This document shows, one piece after another, positions 1-50,823 of a DNA stretch of 50,823 nt (within the stretch, counting starts at the first letter, position 1; the number at the start of each line of letters is the position of its first letter). The DNA comes from Pseudomonadota bacterium. GTDB lineage: Bacteria > Pseudomonadota > Gammaproteobacteria > Burkholderiales > Rhodocyclaceae. The notes beneath the pieces are model-generated. The model had not been told where the DNA came from and searched no databases. It was given only the letters and a program-made list of their open reading frames with translations. The stretch is from the NCBI GenBank assembly GCA_018262095.1, contig JAGTRW010000029.1:1-50823 (forward strand), written 5' to 3'. A program made the position numbers and the translations under genes.

Positions 1-379
1 AACCTCAGCAAGCCGCCGCTAGCCGCGGCGGCTTAAAACCCGGTAGAAATATCACTTAAAAACCCCGGCTTCCTGTCCAACTGATCGGGGCCACCCCTGG
101 GGTGGGTTTGTTCGTCACCGACGCGTAGGCATGGCTCGTTCATAAACATCAACGAGAGAACGTTTCCCGGGGGTTATCGCCCGGCTGTGACACATCACCT
201 ACCATCTACCATCTACCGCAAAGCATGGCGTTTGGTTCGGTTTTGATTTGCCTTTTGCTTCTTATAAATTTGTTTTTCATCAAGAACAGATCCTGGGCTC
301 GGATCGGCAAAGCCGAACGAGCCAGGAGGCAAGCGAGCGAAGCAGAGCGTGGCAGGATCGAATGGACAAACTTTCAGAT
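1..379. other. Intergenic left edge with hairpin
   Basis: No convincing gene is visible. A perfect 10-bp inverted repeat (10-19 with 25-34, loop 20-24) begins the window. It is not followed by a T-run on either strand, so a rho-independent terminator is not supported. A short tandem CTACCAT-type repeat lies near 200-220. A GC-rich patch around 300-345 is unexplained. The true left end of the island may lie here or outside the window. Confidence 0.4.
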
Positions 380-913
380 CTAAACAGGCTCCCGTTTCTG
401 GTAACGCTTTGCGAGCAACTTAAGCTTCTTCACGTCAGAATCCATCGGGGAGATTTCTATCTTTCGATTACAGTTAGGGCATAGGGCAACGAGATTGTTC
501 GTGGAGTCATCACCACCGTCTTTAAACGGGATCACGTGATGCACTTCCAAGTAAGGCTTTCCGTCCGGAGAATTGAAGGGGGCTTGTATGCCGCAAAGCT
601 GGCAGTGCCCGTTAGCGCGTGCAATCACATAGTCCCTAAATGTCTTTAGATTTGCTGTGTGGGTAAGCACCTTCGCTGGAACGAACAGCTTTTCTAAGCG
701 CTCGGTATCAAATGTTCTGCCCAGTCTTGAAAATACCGCTCTAGCTAGTTCAAGCGATACTCCCTTTCTTCCCTTTCGCACTGAGCAAACATACGCCCGT
801 GTGACACCAAGTGATGCAGCTAGCCTCGCATCACTGGACAGGGACTCCTTACGTTTCAGCTCGTCAAAAACGACAGGCCAGTCTGTTTGTGGATTGCTTT
901 GATTGTCTTTCAT
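380..913 (-). CDS. HTH-HNH endonuclease
   Basis: This 177-residue protein joins an N-terminal XRE/Cro-like helix-turn-helix (about residues 15-60, with LAASLGVTRAYV as the helix pair) to a C-terminal HNH nuclease domain. The nuclease has a CxxC pair at C104/C107, the double His of EVHHVIPF at 125-126, an Asn in STNNLVALC and a second CxxC at C145/C148. This is the zinc-bound beta-beta-alpha metal fold of McrA-like HNH enzymes. ATG at 913 was chosen over a GTG at 934; neither has a strong ribosome site. The gene is divergent from the recombinase operon and shares its upstream region with the TGTATCC cluster. It may be a self-regulating homing or restriction nuclease. The domains are clear; the biological role is inference. 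Confidence 0.8.
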   Translation of the reverse strand: MKDNQSNPQTDWPVVFDELKRKESLSSDARLAASLGVTRAYVCSVRKGRKGVSLELARAVFSRLGRTFDTERLEKLFVPAKVLTHTANLKTFRDYVIARANGHCQLCGIQAPFNSPDGKPYLEVHHVIPFKDGGDDSTNNLVALCPNCNRKIEISPMDSDVKKLKLLAKRYQKREPV

Positions 914-944
914 GACACGATCTGGAAGCGACACAGCTTAGTTA

Positions 945-1020
945 ATCGCATTGTATTCATTGGCAACATTGTATCCATTAGCTTGCCAAAATGGGATACA
1001 TTGGATACAATGTATCCCAA
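945..1020. promoter_or_regulatory. Cluster of TGTATCC heptamers, operator or recombinase-binding array
   Basis: Five heptamers occur in under 70 bp: TGTATTC at 952-958, TGTATCC at 970-976 and 1011-1017, and the reverse complement GGATACA at 994-1000 and 1003-1009. The last three lie within a perfect 10-bp inverted repeat (993-1002 with 1009-1018). The cluster is between the divergent HNH gene and the first recombinase. It is either an operator for the HTH-HNH protein or a binding array for the recombinases. Confidence 0.6.
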
Positions 1021-1163
1021 TATGGTTTACACAATAAGCAATTGGTTAACAAACGTAGTATCACCCTATTCGGCGAGGAACATGCCAAAGACATCTATTG
1101 GCGTTTCGCTTGAGCCTGCGACGTGCACTTTCTGGTTGCAATACGAATAAGCGGTCACGTCAG

Positions 1164-2540
1164 ATGAGAGTTCTTGAACAAAAGCGTTACTCATTTCGAG
1201 TCACGTATCCGATCTCGGATATCTTGGACAAACATGGCTTCGGGAAAGTCGCGGATGTCCCTTTCATCCAGGACTCAACCCTCAACTACCATCAGTCTGG
1301 AAGCCGCTTCTTGATTGATCGGGCCCTCGCCAAATGGCCGAAGCCCGCCCGCGAGATCACACCCGCCACTATCAAAACAAACGCCGAGGCCCTCTGCAAC
1401 TACCTTGACTGGTGCGACGCACGTACTGTTGACCCGATTACCGCCGAGTACCTTCCGATCCTGATTGGCAGGTACCAACGTGAAATGACCGAGGGAGACT
1501 GGAGCGCCAGCGGAGATGGACTGTCGGCCGTCACCATCAATCAAAGGATCGACGTCGCCCTTGAGTTTCAGCAGTGGGCCGCCTATCAGGGTCTTCGACC
1601 CGAGGTAGAGGTCCCCACAAAGACGATCACGCGCGAGCGCCGCAGAAAGGGAAGTGGTGGCGGAAGGAAAGCGGAAAGCATCGAGGTGCGCAGGGGAAAA
1701 ATGCGCATCAATAAGCGAACCCTGGGAATGCCAAGTGAAGAAGCGGTCGGCGCATGGTTGCAGCGAATTTACTTAAAGCCCGTCGTCGGCGGCACAGAGG
1801 GGCTGATGTGCGAGACAGTTCTTGAGACTGCCATTAGGAGGGCGGAAGTCGCTGGACTGCGGAAAGACTTCCTGCCCGCTGATCCGAATGAATGGCCGAT
1901 TGTGGATCGCGCCGTCGCGCCCGAACATCAGATGGTGTTCGTGACCATCCGGTATGGTACCAAGGGTCCCAAATATGGCACCGACCATGGCGACAAGATT
2001 GGTCCAGAACAGATCATCAAGATGCCAATGAAACTTGCGCTGCGGTTGCATCACTACCGCAACACCGATCGTCCCAAAGCAGTCATGGTGGCAGTTAAGG
2101 ACGGCAAGACGGCCGCAGAGCAGAGACGCATCCGCGACAACACAGTGCATCTGTTCATCAATCCGAATAACGGCGAGCGGTACACACCCAGCAGGGTGTA
2201 TGACGCGTGGCGCAGCGTCCCGTTGCCGCAGCGCGGCTGGTCGGTTCATTCTGGTCGCGACTTCTGGGCCTGCACCACCCTGTGGCGTGCGATGGTCAGT
2301 TTCAAGAAGTTGTTTGAAGAAGCGCTGGAGCGGAAGCTGGACGACATGATCGTGTCGCTCTTCAAAAGCACTGCCTTGAGCGTGATCGAACTACAAATCC
2401 AGCCCCAATTGAGGCATGTCGACCGAGATACCACCATGATCTACCTGCAGTGGATCGCGGATCGCTTGGGCGTCGCGCTTGATCTTCACCAGAACTACGT
2501 CGAATCGCTCGCCACCGAAGGCGACGACGAGGAAGGCTGA
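1164..2540 (+). CDS. Tyrosine recombinase 1 of trio
   Basis: A 458-residue site-specific integrase that probably performs strand exchange for the island. The N-terminal half (about 60-150) has the helical core-binding look of phage integrases. The catalytic half carries the first Arg in TAIRRAEVAGLR (about 225), the box HSGR (H362, R365), a His in LRHVDRDTT (H418) and the nucleophile in TTMIYLQ (Y427). The R-HxxR-H-Y set is therefore complete. The start is ATG 1164; an upstream TTG at 1098 extends the frame but adds nothing conserved. The next recombinase starts one base after this stop, so the pair is co-translated. The arrangement recalls the first gene of Tn554-type or recombinase-in-trio elements, but the protein is longer. 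Confidence 0.85.
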   Translation: MRVLEQKRYSFRVTYPISDILDKHGFGKVADVPFIQDSTLNYHQSGSRFLIDRALAKWPKPAREITPATIKTNAEALCNYLDWCDARTVDPITAEYLPILIGRYQREMTEGDWSASGDGLSAVTINQRIDVALEFQQWAAYQGLRPEVEVPTKTITRERRRKGSGGGRKAESIEVRRGKMRINKRTLGMPSEEAVGAWLQRIYLKPVVGGTEGLMCETVLETAIRRAEVAGLRKDFLPADPNEWPIVDRAVAPEHQMVFVTIRYGTKGPKYGTDHGDKIGPEQIIKMPMKLALRLHHYRNTDRPKAVMVAVKDGKTAAEQRRIRDNTVHLFINPNNGERYTPSRVYDAWRSVPLPQRGWSVHSGRDFWACTTLWRAMVSFKKLFEEALERKLDDMIVSLFKSTALSVIELQIQPQLRHVDRDTTMIYLQWIADRLGVALDLHQNYVESLATEGDDEEG

Positions 2541-2541
2541 C

Positions 2542-4599
2542 ATGAGCTTGCGGGAAGTCAACAAGGATCACCTGAGCGAACACGTTAGCCTAGAGATTGT
2601 CGAGACCTGGCTGCCGCTGCCCGACCATTTGGATCCGCTGAAGTTCTGGACCGAACATCGAACTGAAAACTTCCTTGTCGACCTGACGGTCTTCGCCACC
2701 GGTGAAACCGCGAAACAGCAAGACAAACGCCATGTAGGACCATTCACCGGTCGCCAGAAGCTGATTAGCCAACTCGCCCCTGCGATCAATGCGGCCGTGA
2801 CCAGCGCTTCAAAGGCTACCGTAAAAAGTTATCTGGATGCCCTGAAAGCTTGGTGGCGGCTCCTCGATGCGGTCGAACTTGATGCAGCGCGAGCCGGTCA
2901 GATCATGTCTCGGGTTGAGGACGTACGCCAGCTTACTGAGATCTACGCAAGCTACGGGCGAGGTGATGTCGGGCAAAACCCAATGGGAAGACACACGTTC
3001 AGTGCATTGAAGCGGTTTGCTAACGCGACCCTGAAGGATCTCGGTGCGCCTGAGTTGCATTGGGTGGCCCCAGAGGATGCTGAACCCAACCGCTCCTTGC
3101 CATCTGACATGGAGTGCGCGGAACTCCGTATCAGGCTCAAGCAAGAATGGTATGGCGTTCTGCGGCACTTCTCGCTGATGGATCGCATGAGTACCGACGG
3201 GTTTCGGCCCATCACTACGGACGAAGAACACCTCCTGGCGCACTGGCGCCACATCCATGAAGTCCAGACACGGACAAAGAAAGCGGTACCTTCGAGCGAG
3301 GAACTGCGGCATGGAATGTCCCGTCAAGGCTTTCGACTCAAAACCAGCCTGCTGCTTCCCACGATGCGGCACGTCGCGTTGCCGGACTCGTGGCAGGCGG
3401 AAGTGGCCTTTCATTGCTGCCTGATGGTCACGGGCTGGAACCCCGCCACCCTGTACAGCCTCGATGCCGGCGAAGCTCACACCTGGCTGCGTGATCACCC
3501 ACGTCTCCCCGAAAGGTATCTGCTCGTCGGAACCAAGGCCCGCGCGAATGATGCCGAACAGCCCGTCGAGGGCCTATGGAAAACCCGTGCCGGCCCCGGT
3601 TACATCATCAGACTCTGGATGGAACGCACCGCATTGCTGCGCGAGCAGTTGCGTATGGAACTGGCCGAGGAGCGCGAGAGGTATCGCCAGATGACACGGA
3701 CCGGCGCAAGCCCCGGCGAACTGACAAAGCAGATGCGGATCGTTCTGAATCTGGAGGAAGGCTGCCGCAGCGTTTGGCTCTTCGCCGGAGAGAAAGGTGG
3801 TATCGGATGGCTCGCACCACGATCAAATGCGAGGTACCGTGCGGACGGAGAGAATGTCACCTTCCTTACTACGCTACTTGCCAAACTCAATCAGGAACGC
3901 GCCGCGCACCAGAAGAATCCCATCCCCCACTGTACAGCGGGCGACTTCCGTGACATGTTCGCTGCTTATGTGTGGCGCATCTCTGGGGGTAACCTGTTTG
4001 CCCTGATGCGGGCGCTGAGGCATGCCCGAATCCGAACAACGCAGCGATACGCCGACAACAGTCTTTTGAACGCAGAACGAAACGACGCGACGCGACGCTT
4101 CGGCAACAACCTCTTCAGCCTCCTGCAGAAGCACGGTGGCTTCGACCTCACCCTCCTCACTCACCTACAGCGCCACGGGCCGGTACCCGAGGACGCGGCA
4201 CAGCGCCTGAACGACTATCGGGACCTTGAGCGCTCACGAATCCAGGTAGGCTGCAGGGACCCCTTTCATCCCCCACCCGAAATCCAGACACCGGGCGCGG
4301 CGAAGGTGTGCCGGCCACAACGTTGCCTACTATGCAAGGCGCACGCGGTAATCCTGCCGGACAGCCTCGACGGGGTGGCGATGCGTGTGGAAGAGCTTGA
4401 ATACACGAAGTCTGTCTTTCCGGTCGTTGAGTGGAGCGACCGATTGGCCGAGGAACTCGCGAATGGACTGGATGTGTTGCAAGTCTTTCCGCCAGAGCAA
4501 GTCAAGGACGCGCGGGCTCGCTGGAAAAAGACCATCGCGGACGGTCTGCACGAAATCCCCGGCCTCCGACCGCTGAAGAACCCAAGGGAGAAACCGTGA
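2542..4599 (+). CDS. Tyrosine recombinase 2 of trio, catalytically divergent
   Basis: A 685-residue protein with a C-terminal integrase-like fold. The box GDFRDMFAAYVW (467-478) matches the usual HxLR segment but has Gly where His is expected. The later His (H494 in LRHARIRTT) and the candidate Tyr (Y503 in QRYAD) are present. The first catalytic Arg is replaced in TGWNPATLYSLD (about 297-308). A Cys-rich stretch follows at about 571-610 (GC..., VCRPQRCLLC), possibly a zinc site. ATG 2542 has GGAAGG upstream and follows the previous stop by one base. The size is close to Tn554 TnpB. It may be a structural or regulatory partner rather than an independent recombinase; this role is inference. 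Confidence 0.75.
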   Translation: MSLREVNKDHLSEHVSLEIVETWLPLPDHLDPLKFWTEHRTENFLVDLTVFATGETAKQQDKRHVGPFTGRQKLISQLAPAINAAVTSASKATVKSYLDALKAWWRLLDAVELDAARAGQIMSRVEDVRQLTEIYASYGRGDVGQNPMGRHTFSALKRFANATLKDLGAPELHWVAPEDAEPNRSLPSDMECAELRIRLKQEWYGVLRHFSLMDRMSTDGFRPITTDEEHLLAHWRHIHEVQTRTKKAVPSSEELRHGMSRQGFRLKTSLLLPTMRHVALPDSWQAEVAFHCCLMVTGWNPATLYSLDAGEAHTWLRDHPRLPERYLLVGTKARANDAEQPVEGLWKTRAGPGYIIRLWMERTALLREQLRMELAEERERYRQMTRTGASPGELTKQMRIVLNLEEGCRSVWLFAGEKGGIGWLAPRSNARYRADGENVTFLTTLLAKLNQERAAHQKNPIPHCTAGDFRDMFAAYVWRISGGNLFALMRALRHARIRTTQRYADNSLLNAERNDATRRFGNNLFSLLQKHGGFDLTLLTHLQRHGPVPEDAAQRLNDYRDLERSRIQVGCRDPFHPPPEIQTPGAAKVCRPQRCLLCKAHAVILPDSLDGVAMRVEELEYTKSVFPVVEWSDRLAEELANGLDVLQVFPPEQVKDARARWKKTIADGLHEIPGLRPLKNPREKP

Positions 4600-6686
4600 T
4601 GAGCAGCGAGAACCCCGAGCCATCTGCGCAGGCATCAAGCGATGGCCATCAACTGCTGATAGAACGGGCACGCGGCCTCTTCCCCGTCGCAACGCTGCAG
4701 GATCTGGATCCCGAGAATGCCGCACGTTGTCAGGCGCTACTCGGCCATGGATCGACGCTCGGCATTTGGGAAACGCCTGAATGGATGACTGGGGGGCGAG
4801 CCCCGTTCAGGTTCCAGAGCCGCGCCCGCATCGTCCTGCGCGAACGCTTGCTACGGGGCCTTGCTGAGCCCGTACAGCCGTCGGCCGCCTTGGACGTCTT
4901 GCTCGACGAGGGTGTCCTACGGATCACCCGCTACCTGCTGCTAATTGCCATGGGGCCGGCTCACCTAGTGGATGGCAAATCCTCGCTGGACTGCACCAGC
5001 ATCGTCACCGTGACCGACGTTGTTGACGAACTCTTTAGCCAAGGCATCCTGCGACGGTTGGAACAGGACGACCGTACGGGCGGCGGACTACTACGCCACC
5101 TCACGGCAAACGACCTTCAAGCATTTGACCGAAACAAAGGACGGCACGTGGAACTCGTACGACTCAGGAAACTCACCGACTTGGGCCTCTGGAACGATCC
5201 CCTGCCGGCGCTAGAAACGAAACGCATCACGAACCCCAAGGGCAAGCGGGAAAAGCCGAAGCCCGAAACCAAGTCCATTCCATACCAGCCGATCCCGGAC
5301 GACTATCTGTCCGAGATGGGTCCGCGCGTGCTCTGGATTGTGGAAGACTTGGGCCCCAATATCATCCACCTGTCCGAGGCCATCCCCGAGTTGTTTGAGG
5401 GGATCGGCAACTACAATGAAGCACGCGTAACTGCTCTGGCCCGGTATTTCCGCCAGCACACCTGGCGCGACCGGGAAGGTCGGCCTATTACCGCGCCCCC
5501 TTTCCCGCTGGTGACTGCAACCGGAAAGGGCTATGCCAAAGGAAAAATGCGCCCTCACTGGCCACCCAGTTCGTGGGAGCAGGTGAAAGTCCTGGCTGCC
5601 ACCCTGCAATCCGCGCACCTGTGGATCGCTCTGCTAGCCATGGCCGGGCGCATTTCGGAGGTCGAGACTCTGGAGCGCTGCTGCGTCGAGTGGCGGCGCG
5701 ACGGCAAGCCGTACGTGGATGGCAAGACCTACAAGCTAAAGAAGGCCCTGGCGGGGGTGGATCGCGACTGGCCCGCCCCGGTTACGCTGATCCACGCGCT
5801 TGGCCAGCAGGCCCGCCTGGTCGCAGTCTGGGAGCGGATTGCGCGCGCCCTTAACGGTGCCGACCTGTCGAACGCGGATTCGCTGGTCGTCGATCCCAAC
5901 CATCTTTGGGCGTCGCTTGGCACGAGCTCTAGCGCAGACCCGGTGAAGCGCCTGAGCGGAATGAACAAGGCCCTCCAAATGCTCGCAAAGCGCATTGGCC
6001 TCAGCGATCGCCCCGGTGGCGTTTTGCTGCATTCCCACCGCTTCCGAAAGACGGTGGCACGCCTAGCCGGTATCGCCATCGTCGACTCGCCACGGGTCTT
6101 GATGCAGTTGCTGGGGCACAAGGACATCGAGGTGACCCTGCACTACATCACCACCGACAAGGCGCTTGCTGCTGACATAGAACGGGTAGCGCGCGAACTG
6201 CGCATCATGCGCTCACAGGAGGTGTTCGAGGGCATCCGTGCCTCGATGCAAACCGGCACGAAGAAATACGGCGGTGGTGGCGTGCCCGGCGTTGAAGCGA
6301 TGATCCGACAGGCCAAGGATTGGGGGGCTGAGACGAGCTATGAACTCAGCGTCCTACTAACTGCGAACGGCCGCTACACCAGATTGGTCAGGCCCGGCGT
6401 CATTTGCCTCAAGCCGTCTTTGAATAATGCGCCATGCACCTGCGACTCAAGCTGCGAAAACCGGATCGAACGCCTGATTGACGACGAAGTGCAGCGCCGC
6501 GACGTGCTCACGGTGATCCCGATCCTCATCGAAGAAGGCAACCGCGCGGTGGACGAAAACAGCCTGTTGGCGGCAGAGGACAAGCTGCGGCAGATCGACG
6601 AGGAACTGGGCTGGCTGGGCGAGGACGCCGCGAACGAATTCGCTGGCGACAAGGGCTTGGGACGGCTGCGGGAGGCTTTGGCATGA
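4599..6686 (+). CDS. Tyrosine recombinase 3 of trio
   Basis: A 695-residue integrase whose start ATG overlaps the stop of recombinase 2 (ATGA), with AAGGGAG upstream. The catalytic set looks intact: R351 in AGRISEVETLE, HRFR (H480, R483), H507 in LLGHKDIEVT and Y516 in LHYITTD. The long N-terminal half of about 300 residues is not recognised. The C-terminus has a CTCDSSC cluster that could bind zinc. With the two preceding genes it forms a trio of unequal recombinases. In recombinase-in-trio elements, as known, the three enzymes are encoded by overlapping genes on one transcript, which is the arrangement here. Confidence 0.85.
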   Translation: MSSENPEPSAQASSDGHQLLIERARGLFPVATLQDLDPENAARCQALLGHGSTLGIWETPEWMTGGRAPFRFQSRARIVLRERLLRGLAEPVQPSAALDVLLDEGVLRITRYLLLIAMGPAHLVDGKSSLDCTSIVTVTDVVDELFSQGILRRLEQDDRTGGGLLRHLTANDLQAFDRNKGRHVELVRLRKLTDLGLWNDPLPALETKRITNPKGKREKPKPETKSIPYQPIPDDYLSEMGPRVLWIVEDLGPNIIHLSEAIPELFEGIGNYNEARVTALARYFRQHTWRDREGRPITAPPFPLVTATGKGYAKGKMRPHWPPSSWEQVKVLAATLQSAHLWIALLAMAGRISEVETLERCCVEWRRDGKPYVDGKTYKLKKALAGVDRDWPAPVTLIHALGQQARLVAVWERIARALNGADLSNADSLVVDPNHLWASLGTSSSADPVKRLSGMNKALQMLAKRIGLSDRPGGVLLHSHRFRKTVARLAGIAIVDSPRVLMQLLGHKDIEVTLHYITTDKALAADIERVARELRIMRSQEVFEGIRASMQTGTKKYGGGGVPGVEAMIRQAKDWGAETSYELSVLLTANGRYTRLVRPGVICLKPSLNNAPCTCDSSCENRIERLIDDEVQRRDVLTVIPILIEEGNRAVDENSLLAAEDKLRQIDEELGWLGEDAANEFAGDKGLGRLREALA

Positions 6687-7192
6687 GCAGCAAGCATCTC
6701 AACGCAGCGCTGAAGCGCGGCGCGGATCGGTCGGCCAAGGTTGCCAAGAGCGTCCTGGAGGCCATGAAGACGATCCGGCGCGAAATGAAGGCCAATGGCG
6801 GCATCTACCCAGCCAACGGCGGCGCGGTGTCAAAAAACGAGGTGGCGCGCCGAGCCGGCATTCACCCGACCACACTGTTCTCCGACAAGCAAAAGAGGTT
6901 GGGCGAACGGGTCAGCCGATGGTGCGAACTATTGAAACGGAAGGAGACCGTCGGGCGTGTGCGGGTGCGCCGTACCTATGCGGAACGTGCCGAGGACTGG
7001 GAGGCGCGCTACACGCTGGTCGTGACGCACCTTGACTTAGCTGAACTCAAGGTCCAGGCCGCCGAGTCCGAGCGTGATGACGCGATCGCTAAGGTGCAGA
7101 AACTCGAACGTGAGAACGCCGCCCTGCTCGACCAGATGCGCAAAAGCGCCGCCGGCAAGGTCACCCCAATCCCGAAAAATGGAAAACGCTAA
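6683..7192 (+). CDS. TnpC-like coiled-coil accessory protein
   Basis: A 169-residue basic protein that starts inside the end of recombinase 3 (4-base overlap). Residues about 45-75 (AVSKNEVARRAGIHPTTLF) look like a helix-turn-helix. Residues about 115-155 are a heptad-rich helix (AKVQKLERENAALLDQM). The layout of a small HTH plus coiled coil behind large recombinases resembles TnpC of Tn554 and DUF6262-type proteins, which assist transposition. No catalytic motif is seen. Similarity to TnpC is by position and shape only. Confidence 0.65.
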   Translation: MSSKHLNAALKRGADRSAKVAKSVLEAMKTIRREMKANGGIYPANGGAVSKNEVARRAGIHPTTLFSDKQKRLGERVSRWCELLKRKETVGRVRVRRTYAERAEDWEARYTLVVTHLDLAELKVQAAESERDDAIAKVQKLERENAALLDQMRKSAAGKVTPIPKNGKR

Positions 7193-7686
7193 TGGCTCGT
7201 CCCAGTGTCATCCCCGGCATCAAGGCTCGCCTTGAAGAATGGCTTGACCAGAGAGAGGCCGCATACTTGGCTCAGCCTGAAGCAACACGTCAGCCCACGT
7301 TACCCATGACCCCTGATGGCAAGGTTAATGTGCGCGCCGTAGCACAGGCCATTGATCTCAAACCGACGCAGGACAAATACCTGTACGAACGAGAGGAACT
7401 GACGCAGTTGATCAACTGCATCGCTGAGGGCCAACGATTGCAAACGATCGGCTCACGCGTCAATCCAACCGAGGCTGACAAGGCCATCAAGCAGAAGATT
7501 ATCCTGCACGCCAAGAACGCGCAGGAAGCCACTCAGTCGGCCACAGAAGCCGTTGCTGCGCAGCAGGAACTACTGGACCGCATCCGAGCGCTCTCGGCCG
7601 AACTGGCTGTCTCTAAAGCGGAAGTAGAGCGCTTGCGCGCCCGGCTTCAAGCTGTCGAAACAGGCGTTTGGATCACCATGCAATGA
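7192..7686 (+). CDS. Coiled-coil protein of the mobility operon
   Basis: A 164-residue protein whose ATG overlaps the previous stop (TAATG). The first ~70 residues are mixed helix with no recognised domain. The last ~60 form a probable coiled coil (AAQQELLDRIRALSAEL, VSKAEVERLRARLQ). I do not recognise the family. Its place between the TnpC-like gene and the helicase, with overlaps on both sides, argues for a stoichiometric partner of the recombination machinery. Confidence 0.65.
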   Translation: MARPSVIPGIKARLEEWLDQREAAYLAQPEATRQPTLPMTPDGKVNVRAVAQAIDLKPTQDKYLYEREELTQLINCIAEGQRLQTIGSRVNPTEADKAIKQKIILHAKNAQEATQSATEAVAAQQELLDRIRALSAELAVSKAEVERLRARLQAVETGVWITMQ

Positions 7687-9845
7687 GTGGTGGCTTCGCC
7701 TTCGATAGCGATGTGACCGTTACGCGTATCGTATCCACGCTGGAATACGGCGCAATCTTTGTTGGGGAGACGCCCGCCGGCGAGTCGGTACGCGTACGCT
7801 ACCTGGGCCGCGCCGAACTACCGATCGTGGGTGATACCTTTGCCGTCAAGGGGCAGTGGGCTACCTTCACTGACAAGTTTCACCGTGTCCACCGACAGGT
7901 TGAAACCAAGGTGATGAAACGTCGGGCTGTACTAGGCGATCTGCTTGGCCCCTTCTTGCAGCGCGTCCCGAATGTTGGCCCGCAGCGCGCAGAACGTCTG
8001 ATACAGCGCTACGGTCATACGCTCGCCGAGACGCTTGCTGATCCGGCACGCATGAACGAGGTTGCCGGCGTCCTTGAACCGGGCAAGCCCGCGCTTGCTG
8101 CCCGCATCGCAGCGAAAATGTTTGCCGTCATGGTTGAGAAGTCGGCTGCCGATCAGATCAAGCTCGTAGAAGCCGAATTCCTCGTCCTGCTCGAAAAAAT
8201 CGGCCTGCGCGAGCCGCGTGTCGCCCACCGGCTTTGGCGTTTCTGCGCCGGTGCCGATGCTTTCGATCGCCTGAAGCACAATCCCTATCTCGCGGCCCAT
8301 CTCACTGCTTGGAACGTGGCTGACCGAGTGGGCAAGCTGCTGCTGCGAGACGCCAACGCTGGCTCCGATCTGGATCGACACCCGTCCCGGCTCATGGGCG
8401 CGCTCGCCTCGGCCTACCGCGACCTGCTGACTGAGGGACACAGCGCGACCACCGAGACAGCCTTGCGCGAAATGCTGGCCCAGCGCGGCGTCGACGCCGA
8501 CTTGGCGCTCGCGCATTCCGAGCAGATCGGCAACCTGCGCCACTGTGGCGATCTGATCCGTGTCCCCGGTGCCGGCTGGATCGAGGACGAGGTGGCCCGC
8601 ATGCTCAGGGACATTGAAGCCACGCCAACAAGCGTTTTCCAGCCAACAGTAGCCGAGTTGGACAAGCTGATCGACGACGGCGAATTGGCCTGTAACCTGC
8701 AACTACGGTACGAGCAGCCTAATGCCCTCAGGAAGCTGGTTTGCCTGCCCTTGGGCGTGCTGCAAGGTGGCGCCGGCACCGGCAAGACAACCGTAATGAA
8801 GATTCTCGCGTACGTCTGGGAACGGATGGGCGGCAACGTCGTCTTTGGTGCCTTGGCCGGCAAGGCGGCGCTGCAGCTCTCACGCGGTGCTTCGACCTCC
8901 GAAGAGCCTCGCCTAGCGCATACTTTAGCCCGGCTGATTTGCATGCTTGAGCAGCAGGCCACCTATGAAGAAGACCCGCAACAGACACGCAGGCCGGAAG
9001 TCGAGTTCAACAACAAGACGCTCCTAGTCATTGACGAGGCAGGCATGATGGACACGCCTACCTTCTACCAACTGCTCAAGCTCTTGCCCAAGGGCGTCCG
9101 CATCCTGCTTGCCGGTGACGATGGCCAGTTGTTCCCCGTGGCCTTCGGCAAGATCTTCCATGACCTCGTGGAGGAAGGCTCGCGCGTCGCCTCCCTCACC
9201 ACCGTCCAGCGCCAGGCGAAGGACAGCCTTATCCCCCTTGTTGCCGGCGAGATCAGGAAGGGCATCACGCCTCAATTGCCTGTCTGGCAAGGAGAAGACA
9301 AAGGCGTTTTTCAGATTGATTCCGACGCTCTGGCGCGGCTTAGGCGCAGCGACGACTTCATGCTGATTGCTGCACGCAGGAATACGGTGTCTGAGTGGAA
9401 TGATACAGAAGCAGCGAAGCATCGCAATGAACACTCGCCTACCCGACGCCTTGGCCTGACTACCGTCGCGGTGGGAGACCCAATCATTGTCACGCAGAAC
9501 CGCTACAAGCATGGCCTGTTCAACGGGTTGCTGGGCATCGTGTGCAGCATCGACGATGAGCGGGCTCAAGTTCATTTCGACGGGGAAAAGGAGCCGCGCT
9601 ATCTGCCGCAGGAAGCCGAGGTTGATGTTGAGCTGGCATACGCCATTACATGTCACAAGGCGCAAGGAAGCTCGGCGTCGACCGTTGTTCTGATCGCTGA
9701 CGACGGTGGTCTGGTAACCAGGGAATGGCTCTACACGGGGATCACTCGAGGACGCGAGTTGGTATTGCTCAATTTCGCAAACCACGAAAAGCTTGGTGAG
9801 GCGGTCGCACGGCGCTCCAACAGGGTCACTGGGTTCAGACTGTGA
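7683..9845 (+). CDS. RecD2-like superfamily 1 DNA helicase
   Basis: A 720-residue ATP-dependent helicase of the RecD2/TraA type. The N-terminal part has an OB-like segment and a helix-hairpin-helix-like stretch (VPNVGPQRAERLIQRYG). The motor has Walker A GGAGTGKTT (362-370), Walker B LLVIDEAGM (D451, E452), motif III LLAGDDGQL, a UvrD_C_2-like segment (AYAITCHKAQGSSASTVV) and motif VI YTGITRGRE (about 684). All motifs look intact. ATG 7683 overlaps the previous stop (ATGA); an in-frame TTG at 7668 is possible. It ends the six-gene operon. A helicase dedicated to a tyrosine-recombinase trio is unusual and suggests handling of single-stranded or forked intermediates (inference). Confidence 0.88.
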   Translation: MSGGFAFDSDVTVTRIVSTLEYGAIFVGETPAGESVRVRYLGRAELPIVGDTFAVKGQWATFTDKFHRVHRQVETKVMKRRAVLGDLLGPFLQRVPNVGPQRAERLIQRYGHTLAETLADPARMNEVAGVLEPGKPALAARIAAKMFAVMVEKSAADQIKLVEAEFLVLLEKIGLREPRVAHRLWRFCAGADAFDRLKHNPYLAAHLTAWNVADRVGKLLLRDANAGSDLDRHPSRLMGALASAYRDLLTEGHSATTETALREMLAQRGVDADLALAHSEQIGNLRHCGDLIRVPGAGWIEDEVARMLRDIEATPTSVFQPTVAELDKLIDDGELACNLQLRYEQPNALRKLVCLPLGVLQGGAGTGKTTVMKILAYVWERMGGNVVFGALAGKAALQLSRGASTSEEPRLAHTLARLICMLEQQATYEEDPQQTRRPEVEFNNKTLLVIDEAGMMDTPTFYQLLKLLPKGVRILLAGDDGQLFPVAFGKIFHDLVEEGSRVASLTTVQRQAKDSLIPLVAGEIRKGITPQLPVWQGEDKGVFQIDSDALARLRRSDDFMLIAARRNTVSEWNDTEAAKHRNEHSPTRRLGLTTVAVGDPIIVTQNRYKHGLFNGLLGIVCSIDDERAQVHFDGEKEPRYLPQEAEVDVELAYAITCHKAQGSSASTVVLIADDGGLVTREWLYTGITRGRELVLLNFANHEKLGEAVARRSNRVTGFRL

Positions 9846-10305
9846 CTAGCGGAGGTGGGGTCAAGGGATCGTGGAATAAATGGAGGGGACCCGCTTGCGG
9901 GGAGGAGGCCGTTTATGCCGCGAAAGCCCTTGACCCCAACGCAGCGACAATGCTCTGTGGCAAGGGGTGGGGTTGGGTTTCAACCCCACCCTCTGCCACG
10001 CGGCGAGCGCAGGGTGTGGGGCAGCGCCCCACGCTCTTGCGTGCGGGGAACATTACGCAGCAAAAGGGGCGGCGCCCAGAGCCGCCGGTCTGGCTTTGAG
10101 GAAGCGGACGTTCGATGTGGATACGAACCCGAACACGGTGTCAGTGCCAAGGGAAATGTCGCCGTTCCCCTTGCGTGAGATGAACCAGAAACCACGGATC
10201 GTTCCTCGTCCTTGCGGCTCGTATTTCTTCGACTATTCGATGCAGGGTATGTGCGACCGAGGATTCTTGTTTCACGCGGTATCCCGCAATCGGTGGAGGT
10301 AATGT
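9846..10305. other. Intergenic, GC-rich hairpin cluster after helicase
   Basis: No supported gene. An 11-bp inverted repeat (GGGGTCAAGGG at 9857-9867, complement at 9927-9937) encloses about 60 bases. A perfect 11-bp stem with a 5-base loop follows (9965-9975 with 9981-9991), then a 7-bp stem (10016-10022 with 10026-10032). None has a T-run. They could end the operon transcript or be recombination-related structure. From 10100 to 10305 nothing is recognised. Confidence 0.45.
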
Positions 10306-11292
10306 CTAATTTCTGAATTCACTATCCTGCGCGGCTTCGCACGACTCCGCTACAATGATGGGTTGAACAGATTCCTCAGTTATCTCCGGCGCTATAGAGT
10401 CCTCGTCAGCGCTACGTACTCCGTCATTTGCAGAAGCCTTTCGGATTTGCGAAACAGCTTCTGTTGTACTTCCGCTAGACCATGTTGAATGCAACGATTC
10501 AGGGTCGAGTACAGACTTAACCGTCGCGCATTCGTAATTAAGAAGGGGACGCCCGGCAAGAAACAATCGCCCATCCATCACCTGGGGCCAGAAGATACCG
10601 ACGTCTGCGGAGTTTAGGTACTGGTAGACCTTCACAGCCTGGGGGGCCCCGCCGATACTGTCGTTAGCGTTTGCGCTCTTCAGAAGGTCTCGTATTACTT
10701 CGAAGGGCTCCATATTGAACTTCGCGGTAGGTGGGTGGCGCATGTCCAATCCATAGCGTGATTGCACCAACGTCTTCAGATTTTTCCGCATTGCTTCAGT
10801 CCACTCAGGATCACCGGCAATCTCTAGCTTCCCTAAATCCCCGAATTTATTGCTGCCGGTTCGCTCGTCGCTTCTGAATTGGTTTGTGGCTTCATCAAAC
10901 TCAATACGCCAAATTCGGAAGTTCTTGTCCCACCAATCGTATCCACCAAACAGAAATGTAACGTCTGGAATATTTTGACCGCGAGCGAAGTTGTGAACCT
11001 CTCTCTGCATTTGATTAAGAATATTGACTACGTGCGATTTGAATTTCGAGAGACCCATTGATCGAGTTTGTGACGGCAAATGGAGGTCCGCTGCGTTGAT
11101 TGCGGCCACAATCATCGGGTATGCCCAATCAGTACCACCCGCGAAACACATGACCGCATCAGATCGTGCGAAGCGAAAGGTTTTTTGGCAATGGTCAAAA
11201 CGCTTTCCGTTACTGAGACGGCTATCTGAGCAGAAAATCAGTTCTTCAGCACCACTATCAAGAGTGCGGACCCATGCAGCAGCGATAGTCAT
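10306..11292 (-). CDS. Proteasome-like Ntn hydrolase
   Basis: A 328-residue protein whose N-terminus reads MTIAAAWVR. After removal of Met it would expose Thr1, as in proteasome beta subunits and HslV. FCSDSRLSNG supplies the Asp at position 22 of the mature chain, and HCQKTFRF supplies Lys36. The set matches the Thr1/Asp17/Lys33 triad allowing for a short insertion. FAGGTDW resembles the glycine-rich turn of the same fold. The last ~100 residues are low complexity and not part of a known proteasome subunit. No HslU or Mpa partner is nearby. Substrate is unknown. It is the last cargo gene before the helicase, on the opposite strand. Confidence 0.6.
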   Translation of the reverse strand: MTIAAAWVRTLDSGAEELIFCSDSRLSNGKRFDHCQKTFRFARSDAVMCFAGGTDWAYPMIVAAINAADLHLPSQTRSMGLSKFKSHVVNILNQMQREVHNFARGQNIPDVTFLFGGYDWWDKNFRIWRIEFDEATNQFRSDERTGSNKFGDLGKLEIAGDPEWTEAMRKNLKTLVQSRYGLDMRHPPTAKFNMEPFEVIRDLLKSANANDSIGGAPQAVKVYQYLNSADVGIFWPQVMDGRLFLAGRPLLNYECATVKSVLDPESLHSTWSSGSTTEAVSQIRKASANDGVRSADEDSIAPEITEESVQPIIVAESCEAAQDSEFRN

Positions 11293-11892
11293 CGAATGTC
11301 CTTGTTATTAGTGCGTGGAGGTAGAGTTGCCGAACAGCGTTGGCACGAACCCCGTGGGCCATACAACGGCGGATGTTTATGACATCGGTAATTATACACA
11401 TCACAAGTGCTCCGCCTCTACTCTGCCAGGCTAACCGACAGCAATAGTGGAGCGTAAATCCACCGCAATGAGGGGATGTCCAGCAAGGCTTGAATACCCT
11501 TATTGGGAACGACCGAGCAACCGTCAGCTCCTGGCCGACAACAGCCGAAGTCGATGGCTCTAGCATTGATGGCGATCGACAGGAAGACCGACCGCGTGCT
11601 CCCGACTCCGAGCCGTCATTCGTCGCCGACACGGTTCAATGGCCGTTTACAGAGTCGAGCAGTCGTCTAGCACGACTGCTCATGGACAGCAACTCGGCAG
11701 GAGCCGATCTTCAATCGGTGACCTGTGTCGGTCCGCAATCCATCGGTCACCTGCCGCTCAGCAGCAATTCGCCCCTAACGGCAGCTCCTCCGCTGTTCAA
11801 ATGCGAACTCCAGACCTATTGCAGTCCCTCACCACTGATCGAAGCGGTCACTCGGAGGGAAGGCTTGCCCTCAAATCGATTCGCGCCGGAGG
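11293..11892. other. Intergenic carrying repeat copy A
   Basis: No gene is supported. The stretch holds dispersed-repeat copy A (described separately) and, at 11293-11500, sequence upstream of the proteasome-like gene with no clear promoter boxes. Open frames here are short and have no recognisable content. Confidence 0.5.
11528..11712 (+). repeat. Dispersed cargo-boundary repeat, copy A
   Basis: The core 11528-11606 begins CTCCTGGCCGACAACAGC and contains GAAGACCGACCGCGTGCTC. It matches copies near 15951, 18954/19138 and 19909, all in the same orientation. Similarity to the copy at 19909 continues to about 11712. That part includes a perfect 10-bp stem, GAGCAGTCGT at 11657-11666 pairing with 11672-11681 across a 5-base loop. 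The repeat lies between the proteasome-like and nuclease genes. Confidence 0.8.
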
Positions 11893-13245
11893 CTACTTCC
11901 CCACGAATATCCGAGTGACGGACCCAAACGGTTGCCATTCGGGCACGCACGACTCGAGTTGTCCGTCCTCCCGCAGCCAGTGATGCGCAGCCCCCGGAAG
12001 CATCGAAGGGTGCAGCGGGTGCGCGGCATTTGGGTTGTGATACACGTCCATACCCTCCATCCACGTTTCGCTATAGTCAGGGGAGTTCACATCGTGGGTG
12101 AAAATAACCGGAAGCACGGAGTTCGGGTCACGATTGGCAGCGGTTCCCTCGCGCACCAAATGGACGCGCTTGGAACCAAAGCCTGCGAGGACTCCCATAC
12201 GGTTGAACTTGGAGATGGTGGCACTCGCGTTGGAAATCACGGCGCTGATGTTCTCAGATCCAGGCAACGAAAAGAAACCGGACGCGACGGTCTTTTGCCC
12301 CCAAATGTGCGCTTCGATCTTTCTGGGGGTGATGATGAGCTTGCCATCAGCATCCTTTTGCCAATCCCATGCCATGCCATACAGATATATTGGCAGTGCC
12401 GTCCTGCTCATGACCATAGAGTTTGGAGCATGAAAATCTTGGATCGCGATGACAAGCGGACGTCCCTTGACGCTCTTCTTTTCCCAGTACATCTTACCGA
12501 GCTTAGTGGTCAGCGGTCCTGCGTATCGGATAGGCATGTACTGCCTCTGAAATGCCTGCATCTGCCCGTCCGTGTCGAGTGGCGGGGGAGGCACGAGTTC
12601 GCCGCCGCGAGTGCGGCTCGGGTTCACGGTCGTGGCTTCAACACACAACTCGCCAAAAGCATTTCGCGCGCAGAAGTCAGGCATGGCGAACCTCTTGTCA
12701 AAGATGTAGCCAGACTCAACCAGCGCTGCGAACAGGTACAGCTCCCAGAGCCTAGTATCGAAGCCAGTTGTCTGAAATTGCTCGACGAAATTGCCATCCG
12801 CGTCCTCGTACCAACGCATCATCGGCTTCATCAACTCAACGGCCGGTGAGTAGCCCTCGAGCGAGCTGATGGTCGCGAAATCGCGGTTGAGCTTTTCCTT
12901 GGCGACGATGGGGGTGAAGAAGTCGACGGGCTTGCCCCTCTCGTCGCCCTGCGCCTGCTTTCCGAAGTCGGAGTGAATCCTCTCGGCAAGTGCCGGAGCT
13001 GCAGCCAACGCCTTATCCATAGTCTCGAAGAATGTTGTCATCTCGACCCAGCGATACCGTTCCTTGAGGTCTCGCGCAAGGAGCATCGCCGAGTAGTCAC
13101 CATCTGTGACGTCGCGGATCACTACGATGAGCACCTCCTCGTCGTATGCCTCGAGCCAGCGCACTTCCTCTGCCGCGATGAGTGCGCCTGGCTGCCTGCA
13201 GTACGCGGCAAGCGCCTCGAAGCGGACCTGTTTGATATCTTGCAT
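11893..13245 (-). CDS. PD-(D/E)XK-like nuclease family protein
   Basis: A 450-residue cytoplasmic protein. The centre has the spacing of a PD-(D/E)XK nuclease: E168 in RLWELYLFAAL, D190 in AMPDFCARN and E203-A-T205 in LCVEATTVNPS. The usual Lys of the last motif is Thr, so activity is uncertain. Flanking parts are not recognised. It starts just downstream of the SEC-C gene on the same strand, with AGGAGAGGGG upstream of ATG 13245, so the two may be one unit. No modification enzyme is adjacent. A defence role is inference from context only. Confidence 0.55.
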   Translation of the reverse strand: MQDIKQVRFEALAAYCRQPGALIAAEEVRWLEAYDEEVLIVVIRDVTDGDYSAMLLARDLKERYRWVEMTTFFETMDKALAAAPALAERIHSDFGKQAQGDERGKPVDFFTPIVAKEKLNRDFATISSLEGYSPAVELMKPMMRWYEDADGNFVEQFQTTGFDTRLWELYLFAALVESGYIFDKRFAMPDFCARNAFGELCVEATTVNPSRTRGGELVPPPPLDTDGQMQAFQRQYMPIRYAGPLTTKLGKMYWEKKSVKGRPLVIAIQDFHAPNSMVMSRTALPIYLYGMAWDWQKDADGKLIITPRKIEAHIWGQKTVASGFFSLPGSENISAVISNASATISKFNRMGVLAGFGSKRVHLVREGTAANRDPNSVLPVIFTHDVNSPDYSETWMEGMDVYHNPNAAHPLHPSMLPGAAHHWLREDGQLESCVPEWQPFGSVTRIFVGK

Positions 13246-13388
13246 TCCCCTCTCCTATCTAGCAGCAACGCACGCTACTGTCTGCTTTTAGCCTCGCTCC
13301 GGACTGCGCTCTTGAATCGGAAGCGGTCACAGAAGACCGACAAAATTGAATACCTGAACCGACCTAAATTGGCAGACCCGGCTCACTC

Positions 13389-15761
13389 CTAGCGACCATG
13401 ACATCTTTTATATTTGGCACCGCTACCGCAGGGACACGGATCATTCCGCCCCGGTTTTTTCGCATTTCCTTGGGGCTCGGCGTTGTTCGGCTGGTTTAGG
13501 TTCACCGCCCGGGTGGGCCGGGCCATTCGTGCGGCGTCTTCGTAAATATGTGCGTTTGTTGCCGTTCTCGCCGTCGGTATGTGGATCGAGAAAGATTGCG
13601 TCCGGAGGTATGCTCCATCGGCACCAACCTCGGCCAAGACGCCGATGGCGTCATTAGCCTTGAGAGCCAACGCAGCTGCGCTGGCCTTGTCATTGACCTT
13701 TCTCCAGTCAATCTGGTGGTCATGTCGTTGTAGCCAAATGAAGAGTGGGTAACCGTCTCCAGACAGGCTAAAGTAGCGAGCGGGATACTGCTTCAAGGTT
13801 TGGAGAAGATCGAACAGCATCTTGGCCAGACTATTCCGGCCTTCCTCTCCCAAATCACGGATATGGCTCTCCGCAGAAAGCCAGCCTTGTGCTCTAGTGG
13901 CGTCAAGCGCTTCAAGCAGCTTCAACAACTCCTCCGGGAAGACCTGCGTCGGAAATGGCCCACTTTCCCAGTCTTCACCCTCGAAGCTCCTGTCTACGAT
14001 ATCGCTCATGCCGTCCCAGATGACCAGGTTTACCATGCCACCCTTCAACTGGTCGGCAATCTCCTGATCGAAACGGTTCTTCTTGAGATACGCGCCCAGA
14101 TGGTCGAACTCATCGAAGAGATGAGCCCGGCGTATCCCTGCCACGGCTTGTCGAACCTCCATGTAGTGGGCAAACGAGCCGGGGGTGGGCAGGAACCGCT
14201 TGAGCACAAACAACTCGTCAATGGACAGCGATACGAAGGCATGCTTCCCAAACAGTGGCACGACCTGAGGCAATTCCTTGCAGTATGTCGAAAAGGGCGA
14301 GAACGACTCGACCGTCAGCCCAATCGGCACCATCACGCGGTAGCCGGAGCGGCGGACACGCCCGCACTCTTCGTACTTGCCGGCGACGAAATGGTAAAGC
14401 GGCACTTCGTCCGCAGAGTTCAGGTAGCTAAAGAAGCGCGCGCACTGCTTGTACGCTTTGAGCACCAAATCTTGCACGGACTGGGCGTGACGGCCGAAAT
14501 CAAGTGCCGGCGACGCAATGGTAGCAGCCGCTCCTGCCTTGGCTTCAACCAAGAACAGCACGTCATCAACCAGAATGAGCGTGTCGTTTTCAGCCCACTG
14601 ATTGCTGGCAGGGTCCTTGTAGTAGACCTCCTGAAAAATCTTGGCGCCGGGAAGCTGGGCGGCCAAAATGTCGGCGAAGGCACCTTCGCTCATCGTCTTT
14701 TGCCGATTTTCAAAGGTCTTCTTATAGTCAGGCTTTCGCTGAAGGAGGTTGTAGAGAAGCGCACGATACCCCGCGTCGCGGGCGAAACACGGGTCGACGG
14801 CGTAGTAGTCCGATCCAAGCTGGATTAGGGGTTTCTTCCGGGCCGGCAGTGTCTGGTAGGGTGTCCCCGCAAAATCGCCCGCAGCGAAGAACTCGGTTTC
14901 TTCTCCGCGCCGGTACGCCAAGTCTGCCAGCAGCGCTGACGGCAATTTCGTGTGACGGCTCACGTTGGTGATGCCGCCTCGAAAAATATCCTCCATCGCC
15001 CTCCCGGCGGCTTTTTTTTGTTCCGAATTGGCCTCAGCCCACGCCTTCATAGCATCTTCCCAAGGCTCGTCCTGCGCCGCAGCGAAGGCCCGCACTGCCT
15101 CAAACTGCTTCATCATTTCCTTGATAGCGTAGGCATGCCCAGAACGCGTGGCGTTGGCCATGGCCTGGAAGCCTTCCGCGATCTCGGAGGCCCCGACGCC
15201 ATACACTTCAATTAGGACATCGTTGTGCGGAGCCAGAACATAGCGGTAGAACTCTTCTTCCAAAACTTGGTAGCGATTCCCGCGTAGCATGACCCAGGTA
15301 GATTTTGCACGGAACTCGATGTCGGCCGTGTCAGGACCGAATACGCCGTCCTTGGTATCGGCGGACGTGGCCATGGCGAAAAACATGGCCTGCGCTCGCA
15401 GTTTTCTACCAAGTTCAAGCAGCTCGGCGCACTGAGCTTCGTCGAATGCCATTTCCGTAGGTGCGGCATCTGACGCGAGAACCGCGTGCACGTACTCCAG
15501 CAGGAACTGGTTCTCGTTGATCAGATCATCCAGGCCGTCGTCTTCGCGTTTCTCCTCGGTGGCGCTTTGGTCTGCCATCGCTTTCATCATGTACTGGGCG
15601 TAGATGTAACCGAGCAGATCATGCGGAGGCATGGTTACAATCAGCCCGCGCATTCGAGCTGCAATCGCTTCCATTTCTTTCAACAAGGAAGCCGCGGTTT
15701 CTTTTCGTTTTATCTCGTCGATAACCAACGTATCCCCTATATTTCTGAAGCCAGAATCCAT
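13389..15761 (-). CDS. SEC-C motif protein with nuclease-like core
   Basis: A 790-residue protein. The last 20 residues are a textbook SEC-C zinc motif: C776, C778, C787 and H788 in the pattern CPCGSG...KRCHG. SEC-C tails often attach to nucleic-acid or chaperone-linked enzymes. Midway, E360, D394 (ENDTLILVDD) and E406-A-K408 (FLVEAKAG) give a PD-(D/E)XK or NERD-like arrangement with an intact ExK. The first ~340 residues are mostly helical and unrecognised. It is followed on the same strand by the other nuclease-like gene. The two may act as a pair, but no known system is matched. Confidence 0.65.
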   Translation of the reverse strand: MDSGFRNIGDTLVIDEIKRKETAASLLKEMEAIAARMRGLIVTMPPHDLLGYIYAQYMMKAMADQSATEEKREDDGLDDLINENQFLLEYVHAVLASDAAPTEMAFDEAQCAELLELGRKLRAQAMFFAMATSADTKDGVFGPDTADIEFRAKSTWVMLRGNRYQVLEEEFYRYVLAPHNDVLIEVYGVGASEIAEGFQAMANATRSGHAYAIKEMMKQFEAVRAFAAAQDEPWEDAMKAWAEANSEQKKAAGRAMEDIFRGGITNVSRHTKLPSALLADLAYRRGEETEFFAAGDFAGTPYQTLPARKKPLIQLGSDYYAVDPCFARDAGYRALLYNLLQRKPDYKKTFENRQKTMSEGAFADILAAQLPGAKIFQEVYYKDPASNQWAENDTLILVDDVLFLVEAKAGAAATIASPALDFGRHAQSVQDLVLKAYKQCARFFSYLNSADEVPLYHFVAGKYEECGRVRRSGYRVMVPIGLTVESFSPFSTYCKELPQVVPLFGKHAFVSLSIDELFVLKRFLPTPGSFAHYMEVRQAVAGIRRAHLFDEFDHLGAYLKKNRFDQEIADQLKGGMVNLVIWDGMSDIVDRSFEGEDWESGPFPTQVFPEELLKLLEALDATRAQGWLSAESHIRDLGEEGRNSLAKMLFDLLQTLKQYPARYFSLSGDGYPLFIWLQRHDHQIDWRKVNDKASAAALALKANDAIGVLAEVGADGAYLRTQSFSIHIPTARTATNAHIYEDAARMARPTRAVNLNQPNNAEPQGNAKKPGRNDPCPCGSGAKYKRCHGR

Positions 15762-16127
15762 GCCAAAAGCATCATTGATGTGACACAGAGAATACTAGCA
15801 ATATTAGTGACCGGTAGCCGTTGCATTGCTGTCCGACACCAGTGGATAGTTAAACGTCAGCAAAGGACGAGAAGCCGGAATTGCCCCTCCGGCAAGTTGC
15901 GAAGTGCAGCGGACTTTCATATGGAGGCTTTCAGGAGTGCTCGAACGTCTCTTGATGACCGACAACAGCCAAAGTCGTTGACACCAGCATTGATGGCGAT
16001 CAACCGGAAGACCGACCGCGTGCTCCCGACCCAAAGAGGGCATGCGAGTATTTGAAAAGTAGACTTTCAACCTTAGTTCACTGGCCTGCACGGCCTTTCT
16101 GCACACTCAGAGGGATGAATGGTTGAC
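15762..16127. other. Intergenic carrying repeat copy B
   Basis: No gene is seen. The centre is dispersed-repeat copy B. Flanking sequence includes GCGGACTTTCATATGG-type text that recurs in weak form elsewhere in the island gaps. Confidence 0.5.
15951..16030 (+). repeat. Dispersed cargo-boundary repeat, copy B
   Basis: It matches copy A over the core: GACCGACAACAGCC, AGCATTGATGGCGATC and GAAGACCGACCGCGTGCTC in the same order and spacing. The left edge differs (CTTGATGACC in place of CTCCTGGCC). Homology appears to end soon after 16030, so this copy lacks the hairpin-bearing right half of copies A and D. Confidence 0.75.
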
Positions 16128-16382
16128 CTATAACGGAACGATCCTTCCAAATGCAGTTTCGATGAGCCGGAGAATTTCTACTTCCGCATTCTCCGCTTCA
16201 GCGCGAGTTTCATTTTTCTTATAGATGAACGTATTTCCATGGGCATGTACGATAACCTCGAAAGGCCCCTCCCCACGGGTATCACGTATGGTAACGCAAT
16301 CTATGCTTTGAAGCGGAATATATGAAGTGGAAGTCTTGGTGCATTCACTAACCTGCACCCATTGATTATTGAAAATCTTCAC
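16128..16382 (-). CDS. Small hypothetical protein
   Basis: An 84-residue protein beginning with GTG at 16382. The sequence is mainly beta-like in the first 55 residues (IPLQSIDCVTIRD, FEVIVHAHGNTFIY) and ends in one helix (AEAENAEVEILRLIE). This is the pattern of a small PH-like or regulatory domain. No family is recognised. It lies between repeat copy B and the membrane-anchored gene upstream on the same strand. Confidence 0.5.
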   Translation of the reverse strand: MKIFNNQWVQVSECTKTSTSYIPLQSIDCVTIRDTRGEGPFEVIVHAHGNTFIYKKNETRAEAENAEVEILRLIETAFGRIVPL

Positions 16383-16544
16383 TATGTATTATCCATTGAT
16401 TAAAAAATATAGCCGTTTAATTCCAGTGACCAAGGTCTGAAAACGCCCCCGAACAGACCTTTGTCCTTTCGAAAAGCGGACTATCGAACGTTTGAATCGA
16501 GCGGACTGCGCGGCTTTTTCACACAGGTCGTCTCGAACGCAGGA
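16383..16544. other. Short gap with inverted repeat
   Basis: An 8-bp inverted repeat, AAGGTCTG at 16432-16439 with CAGACCTT at 16454-16461, follows the upstream gene's stop. It could be a weak terminator. TTTTTCACACAG near 16520 distantly resembles the end of the MITE at 18968 and may be a relic. Confidence 0.3.
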
Positions 16545-17135
16545 TTAGGGCTCACGTTTTTTGGAGGTTTCATCAAGATATAGGTCGCTCAGTAGCCCAA
16601 GGAGCTCGATTCGGCGCGAACTCAACTTTATGAACGAGTCGCTCAAGTCGATTGGGCTGGCACCACCATGAATTGGGTTTGCTTGCTGCTGAAATCCGAA
16701 GTTGTCCTGCAGGTAAAGCTCGAATAGAGCGCTGACGCGGGAATTACCGAGTAGGTATGTAGCTGTACGTGCACCGCAGCACCTGTCTATTGCCGACGAC
16801 AACGTGCTGAAGGCATCTTGTAGTTCCTGGGATGGCGCAATGGGAGCCGCCGCGTCTTCGATTTTGGTTCGGCGAAATAGACCCGAATAGGCGCTGTGTG
16901 CGTTCTCCACTTCGGCAAGCACCGCAGTGATGTCCGTAATGAGGTTCGCCTTCCGCTCGCTAGTCATCTTCCGTTTTTCCGAATCGGCAGCAAGATTTGC
17001 GATTGCTATGTCCTTTTGATGCGATGCTCTTCCGAGGTAGACAGTAACGAGCAGCGATGCCAGCGTAACTAGCGATGGGATTCCTATCTGAATGAGGGAG
17101 GTGACCCAAGATGCTGTATCGGCTGAAGTCGTCAT
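16545..17135 (-). CDS. Membrane-anchored hypothetical protein
   Basis: A 196-residue protein with one probable transmembrane helix near residues 14-35 (IGIPSLVTLASLLVTVYLG), followed by a basic, charged helical region (about 40-75) and a mixed cytoplasmic tail. No catalytic motif is recognised. ATG 17135 sits only about 10 bases after the attC-like site, the spacing expected for the first gene of an integron cassette. The function is unknown. Its placement beside an ATPase/TOPRIM gene makes a membrane effector worth considering, without direct support. Confidence 0.55.
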   Translation of the reverse strand: MTTSADTASWVTSLIQIGIPSLVTLASLLVTVYLGRASHQKDIAIANLAADSEKRKMTSERKANLITDITAVLAEVENAHSAYSGLFRRTKIEDAAAPIAPSQELQDAFSTLSSAIDRCCGARTATYLLGNSRVSALFELYLQDNFGFQQQANPIHGGASPIDLSDSFIKLSSRRIELLGLLSDLYLDETSKKREP

Positions 17136-17144
17136 GTCTTGTGA

Positions 17145-17215
17145 GTCCTAAGGTTGGAGCTAAAGGGCGGCTTGGGCGCAAGCCAAAGACGTCCCACTTG
17201 AGCGAGTTGTTATAC
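17145..17215 (-). repeat. attC-like integron recombination site
   Basis: Read on the minus strand this 71-bp site begins GTATAACAACTCGCTCAAG, close to the RYYYAAC core and the left arm of known attC sites. Its centre is a stem of GGCTTG (17169-17174) pairing with CAAGCC (17179-17184). The far end is CTTAGGA, two bases away from the GTTRRRY core. It begins five bases after the ATPase stop codon and ends just before the next start codon, as in cassette arrays. The right core is degenerate, so it may be inactive. Confidence 0.55.
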
Positions 17216-17220
17216 GCACA

Positions 17221-18723
17221 CTAACGCGCATTAAATACGGGCCCTAAAAGTTCCATAAGAGGAGCAATGCCGCCAGAATATAGATGATCTATATATTTAC
17301 GATATAGAACTCTGCGAATTGTGGTTTCATCGGTTCCGCAAGAATTGCGGATGTATTCAACAATTGAGTCTAGTTTGTTTTTCGCCACCTTTCGTGGCGA
17401 ATCTCCAGTAATTCTCCGGTATATAGGGAGCATGATATGGTTGGTTAGATTTACGGTTGTTCCATAAAAGTCGACACGCAGTCCATTGACGTTCATGTTT
17501 GCATGAAAAACATCGAACATGGCTGTAACGCCAATCTCGGGCGTGCATGGGAGGAACGAAACTGCGCCCCTGAACCGATCATATAAATCTGTTAGTGACT
17601 GTGTGCCATTTCTTCTGGCTTCTGGTATTGCCTCAGTTCGAACATCATCATCCAAGAAAACATGGCGCTTAACGTGGGCTGGGATAATTAACGCTGATCT
17701 TTCTAGCATTTGCATGACTTGATAGTAGCCGCCAACGGGCACGACTTTGTACATTGGCTTATGGGTGTTCCTGCTTTCCTCAAACCTTCCACAAAGTTGC
17801 TCAAGTAATAATTTTGCTTCTTCATCTTCGACGAAAAATATGAAATCGCTTTTGATCTCTTCGTCAAATGCGATCTCACCAAGAACTTGAGCCGGAAATA
17901 CATTTGTTTTTGTTGTGTACGCCCCTTGATCATCTCTAGAAATGAAAATTATGTTTCTTCTGTTGATATTTTTCACCAGCGTTGATGAGTGTGTAGAGAA
18001 GATCACTGTTAAGCTTTTGTTGGTGACTATTTGAGTTATTTTATTTAGCAGCCTTACTTGTGCCTGAGGATGCAAGGCCATCTCAACTTCGTCAATTAGG
18101 ATTAATGAGTTGTTTTCAGCGGCAGCTACTTTCTGAGCGAGTTTAAGTACGCATAACTCGCCAAGGCTAAAGTTCTTCTCTGAATAGTAGTGGGTTTCTC
18201 TTCCTGCTCTATATGGTAATAGGAATGCTTGGTTCCCTGTTCCTCTCCTAGTGTTAACGAACTTTAAGTCATTCCACTTGTTGTCGTGAAGAACGGAAGA
18301 TAAGAAGTCTGTAATTTCATTACTTGCCTGATTAATTCTCCTTGGAATTATTTCTTCCGCGTACGGTTCTACCCTGCTTCCATCCGCTTGAATAAAATAA
18401 ATGCTTGGATATGGAAACAGGGAGAGAATGTTTGCGTTGCTCCTTGGCGTTGGTGGCCAGCGCTTTCCTCCATAGGAATATGTAACTTGTTGCCCGTTAA
18501 TTTTGTACCGTACTTTCGCATCCTTGAACGTATCCAATTTTTCTTGCGTAGCGGTGGTTTTGTAGTGCTCTTGAAAGGCGCGGCCATGTCTTATTCGATA
18601 TAAGGCGGCTAGCAGGCTTGTTTTCCCAGATCCGTTTAGGCCGGTAAGAAGCCAAAGCCCGGGACTTGGAATATCAAATTCAAGATTGGAGATGCCTTTC
18701 AGATTTTCTAATTCAATTCTCAT
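17221..18723 (-). CDS. OLD-like AAA ATPase with TOPRIM domain
   Basis: A 500-residue protein. The ABC-type ATPase half has Walker A GLNGSGKT (28-35), signature FSLGE (185-189), Walker [14 protein letters not shown] (D211, E212) and the switch His in FSTHSS (H245). The second half has a TOPRIM-like start, [11 protein letters not shown] (E299), and an acidic LDDD (357-360). This is the order seen in OLD-family nucleases and related defence ATPases such as GajA. The TOPRIM assignment is by motif only. The coding region is visibly AT-richer than the core genes, which suggests separate acquisition. The attC-like site directly follows its stop. Confidence 0.75.
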
Positions 18724-18953
18724 TTATTATTCACTTCATGATTTGCGTATAATTTGATATAGGGAGCAGTTTTGCTGAATAACATCGGCGTGTGCTCCCT
18801 AACATGGCACGACCGGCCAGCGGAGAATGGCTTGCAGACTAGCGCGGCGTGATTGCACTGTATGAGCATACAGAATTAACAGAATCGACAAAAACCTCAC
18901 CCTACCGATTTCAGTTCCGGAGCAACGGCTGCTTTGTAGCGGCAAATCTGAAC

Positions 18954-19210
18954 GTCCGCTCCTGGCCGAGGCTGTGTGAAAACGCAAGAATACGACTGTC
19001 CGAGAAACAAATCCCCACTTTCCAATGGATTTATCGAGGATTAATGGCCATCCGATGCTCCGAAAATACCGAATAACCTCGATATGAGCGGCCATTTCCC
19101 ACTCATCAAAATCGAATGTACGTTTTCACACAGCCTCGGCCGACAACAGCTAAAGTCAATGACTCTAGCATTTATGGCGATCAACCGGAAGACCGACCGG
19201 GTGCTCCTGG
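18954..19210 (+). repeat. Dispersed cargo-boundary repeat, copy C, interrupted
   Basis: The left fragment GTCCGCTCCTGGCC (18954-18967) and the right fragment beginning GGCCGACAACAGC (19138) rejoin exactly into the copy A sequence if 18968-19137 and one GGCC are removed. The right fragment then continues with AGCATTTATGGCGATC and GAAGACCGACCGGGTGCTC to about 19210. Confidence 0.75.
18968..19137. mobile_element. MITE-like element with 17-bp terminal inverted repeats
   Basis: The termini are GAGGCTGTGTGAAAACG (18968-18984) and its perfect reverse complement (19121-19137). GGCC is duplicated on both sides (18964-18967, 19138-19141), consistent with a 4-bp target duplication. The 170 bp interior has no coding capacity for a transposase, so it is non-autonomous. 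The GGCTGTGTGAAAAC end resembles ends of several insertion sequence families; I do not assign one. Confidence 0.8.
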
Positions 19211-19255
19211 CCCAGAGCAGTCAGTCGACACTGTGATTCTCATGTTGGCTTCAAG

Positions 19256-19828
19256 TCAATCATGTCGGAGGATCATTTTTATATATTCGTCATGGTGTTT
19301 TTTGTGGCGCAAGTTAAAAATACAGTCAACAAATTCTCCGTCATCTATTCCGTATTCGTTTTCATAACCAGAAATCACGAAGCTACTACGATGATGATCA
19401 TAAATTTCATCATGCAGATCTTTGTAAAAAGTAAAAAAATCTACAGGGAAAAAGCACTCTGAAGGCAGCCCTGACTCGTAATGTGTCATTCTCTTAGTTG
19501 AGCCATCCACATTACGATGCAGCCCATCAATCCTCGACAACACATCGCCTTCTATACACTTAACTTCCTGCATGGATATGTTGTGCGTGAATTTAAAAGC
19601 GCAAAATAAAAAATAGCCTGGGCGGGTTGAGCTATACGATCTTGACGCGAGGTCTCCCATCGTCATGCCAATTTTGGCGAAACTGTTATCTAGGGCGTCG
19701 GCCCCAAGATACAACCACCTATCAAGCGACTCGAAATTCATTTTTGTATCCTGCTCAACATGTTCTAGCTTATAGTCGCCGCCAGAAAATGAGCCGAATC
19801 CGTCAGTAGATATAATTGTCTTCCTCAA
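19256..19828 (-). CDS. GIY-YIG/T5orf172-like hypothetical protein
   Basis: A 190-residue protein in an AT-rich stretch. Residues about 38-100 resemble the T5orf172 branch of GIY-YIG nucleases: WLYLGAD (Y40), FAKIGMT (K52, G54), a following Arg (R63), FLFCAFKF, then Glu in QEVKCIEGD. The match is by pattern and spacing only, and the second Tyr of a classical GIY-YIG pair is not certain. The C-terminal half (HDEIYDHHRSSFVISGYE) is unrecognised. It stands alone between repeat copies C and D, so it forms a single-gene cargo unit. Confidence 0.5.
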   Translation of the reverse strand: MRKTIISTDGFGSFSGGDYKLEHVEQDTKMNFESLDRWLYLGADALDNSFAKIGMTMGDLASRSYSSTRPGYFLFCAFKFTHNISMQEVKCIEGDVLSRIDGLHRNVDGSTKRMTHYESGLPSECFFPVDFFTFYKDLHDEIYDHHRSSFVISGYENEYGIDDGEFVDCIFNLRHKKHHDEYIKMILRHD

Positions 19829-20230
19829 AGTTATTCCTCTAGCATCGAATTAACCAAATTACTAACATGGAAGCATTCCGAGCACTGGACGTTTCGTTCA
19901 AGTGGCCGCTTCTGGCCGACAACAGCCAAAGTTGATGACTTTAGCATTGATGGCTATCTACAGGAAGACCGACCGCGTGCTCACGACCCCCTGCCGTCAT
20001 TCATCTCCTTCGAGGTTCAACGGCAGGTATCTGAGTGGAGTAGCCGCTCGGCACGGTTGCTCACGGACGGCAGTTCGGCCAAAGCCACCGCCCACTAGCC
20101 GTTATCGGTGTGACCGCGTTGCAAAAATTGACAGCCCCAGATCAATGCACTGGCACCGCTGATGCGACTCGATTATCGAATTGAGTATTCAGAAGCACCG
20201 AAGTTCTGCGCGAAGATCTGGATGCTCGAT
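19829..20230. other. Intergenic carrying repeat copy D
   Basis: No gene is supported. Most of it is repeat copy D with its extended right half. The remaining 20100-20230 shows nothing recognisable. Confidence 0.5.
19909..20098 (+). repeat. Dispersed cargo-boundary repeat, copy D
   Basis: The core 19909-19987 (CCGCTTCTGGCCGACAACAG ... GAAGACCGACCGCGTGCTC) matches copies A to C. The match to copy A extends through CCGTCATTC, GGTTCAA and a hairpin made of GAGTAGCCG (20038-20046) with CGGTTGCTC (20054-20062). That hairpin is in the same place as the perfect stem of copy A but has changed bases, two of them giving G-T pairs or mismatches. Confidence 0.8.
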
Positions 20231-20728
20231 TCATCGCTCCGCCAGTCGTGCTGCCAGTTGCGACAAAATGCAGGGGGCACTGATCCCAAGATGTGAGTCA
20301 GTTAGGATCAGTCGCTTGATATCGATCAACGCCCACCCTTCATCGTCGTCGTCGATCGCAAGCCAACGCTCAACCCGTTCGGTACGGACATAGCGCATGA
20401 TTTGTTGATACCTCGTCGCTTTGTCCCACCACGTCAGGGGAACCTTGAAACCACCGATAGTTCTGCGTTCCAGTGACGAATGCCAAGTTCCTCCGATGAC
20501 ACGCCGCTGCAGCGACATCGGCAGAAATTTCCGAGCTCGGTTGAACCCTAAAACACGACACCAAGAGCTCGAAATCACGATCTCGACATCAGGGTGCGGT
20601 TCGAGGGCTTCTTCGAGGTAACCAGACCACATGAACAGACTACCTTCGCTGCGCAGCACCGGGCGACCGTTCTCGCGAAAAACCGCATCCGGGTGGAGTA
20701 CCCCGTCATAATCAACGAATAAGATCAC
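20231..20728 (-). CDS. HAD-like phosphatase domain protein
   Basis: A 165-residue protein starting with GTG at 20728. It opens with ILFVDYDGVLHP, the DxDG motif I of HAD hydrolases (D6, D8). VISSSWC (about 51-57) fits motif II, and LAIDDDDEGW (about 123) gives the acidic motif IV. The cap domain is minimal. Such small HAD proteins in accessory regions are often nucleotidases or polynucleotide phosphatases; the substrate here is unknown. It follows the AbrB-like gene by about 40 bases and is probably co-transcribed with it. Confidence 0.75.
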   Translation of the reverse strand: MILFVDYDGVLHPDAVFRENGRPVLRSEGSLFMWSGYLEEALEPHPDVEIVISSSWCRVLGFNRARKFLPMSLQRRVIGGTWHSSLERRTIGGFKVPLTWWDKATRYQQIMRYVRTERVERWLAIDDDDEGWALIDIKRLILTDSHLGISAPCILSQLAARLAER

Positions 20729-20768
20729 GCATCTCTCGCCATTGGGGATAAAACACCGAGGCTATACT

Positions 20769-21143
20769 TCATTGCTCGTGCTTGATGGTGAGTTGAACGT
20801 CGAAACGTCTCGCCAAATCGCACCCACAACCTGTGCTTGTCGGCACGCTTTGCGGCTTTGCCGCTACTGCTACCGTCACGGCGAATGCTTGAAGGCCCGC
20901 TTTCCAGGCGGCTGAGGGTCCGGCGTGTGGGATACGCCGCACTTCCAGACCCTTCGAGGTCGATTCCCACTTGATGGCGTCACCGACTTTCAGACCCAAC
21001 GATCGAACAACAATCGCGGGCATTTTGATCCAGCCGCCGGGCTTGATCCGAACAGACCATCGTTTCGTCGGAAGACCTAGGCGTTGCCTGAGTCGTCCTT
21101 TGCGCTCCGTGGTAGTCATGGAAAATTGCTTCATGCTTGGCAT
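20769..21143 (-). CDS. AbrB/MazE-like DNA-binding protein
   Basis: A protein of up to 124 residues. VRIKPGGWIKMPAIVVRSLG and LKVGDAIKWE show the swapped-hairpin AbrB fold of antitoxins and transition regulators. The usual start is a Met within the first nine residues; ATG at 21143, 21134 and 21119 are all possible. The C-terminal ~50 residues (from AAWKAG) have odd composition, including CGCD, and another open frame covers the same bases up to the HAD start, so a frameshift is possible. The upstream unknown gene ends four bases before 21143. It may be the regulator or antitoxin of a three-gene unit. Confidence 0.6.
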   Translation of the reverse strand: MPSMKQFSMTTTERKGRLRQRLGLPTKRWSVRIKPGGWIKMPAIVVRSLGLKVGDAIKWESTSKGLEVRRIPHAGPSAAWKAGLQAFAVTVAVAAKPQSVPTSTGCGCDLARRFDVQLTIKHEQ

Positions 21144-21146
21144 GAT

Positions 21147-21611
21147 TCAATGCGAGCCGCCATCTGTCTCCTGAGTGCATTTCTTCGCTCGGTTAAATGC
21201 CAGAATGGCTCTCAAAGCAGCTTCGCCATAGCTATCGCCCGCCTGAGAGAAGCCTTGAATATTGCAAATTACTTGTGCGCCATGCACCAGAAAACTAGCC
21301 CCAAGATCTTGTGCAGTCGCCATCGCATGCTCAGTCATTGCTCGCTCAAGCGATACGTGTTTGATTTTCCCGAGATCGGCACTGACTACCATTAGGATGT
21401 CCGCCTCCTGCTCGAAATACGCAAAGCCCGATGTTGGGCTGCCAACGGAAGGTTCTCCTTCGATGCAAACAGCCTGGACGAGGCTGATCCCAGACAACTG
21501 TTCAGGAGGAATGACACTCTCTGCCGGACTGCCTTTAGCCTTTGCGGCTTCGGCCCCGTGTTCTGTTCCAGCAGAAAGCAAAGCGTCGAGAGCTCTACCT
21601 AGGTTGCTCAT
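21147..21611 (-). CDS. Hypothetical protein upstream of AbrB-like gene
   Basis: A 154-residue protein of unknown family. ATG 21611 is preferred because GGATGGGATC precedes it; a TTG at 21626 would add five residues. The sequence has an alpha/beta look, with a central hydrophobic strand (ADILMVVSADLG) and a helix (LERAMTEHAMATAQDL). No motif suggests an activity. It is the first gene of the minus-strand unit with the AbrB-like and HAD genes and is divergent from the XRE regulator. Confidence 0.6.
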   Translation of the reverse strand: MSNLGRALDALLSAGTEHGAEAAKAKGSPAESVIPPEQLSGISLVQAVCIEGEPSVGSPTSGFAYFEQEADILMVVSADLGKIKHVSLERAMTEHAMATAQDLGASFLVHGAQVICNIQGFSQAGDSYGEAALRAILAFNRAKKCTQETDGGSH

Positions 21612-21731
21612 GGCGATCCCATCCAACTCTATAGTGAAGTTAATTGTTAAGTGTTTCGACCTGTTAATAGTCGATTTTGGACTATTCTAAAATGGACTGC
21701 AACCTTGGCGTTCCTCTCAACTGGTGCGCCA

Positions 21732-21977
21732 ATGGACAAGTCGATTTATTCCCTTGAATACAAAGTGTTTCTCGACCTGCTTCGCATGGCCAGGGAGCGT
21801 GCCGGCTTAACACAAGAAGAGGTTGCGTTGAGGCTTGGCGTAACGCAGAGTTTCGTAAGCAAATGCGAGCGGGGAGAGCGGCGCTTGGATATTGTTGAAG
21901 TTCGAGCCTGGAGCGTGGCGCTTGGCATTCCCTTCACGGAATTCATTAGTAGTTTTGACTTGTCCTGTAATTTCTAA
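21732..21977 (+). CDS. XRE-family transcriptional regulator
   Basis: An 81-residue protein that is almost entirely one HTH_3 domain: AGLTQEEVALRLGVTQSFVSKCERGERRLD (helices at about residues 20-50) is the canonical XRE/Cro pattern. The start is ATG 21732; an earlier in-frame start would read through AT-rich promoter-like sequence. It probably controls itself and the divergent three-gene unit that starts about 120 bases away. The DUF2971 gene follows on the same strand. Confidence 0.85.
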   Translation: MDKSIYSLEYKVFLDLLRMARERAGLTQEEVALRLGVTQSFVSKCERGERRLDIVEVRAWSVALGIPFTEFISSFDLSCNF

Positions 21978-22041
21978 GCAATTTAGGCTACTGGCCTAGG
22001 GCAAGAGCAGTCTTATTGTGCAAGCCGACGAGGGTAAGACC

Positions 22042-22935
22042 GTGGAACCGAATCAGTCTCAAGAAGACAGACAAGCCGCGCCGTCGAGGAGAGTCAGCTT
22101 TAAGTACCGACCCGGGCCTGCCGCTTTGCGCTGCCTGTCTGACGGCTTGGCCTATTTTGCGAAACCATCCGAGTTCAATGACTGCCTCGAAGCCAAGTTC
22201 GATCATTCGAATGCGGTTGACTACATCGAGCGCATGAATCGGTCGATCAGAAATTTGGCTGAGCAGCGCGGTTGTAGTGGCGGATACGAAGTGCCGAGGG
22301 GCGCGCTTGCTTCGTTTGACGCTAAGCACGGCCGCGATAATGCAAACTTCGTGGAGGCGACTCAGCGAGTCGGTATCTATTCGACGGCGAGCAGGCCAGA
22401 CAACCAACCCATGTGGGCCTACTACTGCGACAACTCAAAGGGCTTCTGCTTCGAGTTGGAATGGCCCGACACCGTGCTGGGGCGATACCAGATTGCTCCA
22501 GTTGGTGTGCTTTATTCATCGGCGGCGCGCCTGCACAACCACGCTGAAATCTTTGACACACTGATCTGTGAGGAAGCTGAGTTACATCCTGATTGGTCAA
22601 TGGCCCGAATCCTTGAAGAAACTCGGTCTGAATTCTTCAGGTTTCGCTTTCAGATGCTGAATACATGTCGCGCTGTGTCAATTAAACACAGCGACTGGTC
22701 GCACGAGCACGAAGTCCGGTTTGTCACTCCTCGCGCCGGCCCCTTGCCGATCATGGGCCAGATACTCAAGCGTGTTTACTTCGTGCGCACAGATTTCCCC
22801 GAGTGGAGGCCGGTGGTGATGTTGCTGCATCAGCTCTACCCGAACGTTGAACTGGCGAAGCTGACTTTTCAACATGTCGAGCCATATGTGGACGTGCAAG
22901 GCATGAGCAAGAAGCTGGTACCGACTCACGAATGA
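22042..22935 (+). CDS. DUF2971 family protein
   Basis: A 297-residue protein. The early FKYRP, LAYFAKPSEFNDCLEAKF, the central SRPDNQPMWAYYCDNSKGFCFELE and VGVLYS form the hallmark block order of DUF2971, a family frequent in accessory islands. Its biochemical role is unsettled. GTG 22042 follows AGGGTAAGAC; a GTG at 22018 is the alternative. It is on the same strand as the XRE gene with a gap of about 65 bases and may share its control. It is the last cargo gene before the island's right flank. Confidence 0.8.
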   Translation: MEPNQSQEDRQAAPSRRVSFKYRPGPAALRCLSDGLAYFAKPSEFNDCLEAKFDHSNAVDYIERMNRSIRNLAEQRGCSGGYEVPRGALASFDAKHGRDNANFVEATQRVGIYSTASRPDNQPMWAYYCDNSKGFCFELEWPDTVLGRYQIAPVGVLYSSAARLHNHAEIFDTLICEEAELHPDWSMARILEETRSEFFRFRFQMLNTCRAVSIKHSDWSHEHEVRFVTPRAGPLPIMGQILKRVYFVRTDFPEWRPVVMLLHQLYPNVELAKLTFQHVEPYVDVQGMSKKLVPTHE

Positions 22936-23364
22936 AGTTCGAGGCGCGCGGGCCAACTGGATAGCGCGTCAACTATCTCAGCATCACGAGCTAGCTTTGG
23001 ACGCCGCTGAAAAGATGTCATTTTCGTCCCCATTCGAAATGCAAATAGTTGCGTTGCTAGATAGTCGTACAGATGCTGCTGCCGCAGCCGACGAGTGCGA
23101 ACTTCACCGGATCACCACTCCGACGGGCAGACTTGCTTGAGCGACAATTTCACGACTAAATTGCCGTTAAGCTGCACCATCCCCACTAGATGGAAGCCCA
23201 ACCAGATATCTTCCATCTATCGCACAAGGCACTAGATTGAACTGAACTTGTGTAAAACAGGGGTTTTGGGATACTCGTCTAGTGTTTCGCTCCGTATACC
23301 GGCTGTTATGCGGGTTATCGGCAAGCTCAGAAAGCAGCGAACGATCCCGATCGTCGCGCGCTGA
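22936..23364. other. Intergenic right flank of island
   Basis: No gene is supported. A 10-bp perfect inverted repeat, TAGATGGAAG at 23187-23196 with its complement at 23210-23219, separates the accessory part from slyX. The junction of island and core probably lies between about 22,940 and 23,364. No tRNA gene or long direct repeat is seen to mark it. Confidence 0.4.
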
Positions 23365-23577
23365 TCAGTAGTGCGGCGGGATTTCGTCGCGCAGATTGCG
23401 CGGCTCGGCGTTTTCGGCAGACTCGGCGTTGGCCCGCATCTGCCCGTAGAGATGGCGCAGCTGCGCCTGCAGCAGGTCGAGCTGTTGCTGCTGCCGATAG
23501 ATCGTTCGATTGAGTTCATCGAGCAGATCTTCGTTGAGGCTCAACTTGATTTCTAGTTCGGTGATGCGGTCGTTCAT
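23365..23577 (-). CDS. slyX: SlyX family protein
   Basis: A 70-residue acidic coiled-coil protein. ITELEIKLSLNEDLLDELN and YRQQQQLDLLQAQLRHL are the conserved SlyX helix. The end PRNLRDEIPPHY is the family's typical DE-PPHY tail. SlyX is widespread in proteobacteria; its role is not settled. The gene is single and divergent from the zinc-ribbon gene. It marks the return to core chromosome after the island. Confidence 0.92.
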   Translation of the reverse strand: MNDRITELEIKLSLNEDLLDELNRTIYRQQQQLDLLQAQLRHLYGQMRANAESAENAEPRNLRDEIPPHY

Positions 23578-23666
23578 GGTTCAATCCTCAAAGCGCCGTC
23601 GGCCGCTGGCGTGAGCACGAAGCGACCGACTATAATCCGGCAGACCTACAAAAAAAGGATAACGCA

Positions 23667-23918
23667 ATGTCGCTCGTCGCCTGCCGCGCCTGCGGCCATC
23701 AGGTCGATACCTCGGCGCTAGCCTGCCCGAAATGCGGCGCCACCGACCCGGCGAAAAAAATCAGCCGGCAGCGGCGCGACGCGCGCAATTCAATCATCCT
23801 GGCCGTCGTCTGGATCACGCTGCTCGGCTTTACCGGCGTGTACGTCTGGAACACGCTGATTCCGACAGTCAAGCAGTACCTCGTCAAACCGCAAGGCGAG
23901 GCGGTCGGCCGGCCCTGA
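23667..23918 (+). CDS. Zinc-ribbon membrane protein
   Basis: An 83-residue protein. Two CxxC pairs (CRACG near residues 6-9 and CPKCG near 21-24) form a zinc ribbon. A basic stretch (KKISRQRRDARN) and a transmembrane helix (about 44-66, LAVVWITLLGFTGVYVW) follow. This is a common small inner-membrane architecture of unknown role. AAAAAAGGATAACGC gives a good ribosome site. It converges with the GTPase gene, whose stop lies five bases away. Confidence 0.8.
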   Translation: MSLVACRACGHQVDTSALACPKCGATDPAKKISRQRRDARNSIILAVVWITLLGFTGVYVWNTLIPTVKQYLVKPQGEAVGRP

Positions 23919-23923
23919 ACCGG

Positions 23924-24826
23924 CTACTCATCGTCGTCGTCCGCAACTGACGGCCTCGCCGGTGCGGATTTCGCGGCGAGCATCGCGCGGCGCGTTTCAG
24001 GCGTCTCCAGGCTGATCCGACCGAGCTTGCCGTCGCGATAATCCTGCAACAGCACCGCCGACGCTTTCTCGAAATCGGGCTCGCCGCCGCGCATGCGCAA
24101 GGCGCGCCGCTTGGCGACGCCTTCGACGACCGCCACCGCGTCGATCCCGTCAACCGAGAAACCGTAACGCGCGGCGAGCAGCGCCGGGTAGCGCGCCAGC
24201 AACAGGCCAGCGAGAAACACCGCGACCTCCTCGTCGATGATCGCGTTGCGACCGACGGCGTGGCTCGCGGCGAGCATCAGGCCGTCGCTCGGGTGTTCGA
24301 TCTTGGGCCACATCAGCCCCGGCGTATCGATGATCGACTGACGCACGCTGATCTGATGGATCTGCTGCGACTTGGTCACCGCCGGCTCGTCGCCGACCTT
24401 GGCGATCTTGCGTTTGACCAGCGCGTTCATCAGCGTCGATTTGCCGACGTTGGGAATTCCCATGATCATCATGCGCAACTGCTTGATGTTGTCGTTGCGA
24501 TGCGGCGCCAGACGCTGACAGAACGCCGGGATGCGCGCCACGTCGCCGTGGTTCTTGGACGACAGTGCGATCGCCTTGACGCCGTCCTGGGCGTTGTAAT
24601 AGTCGATCCAGGCTTTGGTCGCTTCCGGGTCGGCGAGGTCGGCCTTGTTGAGCACCTTGAGACAGGGGCGCTGACGAAAGAGGCGCAGCTCGCGAACGAC
24701 CGGGTTGGTGCTCGCCTCGGGCAGGCGGGCGTCGAGCACCTCGATGACCACGTCGACTGACGCCATCGTTTCGGCCGCTTTTTTCTTCGCCGAGGTCATG
24801 TGACCGGGATACCACTGAATCGCCAT
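23924..24826 (-). CDS. rbgA: RbgA/YlqF-type ribosome-assembly GTPase
   Basis: A 300-residue circularly permuted GTPase that helps late large-subunit assembly in family members. YPGHMTSAKKK opens the protein. G4 is NKAD (60-63), then G1 GIPNVGKST (124-131 and beyond) and G3 DTPG (167-170): the G4-G1-G3 order is the diagnostic permutation. The C-terminal helical domain (about 190-300) binds the ribosome in homologues. No neighbour is co-directional upstream; the methyltransferase is divergent, about 60 bases away. Confidence 0.93.
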   Translation of the reverse strand: MAIQWYPGHMTSAKKKAAETMASVDVVIEVLDARLPEASTNPVVRELRLFRQRPCLKVLNKADLADPEATKAWIDYYNAQDGVKAIALSSKNHGDVARIPAFCQRLAPHRNDNIKQLRMMIMGIPNVGKSTLMNALVKRKIAKVGDEPAVTKSQQIHQISVRQSIIDTPGLMWPKIEHPSDGLMLAASHAVGRNAIIDEEVAVFLAGLLLARYPALLAARYGFSVDGIDAVAVVEGVAKRRALRMRGGEPDFEKASAVLLQDYRDGKLGRISLETPETRRAMLAAKSAPARPSVADDDDE

Positions 24827-24886
24827 GAATAATCTTAATCCTTGAAAAGTCGAGCATTATCCCATTTGTTCGAGCATGCGTCTAAA

Positions 24887-25777
24887 ATGCTCGCTTTGCC
24901 CGAAAAAGACTCCGTGCCGCCCATCCCCGAAATCAAGCCCGAACAGTCGATCGAGTTGCTCAAGGAACTGCACATCCTGACGCGCGACGGCAAGCTCAAC
25001 CAGGACAGCCGGCGCAAGCTCAAGCAGGTCTATCACCTCTACCACTTCATCGAGCCGCTGCTCGCCGAGCTTGGCGAACTGTACGCCTCGCCGGACGCCG
25101 CGCTGACGCTCGCCGACCACGGCGCCGGTAAGTCTTATCTGGGCTTCATCCTCTACGACCTGTTCTTCAAGTCGCGCCCAAGCGGCCATATCTACGGCAT
25201 CGAGACGCGTGCCGAACTCGTCGACAAGTCGCGCGAGCTCGCCCAGCGCCTGCAATTTGCGCGGATGAGCTTTCTCAATCTGTCGGTCGACGAGTCGATC
25301 AGCTCGCCCGATCTGCCGGCGACGATCGACATCGTCACCGCGCTGCACGCCTGCGATACGGCGACCGACGATGCGATCCGCTTCGCGCTGCGCAAAGAGG
25401 CCAGGTTCATCGTGCTGGTTCCCTGCTGCCAGGCCGAAGTCGCCGCCGCACTGCGCCAGAACAAGGCGCAATCTTTATCGAAAACGCCGCTCGCCGAACT
25501 GTGGCGCCACCCGATCCATACCCGCGAGTTCGGCAGCCAGCTGACCAACGCGCTGCGCTGCCTGCAGCTCGAAGCGCACGGCTATCAGGTCACGGTCACC
25601 GAACTCGTCGGCTGGGAACACTCGATGAAGAACGAACTGATCATCGCGCGCCATACCGGTCAAGCACGCATGAACGCGCAGGCGCGGCTCGCGGCGATCC
25701 TGCACGAACTCAACCTCGATCAACTGCGCGAGCGCTTCATTCTCGGCGAGCAAAACGACGCAAGCCCGATCGGCTGA
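24887..25777 (+). CDS. SAM-dependent methyltransferase (Methyltransf_32-like)
   Basis: A 296-residue class I methyltransferase. Motif I is LADHGAGKSYLGFIL (near residue 75), followed by an acidic loop IYGIETR. TALHACDTATDDAI and VLVPCCQAEVA are typical of the Methyltransf_32 group, which includes tRNA- and glutathione-S-transferase-like-associated enzymes. The substrate is unknown. ATG 24887 was chosen since the 15 codons before it overlap the promoter region. The membrane-protein gene follows after 23 bases and may be co-transcribed. Confidence 0.8.
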   Translation: MLALPEKDSVPPIPEIKPEQSIELLKELHILTRDGKLNQDSRRKLKQVYHLYHFIEPLLAELGELYASPDAALTLADHGAGKSYLGFILYDLFFKSRPSGHIYGIETRAELVDKSRELAQRLQFARMSFLNLSVDESISSPDLPATIDIVTALHACDTATDDAIRFALRKEARFIVLVPCCQAEVAAALRQNKAQSLSKTPLAELWRHPIHTREFGSQLTNALRCLQLEAHGYQVTVTELVGWEHSMKNELIIARHTGQARMNAQARLAAILHELNLDQLRERFILGEQNDASPIG

Positions 25778-25800
25778 ACATTGTCAGCGAAGGAAACAAC

Positions 25801-26118
25801 GTGGAAAACTGGATCACGCGAATCGTCGCCGCGCTCTGCGCTGCCGGCGCCGTCGGCTTGTTGTGGATGTTTGGCGTATTCGTCGCGCTGCCCTGGCAAC
25901 AAGGGCGAATGCTGGCGCTGGGTGGGGCCGAACTACAGGTCATCGGCGTCCCGCTGCTGATCGGCGTCGCTGCCGCGTGCGGCGCGCTGCATATTTTCGC
26001 GATCGCAGACCGCCAGGACCGGCCCAGACTCTACCGGGCGATCCGCGCGCTGCTGGTGATCGCCGCGATCGGCGCGGTGCTCGGCGGCACCGCCTGGACG
26101 CTGGCGCGAATTGATTAA
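25801..26118 (+). CDS. Small integral membrane protein
   Basis: A 105-residue protein starting with GTG 25801, which has GAAGGAAAC upstream. Three hydrophobic helices are visible: about 8-32 (IVAALCAAGAVGLLWMFGVFV), 45-65 (IGVPLLIGVAAACGALHIF) and 78-98 (LLVIAAIGAVLGGTAW). No family is recognised. The short gap to the methyltransferase suggests one transcript. Confidence 0.65.
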   Translation: MENWITRIVAALCAAGAVGLLWMFGVFVALPWQQGRMLALGGAELQVIGVPLLIGVAAACGALHIFAIADRQDRPRLYRAIRALLVIAAIGAVLGGTAWTLARID

Positions 26119-26169
26119 CAGCCGACTGACTGCGGACTAACTGCGTCCTGACCAAGCTGACGAAGAATA

Positions 26170-26448
26170 TCAGGCGGTGGTATTGACCCGCGAACCCACC
26201 GTTTGCCCGTTGAGATTGACGCTCGGCCGGATTTTTTCAACATCGGCCTGGGCTTGCGCCTGACGCTCGCTAGACGACGAGCTCTCCTTCGTTTCCTCGC
26301 TTCCCTGAACGGCTTGCGATGTCTGTGATGACTGCGTCTGGGGCGACTGCTGCGCCTGCTGATCCTGCTCCGTGCGGCTACGCGTCGGCGATTGAAGACT
26401 AGCGATCAAAGCGGCGCTGCTGCTTGAAGAAACCGAACTGACGTCCAT
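26170..26448 (-). CDS. Ser/Gln-rich hypothetical protein
   Basis: A 92-residue low-complexity protein starting MDVSSVSSSSSAALIASLQS, with runs of Gln and Ser (QDQQAQQSPQTQ, KESSSSSERQ). ATG 26448 has GAGGAGTCAGT upstream (GGAG-type site). Such short polar proteins near flagellar or motility loci exist in betaproteobacteria, but no motility gene is here. The function is unknown. Confidence 0.55.
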   Translation of the reverse strand: MDVSSVSSSSSAALIASLQSPTRSRTEQDQQAQQSPQTQSSQTSQAVQGSEETKESSSSSERQAQAQADVEKIRPSVNLNGQTVGSRVNTTA

Positions 26449-26574
26449 GACTGACTCCTCTATCCCGGGCTTGAGCAAGCCCGACTCGGCAATGGTAGAC
26501 CATTGCGGCGGTTTTTGCCCGAATCGCTGCAAAAATATCGCCACCTGTCAATTCCGACGTTCAGGTACCGGCGC

Positions 26575-27216
26575 CTAGCGCAACAGGTAGTCGCTTATTT
26601 TCCTGCGCAAGGCCGCGGCCTGCAGTGCCGGATCGTCCTGCCCGCAGATCGCCGACACCACGGCAACGCCACAGGCTCCGGCCTGCAGCGGCTGCAGGCA
26701 GTTGTCCAGGGACAGACCGCCGATGGCGACCACCGGCAGCGATGTCGCCGCGACCAGCTCGGCAAAGGCCGGCAAGCCGGTCGCCGGCGCGGCGTCGCTC
26801 TTGGTCGCGGTCGGATAGAGCGGACCGATTCCCAGGTAATCGACGAGTCCAGGCGGCACGGCGGCCAGCTCGTCGCCATTCGAAACCGACAATCCCAGCC
26901 ATTTGTCCGGACCAATCAGGCGCCGCGCCTCTTGTGGCGGCAAATCGTCCTGACCGACATGAACGCCGCCGGCGTCGACGGCCAACGCGATATCGACCTG
27001 GTCGTTGATGATCAGCGGCACGCCGAGCGGGTCGAGAACATGCTTGAGTTCGATCGCCGTCTCCAGCCATTGGCGTTTTTTCCAATGCGGCGCGCGCAGC
27101 TGGACGACGCTCGCACCGTACTGCGCGGCCAGCCGCGCAGTTTCGACCAGCTTGGCGGCGCCACCGCACAGCTCTGGATCGAGCACCAGATAGAGCGACA
27201 GGTCGAGCGCCCTCAT
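26575..27216 (-). CDS. thiE: Thiamine-phosphate synthase
   Basis: A 213-residue TIM-barrel enzyme that couples HMP pyrophosphate and thiazole phosphate to thiamine phosphate. SVVQLRAPH, PLIINDQVDIAL, GGVHVGQDDLPP, LGIGPLYPTATKS and VAIGGLS follow the ThiE order of substrate-binding blocks. The start overlaps the thiM stop by four bases (ATGA), so the two are translationally coupled. With ThiM it forms a thiazole-salvage branch; no thiC, thiG or thiD is in this window. Confidence 0.93.
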   Translation of the reverse strand: MRALDLSLYLVLDPELCGGAAKLVETARLAAQYGASVVQLRAPHWKKRQWLETAIELKHVLDPLGVPLIINDQVDIALAVDAGGVHVGQDDLPPQEARRLIGPDKWLGLSVSNGDELAAVPPGLVDYLGIGPLYPTATKSDAAPATGLPAFAELVAATSLPVVAIGGLSLDNCLQPLQAGACGVAVVSAICGQDDPALQAAALRRKISDYLLR

Positions 27217-28010
27217 GATGCCTGCTCGCGCAATTTTTCGGGGCTCAAGAGGTAGAGCGCATCGAGAAAATCGGCTTTGAACGATCCCGGCCCGCGGCTA
27301 CTCGCTGCCGCGCGCGCGCCGCACAGTCCGGCCACGGCGCAAGCGGCGGCGACCGCGTTGAGACGATCAGGCGCCTGCGCGCTAAAGGCGGCGACCAACG
27401 CCGACAGCGCGCAGCCGGTGCCGACCACGCGCGTCATCAGCGGATGACCCCAGGGCGTCGCCCAGGTCGAACTGCCGTCGGTAATGAAATCCGTTTCGCC
27501 GGTCACCGCGACCACCGCGCCGGTACTGCGCGCGAGCTGCTCGGCGGCGGCCAGCGCCGAATCCGACCCGGTCGTGCTATCGACCCCGCGACCGACGCCA
27601 GCAAACCCCGCCAGCGCGAGGATTTCCGACCCATTGCCGCGAATCGCCGCCGGCTTGCTGGCGAGAAAATCGCGGCAGGCGGCGGTGCGGTAGTCGAGCA
27701 CGCCGACAGCCACCGGGTCGAGCGTCCACGGCACGCCGGCCGCGTTGGCGGCGGCCACCGCCAGGCGCATCGCCGCCAGTCTTGTCGGATAGAGCGTTCC
27801 GACATTGACCAGCAAGGCGCCTGAAATCGCCGCAAAGGGCGCAACCTCGTCTTCGGCGACGATCATCGCCGGCGAAGCACCGGCCGCCAGCAACACATTG
27901 GCCGTAATTTCCTGCACCACCTCGTTGGTCAGGATATGGACCAGCGGATTGCCGGCACGCAGACGAGCAAGCTCGTCGGCGATGATTTCCATCGGCAGCG
28001 TATTGACCAT
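27213..28010 (-). CDS. thiM: Hydroxyethylthiazole kinase
   Basis: A 265-residue ribokinase-like enzyme that phosphorylates hydroxyethylthiazole in thiamine salvage. PLVHILTNEVVQEITANVLL, GASPAMIVAEDE, ALLVNVGTLYP, PWTLDPVAVG, AIRGNGSEILAL, VAVTGETDFITDG and VVGTGCALSA match the ThiM motifs, including the GTGC anion hole. It precedes thiE in one unit. Only ~48 bases separate it from the yaeQ stop, leaving no room for a full TPP riboswitch. Confidence 0.93.
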   Translation of the reverse strand: MVNTLPMEIIADELARLRAGNPLVHILTNEVVQEITANVLLAAGASPAMIVAEDEVAPFAAISGALLVNVGTLYPTRLAAMRLAVAAANAAGVPWTLDPVAVGVLDYRTAACRDFLASKPAAIRGNGSEILALAGFAGVGRGVDSTTGSDSALAAAEQLARSTGAVVAVTGETDFITDGSSTWATPWGHPLMTRVVGTGCALSALVAAFSAQAPDRLNAVAAACAVAGLCGARAAASSRGPGSFKADFLDALYLLSPEKLREQAS

Positions 28011-28057
28011 GGCGCCTTTCTCGAAAAATAAACAGGCGCCAAGTATAGCGCCCGGCC

Positions 28058-28603
28058 TCAGGGCTTGCCGAAGACGAGCTCGGGATCGATGCGGATCGAT
28101 TCGCCTTCACCGGTGATCAACATCTCGCCGTCCTGGATCAGGCATTGCAGACGCATCGCGCGGTTGGCGAGCGCGGCCAGCGCCTGCGTGTCCTCCGGCG
28201 CGAGCCTGAAGACCGTCAGGTTCGCGATCTTCTCGAGCGTCGCGCGGTTCTGCTCCCACCACATTTGCGCAACGCGGCCGCCATACGTAAACAGCACGAC
28301 GCGCGCGGCACGACCCGACGCCTTGCGCAACCAGCGTTCGTCGGGCTGACCGACGAGTAGCCAGAGGTCAATGACGCCGGTCAGGTCCTTGATCCAGAGG
28401 TCGGGCTCCTCGTCGGTCGACAAGCCCTTGCCGAAGGTCAACAGATCGTCGGCGTAGCGCATGAAGGCCAGCAGGCGAACCATCATGCGCTGGTCGTTTT
28501 CCGACGGATGGCGCGCCAGCGTCAGCGAATAGTCCGCGTAATGGTTGCGATCCATATCCGCCAGCGAGAGATCGACTTTGAAAATCGTTGATTTGAGTGC
28601 CAT
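28058..28603 (-). CDS. yaeQ: YaeQ family protein
   Basis: A 181-residue protein. ALKSTIFKVDLSLADMDRNHY and LTLARHPSENDQRMMVRLLAF are characteristic of YaeQ. The fold is PD-(D/E)XK-like (EEPDLWIKDLTG contains the D and E-x-K-like residues), but nuclease activity is not established for the family. It is upstream of thiM on the same strand and divergent from the TolC-type gene. Confidence 0.9.
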   Translation of the reverse strand: MALKSTIFKVDLSLADMDRNHYADYSLTLARHPSENDQRMMVRLLAFMRYADDLLTFGKGLSTDEEPDLWIKDLTGVIDLWLLVGQPDERWLRKASGRAARVVLFTYGGRVAQMWWEQNRATLEKIANLTVFRLAPEDTQALAALANRAMRLQCLIQDGEMLITGEGESIRIDPELVFGKP

Positions 28604-28742
28604 GGGTTTGCTGTCCTGCAGTACTGACCGTCGCCGCCAAAAATATAGCCACAGCTCGACGGGCAGGCACCGCGTGGGGATGAATGAAGGCCGCTATACT
28701 AGCGGAAATCCTGCCCCGACCGCCGCCCCACTCTGCCACCTC

Positions 28743-30152
28743 ATGCCTGTACGCACCCAGCTTCTGCCGCTGACCCTGGCCACGCTGACCATTCTTGCCC
28801 CGGAGGCAATGGCCTTCGGCGCTGCCGATCCGTTCAATACCGAAGCAATCGCACCGCCGCGCCTGCTGCTTTTCCCCGCCGAGCAGATGCGGGCGACACC
28901 GTGCCAGAGCCCCGCGCCAGACACCGTCTACGGCGTTCTCGAAGTGGTCGACCGAGCACTCTGTCAGAACCCGAAGACGCACGAAGCGTGGGCCAACGCG
29001 CGCGTCCAGGCGGCGCAGGTCGGGCTCGCGCAAGCGGCTTTTCTGCCCAGCCTCGACGGCAGCGCGACGGCAAGCCGTGTGCGCAGCGACGGCCAGAGCG
29101 CCACTCAGCGCAGCGCTTCGCTGATGCTCTCGTGGCTGCTCGTCGACTTCGGCGCGCGTTCGGCCAGCCTTGAAATTGCCAGACAACTGCTGAGCGCCGC
29201 CAGCTCGACGCTCGACGCCACGGTGCAGAGCGTCTTCCAGGCGGCGCTGCAGGCCTACTACAACACCCAGGCGGCGCGTGCCGCGGTGGTCGCTGCACGC
29301 GAGTCCGAAAAAGCCAGCCGCGAGAGCCTGTCGGCCGCAGAGGTGCGCTATCAGGTCGGCAGCGGTACGCCGGCCGACCGGCTGCAGGCGCAGACCGCCT
29401 GGTCGCAGGCGACGCTGACCCGCATTCGCGCCGAAGGCATCGTCAAGATCGCCTACGGCACGCTGGCCAACGCGATGGGAATGGACGCCAGCGCGCCGCT
29501 TGCGCTCGCCGACATTCCGCAGATTGCGCCGAACGATTCGTTCGAGTCCGAGACCAGGGATATCGACGCACTGATCGACGAGGCACGACAACGCCGCCCC
29601 GACCTCAAGGCCGCAGAGGCGAAATTTTCCGCGGCCCAGTCGACGATCGACTACGCACGCGCGTCCGGACAGCCGACGCTGTCGCTGGGCGCCGGACCGA
29701 CTTGGCTCAATACCGATAACATCAGCAGCAACGGCAACTCGATTGGACTCACGCTCTCGCTGCCGATCTTTTCCGGTTTCGACACCACCTATCGGGTGCG
29801 CTCGGCGCAGGCCACCGCGCAGGCCGCAAGCGCACAACGCGAAACGCTCGCCCAGCAGGTCGCGCTCGACGTCTGGAGCGCCTACCAGAGCCTCTCTACC
29901 GCCAACCACACGATCCGCACCAGCGCCGATCTTTTGGCCAGCGCCGAACAATCGGAACGCGTCGCGCTCGGCCGCTACAAGGCCGGCGTCGGCAGCATTC
30001 TCGACGTCCTCAACGCGCAGAGCGCGCTGGCTGCCGCACGCCTGCAGCGCATCCAGGCAGTGCTCGACTATCACGTCTCGCGCGCCGCGCTGGCCCGCGC
30101 CGTCGGCACGCTCGACAGCAGCCTGCTCAACCCCTCAGCAGGAACCCCATGA
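28743..30152 (+). CDS. TolC-family outer-membrane efflux protein
   Basis: A 469-residue protein with a signal peptide (LLPLTLATLTILAPEAMA, cut near residue 25) and two tandem outer-membrane-efflux repeats. FLPSLDGSATASR, QVGSGTPADRLQAQTAW, RRPDLKAAEAKFSAAQS and YKAGVGSILDVLNAQSAL are the conserved helix ends of TolC/OprM trimers. ATG 28743 was chosen since upstream in-frame codons precede the signal. The next gene overlaps by four bases. With it and MacB it forms a three-component export system. Confidence 0.9.
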   Translation: MPVRTQLLPLTLATLTILAPEAMAFGAADPFNTEAIAPPRLLLFPAEQMRATPCQSPAPDTVYGVLEVVDRALCQNPKTHEAWANARVQAAQVGLAQAAFLPSLDGSATASRVRSDGQSATQRSASLMLSWLLVDFGARSASLEIARQLLSAASSTLDATVQSVFQAALQAYYNTQAARAAVVAARESEKASRESLSAAEVRYQVGSGTPADRLQAQTAWSQATLTRIRAEGIVKIAYGTLANAMGMDASAPLALADIPQIAPNDSFESETRDIDALIDEARQRRPDLKAAEAKFSAAQSTIDYARASGQPTLSLGAGPTWLNTDNISSNGNSIGLTLSLPIFSGFDTTYRVRSAQATAQAASAQRETLAQQVALDVWSAYQSLSTANHTIRTSADLLASAEQSERVALGRYKAGVGSILDVLNAQSALAAARLQRIQAVLDYHVSRAALARAVGTLDSSLLNPSAGTP

Positions 30153-31327
30153 AAGCCATCGTCAAAATCGCCCTCGTCGTCCTCGTCGCGCTGGCCCTGA
30201 TCGGCGGCGGTTTCTACGCAATCATGAATCGAATGGCGCAGTCGCCCGAACAGCGCTACAAGCAGCAGGCCGTCGAAAAAGGCGAGATCGTGCAAACGGT
30301 CTCGGCCAACGGCACGCTCAACCCGGTGGTTCTGGTCAACGTCGGCACGCAGGTCTCGGGGACGGTCACCAAGCTCTACGTCGACTTCAACGACAAGGTC
30401 GAGAAAGGCCAGCCGCTGCTCGAACTCGACCGTTCGCTGCTCGCCGCGCAGGCGCGTCAATCGGCGGCCAACATCGGCAATATCGCGGCGACGCTCGACC
30501 TCGCGCGCGCCAGCGAAGCGCGAATGAAGTCGCTGTTCGAGCAGGAGTATGTGTCGCGCCAGGAAGTCGAGCAGGCCGTGCAGGCGCGCAAATCGGCCGA
30601 GGCGCAGCTGGCGCAGGCCAAAGCGGCGGCCGACAAGGACCAGGTCAACCTCAATTACACGATCATCCGCTCGCCGGTCTCGGGGATCGTCGTCGACCGC
30701 GTCGTCGACCTCGGACAGACTGTCGCCGCCAGCCTGCAGACGCCGACACTGATCAAGATCGCGCAGGACCTCTCGGAAATGCGCATCGATTCGAGCTTCG
30801 CCGAAGCCGACATCGGCAAGATCAAGGAAGGCCAGAAGGTCCGCTTTACGGTCGATGCCTTTCCCGACAAATCGTTTGTCGGCGAGGTGCAGCAGATCCG
30901 CCTCAACGCGACGGTCCAGCAAAACGTCGTGACTTACAACGTTCGCGTTTCGCTGCAAAATCCCGACCAGATCCTGTTGCCGGGAATGACCGCCTACGTC
31001 AATATCGGCGTCGCGCGGCGCGACGACGCGCTGATGGTTCCCAACACCGCGCTGCGCTTCAAGCCGCCCGAAGCCGAGGCAAGCAAGAACGGCTCGACGG
31101 TCGGCGAACCGAAGGCCAAGGGCAAGAAACGCGACGGCGCCAGCGGCACCGTTTATGTGATCGACGGCAAGGTTCTCAAACCGGTTCCCATCCAGCTCGG
31201 AATTACCGACAATCGCAATACCGAAGTCGTCGGCGGCGAGCTCAAGGCTGGCGACCTGGTGATCGTCGGCGAGAACACCGCGAGCAGCGGCGGCAAGCCA
31301 TCGAGCGTCGGCATGAGGTTGTTCTGA
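30149..31327 (+). CDS. macA: MacA-like periplasmic adaptor
   Basis: A 392-residue membrane-fusion protein. An N-terminal membrane anchor (about 4-25, IVKIALVVLVALALIGGGFY) is followed by the lipoyl halves (NVGTQVSGTVTKLYVDFNDKVEKGQ and SPVSGIVVDRVV) around a coiled-coil hairpin (about 95-160). A beta-barrel domain follows, with DALMVPNTALRFKP at its end. ATGA overlaps join it to the TolC gene and the ATPase gene. It links the outer-membrane channel to MacB; the substrate is unknown. Confidence 0.9.
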   Translation: MKAIVKIALVVLVALALIGGGFYAIMNRMAQSPEQRYKQQAVEKGEIVQTVSANGTLNPVVLVNVGTQVSGTVTKLYVDFNDKVEKGQPLLELDRSLLAAQARQSAANIGNIAATLDLARASEARMKSLFEQEYVSRQEVEQAVQARKSAEAQLAQAKAAADKDQVNLNYTIIRSPVSGIVVDRVVDLGQTVAASLQTPTLIKIAQDLSEMRIDSSFAEADIGKIKEGQKVRFTVDAFPDKSFVGEVQQIRLNATVQQNVVTYNVRVSLQNPDQILLPGMTAYVNIGVARRDDALMVPNTALRFKPPEAEASKNGSTVGEPKAKGKKRDGASGTVYVIDGKVLKPVPIQLGITDNRNTEVVGGELKAGDLVIVGENTASSGGKPSSVGMRLF

Positions 31328-32042
31328 TGAATGAGGCGGTGATTCGCGTCGCCGGGCTCGGCAAGTCGTACGTCACCGCCGCCGGCTTGTTCCCGGCGCT
31401 CAAGGGCGTCGACCTTTCGATTGCGCGCGGCGAATTCGTCGCCATCATGGGGCCGTCGGGTTCGGGAAAATCGACCTTCATGAACCTGCTCGGCTGTCTC
31501 GACACACCGACCTTCGGCGACTACTTCCTGACCGGTCGCAACGTCGCGCATATGGGCAACGACGAACTCGCGGTGCTGCGCAACCGAACCATCGGCTTCG
31601 TCTTTCAGGGTTTCAACCTGCTGCCGCGCATGAGTCTCGAAGACAACGTCGCGTTGCCGCTGGTCTATGCCGGCGTCGCACGCGAGGCGAGGCGCGCCAA
31701 GGGCCGCGAAATGCTCGCGCGCGTCGGCCTCGAAAGCTACGCTATGTCGCTGCCGGCGCGCATCTCGGGCGGCCAGCAGCAGCGCGTCGCGATCGCTCGC
31801 GCGCTGATCAACCGGCCTCCCCTGATCCTTGCCGACGAGCCGACCGGCAACCTCGACAGCCACACCAGCGAGGAGATCATGGCGCTCTTCGGCGAGCTCA
31901 ACGACGAGGGGATCACCATCGTGCTGGTCACCCACGAGGCCGACATCGCGGCGCACGCCAAGCGCCAGGTGCGCTTCTTCGACGGTCTGATCGTCAGCGA
32001 TGTACGCCACGACAGAGCCCCCCCGGCGCGGATGCCCGCGCC

Positions 32043-32049
<7 letters not shown>
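31327..32049 (+). CDS. MacB-type ABC ATPase subunit
   Basis: A 240-residue ABC transporter ATPase. Walker A is GPSGSGKST (42-50), Q-loop FVFQGFNLL, signature ISGGQQQ (with Ile in place of the usual Leu), Walker B LILADEP with TGNLDS, and switch His in LVTHE. The LolD/MacB-type subgroup is clear. The ATPase is separate from the permease here, whereas E. coli MacB is one fused chain. The start overlaps the adaptor stop by one base and the stop overlaps the permease start by seven bases. Confidence 0.92.
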
Positions 32050-33266
<1,217 letters not shown>

Positions 33267-33274
33267 ATCCTAAT

Positions 33275-33392
33275 TAACCACAACGGGCACGGCGTACACG
33301 GCGAAAACACTTCAAGCCAAGTTCCCAAAAGATGCCGAGCTAAGCCCGCCAAAACAAGGTTTTTCGCCGTGGCCGCCGTGTTCGCCGTGGTT
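33275..33392. repeat. CACGGCGAA-type inverted repeat, copy 1
   Basis: Left arm 33275-33306 (AACCACAACGGGCACGG...) and right arm 33361-33392 (TTTTCGCCGTGG...GTGGTT) are imperfect complements built from ACGGCGAAA-type units, with an unrelated middle. It lies between the permease and carbonic anhydrase genes and could form a cruciform or RNA hairpin. Confidence 0.8.
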
Positions 33393-33423
33393 CAACTTCT
33401 TTTTCAACAAATAAGGTATCAAG

Positions 33424-33945
33424 ATGCCCATCTACCGTCTCGGCGAACACACGCCGCAAATCGACCCACAATCGTGGATCGCACCCAACGCCACGCTCAT
33501 CGGCCAGGTCCACCTGGCGCGCAACGCCTCGATCTGGTGGAACTGCACGCTGCGCGGCGACACCGACCGGCTCTGCGTCGGCGAAAACAGCAACATCCAG
33601 GACGGCTCGGTGCTGCATACCGACCCCGGTCTGCAACTCGTCGTCGGCAGCAACGTCACCGTCGGCCACCTGGTGGTGCTGCACGGCTGCATGATCGGCG
33701 ACGGTTCGCTGATCGGCATGGGCAGCATCGTTCTTAACCGCGCGCAGATCGGGAAAAGCTCGCTGGTCGGCGCCAACACGCTGATCCCCGAAGGCAAGGT
33801 CTTCCCCGAGCGCGTGCTGATCGTCGGCTCGCCGGGCAAGGTCGTACGCGAACTTTCTGACGACGAAGTCGCGCGCCTACCCGGCAGCGCCGAGCGCTAC
33901 GTACAGAACTGGCAGCGCTATCAGCGTGAGCTGGCCGCGCTCTGA
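33424..33945 (+). CDS. Gamma-carbonic anhydrase family protein
   Basis: A 173-residue left-handed beta-helix protein with repeating hexapeptides (WIAPNATLIGQVHLARNAS, IQDGSVLHTDPG). His residues in VLHTDPG and VGHLVVLHGCMIGDGSLIGMG are the metal ligands of gamma-class enzymes (YrdA/PaaY/CaiE group). Hydratase activity varies in this group, so the catalytic role is not certain. The gene has its own ribosome site (ATAAGGTATCAAG) and is divergent from nothing; the HDOD gene follows on the same strand. Confidence 0.9.
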   Translation: MPIYRLGEHTPQIDPQSWIAPNATLIGQVHLARNASIWWNCTLRGDTDRLCVGENSNIQDGSVLHTDPGLQLVVGSNVTVGHLVVLHGCMIGDGSLIGMGSIVLNRAQIGKSSLVGANTLIPEGKVFPERVLIVGSPGKVVRELSDDEVARLPGSAERYVQNWQRYQRELAAL

Positions 33946-34052
33946 CTCACCGACCGCACATGCCACGGTCGTAACGACCCCGCGATCGGTTGCTCCATTG
34001 CTGTCCATCCGTTACGATGACCTGACCGCTCATAACATATAAGGCAGATCCC

Positions 34053-34952
34053 ATGTCTGAAGCAGCTGCTACGCCTGATGGCACCGGGGCCAACAGCGCG
34101 GACGTTTCGCGTATTCTTGGCAATATCGTCATTCCACCTTGCCCGCGTATTGTCCTGGCCATGGTTGAGGAGGCGCGCAGCGATGATCCGGATTTTCTCA
34201 AGCTCGACAAACTGATCAGCGGCGATATGGGCCTGGCTTCGGCGGTGATCAAGACCGCCAATTCGCCGTATTACGGACTCAATCACAAGGTGCTGGCAGT
34301 CAAATCGGCGCTGCACGTGCTCGGGCTCGGCTCGGTGACCAACATCGTCACCCTGCTCGCGCTGCGCAATGCGCTCAGCGGCCCAGGGCAAGCCGCCGAC
34401 CCCTTCTGGGATCAATTCTGGGACCGCACCAACTACCACGCCATCGCCTGTGCGCGTCTGGCGCGTCAGTTGCGTTTCATTTCGATGGACGGCGCCTACA
34501 CTTTCGGCCTGTTCAACGATTGCGGCATTCCCGTTCTCGTCCAGCGCTTTGCCAACTACAAGGAAACACTGCTGCAGGCGAGCACCTCGGACTGGCCGCT
34601 GATCGAATTCGAAAATGAGCGCTATCAGACCACTCACGCGCTGGTCGGCTCGGCGCTGGCGCGCTCCTGGCATCTTCCTGAGCTGGTCTGCAACGCCATT
34701 GGCGAGCACCACAACTTCGATCTGTTCGACGCCGACAACTCGGCAGGCCAGGGCGACGTGGCCGCGCTGGCGGCGATCTCGCTGATTGCCGACTACCTGG
34801 TCAACGATTTCCTCGGTACGCGGCAGGATTCGGAGTGGCAGCGGCATGGCGCGCAAGCGCTCGATTACCTCGGCGTCGACGAGGATGAGCTGTTCGAAAG
34901 CCGCACCGAAATTTTTGACGAACTGCAGGAAACGCAGGCTTATCGTCAATAG
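34053..34952 (+). CDS. HDOD domain signalling protein
   Basis: A 299-residue protein with one HDOD domain (about 20-230). PPCPRIVLAMVEEARSDD, LDKLISGDMGLASAVIKTAN, SPYYGLNHKVLAVKSALHVLG and FGLFNDCGIPVLVQRF are the typical blocks. HDOD proteins act in stress and c-di-GMP-linked control and lack the HD phosphodiesterase metal site. No partner kinase is adjacent. The DUF554 gene converges four bases after its stop. Confidence 0.9.
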   Translation: MSEAAATPDGTGANSADVSRILGNIVIPPCPRIVLAMVEEARSDDPDFLKLDKLISGDMGLASAVIKTANSPYYGLNHKVLAVKSALHVLGLGSVTNIVTLLALRNALSGPGQAADPFWDQFWDRTNYHAIACARLARQLRFISMDGAYTFGLFNDCGIPVLVQRFANYKETLLQASTSDWPLIEFENERYQTTHALVGSALARSWHLPELVCNAIGEHHNFDLFDADNSAGQGDVAALAAISLIADYLVNDFLGTRQDSEWQRHGAQALDYLGVDEDELFESRTEIFDELQETQAYRQ

Positions 34953-34956
34953 CCGT

Positions 34957-35673
34957 TCAGCCGACCAGCCGTAGCCAGAGCGCGGTGATCGGCATGATCA
35001 GCAGCAGCGACGGCAGCATGTTGACGATCGGAAAGATCTTGATGCCACAGATGCGCAGCCCGGTGGCGAGCATGATGAGCCCGCCACACGCCGAGAAATC
35101 GGCCTGCATCGCCGGCGTCAGGATCGGAACCAACAGATAGGCGCCGTAGAACAGCGCGCCCTGAATCACAATCTGCGGCAGCGCGATCGCGGCGACCAGA
35201 AAGCCCAGTTCGGCGGCAAAAATCAAGGCGGTGAACAGGTCTAGCACCGACTTGGTGAGCAGGATGCTGGCGTCGCCGGTCATCCCTTCGTGCATCGCGC
35301 CGAAGATGCCCATTCCGCTCACGCAAAAAAGCACCAGCACGGTCACGAAACGGCTGACGAAATCCGGCGTGTGCGCAGCATCGCTCGACGACGGCAGGAA
35401 GCGTTGTGCGCTGTTGCGCAGCCAGGTGATCGCCAGCTCAAGACCGCGCTCAAGATAGAGCATCTCGCCGATAAAAGCGCCAGCGAGCATCGCCAGAGCC
35501 ACCGCCGGGATGGTATGGACCTTGTTGATCATCACCGTGCCGACTCCCGCCGAGATGATTCCGCAGGTCAATGGCAGCGCATCGCGCACGCGCTTGGGCA
35601 TGCCGTGGGCGAGCAACGCGCCCAAACCGCCACCGACCAGCAGCGCCGAACTATTCACCAACGGACCGAGCAT
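34957..35673 (-). CDS. DUF554 membrane protein
   Basis: A 238-residue protein with six to seven hydrophobic segments. GPLVNSSALLVGGGLGALLA opens it, followed by GIISAGVGTVMI, the charged loop ERGLELAITW, CVSGMGIFGAMHEGMTGD and GGLIMLATGLRICGIKI. These blocks identify DUF554 (YdfK/YqgA-type). Transport is suspected for the family but not established. The gene is divergent from the LysR regulator. Confidence 0.9.
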   Translation of the reverse strand: MLGPLVNSSALLVGGGLGALLAHGMPKRVRDALPLTCGIISAGVGTVMINKVHTIPAVALAMLAGAFIGEMLYLERGLELAITWLRNSAQRFLPSSSDAAHTPDFVSRFVTVLVLFCVSGMGIFGAMHEGMTGDASILLTKSVLDLFTALIFAAELGFLVAAIALPQIVIQGALFYGAYLLVPILTPAMQADFSACGGLIMLATGLRICGIKIFPIVNMLPSLLLIMPITALWLRLVG

Positions 35674-35749
35674 GCCATTTCCTTCGCGAAGCCATGCCGC
35701 CTTCCGATGCCAGCACGCCGTACGCCGGAAATCTAATCGATCATGGTTG

Positions 35750-35838
35750 TTTTGATATGAGTGTCGAATGATAATCTTCTGTCGACAGGAAAAAAAATAC
35801 CGTTTTTGTAAACTTCAAACTATTTTGATATGGGTGTG
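35750..35838. promoter_or_regulatory. Direct repeats in LysR promoter region
   Basis: TTTTGATATGAGTGT at 35750 and TTTTGATATGGGTGT at 35823 form a 15-base near-perfect direct repeat 73 bases apart, between the divergent DUF554 and LysR genes. The second copy sits just before the LysR start. It may be an operator. No typical T-N11-A palindrome is obvious. Confidence 0.4.
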
Positions 35839-35842
35839 AAAA

Positions 35843-36730
35843 ATGGACCTCAAGCGCATGCGTTATTTTTGCACCATCGTCGAACAAGGCCAGATCAGCC
35901 GCGCGGCACGCGCGCTGAACATGGCGCAGCCGCCGCTAAGCCAGCGGCTGCGCGAGCTCGAAGACGAATTCGGCTACCCCCTGTTCACCCGCGAAGGACG
36001 CGCGCTGCACATCACCGACGCCGGCCAGCTCTTCTATCAACGCGCGCGCGACATCCTGCGCGCGGTCGATGAGGCGCGCGACGACGTAATCCGCGTCGCC
36101 GCGCAGAGCGGACCTGCGCTGCGCATCGGCCTGTCGCCGACCTGCAAGAGCTTCTGGATCGCGCACTACCAGGCTTTGGTTTCTGTTTTTCCCGACCACC
36201 TGATCGGTCTGGTGGTCGGCGACTCGAGCTACCTCGAACACCTGCTGCAGATCGGCAAGCTCGACGTCGCGCTGATGCAGCCGCCGCTGCACGCCGAAAA
36301 CTTCGTCAGCCACCGCATCGCGACGTGCCGCAGCGTCGCCGTATCGCGCAAGGGAATGCTGCCAGCGCGGCTGCGCAGCCTGTCGCTCAAAGAACTCGCC
36401 CGCCACCCGCTGTTGCTGTTGCGGCGCTCGGTCGGCATCGGCAGCTATGAACGGCTGTTGCAAGCCTTTCACGAGGCCGGGCTGAGCGCCAACGTCGCGC
36501 TCTACTGCTCCGACGTCGACGTCCTGCTCGAACTGCTCGAACAGGGATTGGCGGCGATCGCCGTCGTCCCCGAAAGCGAAGCCGGCGCCAACGACTTCGA
36601 AGTGCGACCGATCGACGTCGACCTTCCCGACTATCACCTGGCGGCAGTATTTGGCAAGGCCAACGACGAGCTGATCGGCCGCGTGCTCGGCTGCTGGCAG
36701 AACGACGCCCGCACCGGCTGGACCGGCTAA
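35843..36730 (+). CDS. LysR-family transcriptional regulator
   Basis: A 295-residue LTTR. The winged helix at 1-60 contains MRYFCTIVEQGQISRAARALNMAQPPLSQRLRELE, split here as helices 2 and 3 of the domain. LGYPLF-type text appears as FGYPLFTREGR. The effector-binding domain covers about 90-290. It converges with the iron-alcohol-dehydrogenase gene, whose stop is two bases away. It may control the nearby acid-sugar cluster, by position only. Confidence 0.9.
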   Translation: MDLKRMRYFCTIVEQGQISRAARALNMAQPPLSQRLRELEDEFGYPLFTREGRALHITDAGQLFYQRARDILRAVDEARDDVIRVAAQSGPALRIGLSPTCKSFWIAHYQALVSVFPDHLIGLVVGDSSYLEHLLQIGKLDVALMQPPLHAENFVSHRIATCRSVAVSRKGMLPARLRSLSLKELARHPLLLLRRSVGIGSYERLLQAFHEAGLSANVALYCSDVDVLLELLEQGLAAIAVVPESEAGANDFEVRPIDVDLPDYHLAAVFGKANDELIGRVLGCWQNDARTGWTG

Positions 36731-36731
36731 A

Positions 36732-37889
36732 TCAGACCAGCTGCTGATAAATCGCGGCGATGTCGGCGCGGCTCATCGCGCGCGGATTGTTGTCGAGCAG
36801 GCGAGTCACCTTGGCGGCGCCGTCGACCAGCGTCTCGAGGTCGGCCGCGGTGATGTTCCACTGCTTGAGGTCAGCCGGGATCGCAAGATCGCGATTGAGC
36901 GCGAACAGCGCGTCGACCACCGCGGTCGTCGCTTGCTGCGGCGAGCGGCCGGCAACGTCGATTCCCATGGATATTGCCACGTCGCGGAACTTCGCTTCGT
37001 TGCCGACACCGTTAAAACGCATCACGTAAGGCAGCAGGATGGCGTTCGAGACGCCGTGCGGAATGCGATACTTGCCGCCGAGCGGATACGCCAGCGCATG
37101 CACGGCGGTGGTGCTCGAAGTGGCAATGCACATGCCGCCGTAGTAAGCGCCGAGCAGCATGTCGTGGCGCGCATCGAGGTCGCTACCGTCGGTGTACGCA
37201 CGGCGAATGCTGCGCGCAATCAGAGCGATCGCCTTGAGCGCCAGCAATTCGGAAAAAGGATTGCCCTTCTTCGACATGTAGCACTCGATGGCGTGCGTCA
37301 ATGCGTCCATCCCGGTCGACGCGGTGATCGCCGGCGGCAGGCCGGCGGAGAGTTGCGGATCGAGAATCACGCAATCGGGAATCAGCTTGGGACTGACGAT
37401 ACCGACCTTGAGTTCGTCCTCGGGAACCAGAACGATGCTGTTGGGCGTCGCTTCCGACCCGGTTCCGGCAGTGGTCGGGATCATCAGCGTCGGCACGCCA
37501 CGCTTGGCGATCGTCGCCTTGCCGCGCAGCAGGTCGCGCAAAGCGACGTCGCTCGCGAGCAACACGGCGACGATCTTGGCGACGTCCATCGCGCTGCCGC
37601 CGCCGATGCCGACGATGAGGTCGTACGACTGCGCGCTGGCGCTTGCCAGAATCGCCTCGACCTGGCCGACGTCGGGTTCCGGCGGCGTGCTGTCGATCAC
37701 GGTGACAGCCACGCCGGCCGCTTCGAGCAGCGCTTTCGGTTTGCCGAGCAGGCCGGCGCGCGCGACGCCCTGGTCGCTGATGATCAGCGCTCGCGTCGCT
37801 CCAAGATCGGCGGCGATCTCCTTGATATGCTCGATGCTGCCGGCGCCGGCGAAGGTGCGGCCGGCGCTCAAGAGTGAATAAGTGCTCAT
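36732..37889 (-). CDS. Iron-containing alcohol dehydrogenase
   Basis: A 385-residue group III dehydrogenase. GIGGGSAMDVAK binds NAD(P), and PTTAGTGSEATPNSI is the family signature. Metal ligands are D and H in MDALTHAIEC and H in AVHALAYPLGG and RIPHGVSNAILL. All are present. In a sugar-acid cluster it probably oxidises or reduces a hydroxy-acid or aldehyde intermediate, but the substrate cannot be read from the sequence. It is last on the minus strand of the catabolic cluster, separated from the BNR gene by a 120-base inverted repeat. Confidence 0.92.
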   Translation of the reverse strand: MSTYSLLSAGRTFAGAGSIEHIKEIAADLGATRALIISDQGVARAGLLGKPKALLEAAGVAVTVIDSTPPEPDVGQVEAILASASAQSYDLIVGIGGGSAMDVAKIVAVLLASDVALRDLLRGKATIAKRGVPTLMIPTTAGTGSEATPNSIVLVPEDELKVGIVSPKLIPDCVILDPQLSAGLPPAITASTGMDALTHAIECYMSKKGNPFSELLALKAIALIARSIRRAYTDGSDLDARHDMLLGAYYGGMCIATSSTTAVHALAYPLGGKYRIPHGVSNAILLPYVMRFNGVGNEAKFRDVAISMGIDVAGRSPQQATTAVVDALFALNRDLAIPADLKQWNITAADLETLVDGAAKVTRLLDNNPRAMSRADIAAIYQQLV

Positions 37890-37938
37890 ATTGGTCTGTC
37901 TCCTGCTGAAAAATAATGAACCGTCAAAAGCTTGACTT

Positions 37939-38063
37939 AACCACAGCGGTCACGGCGGGCACGGCGAGAAAAGCAAGAGTCCATGCGGTATTGATTTGAT
38001 CGATGCCAAGGCAATTTCATAAGACTTTATGTATTTCGCCGTGTTCGCTGTGTCCGCCGTGGT
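37939..38063. repeat. CACGGCGAA-type inverted repeat, copy 2
   Basis: Left arm 37939-37972 (AACCACAGCGGTCACGGCGG...) and right arm 38034-38063 (TTTCGCCGTGTTCGCTGTGT...) pair imperfectly across about 60 unrelated bases. It lies between two co-directional genes, so it may separate two transcripts. Confidence 0.8.
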
Positions 38064-38109
38064 CAATCGCTTTTTTTTATAGCCGATCCTGCTCCGAAAA
38101 ATCGCCCGC

Positions 38110-39309
38110 TCAGCCGCGTACCCAGTCTTCGGCGACGCGGACGTACTTGATGCGCTGGCGGAAGTAGGTGTAGGCGATGTGCAGCGCGCCGTCGGGCGTC
38201 TGCTTGATCGACGGGTACGAGTACTCGCGGTTGAGTTGCAGCTGCGAGTTGTTGGTCATGCAATAGCCGTCGCCGACGTCGAGGTTGCGCTTGTACGGCC
38301 AGGTCTTGCCGCCGTCCTCGGAAATGGCGAGCGTCATCGGCGCGCGCGGCGCCCCCCAGAAGGCGGTCTTGCCCGAAGGCGAAGCAAGGGGCTCGACGGC
38401 CGGCGGCGTGCCCTCCGCCACCTCGTCCTCGCTGTCGTCTTCTATTTCGTCGTAGAGCGAGACGCGGCGCTCGGTCGCCTGCGCCGCGCTGATGTCATTG
38501 AAGACCATCGCCAGATGGCCGTTGGCGAGCTGCGTGAACTGGATCGACGAGTTGTTGTTGGGCAGTTCAGTGGCGGCCGGCGCGCTCCAGGTCCGACCGC
38601 GATCGGCCGACCGACTCATGTAGATGTTGTCGGCCCAGCGGCTGCGGAAGAACGCCAACAAGGAAGCGTCGGCGAGTTGCTCGACGTTCATGTGCACGCA
38701 GCCGACGCTGTCCGGCACCTCGTATTCGCGCCACGTCGCCCCACGGTCGCTGGAAATGCGCACGGCGCTGATGTCGTTGTTGCCGACCCACTTCTCGCCC
38801 GGCTGCGTTCTGCAATAGAAAACCGGGACCAGCCAGTCGCCGTTGTCGAGGACGACGACCGGCTGACGAACGAAGGTTCCGGCCTTGTCGAACAGCGTCG
38901 CGACCGGCCCCCAGCTGTGGCCGTTGTCGTCCGAAATCCGGTAACGGACGATCGCCGTATCCTGGTTGCCCGATTTCTGCGCGGTATAGAGCAGCCAGAG
39001 CTTGCCGCCCGGCGCCGCGAACAGGATCGGATTTTGCTCCGAGCGCGTCGGATCATCCGAGAGTTTCTGCGGAACGGTCCAGCACGAAGCCCCCTTGGCC
39101 AGCCGCGAGAAGTAAATCGAGATATCGGCGACACCTTCCTGCGAACCGCCGAACCAGACGCACGCCAGATCGCCATTGGCTAAGGGCATCAGGTTGGCGG
39201 CGTGACTTTGCACGCACAGCGTCGGGATGTCGGCGGTCAGCCGCTGCTCGTCGCCAGGCACGCTGACCAGGCAGCCAGCGGCGGAAACGTTCTCAATTTT
39301 GTCGGTCAT
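38110..39309 (-). CDS. Sialidase-like BNR/Asp-box protein
   Basis: A 399-residue six-bladed propeller protein. Four Asp boxes are visible: SDDNGHSW, SSDRGATW, SADRGRTW and SEDGGKTW. SYPSIKQTPDGALHIAYTY near the C-terminus fits the sialidase-family last blade. There is no signal peptide, so it should act in the cytoplasm. An acidic low-complexity insertion (DEIEDDSEDEVAEGTPP, about 285-305) is unusual. The expected Arg triad of true sialidases is not fully traceable. It may process an acid-sugar or glycoside linked to the cluster's pathway. Confidence 0.8.
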   Translation of the reverse strand: MTDKIENVSAAGCLVSVPGDEQRLTADIPTLCVQSHAANLMPLANGDLACVWFGGSQEGVADISIYFSRLAKGASCWTVPQKLSDDPTRSEQNPILFAAPGGKLWLLYTAQKSGNQDTAIVRYRISDDNGHSWGPVATLFDKAGTFVRQPVVVLDNGDWLVPVFYCRTQPGEKWVGNNDISAVRISSDRGATWREYEVPDSVGCVHMNVEQLADASLLAFFRSRWADNIYMSRSADRGRTWSAPAATELPNNNSSIQFTQLANGHLAMVFNDISAAQATERRVSLYDEIEDDSEDEVAEGTPPAVEPLASPSGKTAFWGAPRAPMTLAISEDGGKTWPYKRNLDVGDGYCMTNNSQLQLNREYSYPSIKQTPDGALHIAYTYFRQRIKYVRVAEDWVRG

Positions 39310-39342
39310 GGCACCCTCTTGGATCGATAAAGCTTCAATTCA

Positions 39343-39472
39343 AACCACGGCGACACTGCGGGCACGGCGAAATACCGAACAGATCCCCGATGCAAAAAAG
39401 CTTCGAGGGGAAAAACGAGCAAGGCCTTTTCAATTGAATGCTGCTCGCTGTGCCCGCCGTGTCGCTGTGGTT
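39343..39472. repeat. CACGGCGAA-type inverted repeat, copy 3
   Basis: Left arm about 39343-39372 (AACCACGGCGACACTGCGGG...) and right arm about 39444-39472 (CCGCCGTGTCGCTGTGGTT at its end) are imperfect complements. It lies between the PdxA-type and BNR genes, both on the minus strand. Confidence 0.8.
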
Positions 39473-39478
39473 ACCTTC

Positions 39479-40501
39479 TCATTTCTTCGCGTCGCGCTGG
39501 CGGCGGCCTTCGAGCAACTTGACCGCGTAGTCGACCGCGTCGACCAGGCTGTCGGCGTTGGCGACGCCTTTTCCGGCGATGTCGAAGGCCGTTCCGTGAT
39601 CGACCGAGGTGCGCAGGATCGGCAGGCCGAGCGTCACATTGACGCCGCTGATCGCCTGCCAGACGCCGGTTTCCTCGTTGACATTGAAACCGAGCAGTTT
39701 GACCGGGATATGCCCCTGGTCGTGGAACATCGCGACCACCGCGTCGAACTGCTGGGCGCGCAGCTTGATGAACACCGTATCGCCGGGAACCGGGCCGGTG
39801 ACGTCGTAACCCTTGGCGACGTATTCCCTGATGATCGGCGCGATGATCTCGTCATCTTCCTTGCCGAGGATGCCACCTTCTCCTGCATGTGGATTGAGCG
39901 CGGCGATCGCCAGGCGCGGTTTCTCGAAACCCAGGCATTCGAGCGCGTCGAGCGTGACGTCGAAGACTCGGCGCAGACGCACCGGCGTCAATCGCTTGGG
40001 AACGTCGGCGATCGCACAGTGAGTGGTGACGTGCGAGACGCGCATTGGTCCATGCGCCAGCATCATCACCGCGTCGCGCATTCCGGTCAGGTGCGCGAGC
40101 AGTTCGGTGTGGCCTTCGAAATGGTGGCCAGCCAAGTGCAGCGCCTCTTTGGAGAGCGGCGCGGTGACGATGGCATCGGCTTCGCCCGCCAAAACCAGCT
40201 CGGCGGCACGCTTGACGGCGCGATACGCCCATTCGCCGCCGACCGCCGAAATCGTCCCGGTGACGATCTCACCATCGACCGGCCCGACGTCGATCATCGT
40301 CACCGGCAACAGGTTTTGCGCGATATCAACCTGCACGCAGGCCTTCTCGAGCGCCTTGGCGCTGCCGATCACGAGAAACTCGAGGCGCCCGGCGGCAACC
40401 TCGGCGCGCATCTGGTACGCGGCCTTGGCAATAATTTCGGGGCCGATACCGGCGGGGTCACCCATGGTCATGGCCAGACGAACTGCTTTGGTCATTTTCA
40501 A
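39479..40501 (-). CDS. pdxA2: PdxA-type 4-phosphate dehydrogenase (PdxA2-like)
   Basis: A 340-residue NAD-dependent dehydrogenase/decarboxylase. MTMGDPAGIGPEIIAKA is the family start. Zn-site His residues lie in GHHFEGHTELLAHL, MFHDQGHIPVKLLGF and DHGTAFDIAGKG. PdxA proper makes the pyridoxal precursor. Beside a DUF1537 kinase, PdxA2 enzymes instead oxidise D-threonate 4-phosphate to dihydroxyacetone phosphate and CO2. That context is met here: the kinase stop overlaps this start (ATGA). The gene symbol follows that context, not sequence alone. Confidence 0.85.
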   Translation of the reverse strand: MKMTKAVRLAMTMGDPAGIGPEIIAKAAYQMRAEVAAGRLEFLVIGSAKALEKACVQVDIAQNLLPVTMIDVGPVDGEIVTGTISAVGGEWAYRAVKRAAELVLAGEADAIVTAPLSKEALHLAGHHFEGHTELLAHLTGMRDAVMMLAHGPMRVSHVTTHCAIADVPKRLTPVRLRRVFDVTLDALECLGFEKPRLAIAALNPHAGEGGILGKEDDEIIAPIIREYVAKGYDVTGPVPGDTVFIKLRAQQFDAVVAMFHDQGHIPVKLLGFNVNEETGVWQAISGVNVTLGLPILRTSVDHGTAFDIAGKGVANADSLVDAVDYAVKLLEGRRQRDAKK

Positions 40502-41640
40502 TTTCCTTTCCTACGGTTGTCGCCGCCATCGAGCAAGCGAATCATCATCAATAGATCGTCGGCGCCGCCGAAGGCGCCTGAACGCGAATAACAGCGTGTT
40601 CCATCCCAAGCGCCGCCGACCAGCGATGCGCAGCCCCATCCCGTACGGATCGAGGCACCGGCGAGCAGCGCGTGCGCGCCGGTCGCCCGGCAGATGGCGA
40701 GCAAGGTGTCGCCGCCGACGATCAGCAATTGGCCCGGTTGCGGCAGGTCATCGACGATGCGCTGGATGTTCTGCTGCAACAGCGCCATCGACTCGTCCTG
40801 CGTCATCTCGCGCCGTGGCGAGAGATCGAAGCGCGCGTGCGCTGCGCCTTCTCGCGCCAAGCTGATCGCCAGATCGATTTCTTCGCGGCGCGCGCGTTCA
40901 GCGATCGCCGGCGTCGGCAACGCGCCCTTGAGCGCTTCCCACTGGGCATAGAGCACCGGCTGAAAGCTCGCACTGATCAGCACCGTCGGGCCATCGCGCC
41001 GTTGTCGCGGCGGCGCCGCTGCGGCGACCGGCGCCTGGCCCAGGCCGCGGGCCAGCGCATGCGCCAGGCCGGCGCTGCCGCACCACAACAGTTTGAGATG
41101 GCTTGCGCGTTGCGCTTGATCGACGACACGATCGAGGTCGTCGTCGCTCGCCACCTCTGGAATCCAGATCGCGCCGCCGCTCATCTGCGCAGACGAACGC
41201 ACGCCTGAGCGCGCAAAGGTCTCGCGTAGCGGTCCCGCCACCGCCTGACGCGCCGCGCCCGGTTTGACCAAGCACTGATGATCATCGACCGTGATTCGCC
41301 CTTGCGCCGGAAAGGCCGGCGCAAACACGGCGCTGTCAAATTGGCCGTGCTGCATCAGCCAGGCGATTTCGGCAAAGGTATTGCCGCGCAACAGGCTGTC
41401 GACCTTCTTGAAGGCGACGCTGCCCGCTTCGAGCCAGCCGAGCGCCGGCTGCAGCAAAGCTGGCAAGTGGTCGACCGGCACATCGCGGGTCGGCGTCGCA
41501 ACGACCGAAAGCGCAGCGTCGAAATAAGCTTCGCCAGCCGCCGGCGGGCGATCGACAAACACCGGAATGACGCCAGCGAAAGCCGCCGAGGTATCGAGCG
41601 CCCCGGTCAGGTCGTCGGCAAGAATGCGGATGGCGCTCAA
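40498..41640 (-). CDS. DUF1537-family four-carbon acid-sugar kinase
   Basis: A 380-residue kinase of the OtnK/DtnK family, which phosphorylates four-carbon sugar acids. IRILADDLTGALDTSAAFAG is the N-terminal signature, followed by VAFKKVDSLLRGNTFAEIAW and the C-terminal nucleotide-binding LLIVGGDTLLAICRATGA. The start is TTG 41640, which overlaps the DeoR stop (TTGA); longer reading upstream yields only basic low-quality sequence. DtnK with PdxA2 points to D-threonate; OtnK partners (OtnC, OtnI) are absent. Substrate assignment is inference. Confidence 0.85.
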   Translation of the reverse strand: MSAIRILADDLTGALDTSAAFAGVIPVFVDRPPAAGEAYFDAALSVVATPTRDVPVDHLPALLQPALGWLEAGSVAFKKVDSLLRGNTFAEIAWLMQHGQFDSAVFAPAFPAQGRITVDDHQCLVKPGAARQAVAGPLRETFARSGVRSSAQMSGGAIWIPEVASDDDLDRVVDQAQRASHLKLLWCGSAGLAHALARGLGQAPVAAAAPPRQRRDGPTVLISASFQPVLYAQWEALKGALPTPAIAERARREEIDLAISLAREGAAHARFDLSPRREMTQDESMALLQQNIQRIVDDLPQPGQLLIVGGDTLLAICRATGAHALLAGASIRTGWGCASLVGGAWDGTRCYSRSGAFGGADDLLMMIRLLDGGDNRRKGN

Positions 41641-42455
41641 GCGGGCCTCCGCGCAACCGTCAGCTTGACCCCGGCGCCGTGGATCCGCTCGATCTCTTCT
41701 TGCGGCGCGCCGTCGTCGGTGATGATCTCGGCCAGCTCGGCGACCTCGCAAACGCTCATGAACACGCGCGGACGAAACTTCGACGAGTCGACCAGCAGGC
41801 GACGCGAGGTCGCCGACTGCATCAACGCGCGCTTGACCGCAGCGACCTCCGACGAGGTTTCGGAAACGACGCCGTCGGTCACCGCATGCGCGCCGAACAA
41901 CAGCACATCGGCGCGAATCGCTCGCGCGCCGGCGAGCACTTCATCGCCGACCAGCGTATTGCTACCTGGGCGCAATTGACCGCCGAACACATGGACGCGC
42001 AGCGCCGAGCCGGTACCAAGAATCTGGGCGATCTGGATGTCGTTGGTCACCGCCAGAATCTCGATATTGCGCGCCGCAACGGCGCGTGCCGCTTCGAGCA
42101 CGGTGCTGCCGCTATCGAAGATCACGCACTGCCCCGGAACCAGCGATTCGGCGGCGACCATCCCGATCAGGCTTTTTTCCTGCGGCGACAACTCGAGCGC
42201 CGCAGCGAACTCGGGTTCAAAAGTACTGTACTGCTGATGGCGCAGCAGTGCGCCACCATGGGTGCGATCAACCAGACCCTCGTCGGCCAGTGCATCGAGG
42301 TCGCGGCGTAGCGTAGACATCGACACGCGCAAACTACGCGCCAACTGATGCAAGGTTGCCGCCCCGTGGCGGTGCAGAAAGTCGATGATGCGCTGCCGCC
42401 GCTGGGCCGGCAGCAAAGGGCTTGCCAATAGCGGTACTTTTAGAAGTTCGCTCAT
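41637..42455 (-). CDS. DeoR-family transcriptional repressor
   Basis: A 272-residue regulator. The winged helix at about 20-75 contains RQRRIIDFLHRHGAATLHQL and VSMSTLRRDLDALADEGLVDR. The DeoRC sensor domain (about 95-250) has IFDSGSTVLEAARAV and the sugar-phosphate-binding GSRR-like SATSRRLLVDSSKF. It is first in the unit with the kinase and PdxA genes, overlapping the kinase start. It probably senses a phosphorylated intermediate and represses both this unit and the divergent DHDPS-Tct genes. Confidence 0.92.
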   Translation of the reverse strand: MSELLKVPLLASPLLPAQRRQRIIDFLHRHGAATLHQLARSLRVSMSTLRRDLDALADEGLVDRTHGGALLRHQQYSTFEPEFAAALELSPQEKSLIGMVAAESLVPGQCVIFDSGSTVLEAARAVAARNIEILAVTNDIQIAQILGTGSALRVHVFGGQLRPGSNTLVGDEVLAGARAIRADVLLFGAHAVTDGVVSETSSEVAAVKRALMQSATSRRLLVDSSKFRPRVFMSVCEVAELAEIITDDGAPQEEIERIHGAGVKLTVARRPA

Positions 42456-42837
42456 CGTTTCGTCGCGTCAGGTTTAACCACGTTGTCCTCTGTCGATCAC
42501 CGGAAATACCCGCTTCCACCCACCGTGCGTGATACCAATAGCGATCCCGTCTGGTAGATAGTGACATCTTGTGACGTTTTTTGCAATATTTTTATTTCAC
42601 CAAGAATCGCCACAAAAACGTTGTAAAAATTATTTTTTTCTTTATTAACCATATGGTTGAATAATTTCCAGAACAAGCACCAGAAAAAATCATCGTGAAA
42701 CATTGTGAAAGCTATTGACAGACAATGAAGCTTAGATCAATCTAGCGGTGCGATGCCGGCGACAGCCTGACTGCCGTTTCACCCAGGCAAGTATTTGCAG
42801 ATATCCACTCGAATCAGACTGACCAGGAAGCCGATAA
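42456..42837. promoter_or_regulatory. Divergent DeoR / DHDPS-family control region
   Basis: An AT-rich region between the divergent units. A perfect 12-bp palindrome AACCATATGGTT lies at 42647-42658. GTGAAA repeats occur at 42695-42700 and 42705-42710, ten bases apart, and TTTCAC occurs near 42596. TTGACA at 42715-42720 is a good -35 box for the DHDPS gene; the -10 is unclear. The repeats are plausible DeoR operators. Confidence 0.5.
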
Positions 42838-43734
42838 ATGACAGTGAAAATTAGAGGTGTTTTGACGGCGATCGTGACGCCATTCGACCCGGCCGGCGAA
42901 GTCTGCCCGCAACGCCTGCGCGCCCAGGTCCAGCGGCAGGTCAAGTACGGCAACGGCATTTTCTGCAACGGCACCAACGGTGAGTTCTTCGTCTTGAGCC
43001 TGGAAGAAAAGCTTCTGGTTACAGAAACTTGCGTTAACGAAGTCGGCGGCAAGGTGCCGGTCGTCGCCCATATCGGCGAAATTTCGACGCGATCGACGAT
43101 CAACCTGGGCAAGGCCGTCGCGGCGATGGGCGTCAATGCCGTTTCGGTGATCTCGCCGTTCTTCGTTCCGCTCAAACAAAGCGAACTGATCTACCACTAT
43201 TCGGCGATCGCCGACGCTGTTCCGGTGCCTGTCTATCTTTACAACATCCCGGCCAGAACCGGCAACACCATCGAACCGGCGACCGCCGCCAAGCTCGCCG
43301 AACACCCCAACATCATCGGCATCAAGGACAGCGCCGGCAGCTACGAAAGCCTCAAGGGCTTCCTCGACGCGGCCAGGGACATCCCCCACTTTGACGTCCT
43401 GAGCGGCCCGGACCACCTGGCCCATCAAGGCTTCGTTGATGGCTGCTCGGCCTGCATCTCGGGCCTGGCCAATGTTTCTCCGGAAGGCGTCAGCCTGATC
43501 TGGAAGCATTTCCGCGACGGCAATCTCGAGAAGTCAAAAGCCGCGCAGGACTTCATCAGCGCCTTGCGCAAGGATTTGTACGCCGTCGCTTTCGCTCCGG
43601 CAGCGGTAAAAAAGGCGGCGGTACTGCTCGGCGAGGATGTCGGCGAAAGTCGCTATCCGATCCGCTTCTCCGAACAGGACCTGGCCACGATCAAGGATGT
43701 CGCAGCCAAGTACGGCACAGCGCCGGCGCTGTAG
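42838..43734 (+). CDS. DHDPS-family aldolase/lyase
   Basis: A 298-residue class I TIM-barrel aldolase of the DapA/NanA superfamily. GTNGEFFVLSLEEK contains the pyruvate-binding GTxGE loop, YNIPARTGN supplies the catalytic Tyr, and GIKDSAGS supplies the Schiff-base Lys. Members cleave sialic acid, 2-keto-3-deoxy sugar acids or make dihydrodipicolinate. The catabolic context argues against lysine biosynthesis. The TctC gene follows after 237 bases on the same strand. The exact substrate cannot be read. Confidence 0.88.
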   Translation: MTVKIRGVLTAIVTPFDPAGEVCPQRLRAQVQRQVKYGNGIFCNGTNGEFFVLSLEEKLLVTETCVNEVGGKVPVVAHIGEISTRSTINLGKAVAAMGVNAVSVISPFFVPLKQSELIYHYSAIADAVPVPVYLYNIPARTGNTIEPATAAKLAEHPNIIGIKDSAGSYESLKGFLDAARDIPHFDVLSGPDHLAHQGFVDGCSACISGLANVSPEGVSLIWKHFRDGNLEKSKAAQDFISALRKDLYAVAFAPAAVKKAAVLLGEDVGESRYPIRFSEQDLATIKDVAAKYGTAPAL

Positions 43735-43971
43735 AAAGTCGCGATTGGAGAGGCCGATCTTGCGGCCTGCAAAGGAAGTTCGAAGTCAGGCGGTAGGACT
43801 TGCAGTAAGCGGAACCCTGAAGTGCGCGGTACAGCGGTTCCTGTAGTTTTTGTTTTGATCGGGGTCCCAATGGCGAATGCTCTTGACACGAACCGCTGGC
43901 CGATCCTGATGCAGCACAGTGCATCGCACGACAACCCGGCGGTAACCAGAACACAACCCAGGAGGCTAAAC

Positions 43972-44976
43972 ATGAGCAGCAAACAATCCACCCCTTCGCA
44001 GCCGCGCCGCACCATCACCAAGTTGCTCGCGCTGACCGTCCTCGCCAGCCTCGGCTGCGTCGGCGTCGCGCAAGCGCAGACCTACCCCAACAAGCCGATC
44101 ACGCTGGTCGTTCCCTACCCGGCAGGCGGCGCCAACGACATGCTCGGTCGCCTGATTGGCCAGAAGCTGTCCGAAGGACTCGGCCAGCCGGTGATCATCG
44201 ACAACAAGCCGGGCGCTGGCACCTTGATCGGCGCCAACATCGTCGCCAAGGCCCCGGCCGACGGCTACACGCTGCTGGTCGGCGGCTTCGCCTCGAACGC
44301 CGTCAGCCCGATCCTGTTCAAGGCCGAATACGACCCGCTCACCGCCTTCGAACCGATCGGCATGTTCGGCACGGCGCCGACGGTCGTCATCACCTATCCG
44401 GCATCGCCGTACAAGACGATCAAGGACGTCGTCGACGCTGCCAAGGCCAAGCCGGGCGTGCTGATGTACGGCTCGTCGGGCAATGGCTCGCCGCTGCACA
44501 TGGCCGGTGAAATGTTCACCGCGCAGGCCAAGATCGACATGATCCACGTCCCCTACAAGGGCGGCAGCGCGCACATCCTCGACCTGATCGGCGGGCGTCT
44601 CGACGTGATCTTCGACACCTCGACCAACTCGACGTCGCTGATCAAGGGCGGCAAGGTTCGCCCGATCGCCGTTTCGTCGAAGACCCGCCTGCCCGACTTC
44701 CCCGATGTCCCGACGCTCACCGAAGCCGGCTACCCCGACTTCGCGGTCAATGGCTGGTATGCGCTCTACGCGCCGGCCAAGACGCCCAAGGAAATCACCC
44801 AGAAGCTCTCCGCCGAACTGCAAAAAGTCCTCAAGAAGCCCGAAGTCATCGAGAAACTGCGCGGCGTCGGCGTCACGCCGGGAACCGGCGAGCAGGCCGA
44901 GCTGGCCAAATACGGCCCGGCCGAATTCGAGAAGTACAGCAAGCTGATCAAGGCCGCCAACATCAAGGCCGACTGA
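43972..44976 (+). CDS. tctC: TctC-type solute-binding protein
   Basis: A 334-residue periplasmic binding protein of the tripartite tricarboxylate transporter family (Bug). A signal peptide (LLALTVLASLGCVGVAQA, cut near residue 36) precedes YPNKPITLVVPYPAGGANDMLGR, the family signature split across the first lobe. ATG 43972 has AGGAGG eight bases upstream. It should capture a carboxylate or sugar acid for TctAB. The expanded Bug family of betaproteobacteria has many specificities, so the ligand is open. Confidence 0.92.
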   Translation: MSSKQSTPSQPRRTITKLLALTVLASLGCVGVAQAQTYPNKPITLVVPYPAGGANDMLGRLIGQKLSEGLGQPVIIDNKPGAGTLIGANIVAKAPADGYTLLVGGFASNAVSPILFKAEYDPLTAFEPIGMFGTAPTVVITYPASPYKTIKDVVDAAKAKPGVLMYGSSGNGSPLHMAGEMFTAQAKIDMIHVPYKGGSAHILDLIGGRLDVIFDTSTNSTSLIKGGKVRPIAVSSKTRLPDFPDVPTLTEAGYPDFAVNGWYALYAPAKTPKEITQKLSAELQKVLKKPEVIEKLRGVGVTPGTGEQAELAKYGPAEFEKYSKLIKAANIKAD

Positions 44977-45070
44977 TCGTTCGCCGCACGCAGCACTTAC
45001 GCCCCAGCCGCCGGGAGTCACCGGTCGCTGGGGCGGATCACAAACACTGCAAGATCAAAGGAATTTCTGC

Positions 45071-45523
45071 ATGAAAATCAAAAGTCAGCGAGATTTTTTC
45101 TCGGGGTTGCTCCTGATTTTCGTTGGCGCCGCATTCGCCATCGGCGCGACAAACTACAACTTCGGTGCCGCCGTTCGTCCCGGCCCGGGCTATTTCCCGT
45201 TCGGGCTCGGCATCATCCTGGCCATCCTCGGCGTCATCGTCTTCGTCACCTCGTTCGTCCGCCACTGCACCGACGGCGACCCGATCGGATCGATTCCGTG
45301 GCGTCCGCTGCTCTGCGTCGTCGGCGCCATCGTCTTTTTCGGCGTCTTTCTGCCGATCCTCGGATTCGTCATCACCTTTCCGCTGATGATCGTACTGACC
45401 GCCTTTGCCAGCACCGAATTCACCTGGAAGGACGCCCTGCTCAACGCGCTGGTATTGACCGTCGCGTCGTACGCGATCTTCATTTTCGGCCTGCAACTCA
45501 ACATCCCCGTTTGGCCTGTCTGA
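45071..45523 (+). CDS. tctB: TctB-type small membrane subunit
   Basis: A 150-residue protein with four transmembrane helices (about 10-30, 38-60, 78-110 and 118-145). RDFFSGLLLIFVGAAFAIGA and RPGPGYFPFGLGIILAILG are the typical TctB blocks. AAAGGAATTTCTGC precedes ATG 45071. It lies between TctC and TctA in one transcript. Confidence 0.9.
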   Translation: MKIKSQRDFFSGLLLIFVGAAFAIGATNYNFGAAVRPGPGYFPFGLGIILAILGVIVFVTSFVRHCTDGDPIGSIPWRPLLCVVGAIVFFGVFLPILGFVITFPLMIVLTAFASTEFTWKDALLNALVLTVASYAIFIFGLQLNIPVWPV

Positions 45524-45564
45524 CAACGTCATGGGCTTTGGTTTGACATACTTAAGGACACGCC

Positions 45565-47070
45565 ATGGATCTCGTTAACAACCTCTACATCGGTTTCCAA
45601 ACCTCGCTATCGTTCTACAACCTGTGGTACGCCTTCATCGGCTGCGCACTCGGCACGCTGATCGGCGTGCTGCCCGGCCTGGGGCCGATCGCGACCATCG
45701 CCATGCTGCTGCCGTCGATGTACACGCTCGAGCCGACGTCGGCGCTGATCATGCTCGCCGGCATCTACTACGGCGCGCAATACGGCGGCTCGACGACAGC
45801 GATCCTGATCAACGTTCCGGGTGAAGCGTCGTCGATCGTCACCGCGCTCGACGGTTACCAGATGGCGCGCAAGGGCCGCGCCGGAACCGCGCTCGCGGTG
45901 TCGGCGCTCGGCTCGTTCTTCGCCGGCACCGTCGGCACGCTGATCGTCGCCGCCTTCGCGCCGCCGCTCACCGCGCTGGCCTTCAAGTTCGGCGCACCCG
46001 AATACTTCGCGCTGATGTTCCTCGGCCTGGTCGGCGCCGTCGTTCTCGCCTCCGGCTCGCTGGTCAAGGCGCTGGCGATGGTCGTTCTCGGCCTGCTGCT
46101 CGGCCAGATCAATACCGACGTGATCAGCGCGGTGCCGCGTTTCAGCTTCGGCATTCCTGAACTGATGGACGGCATCAACTTCGTCGTCATCGCGATGGGC
46201 GTCTTCAGCTTCGGCGAAATCATCGCCAACCTCGGCAAGCCGGCCGAGCACCGCGAGGTCTTCGTCAAGGCGGTGACCGGACTGTGGCCGTCGAAGGAAG
46301 ACTTCAAGAAAGCGACCCCGGCCGCGCTGCGCGGCACCGCACTGGGCTGCATCCTCGGCGTGCTGCCCGGCGCCGGGCCGCTGCTCGCCTCGTTCACCTC
46401 GTACACGGTCGAGAAGAAAATTTCGAAGCATCCCGAGGAATTCGGCAAAGGCGCCATCGAAGGCGTCGCGGCGCCCGAAGCGGCCAACAACGCCGGCGCG
46501 CAAACGTCGTTCATCCCGATGCTGACGCTCGGCGTGCCGACCAGCGCGGTGATGGCGCTGATGGTCGGCGCCATGACGATCATGGGAATCCAGCCCGGAC
46601 CGACGGTGATGACCAGCAACCCGGGACTGTTCTGGGGGCTGATCACCTCGATGTGGATCGGCAACGTGATGCTGGTAATCCTCAACCTGCCGCTGATCGG
46701 CATCTGGATCAAGCTATTGACGGTGCCCTACCGCTTCCTCTTCCCGGCGATCATGGCCTTCTGCGCGATCGGCGTCTATACGCTGTCGAACAGTTCGTTC
46801 GACGTCTATTGTGCGGCGGTGTTCGCGGTTGCCGGACTGGTTTTCAACAAGCTGGGATTTGAACCCGCGCCGCTGGTGCTCGGCTTCGTGCTCGGCCCGT
46901 TGATGGAAGAAAACCTGCGCCGCGCGCTGCTGATGGGCCGCGGCGACTGGAGTGTGTTCATCACCAGCCCGATTTCGGGAACGATGATCGTGATGTCCTT
47001 CGTGCTGATCATCGTCACCGCGCTGCCTTCGATCAAGAAAAAACGCCAGGAAGTCTTCGTCGAAGAATGA
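45565..47070 (+). CDS. tctA: TctA-type large membrane subunit
   Basis: A 501-residue protein with about 12 transmembrane helices. GCALGTLIGVLPGLGPIATI and GCILGVLPGAGPLLASF are the two inverted-repeat G-x-L-P-G-x-G-P motifs of TctA. YYGAQYGGSTTAILINVPGE and FIPMLTLGVPTSAVMALM are also diagnostic. It completes the transporter begun by tctC and tctB. A long inverted repeat between this stop and the convergent antiporter may act as a two-way terminator. Confidence 0.94.
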   Translation: MDLVNNLYIGFQTSLSFYNLWYAFIGCALGTLIGVLPGLGPIATIAMLLPSMYTLEPTSALIMLAGIYYGAQYGGSTTAILINVPGEASSIVTALDGYQMARKGRAGTALAVSALGSFFAGTVGTLIVAAFAPPLTALAFKFGAPEYFALMFLGLVGAVVLASGSLVKALAMVVLGLLLGQINTDVISAVPRFSFGIPELMDGINFVVIAMGVFSFGEIIANLGKPAEHREVFVKAVTGLWPSKEDFKKATPAALRGTALGCILGVLPGAGPLLASFTSYTVEKKISKHPEEFGKGAIEGVAAPEAANNAGAQTSFIPMLTLGVPTSAVMALMVGAMTIMGIQPGPTVMTSNPGLFWGLITSMWIGNVMLVILNLPLIGIWIKLLTVPYRFLFPAIMAFCAIGVYTLSNSSFDVYCAAVFAVAGLVFNKLGFEPAPLVLGFVLGPLMEENLRRALLMGRGDWSVFITSPISGTMIVMSFVLIIVTALPSIKKKRQEVFVEE

Positions 47071-47096
47071 TGTTGTAGCAAAAGTAGCCGCTTCGA

Positions 47097-47167
47097 AACC
47101 ACGGCGACACGGCGGGCACAGCGAAAATAACAGTTCTTCTCGCCGTGTTCGCCGTGTCGCCGTGGTT
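47097..47167. repeat. CACGGCGAA-type inverted repeat, copy 4, compact
   Basis: Left arm 47097-47127 (AACCACGGCGACACGGCGGG...) and right arm 47138-47167 (TCGCCGTGTTCGCCGTGTCG...) lie only 10 bases apart, so this is the clearest hairpin of the four. It lies between convergent tctA and antiporter genes, a natural terminator position. Confidence 0.85.
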
Positions 47168-47204
47168 GTTTATTATCAGGCTCAATTTCGCAGGAGTCCC
47201 AGGC

Positions 47205-48899
47205 TTACCGATTTTTCCCGTAGCGCTCCAGCGCATGGCGACTGATCGCCTTGGCCAGTTCGCCCTCGCCGAAGAAAATCGTTCCGATGCCTTCCTGCTC
47301 GAGCAAGCGCGCTTCCTCTTCGCTGTGCGTGCGAACGACCGTCTCGATCGACGGATTGAGCAGACGCGCGGTGTTGTTGATTTGCCGCACGTTGAACGTG
47401 CTCGAGGTAGCCACCACCAGCATGCTGGCGCGCGCGATATGCGCTTGAATCAGTACTGCGGGATCGGCGGCGTCGCCGCACACCGCAGCGACGCCCTGAC
47501 TGCGCAGCCGTTCGACGAGTTCGCGGTTCTGTTCGGCGACGACGTAGGGAATCCCGCGTTCGGCCAAGGTCTGCGCGATACGCCGGCCGACGCGTCCGTA
47601 GCCGACCAGCACCACCTGCCCGGAGAGGAATTTCTCGTGCGTGCTGATCGGCAGCTCGGCGAGCGGATCGCTGCGCCGCTCGAGCGAACGCGCCAACGCC
47701 GAGCGTTCGCGTATCACTCGCAGCAGCGGCGCCACCGCCTTGAACATCAGCGGGTTGATCGCGATCGAGGTCAGCGCGCCGGCCAGGATCAGGCTTTGCC
47801 CCTGCGCCGGCAGCAGATGCAGGCTCATTCCCAGCCCGGTCAGGATGAACGAGAACTCGCCGATCTGGCCGAGGCTTGCAGCGACCGTCAGCGCGGTGCT
47901 CAGCGGGTAGCGAAAAGCAAGAACCAGCAGCGCCGAAGCGAGCGGCGTGCCGATCGTGATGATCGCCAGCACGGCGAGGACGTGCCAGGGTTGTTGCAAC
48001 AGGATCATCGGATCGAAGAGCATGCCAACCGAAACGAAGAACAGCACAGCGAAGGCATCGCGCAGCGGCAAGGATTCCTCGGCGGCGCGGTGGGCGAACT
48101 CCGATTCGCGCATCATCATCCCGGCGAAAAAAGCACCGAGCGCGAAAGACACGCCGAACAGTTCGGCAGCGCCGAAAGCGACGCTGACCGCCGCCGCGAC
48201 AACGCACAGCGTAAACAACTCGCGCGAACCGGTGCGCGCGACCTGCCACAGCAACCACGGAAAGACCCGGCGTCCGGCGACCAGCATCAGCGTGATGAAC
48301 GCCACCACCTTGAGCAGGGTCAGCCCCAGCGTCTGCCACAGCTCGCCCTGCGCGCCCGGCTCGACATGACCGCTCAGCGACTGCGCAAAAGGCGGCAGCA
48401 GCACCAGCACCAGTACCATCGCGAGGTCCTGGACGACGACCCAGCCGACGGTGATGTGGCCGTTCATCGATTCGAGCGTCCCGGTCGCCTCGAGCGCGCG
48501 CAGCAACACCACGGTACTTGCCACCGACAGCGCCAGTCCGAAGACCAGCGCACCGCCGAGGTCCCAGCCCCAACTCGCCGCCAGGCCAAAGCCGAGCGCC
48601 GTAGCGATCGTCATCTGCAGCGTCGCGCCAGGCACCGAAATCTTGCGCACCTTGAGCAGATCATCGACTGAAAAATGCAGACCGACGCCGAACATCAGCA
48701 GCATGATGCCGATCTCGGCGAGCTCGGCCGCCAACTGACCATCGACCTCGAGACCCGGGGTAAACGGGCCGATCAGCACGCCGGCCAGCAGATAGCCGAC
48801 GATCGCCGGAATCCTCACGCGAACGGCCAGGAAGCCCAGCACCAAAGCCATTCCCAGCGCGGTGGCGATGGTCGTGACCAAAGGAAGGTTATGCAGCAT
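47205..48899 (-). CDS. CPA2-family cation/proton antiporter (KefB/YbaL-like)
   Basis: A 564-residue protein. The membrane part (about 1-390) has about 12 helices, with IVGYLLAGVLIGPFTPG and LLMFGVGLHFSVDDLL as CPA2 landmarks. A TrkA-N Rossmann domain follows (VVLVGYGRVGRRIAQTLAERG, near 430), then SMLVVATSSTFNVRQI. No separate KefF-type subunit is adjacent. It is likely to exchange K+ or Na+ for H+ under stress; ion specificity is not readable. Confidence 0.92.
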   Translation of the reverse strand: MLHNLPLVTTIATALGMALVLGFLAVRVRIPAIVGYLLAGVLIGPFTPGLEVDGQLAAELAEIGIMLLMFGVGLHFSVDDLLKVRKISVPGATLQMTIATALGFGLAASWGWDLGGALVFGLALSVASTVVLLRALEATGTLESMNGHITVGWVVVQDLAMVLVLVLLPPFAQSLSGHVEPGAQGELWQTLGLTLLKVVAFITLMLVAGRRVFPWLLWQVARTGSRELFTLCVVAAAVSVAFGAAELFGVSFALGAFFAGMMMRESEFAHRAAEESLPLRDAFAVLFFVSVGMLFDPMILLQQPWHVLAVLAIITIGTPLASALLVLAFRYPLSTALTVAASLGQIGEFSFILTGLGMSLHLLPAQGQSLILAGALTSIAINPLMFKAVAPLLRVIRERSALARSLERRSDPLAELPISTHEKFLSGQVVLVGYGRVGRRIAQTLAERGIPYVVAEQNRELVERLRSQGVAAVCGDAADPAVLIQAHIARASMLVVATSSTFNVRQINNTARLLNPSIETVVRTHSEEEARLLEQEGIGTIFFGEGELAKAISRHALERYGKNR

Positions 48900-48996
48900 C
48901 GATTCGCCTTTGCGCAGTGTTCGTCTAATGGCCCGAAAACGGGATTCGGGCCAATTCTATATCACTGCCTTTGGCTTGACGCCGGTCGCGAGGTCG

Positions 48997-49431
48997 TCAG
49001 TTGTTGATCAACAGCTGCAGGATGACGCCGCTGGCGATCGCCACCAGGATATAGTCGCCGCCGTTCTGCACCCAATGGTAGCCGCGCGGCGGCGCGCTCA
49101 GGTGATAGCCGCGCCAGTCGTCGACGACGTATTGGTGGCCGCGGTATTCAGGCGGCAGGCGGTCGCCACGGTGCCAAGAATTGTTGGGACCGGCGCCACG
49201 GCTGTCGTGAGCGTAGCGGGCACGGTCGTCGTGGCGATCCGGCCCACGACGGTCGCGCGGGTCGGGGCGCCGGTCATCGTGACGATCAGGCGGCCCGCCG
49301 CGCTGCGACTGTTCATGGCGACCACGATCGCCGCCGCGGTCGTCATGCCCGCTGTTTCCCTGACCAAAGACGAGTCCGCTGCTGGCCAAAGTCATCGCCA
49401 GGACGACGGACATCACTGTTTTATTGTTCAT
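48997..49431 (-). CDS. RcnB-like periplasmic protein
   Basis: A 144-residue protein with a signal peptide (KTVMSVVLAMTLASSGLVFG). An Asp/Arg/His-rich spacer (RHEQSQRGGPPDRHDDRRPD) follows, then an RcnB domain: RGDRLPPEYRGHQYVVDDW and YHLSAPPRGYHWVQNGGDY. A final hydrophobic helix (ILVAIASGVILQLLI) is typical of the family. E. coli RcnB influences nickel/cobalt balance, but most paralogues are uncharacterised. ATG 49431 has GGAG upstream. Confidence 0.85.
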   Translation of the reverse strand: MNNKTVMSVVLAMTLASSGLVFGQGNSGHDDRGGDRGRHEQSQRGGPPDRHDDRRPDPRDRRGPDRHDDRARYAHDSRGAGPNNSWHRGDRLPPEYRGHQYVVDDWRGYHLSAPPRGYHWVQNGGDYILVAIASGVILQLLINN

Positions 49432-49748
49432 AGCATGCTCCATTGGGTGGAAAATAAGCCGGCGTGCGCTGTCGCGGTCGAATACCGGTCGCTACACACC
49501 ATAAACGCAAGAGACTGCGGCTTCAGTGCGCTGGCGCACATGCTTTGTAAAGAACGGTAAAACAGGCCGCCGAAAGCGCTTTACTGCGTCCAACTGGCTA
49601 AGATACGCGACTCGAACCCAAGACCAGGCCCCGTTCGCTGGCGCACAGACGTCGCCGAGCGCAGCGCGGCACACTGCCCGCCGGCCCCAGGCCGACCCCG
49701 TACTCAAGTGCTTGACGCTAAGGTCAGGCCGACGATTGAAACCTACCG
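49432..49748. other. Intergenic between RcnB-like and NodT-like genes
   Basis: A divergent promoter region. TGCGCTGGCGCACA near 49527 is a GC-rich palindrome. No clear -35/-10 pair can be assigned and no gene is seen. Confidence 0.4.
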
Positions 49749-50823
49749 ATGCGCACTGATTTTCCGAAGAACCATCGCCGCGCCGCGCCAAGCGCTCGCT
49801 GGACGCTGCTCGCCAGCGCACTGCTCGTCGCGCTCGGCGGCTGCGCGGCGCTGCCCCCCGAATCGTCCGACTCATCCGACCCGTCCGAATTTTCCGCCGT
49901 CGCGGTACCGAACGACTGGTCGGCGGCGCCGGCCAGCGTGACCAGCGCCGCGACCCCGCTCGCGCAGTGGTGGCTGCGTTTTGACGACGCGCAGCTGTCC
50001 CGCCTGGTGAGCGACGCGCTGCACGCCAACACCAGCGTGCGCAGCGCACAGGCGGCGCTGCGTCAGGCGCGCGCGCTGCGCGACGTCTCGGCCGCGGCGC
50101 TGTGGCCGACGCTGGGCAGTTCGGCGTCGGCGCAGCGCGGAAAATCCGATGGCAACCCGGCCAGCAACAGTTTTTCAGCCGGCCTCGACGCCAGCTGGGA
50201 GCTCGATGTCTTCGGCGGCAAGCGCAGCGCGCTTGACGCCAGCGAGGCGAGCGCGCGCGCCAGCGCCGCGAGCCTCGCCGACGTCCAGGTGTCGATCGCC
50301 GCCGAAGTGGCGCTAGCCTACATCACGCTGCGCGACGCGCAGCAGCGCCTGGAGATCGCCAGCGACAACCTCGCCAGCCAGCAGCAGACGCTGCAGATCA
50401 CGCGCTGGCGCTTGCAGGCGGGACTCGCCACCGAGCTCGACGTCGAGCAGGCGCGCACCTCGGCCGAACAGACCAATGCGCTGCTGCCGCCCTTGCAGAC
50501 GACCATCGCGCAGACCGCGCACGCGCTCGCGGTGCTCAGCGGCCGGCCACCGGCGTCGCTGTCGACGCAGCTCGCAGCGCACGGCCCGCTGCCGCAGGCG
50601 CCTGGCGACCTGGCGCTGAGTTTGCCGGCCGACACGCTGCGCCAGCGCCCCGACGTTCGCGCCGCCGAACATCAGGTGAGCGCGGCGCTCGCCAACGTCG
50701 CGCAGGCCGAAGCGGCGCGGCAGCCCAACTTCACGATCGACGGTTCGCTGGGCCTGACCGCTTTGACGCTCGGCGCGCTCGGCGACGGCGCGTCGGTGAT
50801 GACCAGTCTGCTCGGCTCCGTCA
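49749..50823 (+). CDS. NodT/OprM-type outer-membrane efflux lipoprotein, partial
   Basis: The first 358 residues are visible and the frame stays open at the window edge. A lipoprotein signal ends in VALGGC, with C32 as the lipidation site. Outer-membrane-efflux repeats follow: QWWLRFDDAQLSRLVSDAL, SWELDVFGGKR, GLATELDVEQARTSAEQTN and LRQRPDVRAAEHQVSAALA. The spacing fits the RND-efflux NodT family of about 460-500 residues, so roughly the last quarter is missing. An inner-membrane pump would be expected next to it. Confidence 0.9.
   Translation, partial: MRTDFPKNHRRAAPSARWTLLASALLVALGGCAALPPESSDSSDPSEFSAVAVPNDWSAAPASVTSAATPLAQWWLRFDDAQLSRLVSDALHANTSVRSAQAALRQARALRDVSAAALWPTLGSSASAQRGKSDGNPASNSFSAGLDASWELDVFGGKRSALDASEASARASAASLADVQVSIAAEVALAYITLRDAQQRLEIASDNLASQQQTLQITRWRLQAGLATELDVEQARTSAEQTNALLPPLQTTIAQTAHALAVLSGRPPASLSTQLAAHGPLPQAPGDLALSLPADTLRQRPDVRAAEHQVSAALANVAQAEAARQPNFTIDGSLGLTALTLGALGDGASVMTSLLGSV

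Follow-up and report, generated by a model that had tools for sequence, protein, structure and literature searches.

Introduction

The described systems against which this locus is best set are genomic islands of the GInt type, integron cassette arrays, and the MITEs and other short dispersed intergenic repeats of bacteria. GInts are genomic islands with three integrases, and internal repeats of the kind treated below are not described in the part of the source considered here (Bardaji et al., 2017, PMC5385486). The island in our window (the whole stretch of 50,823 nucleotides that was analysed) is like GInts in having three consecutive tyrosine-recombinase-like ORFs at one end, small ORFs and variable cargo, and in that the insertion adjoins a conserved gene; it is unlike them in having no convincing attL/attR, and the resemblance is one of gene layout. 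An initial annotation had read four repeats between the cargo genes of this island as the joints of a cassette array or as scars of serial insertion.

Results

The island and its features are as follows.

1098 to 6686, plus strand: three consecutive tyrosine-recombinase-like ORFs (480, 706 and 751 aa), each matching the phrog_1 integrase (E = 8.8e-6, 2.7e-8 and 1.3e-6)
7668 to 9845, plus strand: RecD2-like helicase ORF, preceded by two small ORFs (6683-7192 and 7192-7686); RecD2 model 231 bits, below the cut-off of 500
10306 to 11292, minus strand: cargo ORF, 328 aa
11518 to 11705, plus strand: first repeat copy (c1), complete at ~188 bp and bounded by imperfect inverted ends of 12 bp; repeat search, and profile match at 11517-11704 (copy in the training set)
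11893 to 13245, minus strand: cargo ORF matching the anti-phage defence family PD-T7-1 (PADLOC, 635.8 bits)
13389 to 15761, minus strand: cargo ORF, 790 aa, with a SEC-C motif at its end
15940 to 16054, plus strand: second repeat copy (c2), reduced to its first ~100-115 bp; repeat search, and profile match (training copy)
16065 to 16128, minus strand: strongly decayed attC candidate at the stop of the 84-aa ORF; 10.2 bits and E = 0.58 with the attC model R3 (below), not significant
16128 to 16382, minus strand: cargo ORF, 84 aa
16487 to 16548, minus strand: attC remnant that runs over the stop codon of the gene at 16545-17135; E = 5.9e-5 with a profile of C77 attC sites only
16545 to 17135, minus strand: cargo ORF, 196 aa
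17146 to 17215, minus strand: attC-like site, 6 nt past the 17221-18723 gene, picked by eye, its architecture being the main evidence
17221 to 18723, minus strand: cargo ORF, AAA ATPase resembling many defence ATPases
About 18952 to 18967: left stub of repeat copy 3 (c3), on the far side of the insertion
18968 to 19137, no strand assigned: MITE-like insertion of ~170 bp splitting c3, with GAGGCTGTGTGAAAACG inverted ends and GGCC at both flanks; inverted-repeat search, junctions read by eye
19138 to 19232, plus strand: right part of c3; repeat search, and profile match at 19135-19232 (training copy)
19256 to 19828, minus strand: cargo ORF, 190 aa
19897 to 20086, plus strand: fourth repeat copy (c4), complete, its inverted ends imperfect; repeat search, and profile match (training copy)
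20231 to 20728, minus strand: cargo ORF with a HAD_SAK_2 domain
23308 to 23365, no strand assigned: right edge of the island, just past a gene that we take to be slyX; congeneric synteny stops here

When 851-1110 was compared with 22941-23700 for attL/attR in the form of imperfect direct repeats of 10-17 nt, one 10-of-12 match (1099, 23280) and three 9-of-10 matches were found, by our own estimate about as many as chance gives; between the same intervals there was no attL/attR of 14-20 nt at the thresholds used.

The four same-orientation repeats are real. A repeat search of the window returned a direct-repeat family of four 90-nt copies, all on the plus strand (11533-11622, 15957-16046, 19138-19227 and 19914-20003), the three others being 83, 84 and 88% identical to copy 1, and the motif GAAGACCGACCGSGTGCTC, with up to three mismatches, has four occurrences in the window where 0.06 would be expected, a count reached by 0 of 100 shuffles. 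Likeness spans the whole ~90 nt and is not confined to short core sites with variable middles. The full unit measures ~180-190 bp, with c1 and c4 aligning over 188 nt at 77% identity, while c2 and c3 retain just the first ~90-115 bp. Cores had been placed near 11528, 15951, 18954/19138 and 19909; the four copies stand, but 18954 is no separate core, being the left stub of c3 cut off by the insertion, whose perfect 21-nt inverted ends lie at 18964-18984 and 19121-19141. All four copies are intergenic and at cargo gene boundaries, as had been claimed, although of the seven gaps that separate the eight minus-strand ORFs taken as genes (10306-20728) just four are filled by one. The three remaining gaps contain, respectively, the attC remnant, an attC-like site picked by eye, and neither; 6 of 7 gaps have a repeat copy or an attC-like site when the site picked by eye is counted, and the seventh is perhaps internal to a two-gene unit; on this count the copies might yet have a role at boundaries.

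The repeat has neither a conserved fold nor a coding signal. DNA folding of both strands of the four copies gave eight z-scores from -0.54 to +1.71 and no palindromic hairpin, and the consensus fold energy is near 0 in both halves (-0.06 for the consensus tested). A structured RNA was considered and rejected, 0 of 4 predicted pairs having changed on both sides and no pairs being predicted in the second half, and Rfam gave no match at E ≤ 1 in 8000-24000. A protein-coding remnant was rejected as well: the differences between c1 and c4 are distributed 17/16/13 by codon position over 186 nt, without third-position excess. The unit has imperfect ends (GCTtcTGGCCGA ... TCGGCCAaAGC), with inverted-end scores of 9.5 for c1, 10 for c4, 8 for L176 and 4 for L177, the ends having been chosen by eye and c1 and c4 being related and so not independent; among 5,000 window pairs 0.38% reach 9 (p(≥9) = 0.0038). 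At c1 and c4 no target-site duplication was seen by eye, and these copies may be too old to retain one. Literature text matches for GCGGACATTC and TTCAACGGCAGGT, and keyword queries on intergenic repeats, gave nothing relevant among the matches listed, and by these queries the family is apparently unnamed.

The genome itself holds a real integron, whose integrase lies outside the island, on contig C77 (TIGR02249, 478 bits, above the cut-off). As attC sites the repeats are ruled out by their folding and by R3, an attC model built mainly from C77, on which it has 14 matches, 12 of them in its training set; run unfiltered over 10-24 kb, R3 gave five matches at E ≤ 10, none on a repeat copy. A scan for R''/R' core boxes (RYYYAAC, GTTRRRY; 50-150 nt spacing) is too loose to weigh much: neither of its two candidates in 9.5-24 kb falls on a repeat copy, and it gave four in the control 24-50.8 kb, three in L007, none in 1-9.5 kb and 13 on the C77 stretch. 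Two of the sites in R3 were chosen by eye (17143-17217 in the window and 10266-10338 in L007), and the matches of R3 to them are by construction. The remnant at 16487-16548, which is not in the R3 training set, reaches 18.6 bits (E = 0.009) with R3, and the best reversed-sequence control with the C77-only profile has E = 0.33; it lies directly downstream of a same-strand gene (stop 16545). The site at 17146-17215 is a probable second attC remnant at a cargo stop codon, its 52 bits with R3 being by construction and its E with the C77-only profile just 2.6. On contig C72, L007:8430-8528, past the stop at 8539, has E = 0.001 with R3 and no support from the C77-only profile (E = 11), and the attC-like site at L007:10272-10333, picked by eye, has E = 13 with the latter. 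The proposal of a cassette array is borne out to the extent that one or more integron-cassette remnants lie in the region, downstream of the three tyrosine-recombinase-like ORFs; it does not extend to the repeats, which lack attC structure.

Within its own genome the repeat has six close copies, four in the window and two on C72, and five or six divergent ones elsewhere. Model R1 returned four further copies below E = 0.01, all ten copies stay at E ≤ 7.1e-12 with model R2, which was built with them, and a copy in no training set lies at C48:32071-32179 (E = 4.1e-8). Confirmed genome copies all read plus, on 7 contigs; for a replication-linked orientation nothing was concluded, the orientation of draft contigs being arbitrary and the GC skew of the examined slices mixed in sign. 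Random scatter, which the initial annotation had named as the counter-case to its reading, does not describe this distribution, a single one of 400,000 random placements having put at least 4 of 12 copies inside 8.5 kb; yet the four divergent copies examined adjoin ordinary genes (an AraC-type regulator, PhzF-like, ubiquinone-methyltransferase-like and DUF3579). Over 70 nt, in a table without c6 and C78, c1-c4 are mutually 86-90% alike against 67-80% to the other copies compared, with c1-c5 (82%) and c4-L062 (85%) as exceptions; L062 is the copy in the MAG CTSoil_123, and its likeness to c4 leaves the picture of local expansion not wholly clean. Between non-overlapping loci the repeats alone align and the 1.5-kb flanks do not.

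A profile check on the own and related genomes had been proposed to ask whether copies always flank exchangeable modules. It did bring out more copies, but besides the neighbours just listed, sixteen congeneric loci at the same site have no repeat copy; at least four of them carry insertions of ~10-14 kb and two are only short fragments. By DNA search close copies were found in the own genome only among 59 relatives (1/59) and in two of 399 genomes of the order, namely the own genome and G346, the latter with a 24-nt match; a genome with the same repeat array was found neither by DNA searches of the relatives and the order nor by search with model R2. Over sets of the class, the order and the relatives, R1 and R2 gave weak non-own matches at 10/368 (E 0.0014-0.009) and 15/398 (E 2.9e-4 to 0.005), with a further 1/33 (E 0.005) and 17/38 (E 5.3e-4 to 0.05); we take these to be mostly chance, and a few congeneric ones, such as that in G002 (L079, E = 8.7e-5), may be real.

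The second half of the unit matches plasmids of Azonexus hydrophilus (E = 7e-7) and Azoarcus (E = 2e-8), with no annotated feature under either, as well as plasmids of Paraburkholderia (E = 1e-6 for P. phymatum, which was outside the training set) and three congeneric genomes (G008, G022 and G013), and the plasmid stretches examined hold a single copy. Against plasmids the first-half consensus had no match and whole c1 none at E ≤ 0.01; the first half does match in CTSoil_123. A 16-sequence profile run on 163 loci, after 23 loci duplicating the window or C72 had been left out, gave 78 rows at E ≤ 0.5 and none on the same loci reversed, with seven distinct places at E ≤ 1e-3 outside its training set; the loci had been fetched by a prior match, and the rows are hence enriched. 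Over the genome contig collection a degenerate 25-mer pattern returned nothing and a looser one 32 stretches, L062 alone scoring well (34 bits; next 15 bits). Among viral contigs the looser pattern gave five stretches, none of them matched by a model at E ≤ 1, and a 34-base pattern none; in phages the one match was weak and fell within a gene (E = 0.2).

Discussion

From sequence comparison, we lean with moderate confidence towards reading the repeats as an old MITE-like intergenic repeat, non-coding and in decay, whose copies have multiplied locally in a mobile defence island. A repeat family of Betaproteobacteria, with a unit of ~180-190 bp, would once have moved or been copied in the genome, presumably by transposition, would have multiplied locally, perhaps by short-range hopping, inside the mobile, defence-rich island, and its copies would later have decayed through ordinary substitution and truncation. 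Some of the island genes would have arrived as integron cassettes carrying their own attC sites. The copies may then lie between cargo genes because that is where insertions survive, and because the island genes, some of them perhaps former integron cassettes, run tail-to-head on one strand. The repeats are probably passive; at most, same-orientation copies might let homologous recombination drop or duplicate a module.

Let us consider what else the arrangement could mean. The repeat might have been carried with cassettes as a leader or control region common to the minus-strand cargo genes and lying upstream of them, since all six copies in the two island clusters lie upstream of a minus-strand gene and both neighbours are on the minus strand for 8 of 10 copies examined (c1-c6, C10 and C64; likely genes chosen by us). 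We consider this unlikely: the copies at C22 and in CTSoil_123 (genes read by eye) lie between convergent genes and precede none, the distance to the start codon ranges from ~60 to ~230 bp, and is ~410 bp for c3 with its insertion, and repeats alone align between loci. Scars of repeated duplication, one copy having come with an early cassette and later adjoining insertions having duplicated the flank, would account for c1-c4 being closer to one another than to the other copies compared, and the attC remnant tells us that cassette insertion took place here. Integron insertion, however, proceeds without duplication of flanks of ~90-190 bp, and c1 and c4 share 188 bp where c2 and c3 share just ~90 bp, with nothing shared outside, which makes such scars quite improbable.

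It is distinctly improbable, too, that the repeats are true module-joining sites, cassette-like but not attC, on which the tyrosine recombinases at 1-7 kb or some other enzyme would act. Their clustering is non-random, all four window copies are at gene boundaries in one orientation, a second cluster places two copies on C72 between minus-strand genes, and attC-like sites lie some 10-18 nt from the ends of c2 and c5 (16065-16128 and L007:10272-10333), neither site significant alone. Against this, the whole ~90 nt is alike rather than short cores with variable middles, there is no fold, and the plasmid stretches hold a single copy; divergent copies beside ordinary genes, the second half on plasmids of other genera and sixteen copy-free congeneric loci at the same site lead us to set aside cassette joints and insertion scars alike. 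Highly doubtful is the more specific form, in which a (formerly) active, attC-independent joining site stacked defence modules beside integron cassettes and was mobilised by the recombinase trio; if a joining site were nevertheless the truth, it would add a new way in which defence genes can be stacked.

With the MITE-like reading preferred, real cassette joints and a dispersed repeat in decay, which resemble each other in raw sequence, are told apart. The analysis also documents a widespread, apparently unnamed intergenic repeat family of Betaproteobacteria, and a defence island in which a three-recombinase module is followed downstream by one or more integron-cassette remnants.

Compared with integron cassette arrays, the island is alike in its genes running tail-to-head on one strand and in the presence of at least one attC remnant in the region, and the repeats are unlike attC in lacking a palindromic fold and any match to the mainly-C77 attC model. 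Compared with MITEs and other short dispersed bacterial intergenic repeats, the family differs in that no parent transposase or target-site duplication is tied to it, in that it is old and degenerate, and in that its second half is common to several families of Betaproteobacteria; it is like them in being ~190 bp long, non-coding and intergenic, in having about a dozen copies in the genome, and in the imperfect inverted ends of its two best copies.

A dispersed intergenic repeat, probably expanded locally

The feature is real but ordinary: most likely, a dispersed and decaying intergenic repeat has expanded locally in a mobile defence island, and the same island also holds integron-cassette remnants. 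The four same-orientation repeats that the initial annotation had described at 11.5-20.1 kb are indeed one family of 90-nt copies, all on the + strand (c1-c4, starting at 11533, 15957, 19138 and 19914), with 83-88% identity to copy 1; copies 1 and 4 match at 77% across 188 nt. Their 19-nt core, with up to three mismatches allowed, occurs four times against 0.06 expected, a number reached in 0 of 100 shuffles. What had been read as a separate core at 18954 is actually the left stub of copy 3, split off by an insertion of ~170 bp whose inverted ends pair perfectly over 21 nt, GGCC flank included.

Searching the 4.80-Mb draft genome (82 contigs) gave six close copies, the four in the window and two on contig C72 (c5 and c6), 718 bp apart. 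A profile of these six found four further copies at E<0.01. All ten copies score E<=7.1e-12 with the ten-copy profile, in part because it was built from them; this profile adds a weak copy at C48:36639 (8.7e-4). With a 16-sequence profile, a copy at C48:32071 that was absent from every training set scored E=4.1e-8; on 163 loci, a set enriched for repeat matches since many were fetched because of them, this profile gave 78 rows at E<=0.5 and none on the reversed loci.

Insertion in copy 3 and the four further copies
18968-19137: MITE-like insertion within repeat copy 3, 17-bp inverted ends GAGGCTGTGTGAAAACG, GGCC at both flanks
Contig C10: repeat copy adjoining an AraC-type regulator
Contig C64: repeat copy adjoining a PhzF-like gene
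Contig C22: repeat copy adjoining a 3-demethylubiquinone-methyltransferase-like gene
Contig C78: repeat copy between a mandelate-racemase-like gene and a DUF3579 gene

All four of these examined copies have ordinary surroundings, which means that the family extends beyond cargo islands. At least four of 12 copies fell inside 8.5 kb in only 1 in 400,000 random placements, and over 70 nt c1-c4 share 86-90% identity with each other versus 67-80% with the other copies in a table made without c6 and the C78 copy, the exceptions being c4 versus the metagenome-assembled genome CTSoil_123 (85%) and c1 versus c5 (82%). Clustering and greater mutual likeness together suggest that the island copies multiplied locally or arrived together. 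Between repeat loci only the repeats align and the 1.5-kb flanks do not, apart from the overlapping c3 and c4 loci, which align trivially.

Cassette joints and cargo boundaries

The repeats had been proposed to mark cargo boundaries, as joints of a cassette array or scars of serial insertion. All four window copies are intergenic, but they fill four of the seven gaps between the eight minus-strand cargo ORFs (10306-20728), a count that rests on our choice to take these ORFs as genes. The genome does carry an integron, with an integrase (478 bits) on contig C77 and an attC array beside it, where our attC model R3 has 14 matches, including 12 that belonged to its training set.

Integron-related features
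Locus L015 (contig C77) 5826-15176: chromosomal-type integron, attC matches 14/14 on the minus strand
Locus L007 (contig C72) 8430-12654: second small island with RES-domain genes, a weak DUF4145-like gene, two copies of the repeat and some attC-like sites whose standing is uncertain

In the island, a profile built from C77 sites only matched 16487-16548, at the stop codon at 16545, with E=5.9e-5 (best reversed-sequence control, 0.33), and the structure-aware R3 also detected this site, which is outside its training set (18.6 bits, E=0.009). A second candidate, at 17146-17215, follows immediately on the gene ending at 17221 and is built like an attC, but it was picked by eye, was used in building R3 and reaches only E=2.6 with the C77-only profile. 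A third, 16065-16128, is not significant as attC (E=0.58). On C72, the stop codon at L007:8539 is immediately followed by an R3 match from outside the training set (E=0.001), where the sequence-only profile is unsupportive (E=11). These island matches show that part of the cargo came as integron cassettes, to which extent the cassette idea stands, but joined at the attC sites and not at the repeats, which are more probably the local expansion of a dispersed family than joints or insertion scars. A repeat or an attC-like site occupies six of the seven gaps, and about 10-18 nt separate the ends of c2 and c5 from attC-like sites, neither of which is significant alone; these observations keep the boundary reading of the repeats alive, as a minority view.

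Nature and distribution of the repeat unit

Folding of c1-c4 on both strands gave no fold (z-scores between -0.54 and +1.71), consensus structures of both repeat halves had energies near zero, and differences between c1 and c4 spread evenly over codon positions (17/16/13). In c1 and c4 the unit is bounded by imperfect inverted repeats, placed by eye, that score 9.5 and 10, where a score of 9 was reached by 0.38% of 5,000 window pairs; such ends are weaker in locus L176 and absent from L177. These features suit an old MITE-like element more than a site built from short conserved cores, though no transposase is tied to the repeat.

The second half of the unit has plasmid matches in Azonexus hydrophilus (E=7e-7) and Azoarcus sp. 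KH32C (2e-8), with no annotated feature underneath either, and weaker ones in Paraburkholderia; a consensus query found P. phymatum, not used in making it, at 1e-6. Among the 39 other genomes of the relatives set, three carry this half as well, every one of them congeneric (G008, G022, G013), and a fourth, from outside the genus, has a marginal match (E=0.0088). The first half has no match among plasmids and a good one in CTSoil_123, flanked by what we take, reading the sequence by eye, to be a LysR-type gene and a transporter-like gene. Remaining repeat-model matches among 369 class, 399 order and 39 relatives genomes (our own included in each) are weak, and we take them to be mostly chance. 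In some other records a palindrome of TCGGCCTTATG...CATAAGGCCGA type lies at or near the unit end; in the window none was found up to 24.5 kb.

Palindromes of this type in fetched loci
L178: 3064-3095
L062 (CTSoil_123): 2435-2464 and 97-128
L179: 3001-3033
L187: 5000-5021

In Aromatoleum a run of tyrosine recombinases lies ~0.5 kb away from one of them; in Thauera one has a CBASS operon nearby, and there the repeat itself matches only at E=0.16.

The island and its insertion place

At 23308-23365, the island edge, the window ceases to be syntenic with congeneric genomes; next to this edge is a gene that by our own reading is presumably slyX. Among 13 congeneric loci compared (L159-L170, L172), the conserved block lies directly at the edge in four, which carry no insertion there, and about 10-14 kb away in four, which carry an insertion of about that length; the other five showed no such block at or close to the edge in the sequence covered. 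The first two groups mark the site behind slyX as a hotspot for insertions in this genus. The repeat occurs in none of 16 congeneric loci at this site, two of them fragments shorter than 3 kb.

Head of the island on this contig
383-934, - strand: IscB-like HNH part in an ORF, 48 bits, short of the curated cut-off of 175

This ORF is followed by three tyrosine-recombinase-like ORFs, each with a phrog_1 match, a RecD2-like helicase and then cargo of the defence type, in which one ORF matches PD-T7-1 strongly (635.8 bits). Among plasmids, tblastn gave the third recombinase-like ORF a single match (Microvirga, 29% identity). Ends of the element at 1098-9845 were not found; candidate attL/attR pairs are at chance level by our estimate. 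With its three tyrosine-recombinase-like ORFs, a pair of small ORFs and the RecD2-like helicase, the run resembles GInts in layout.
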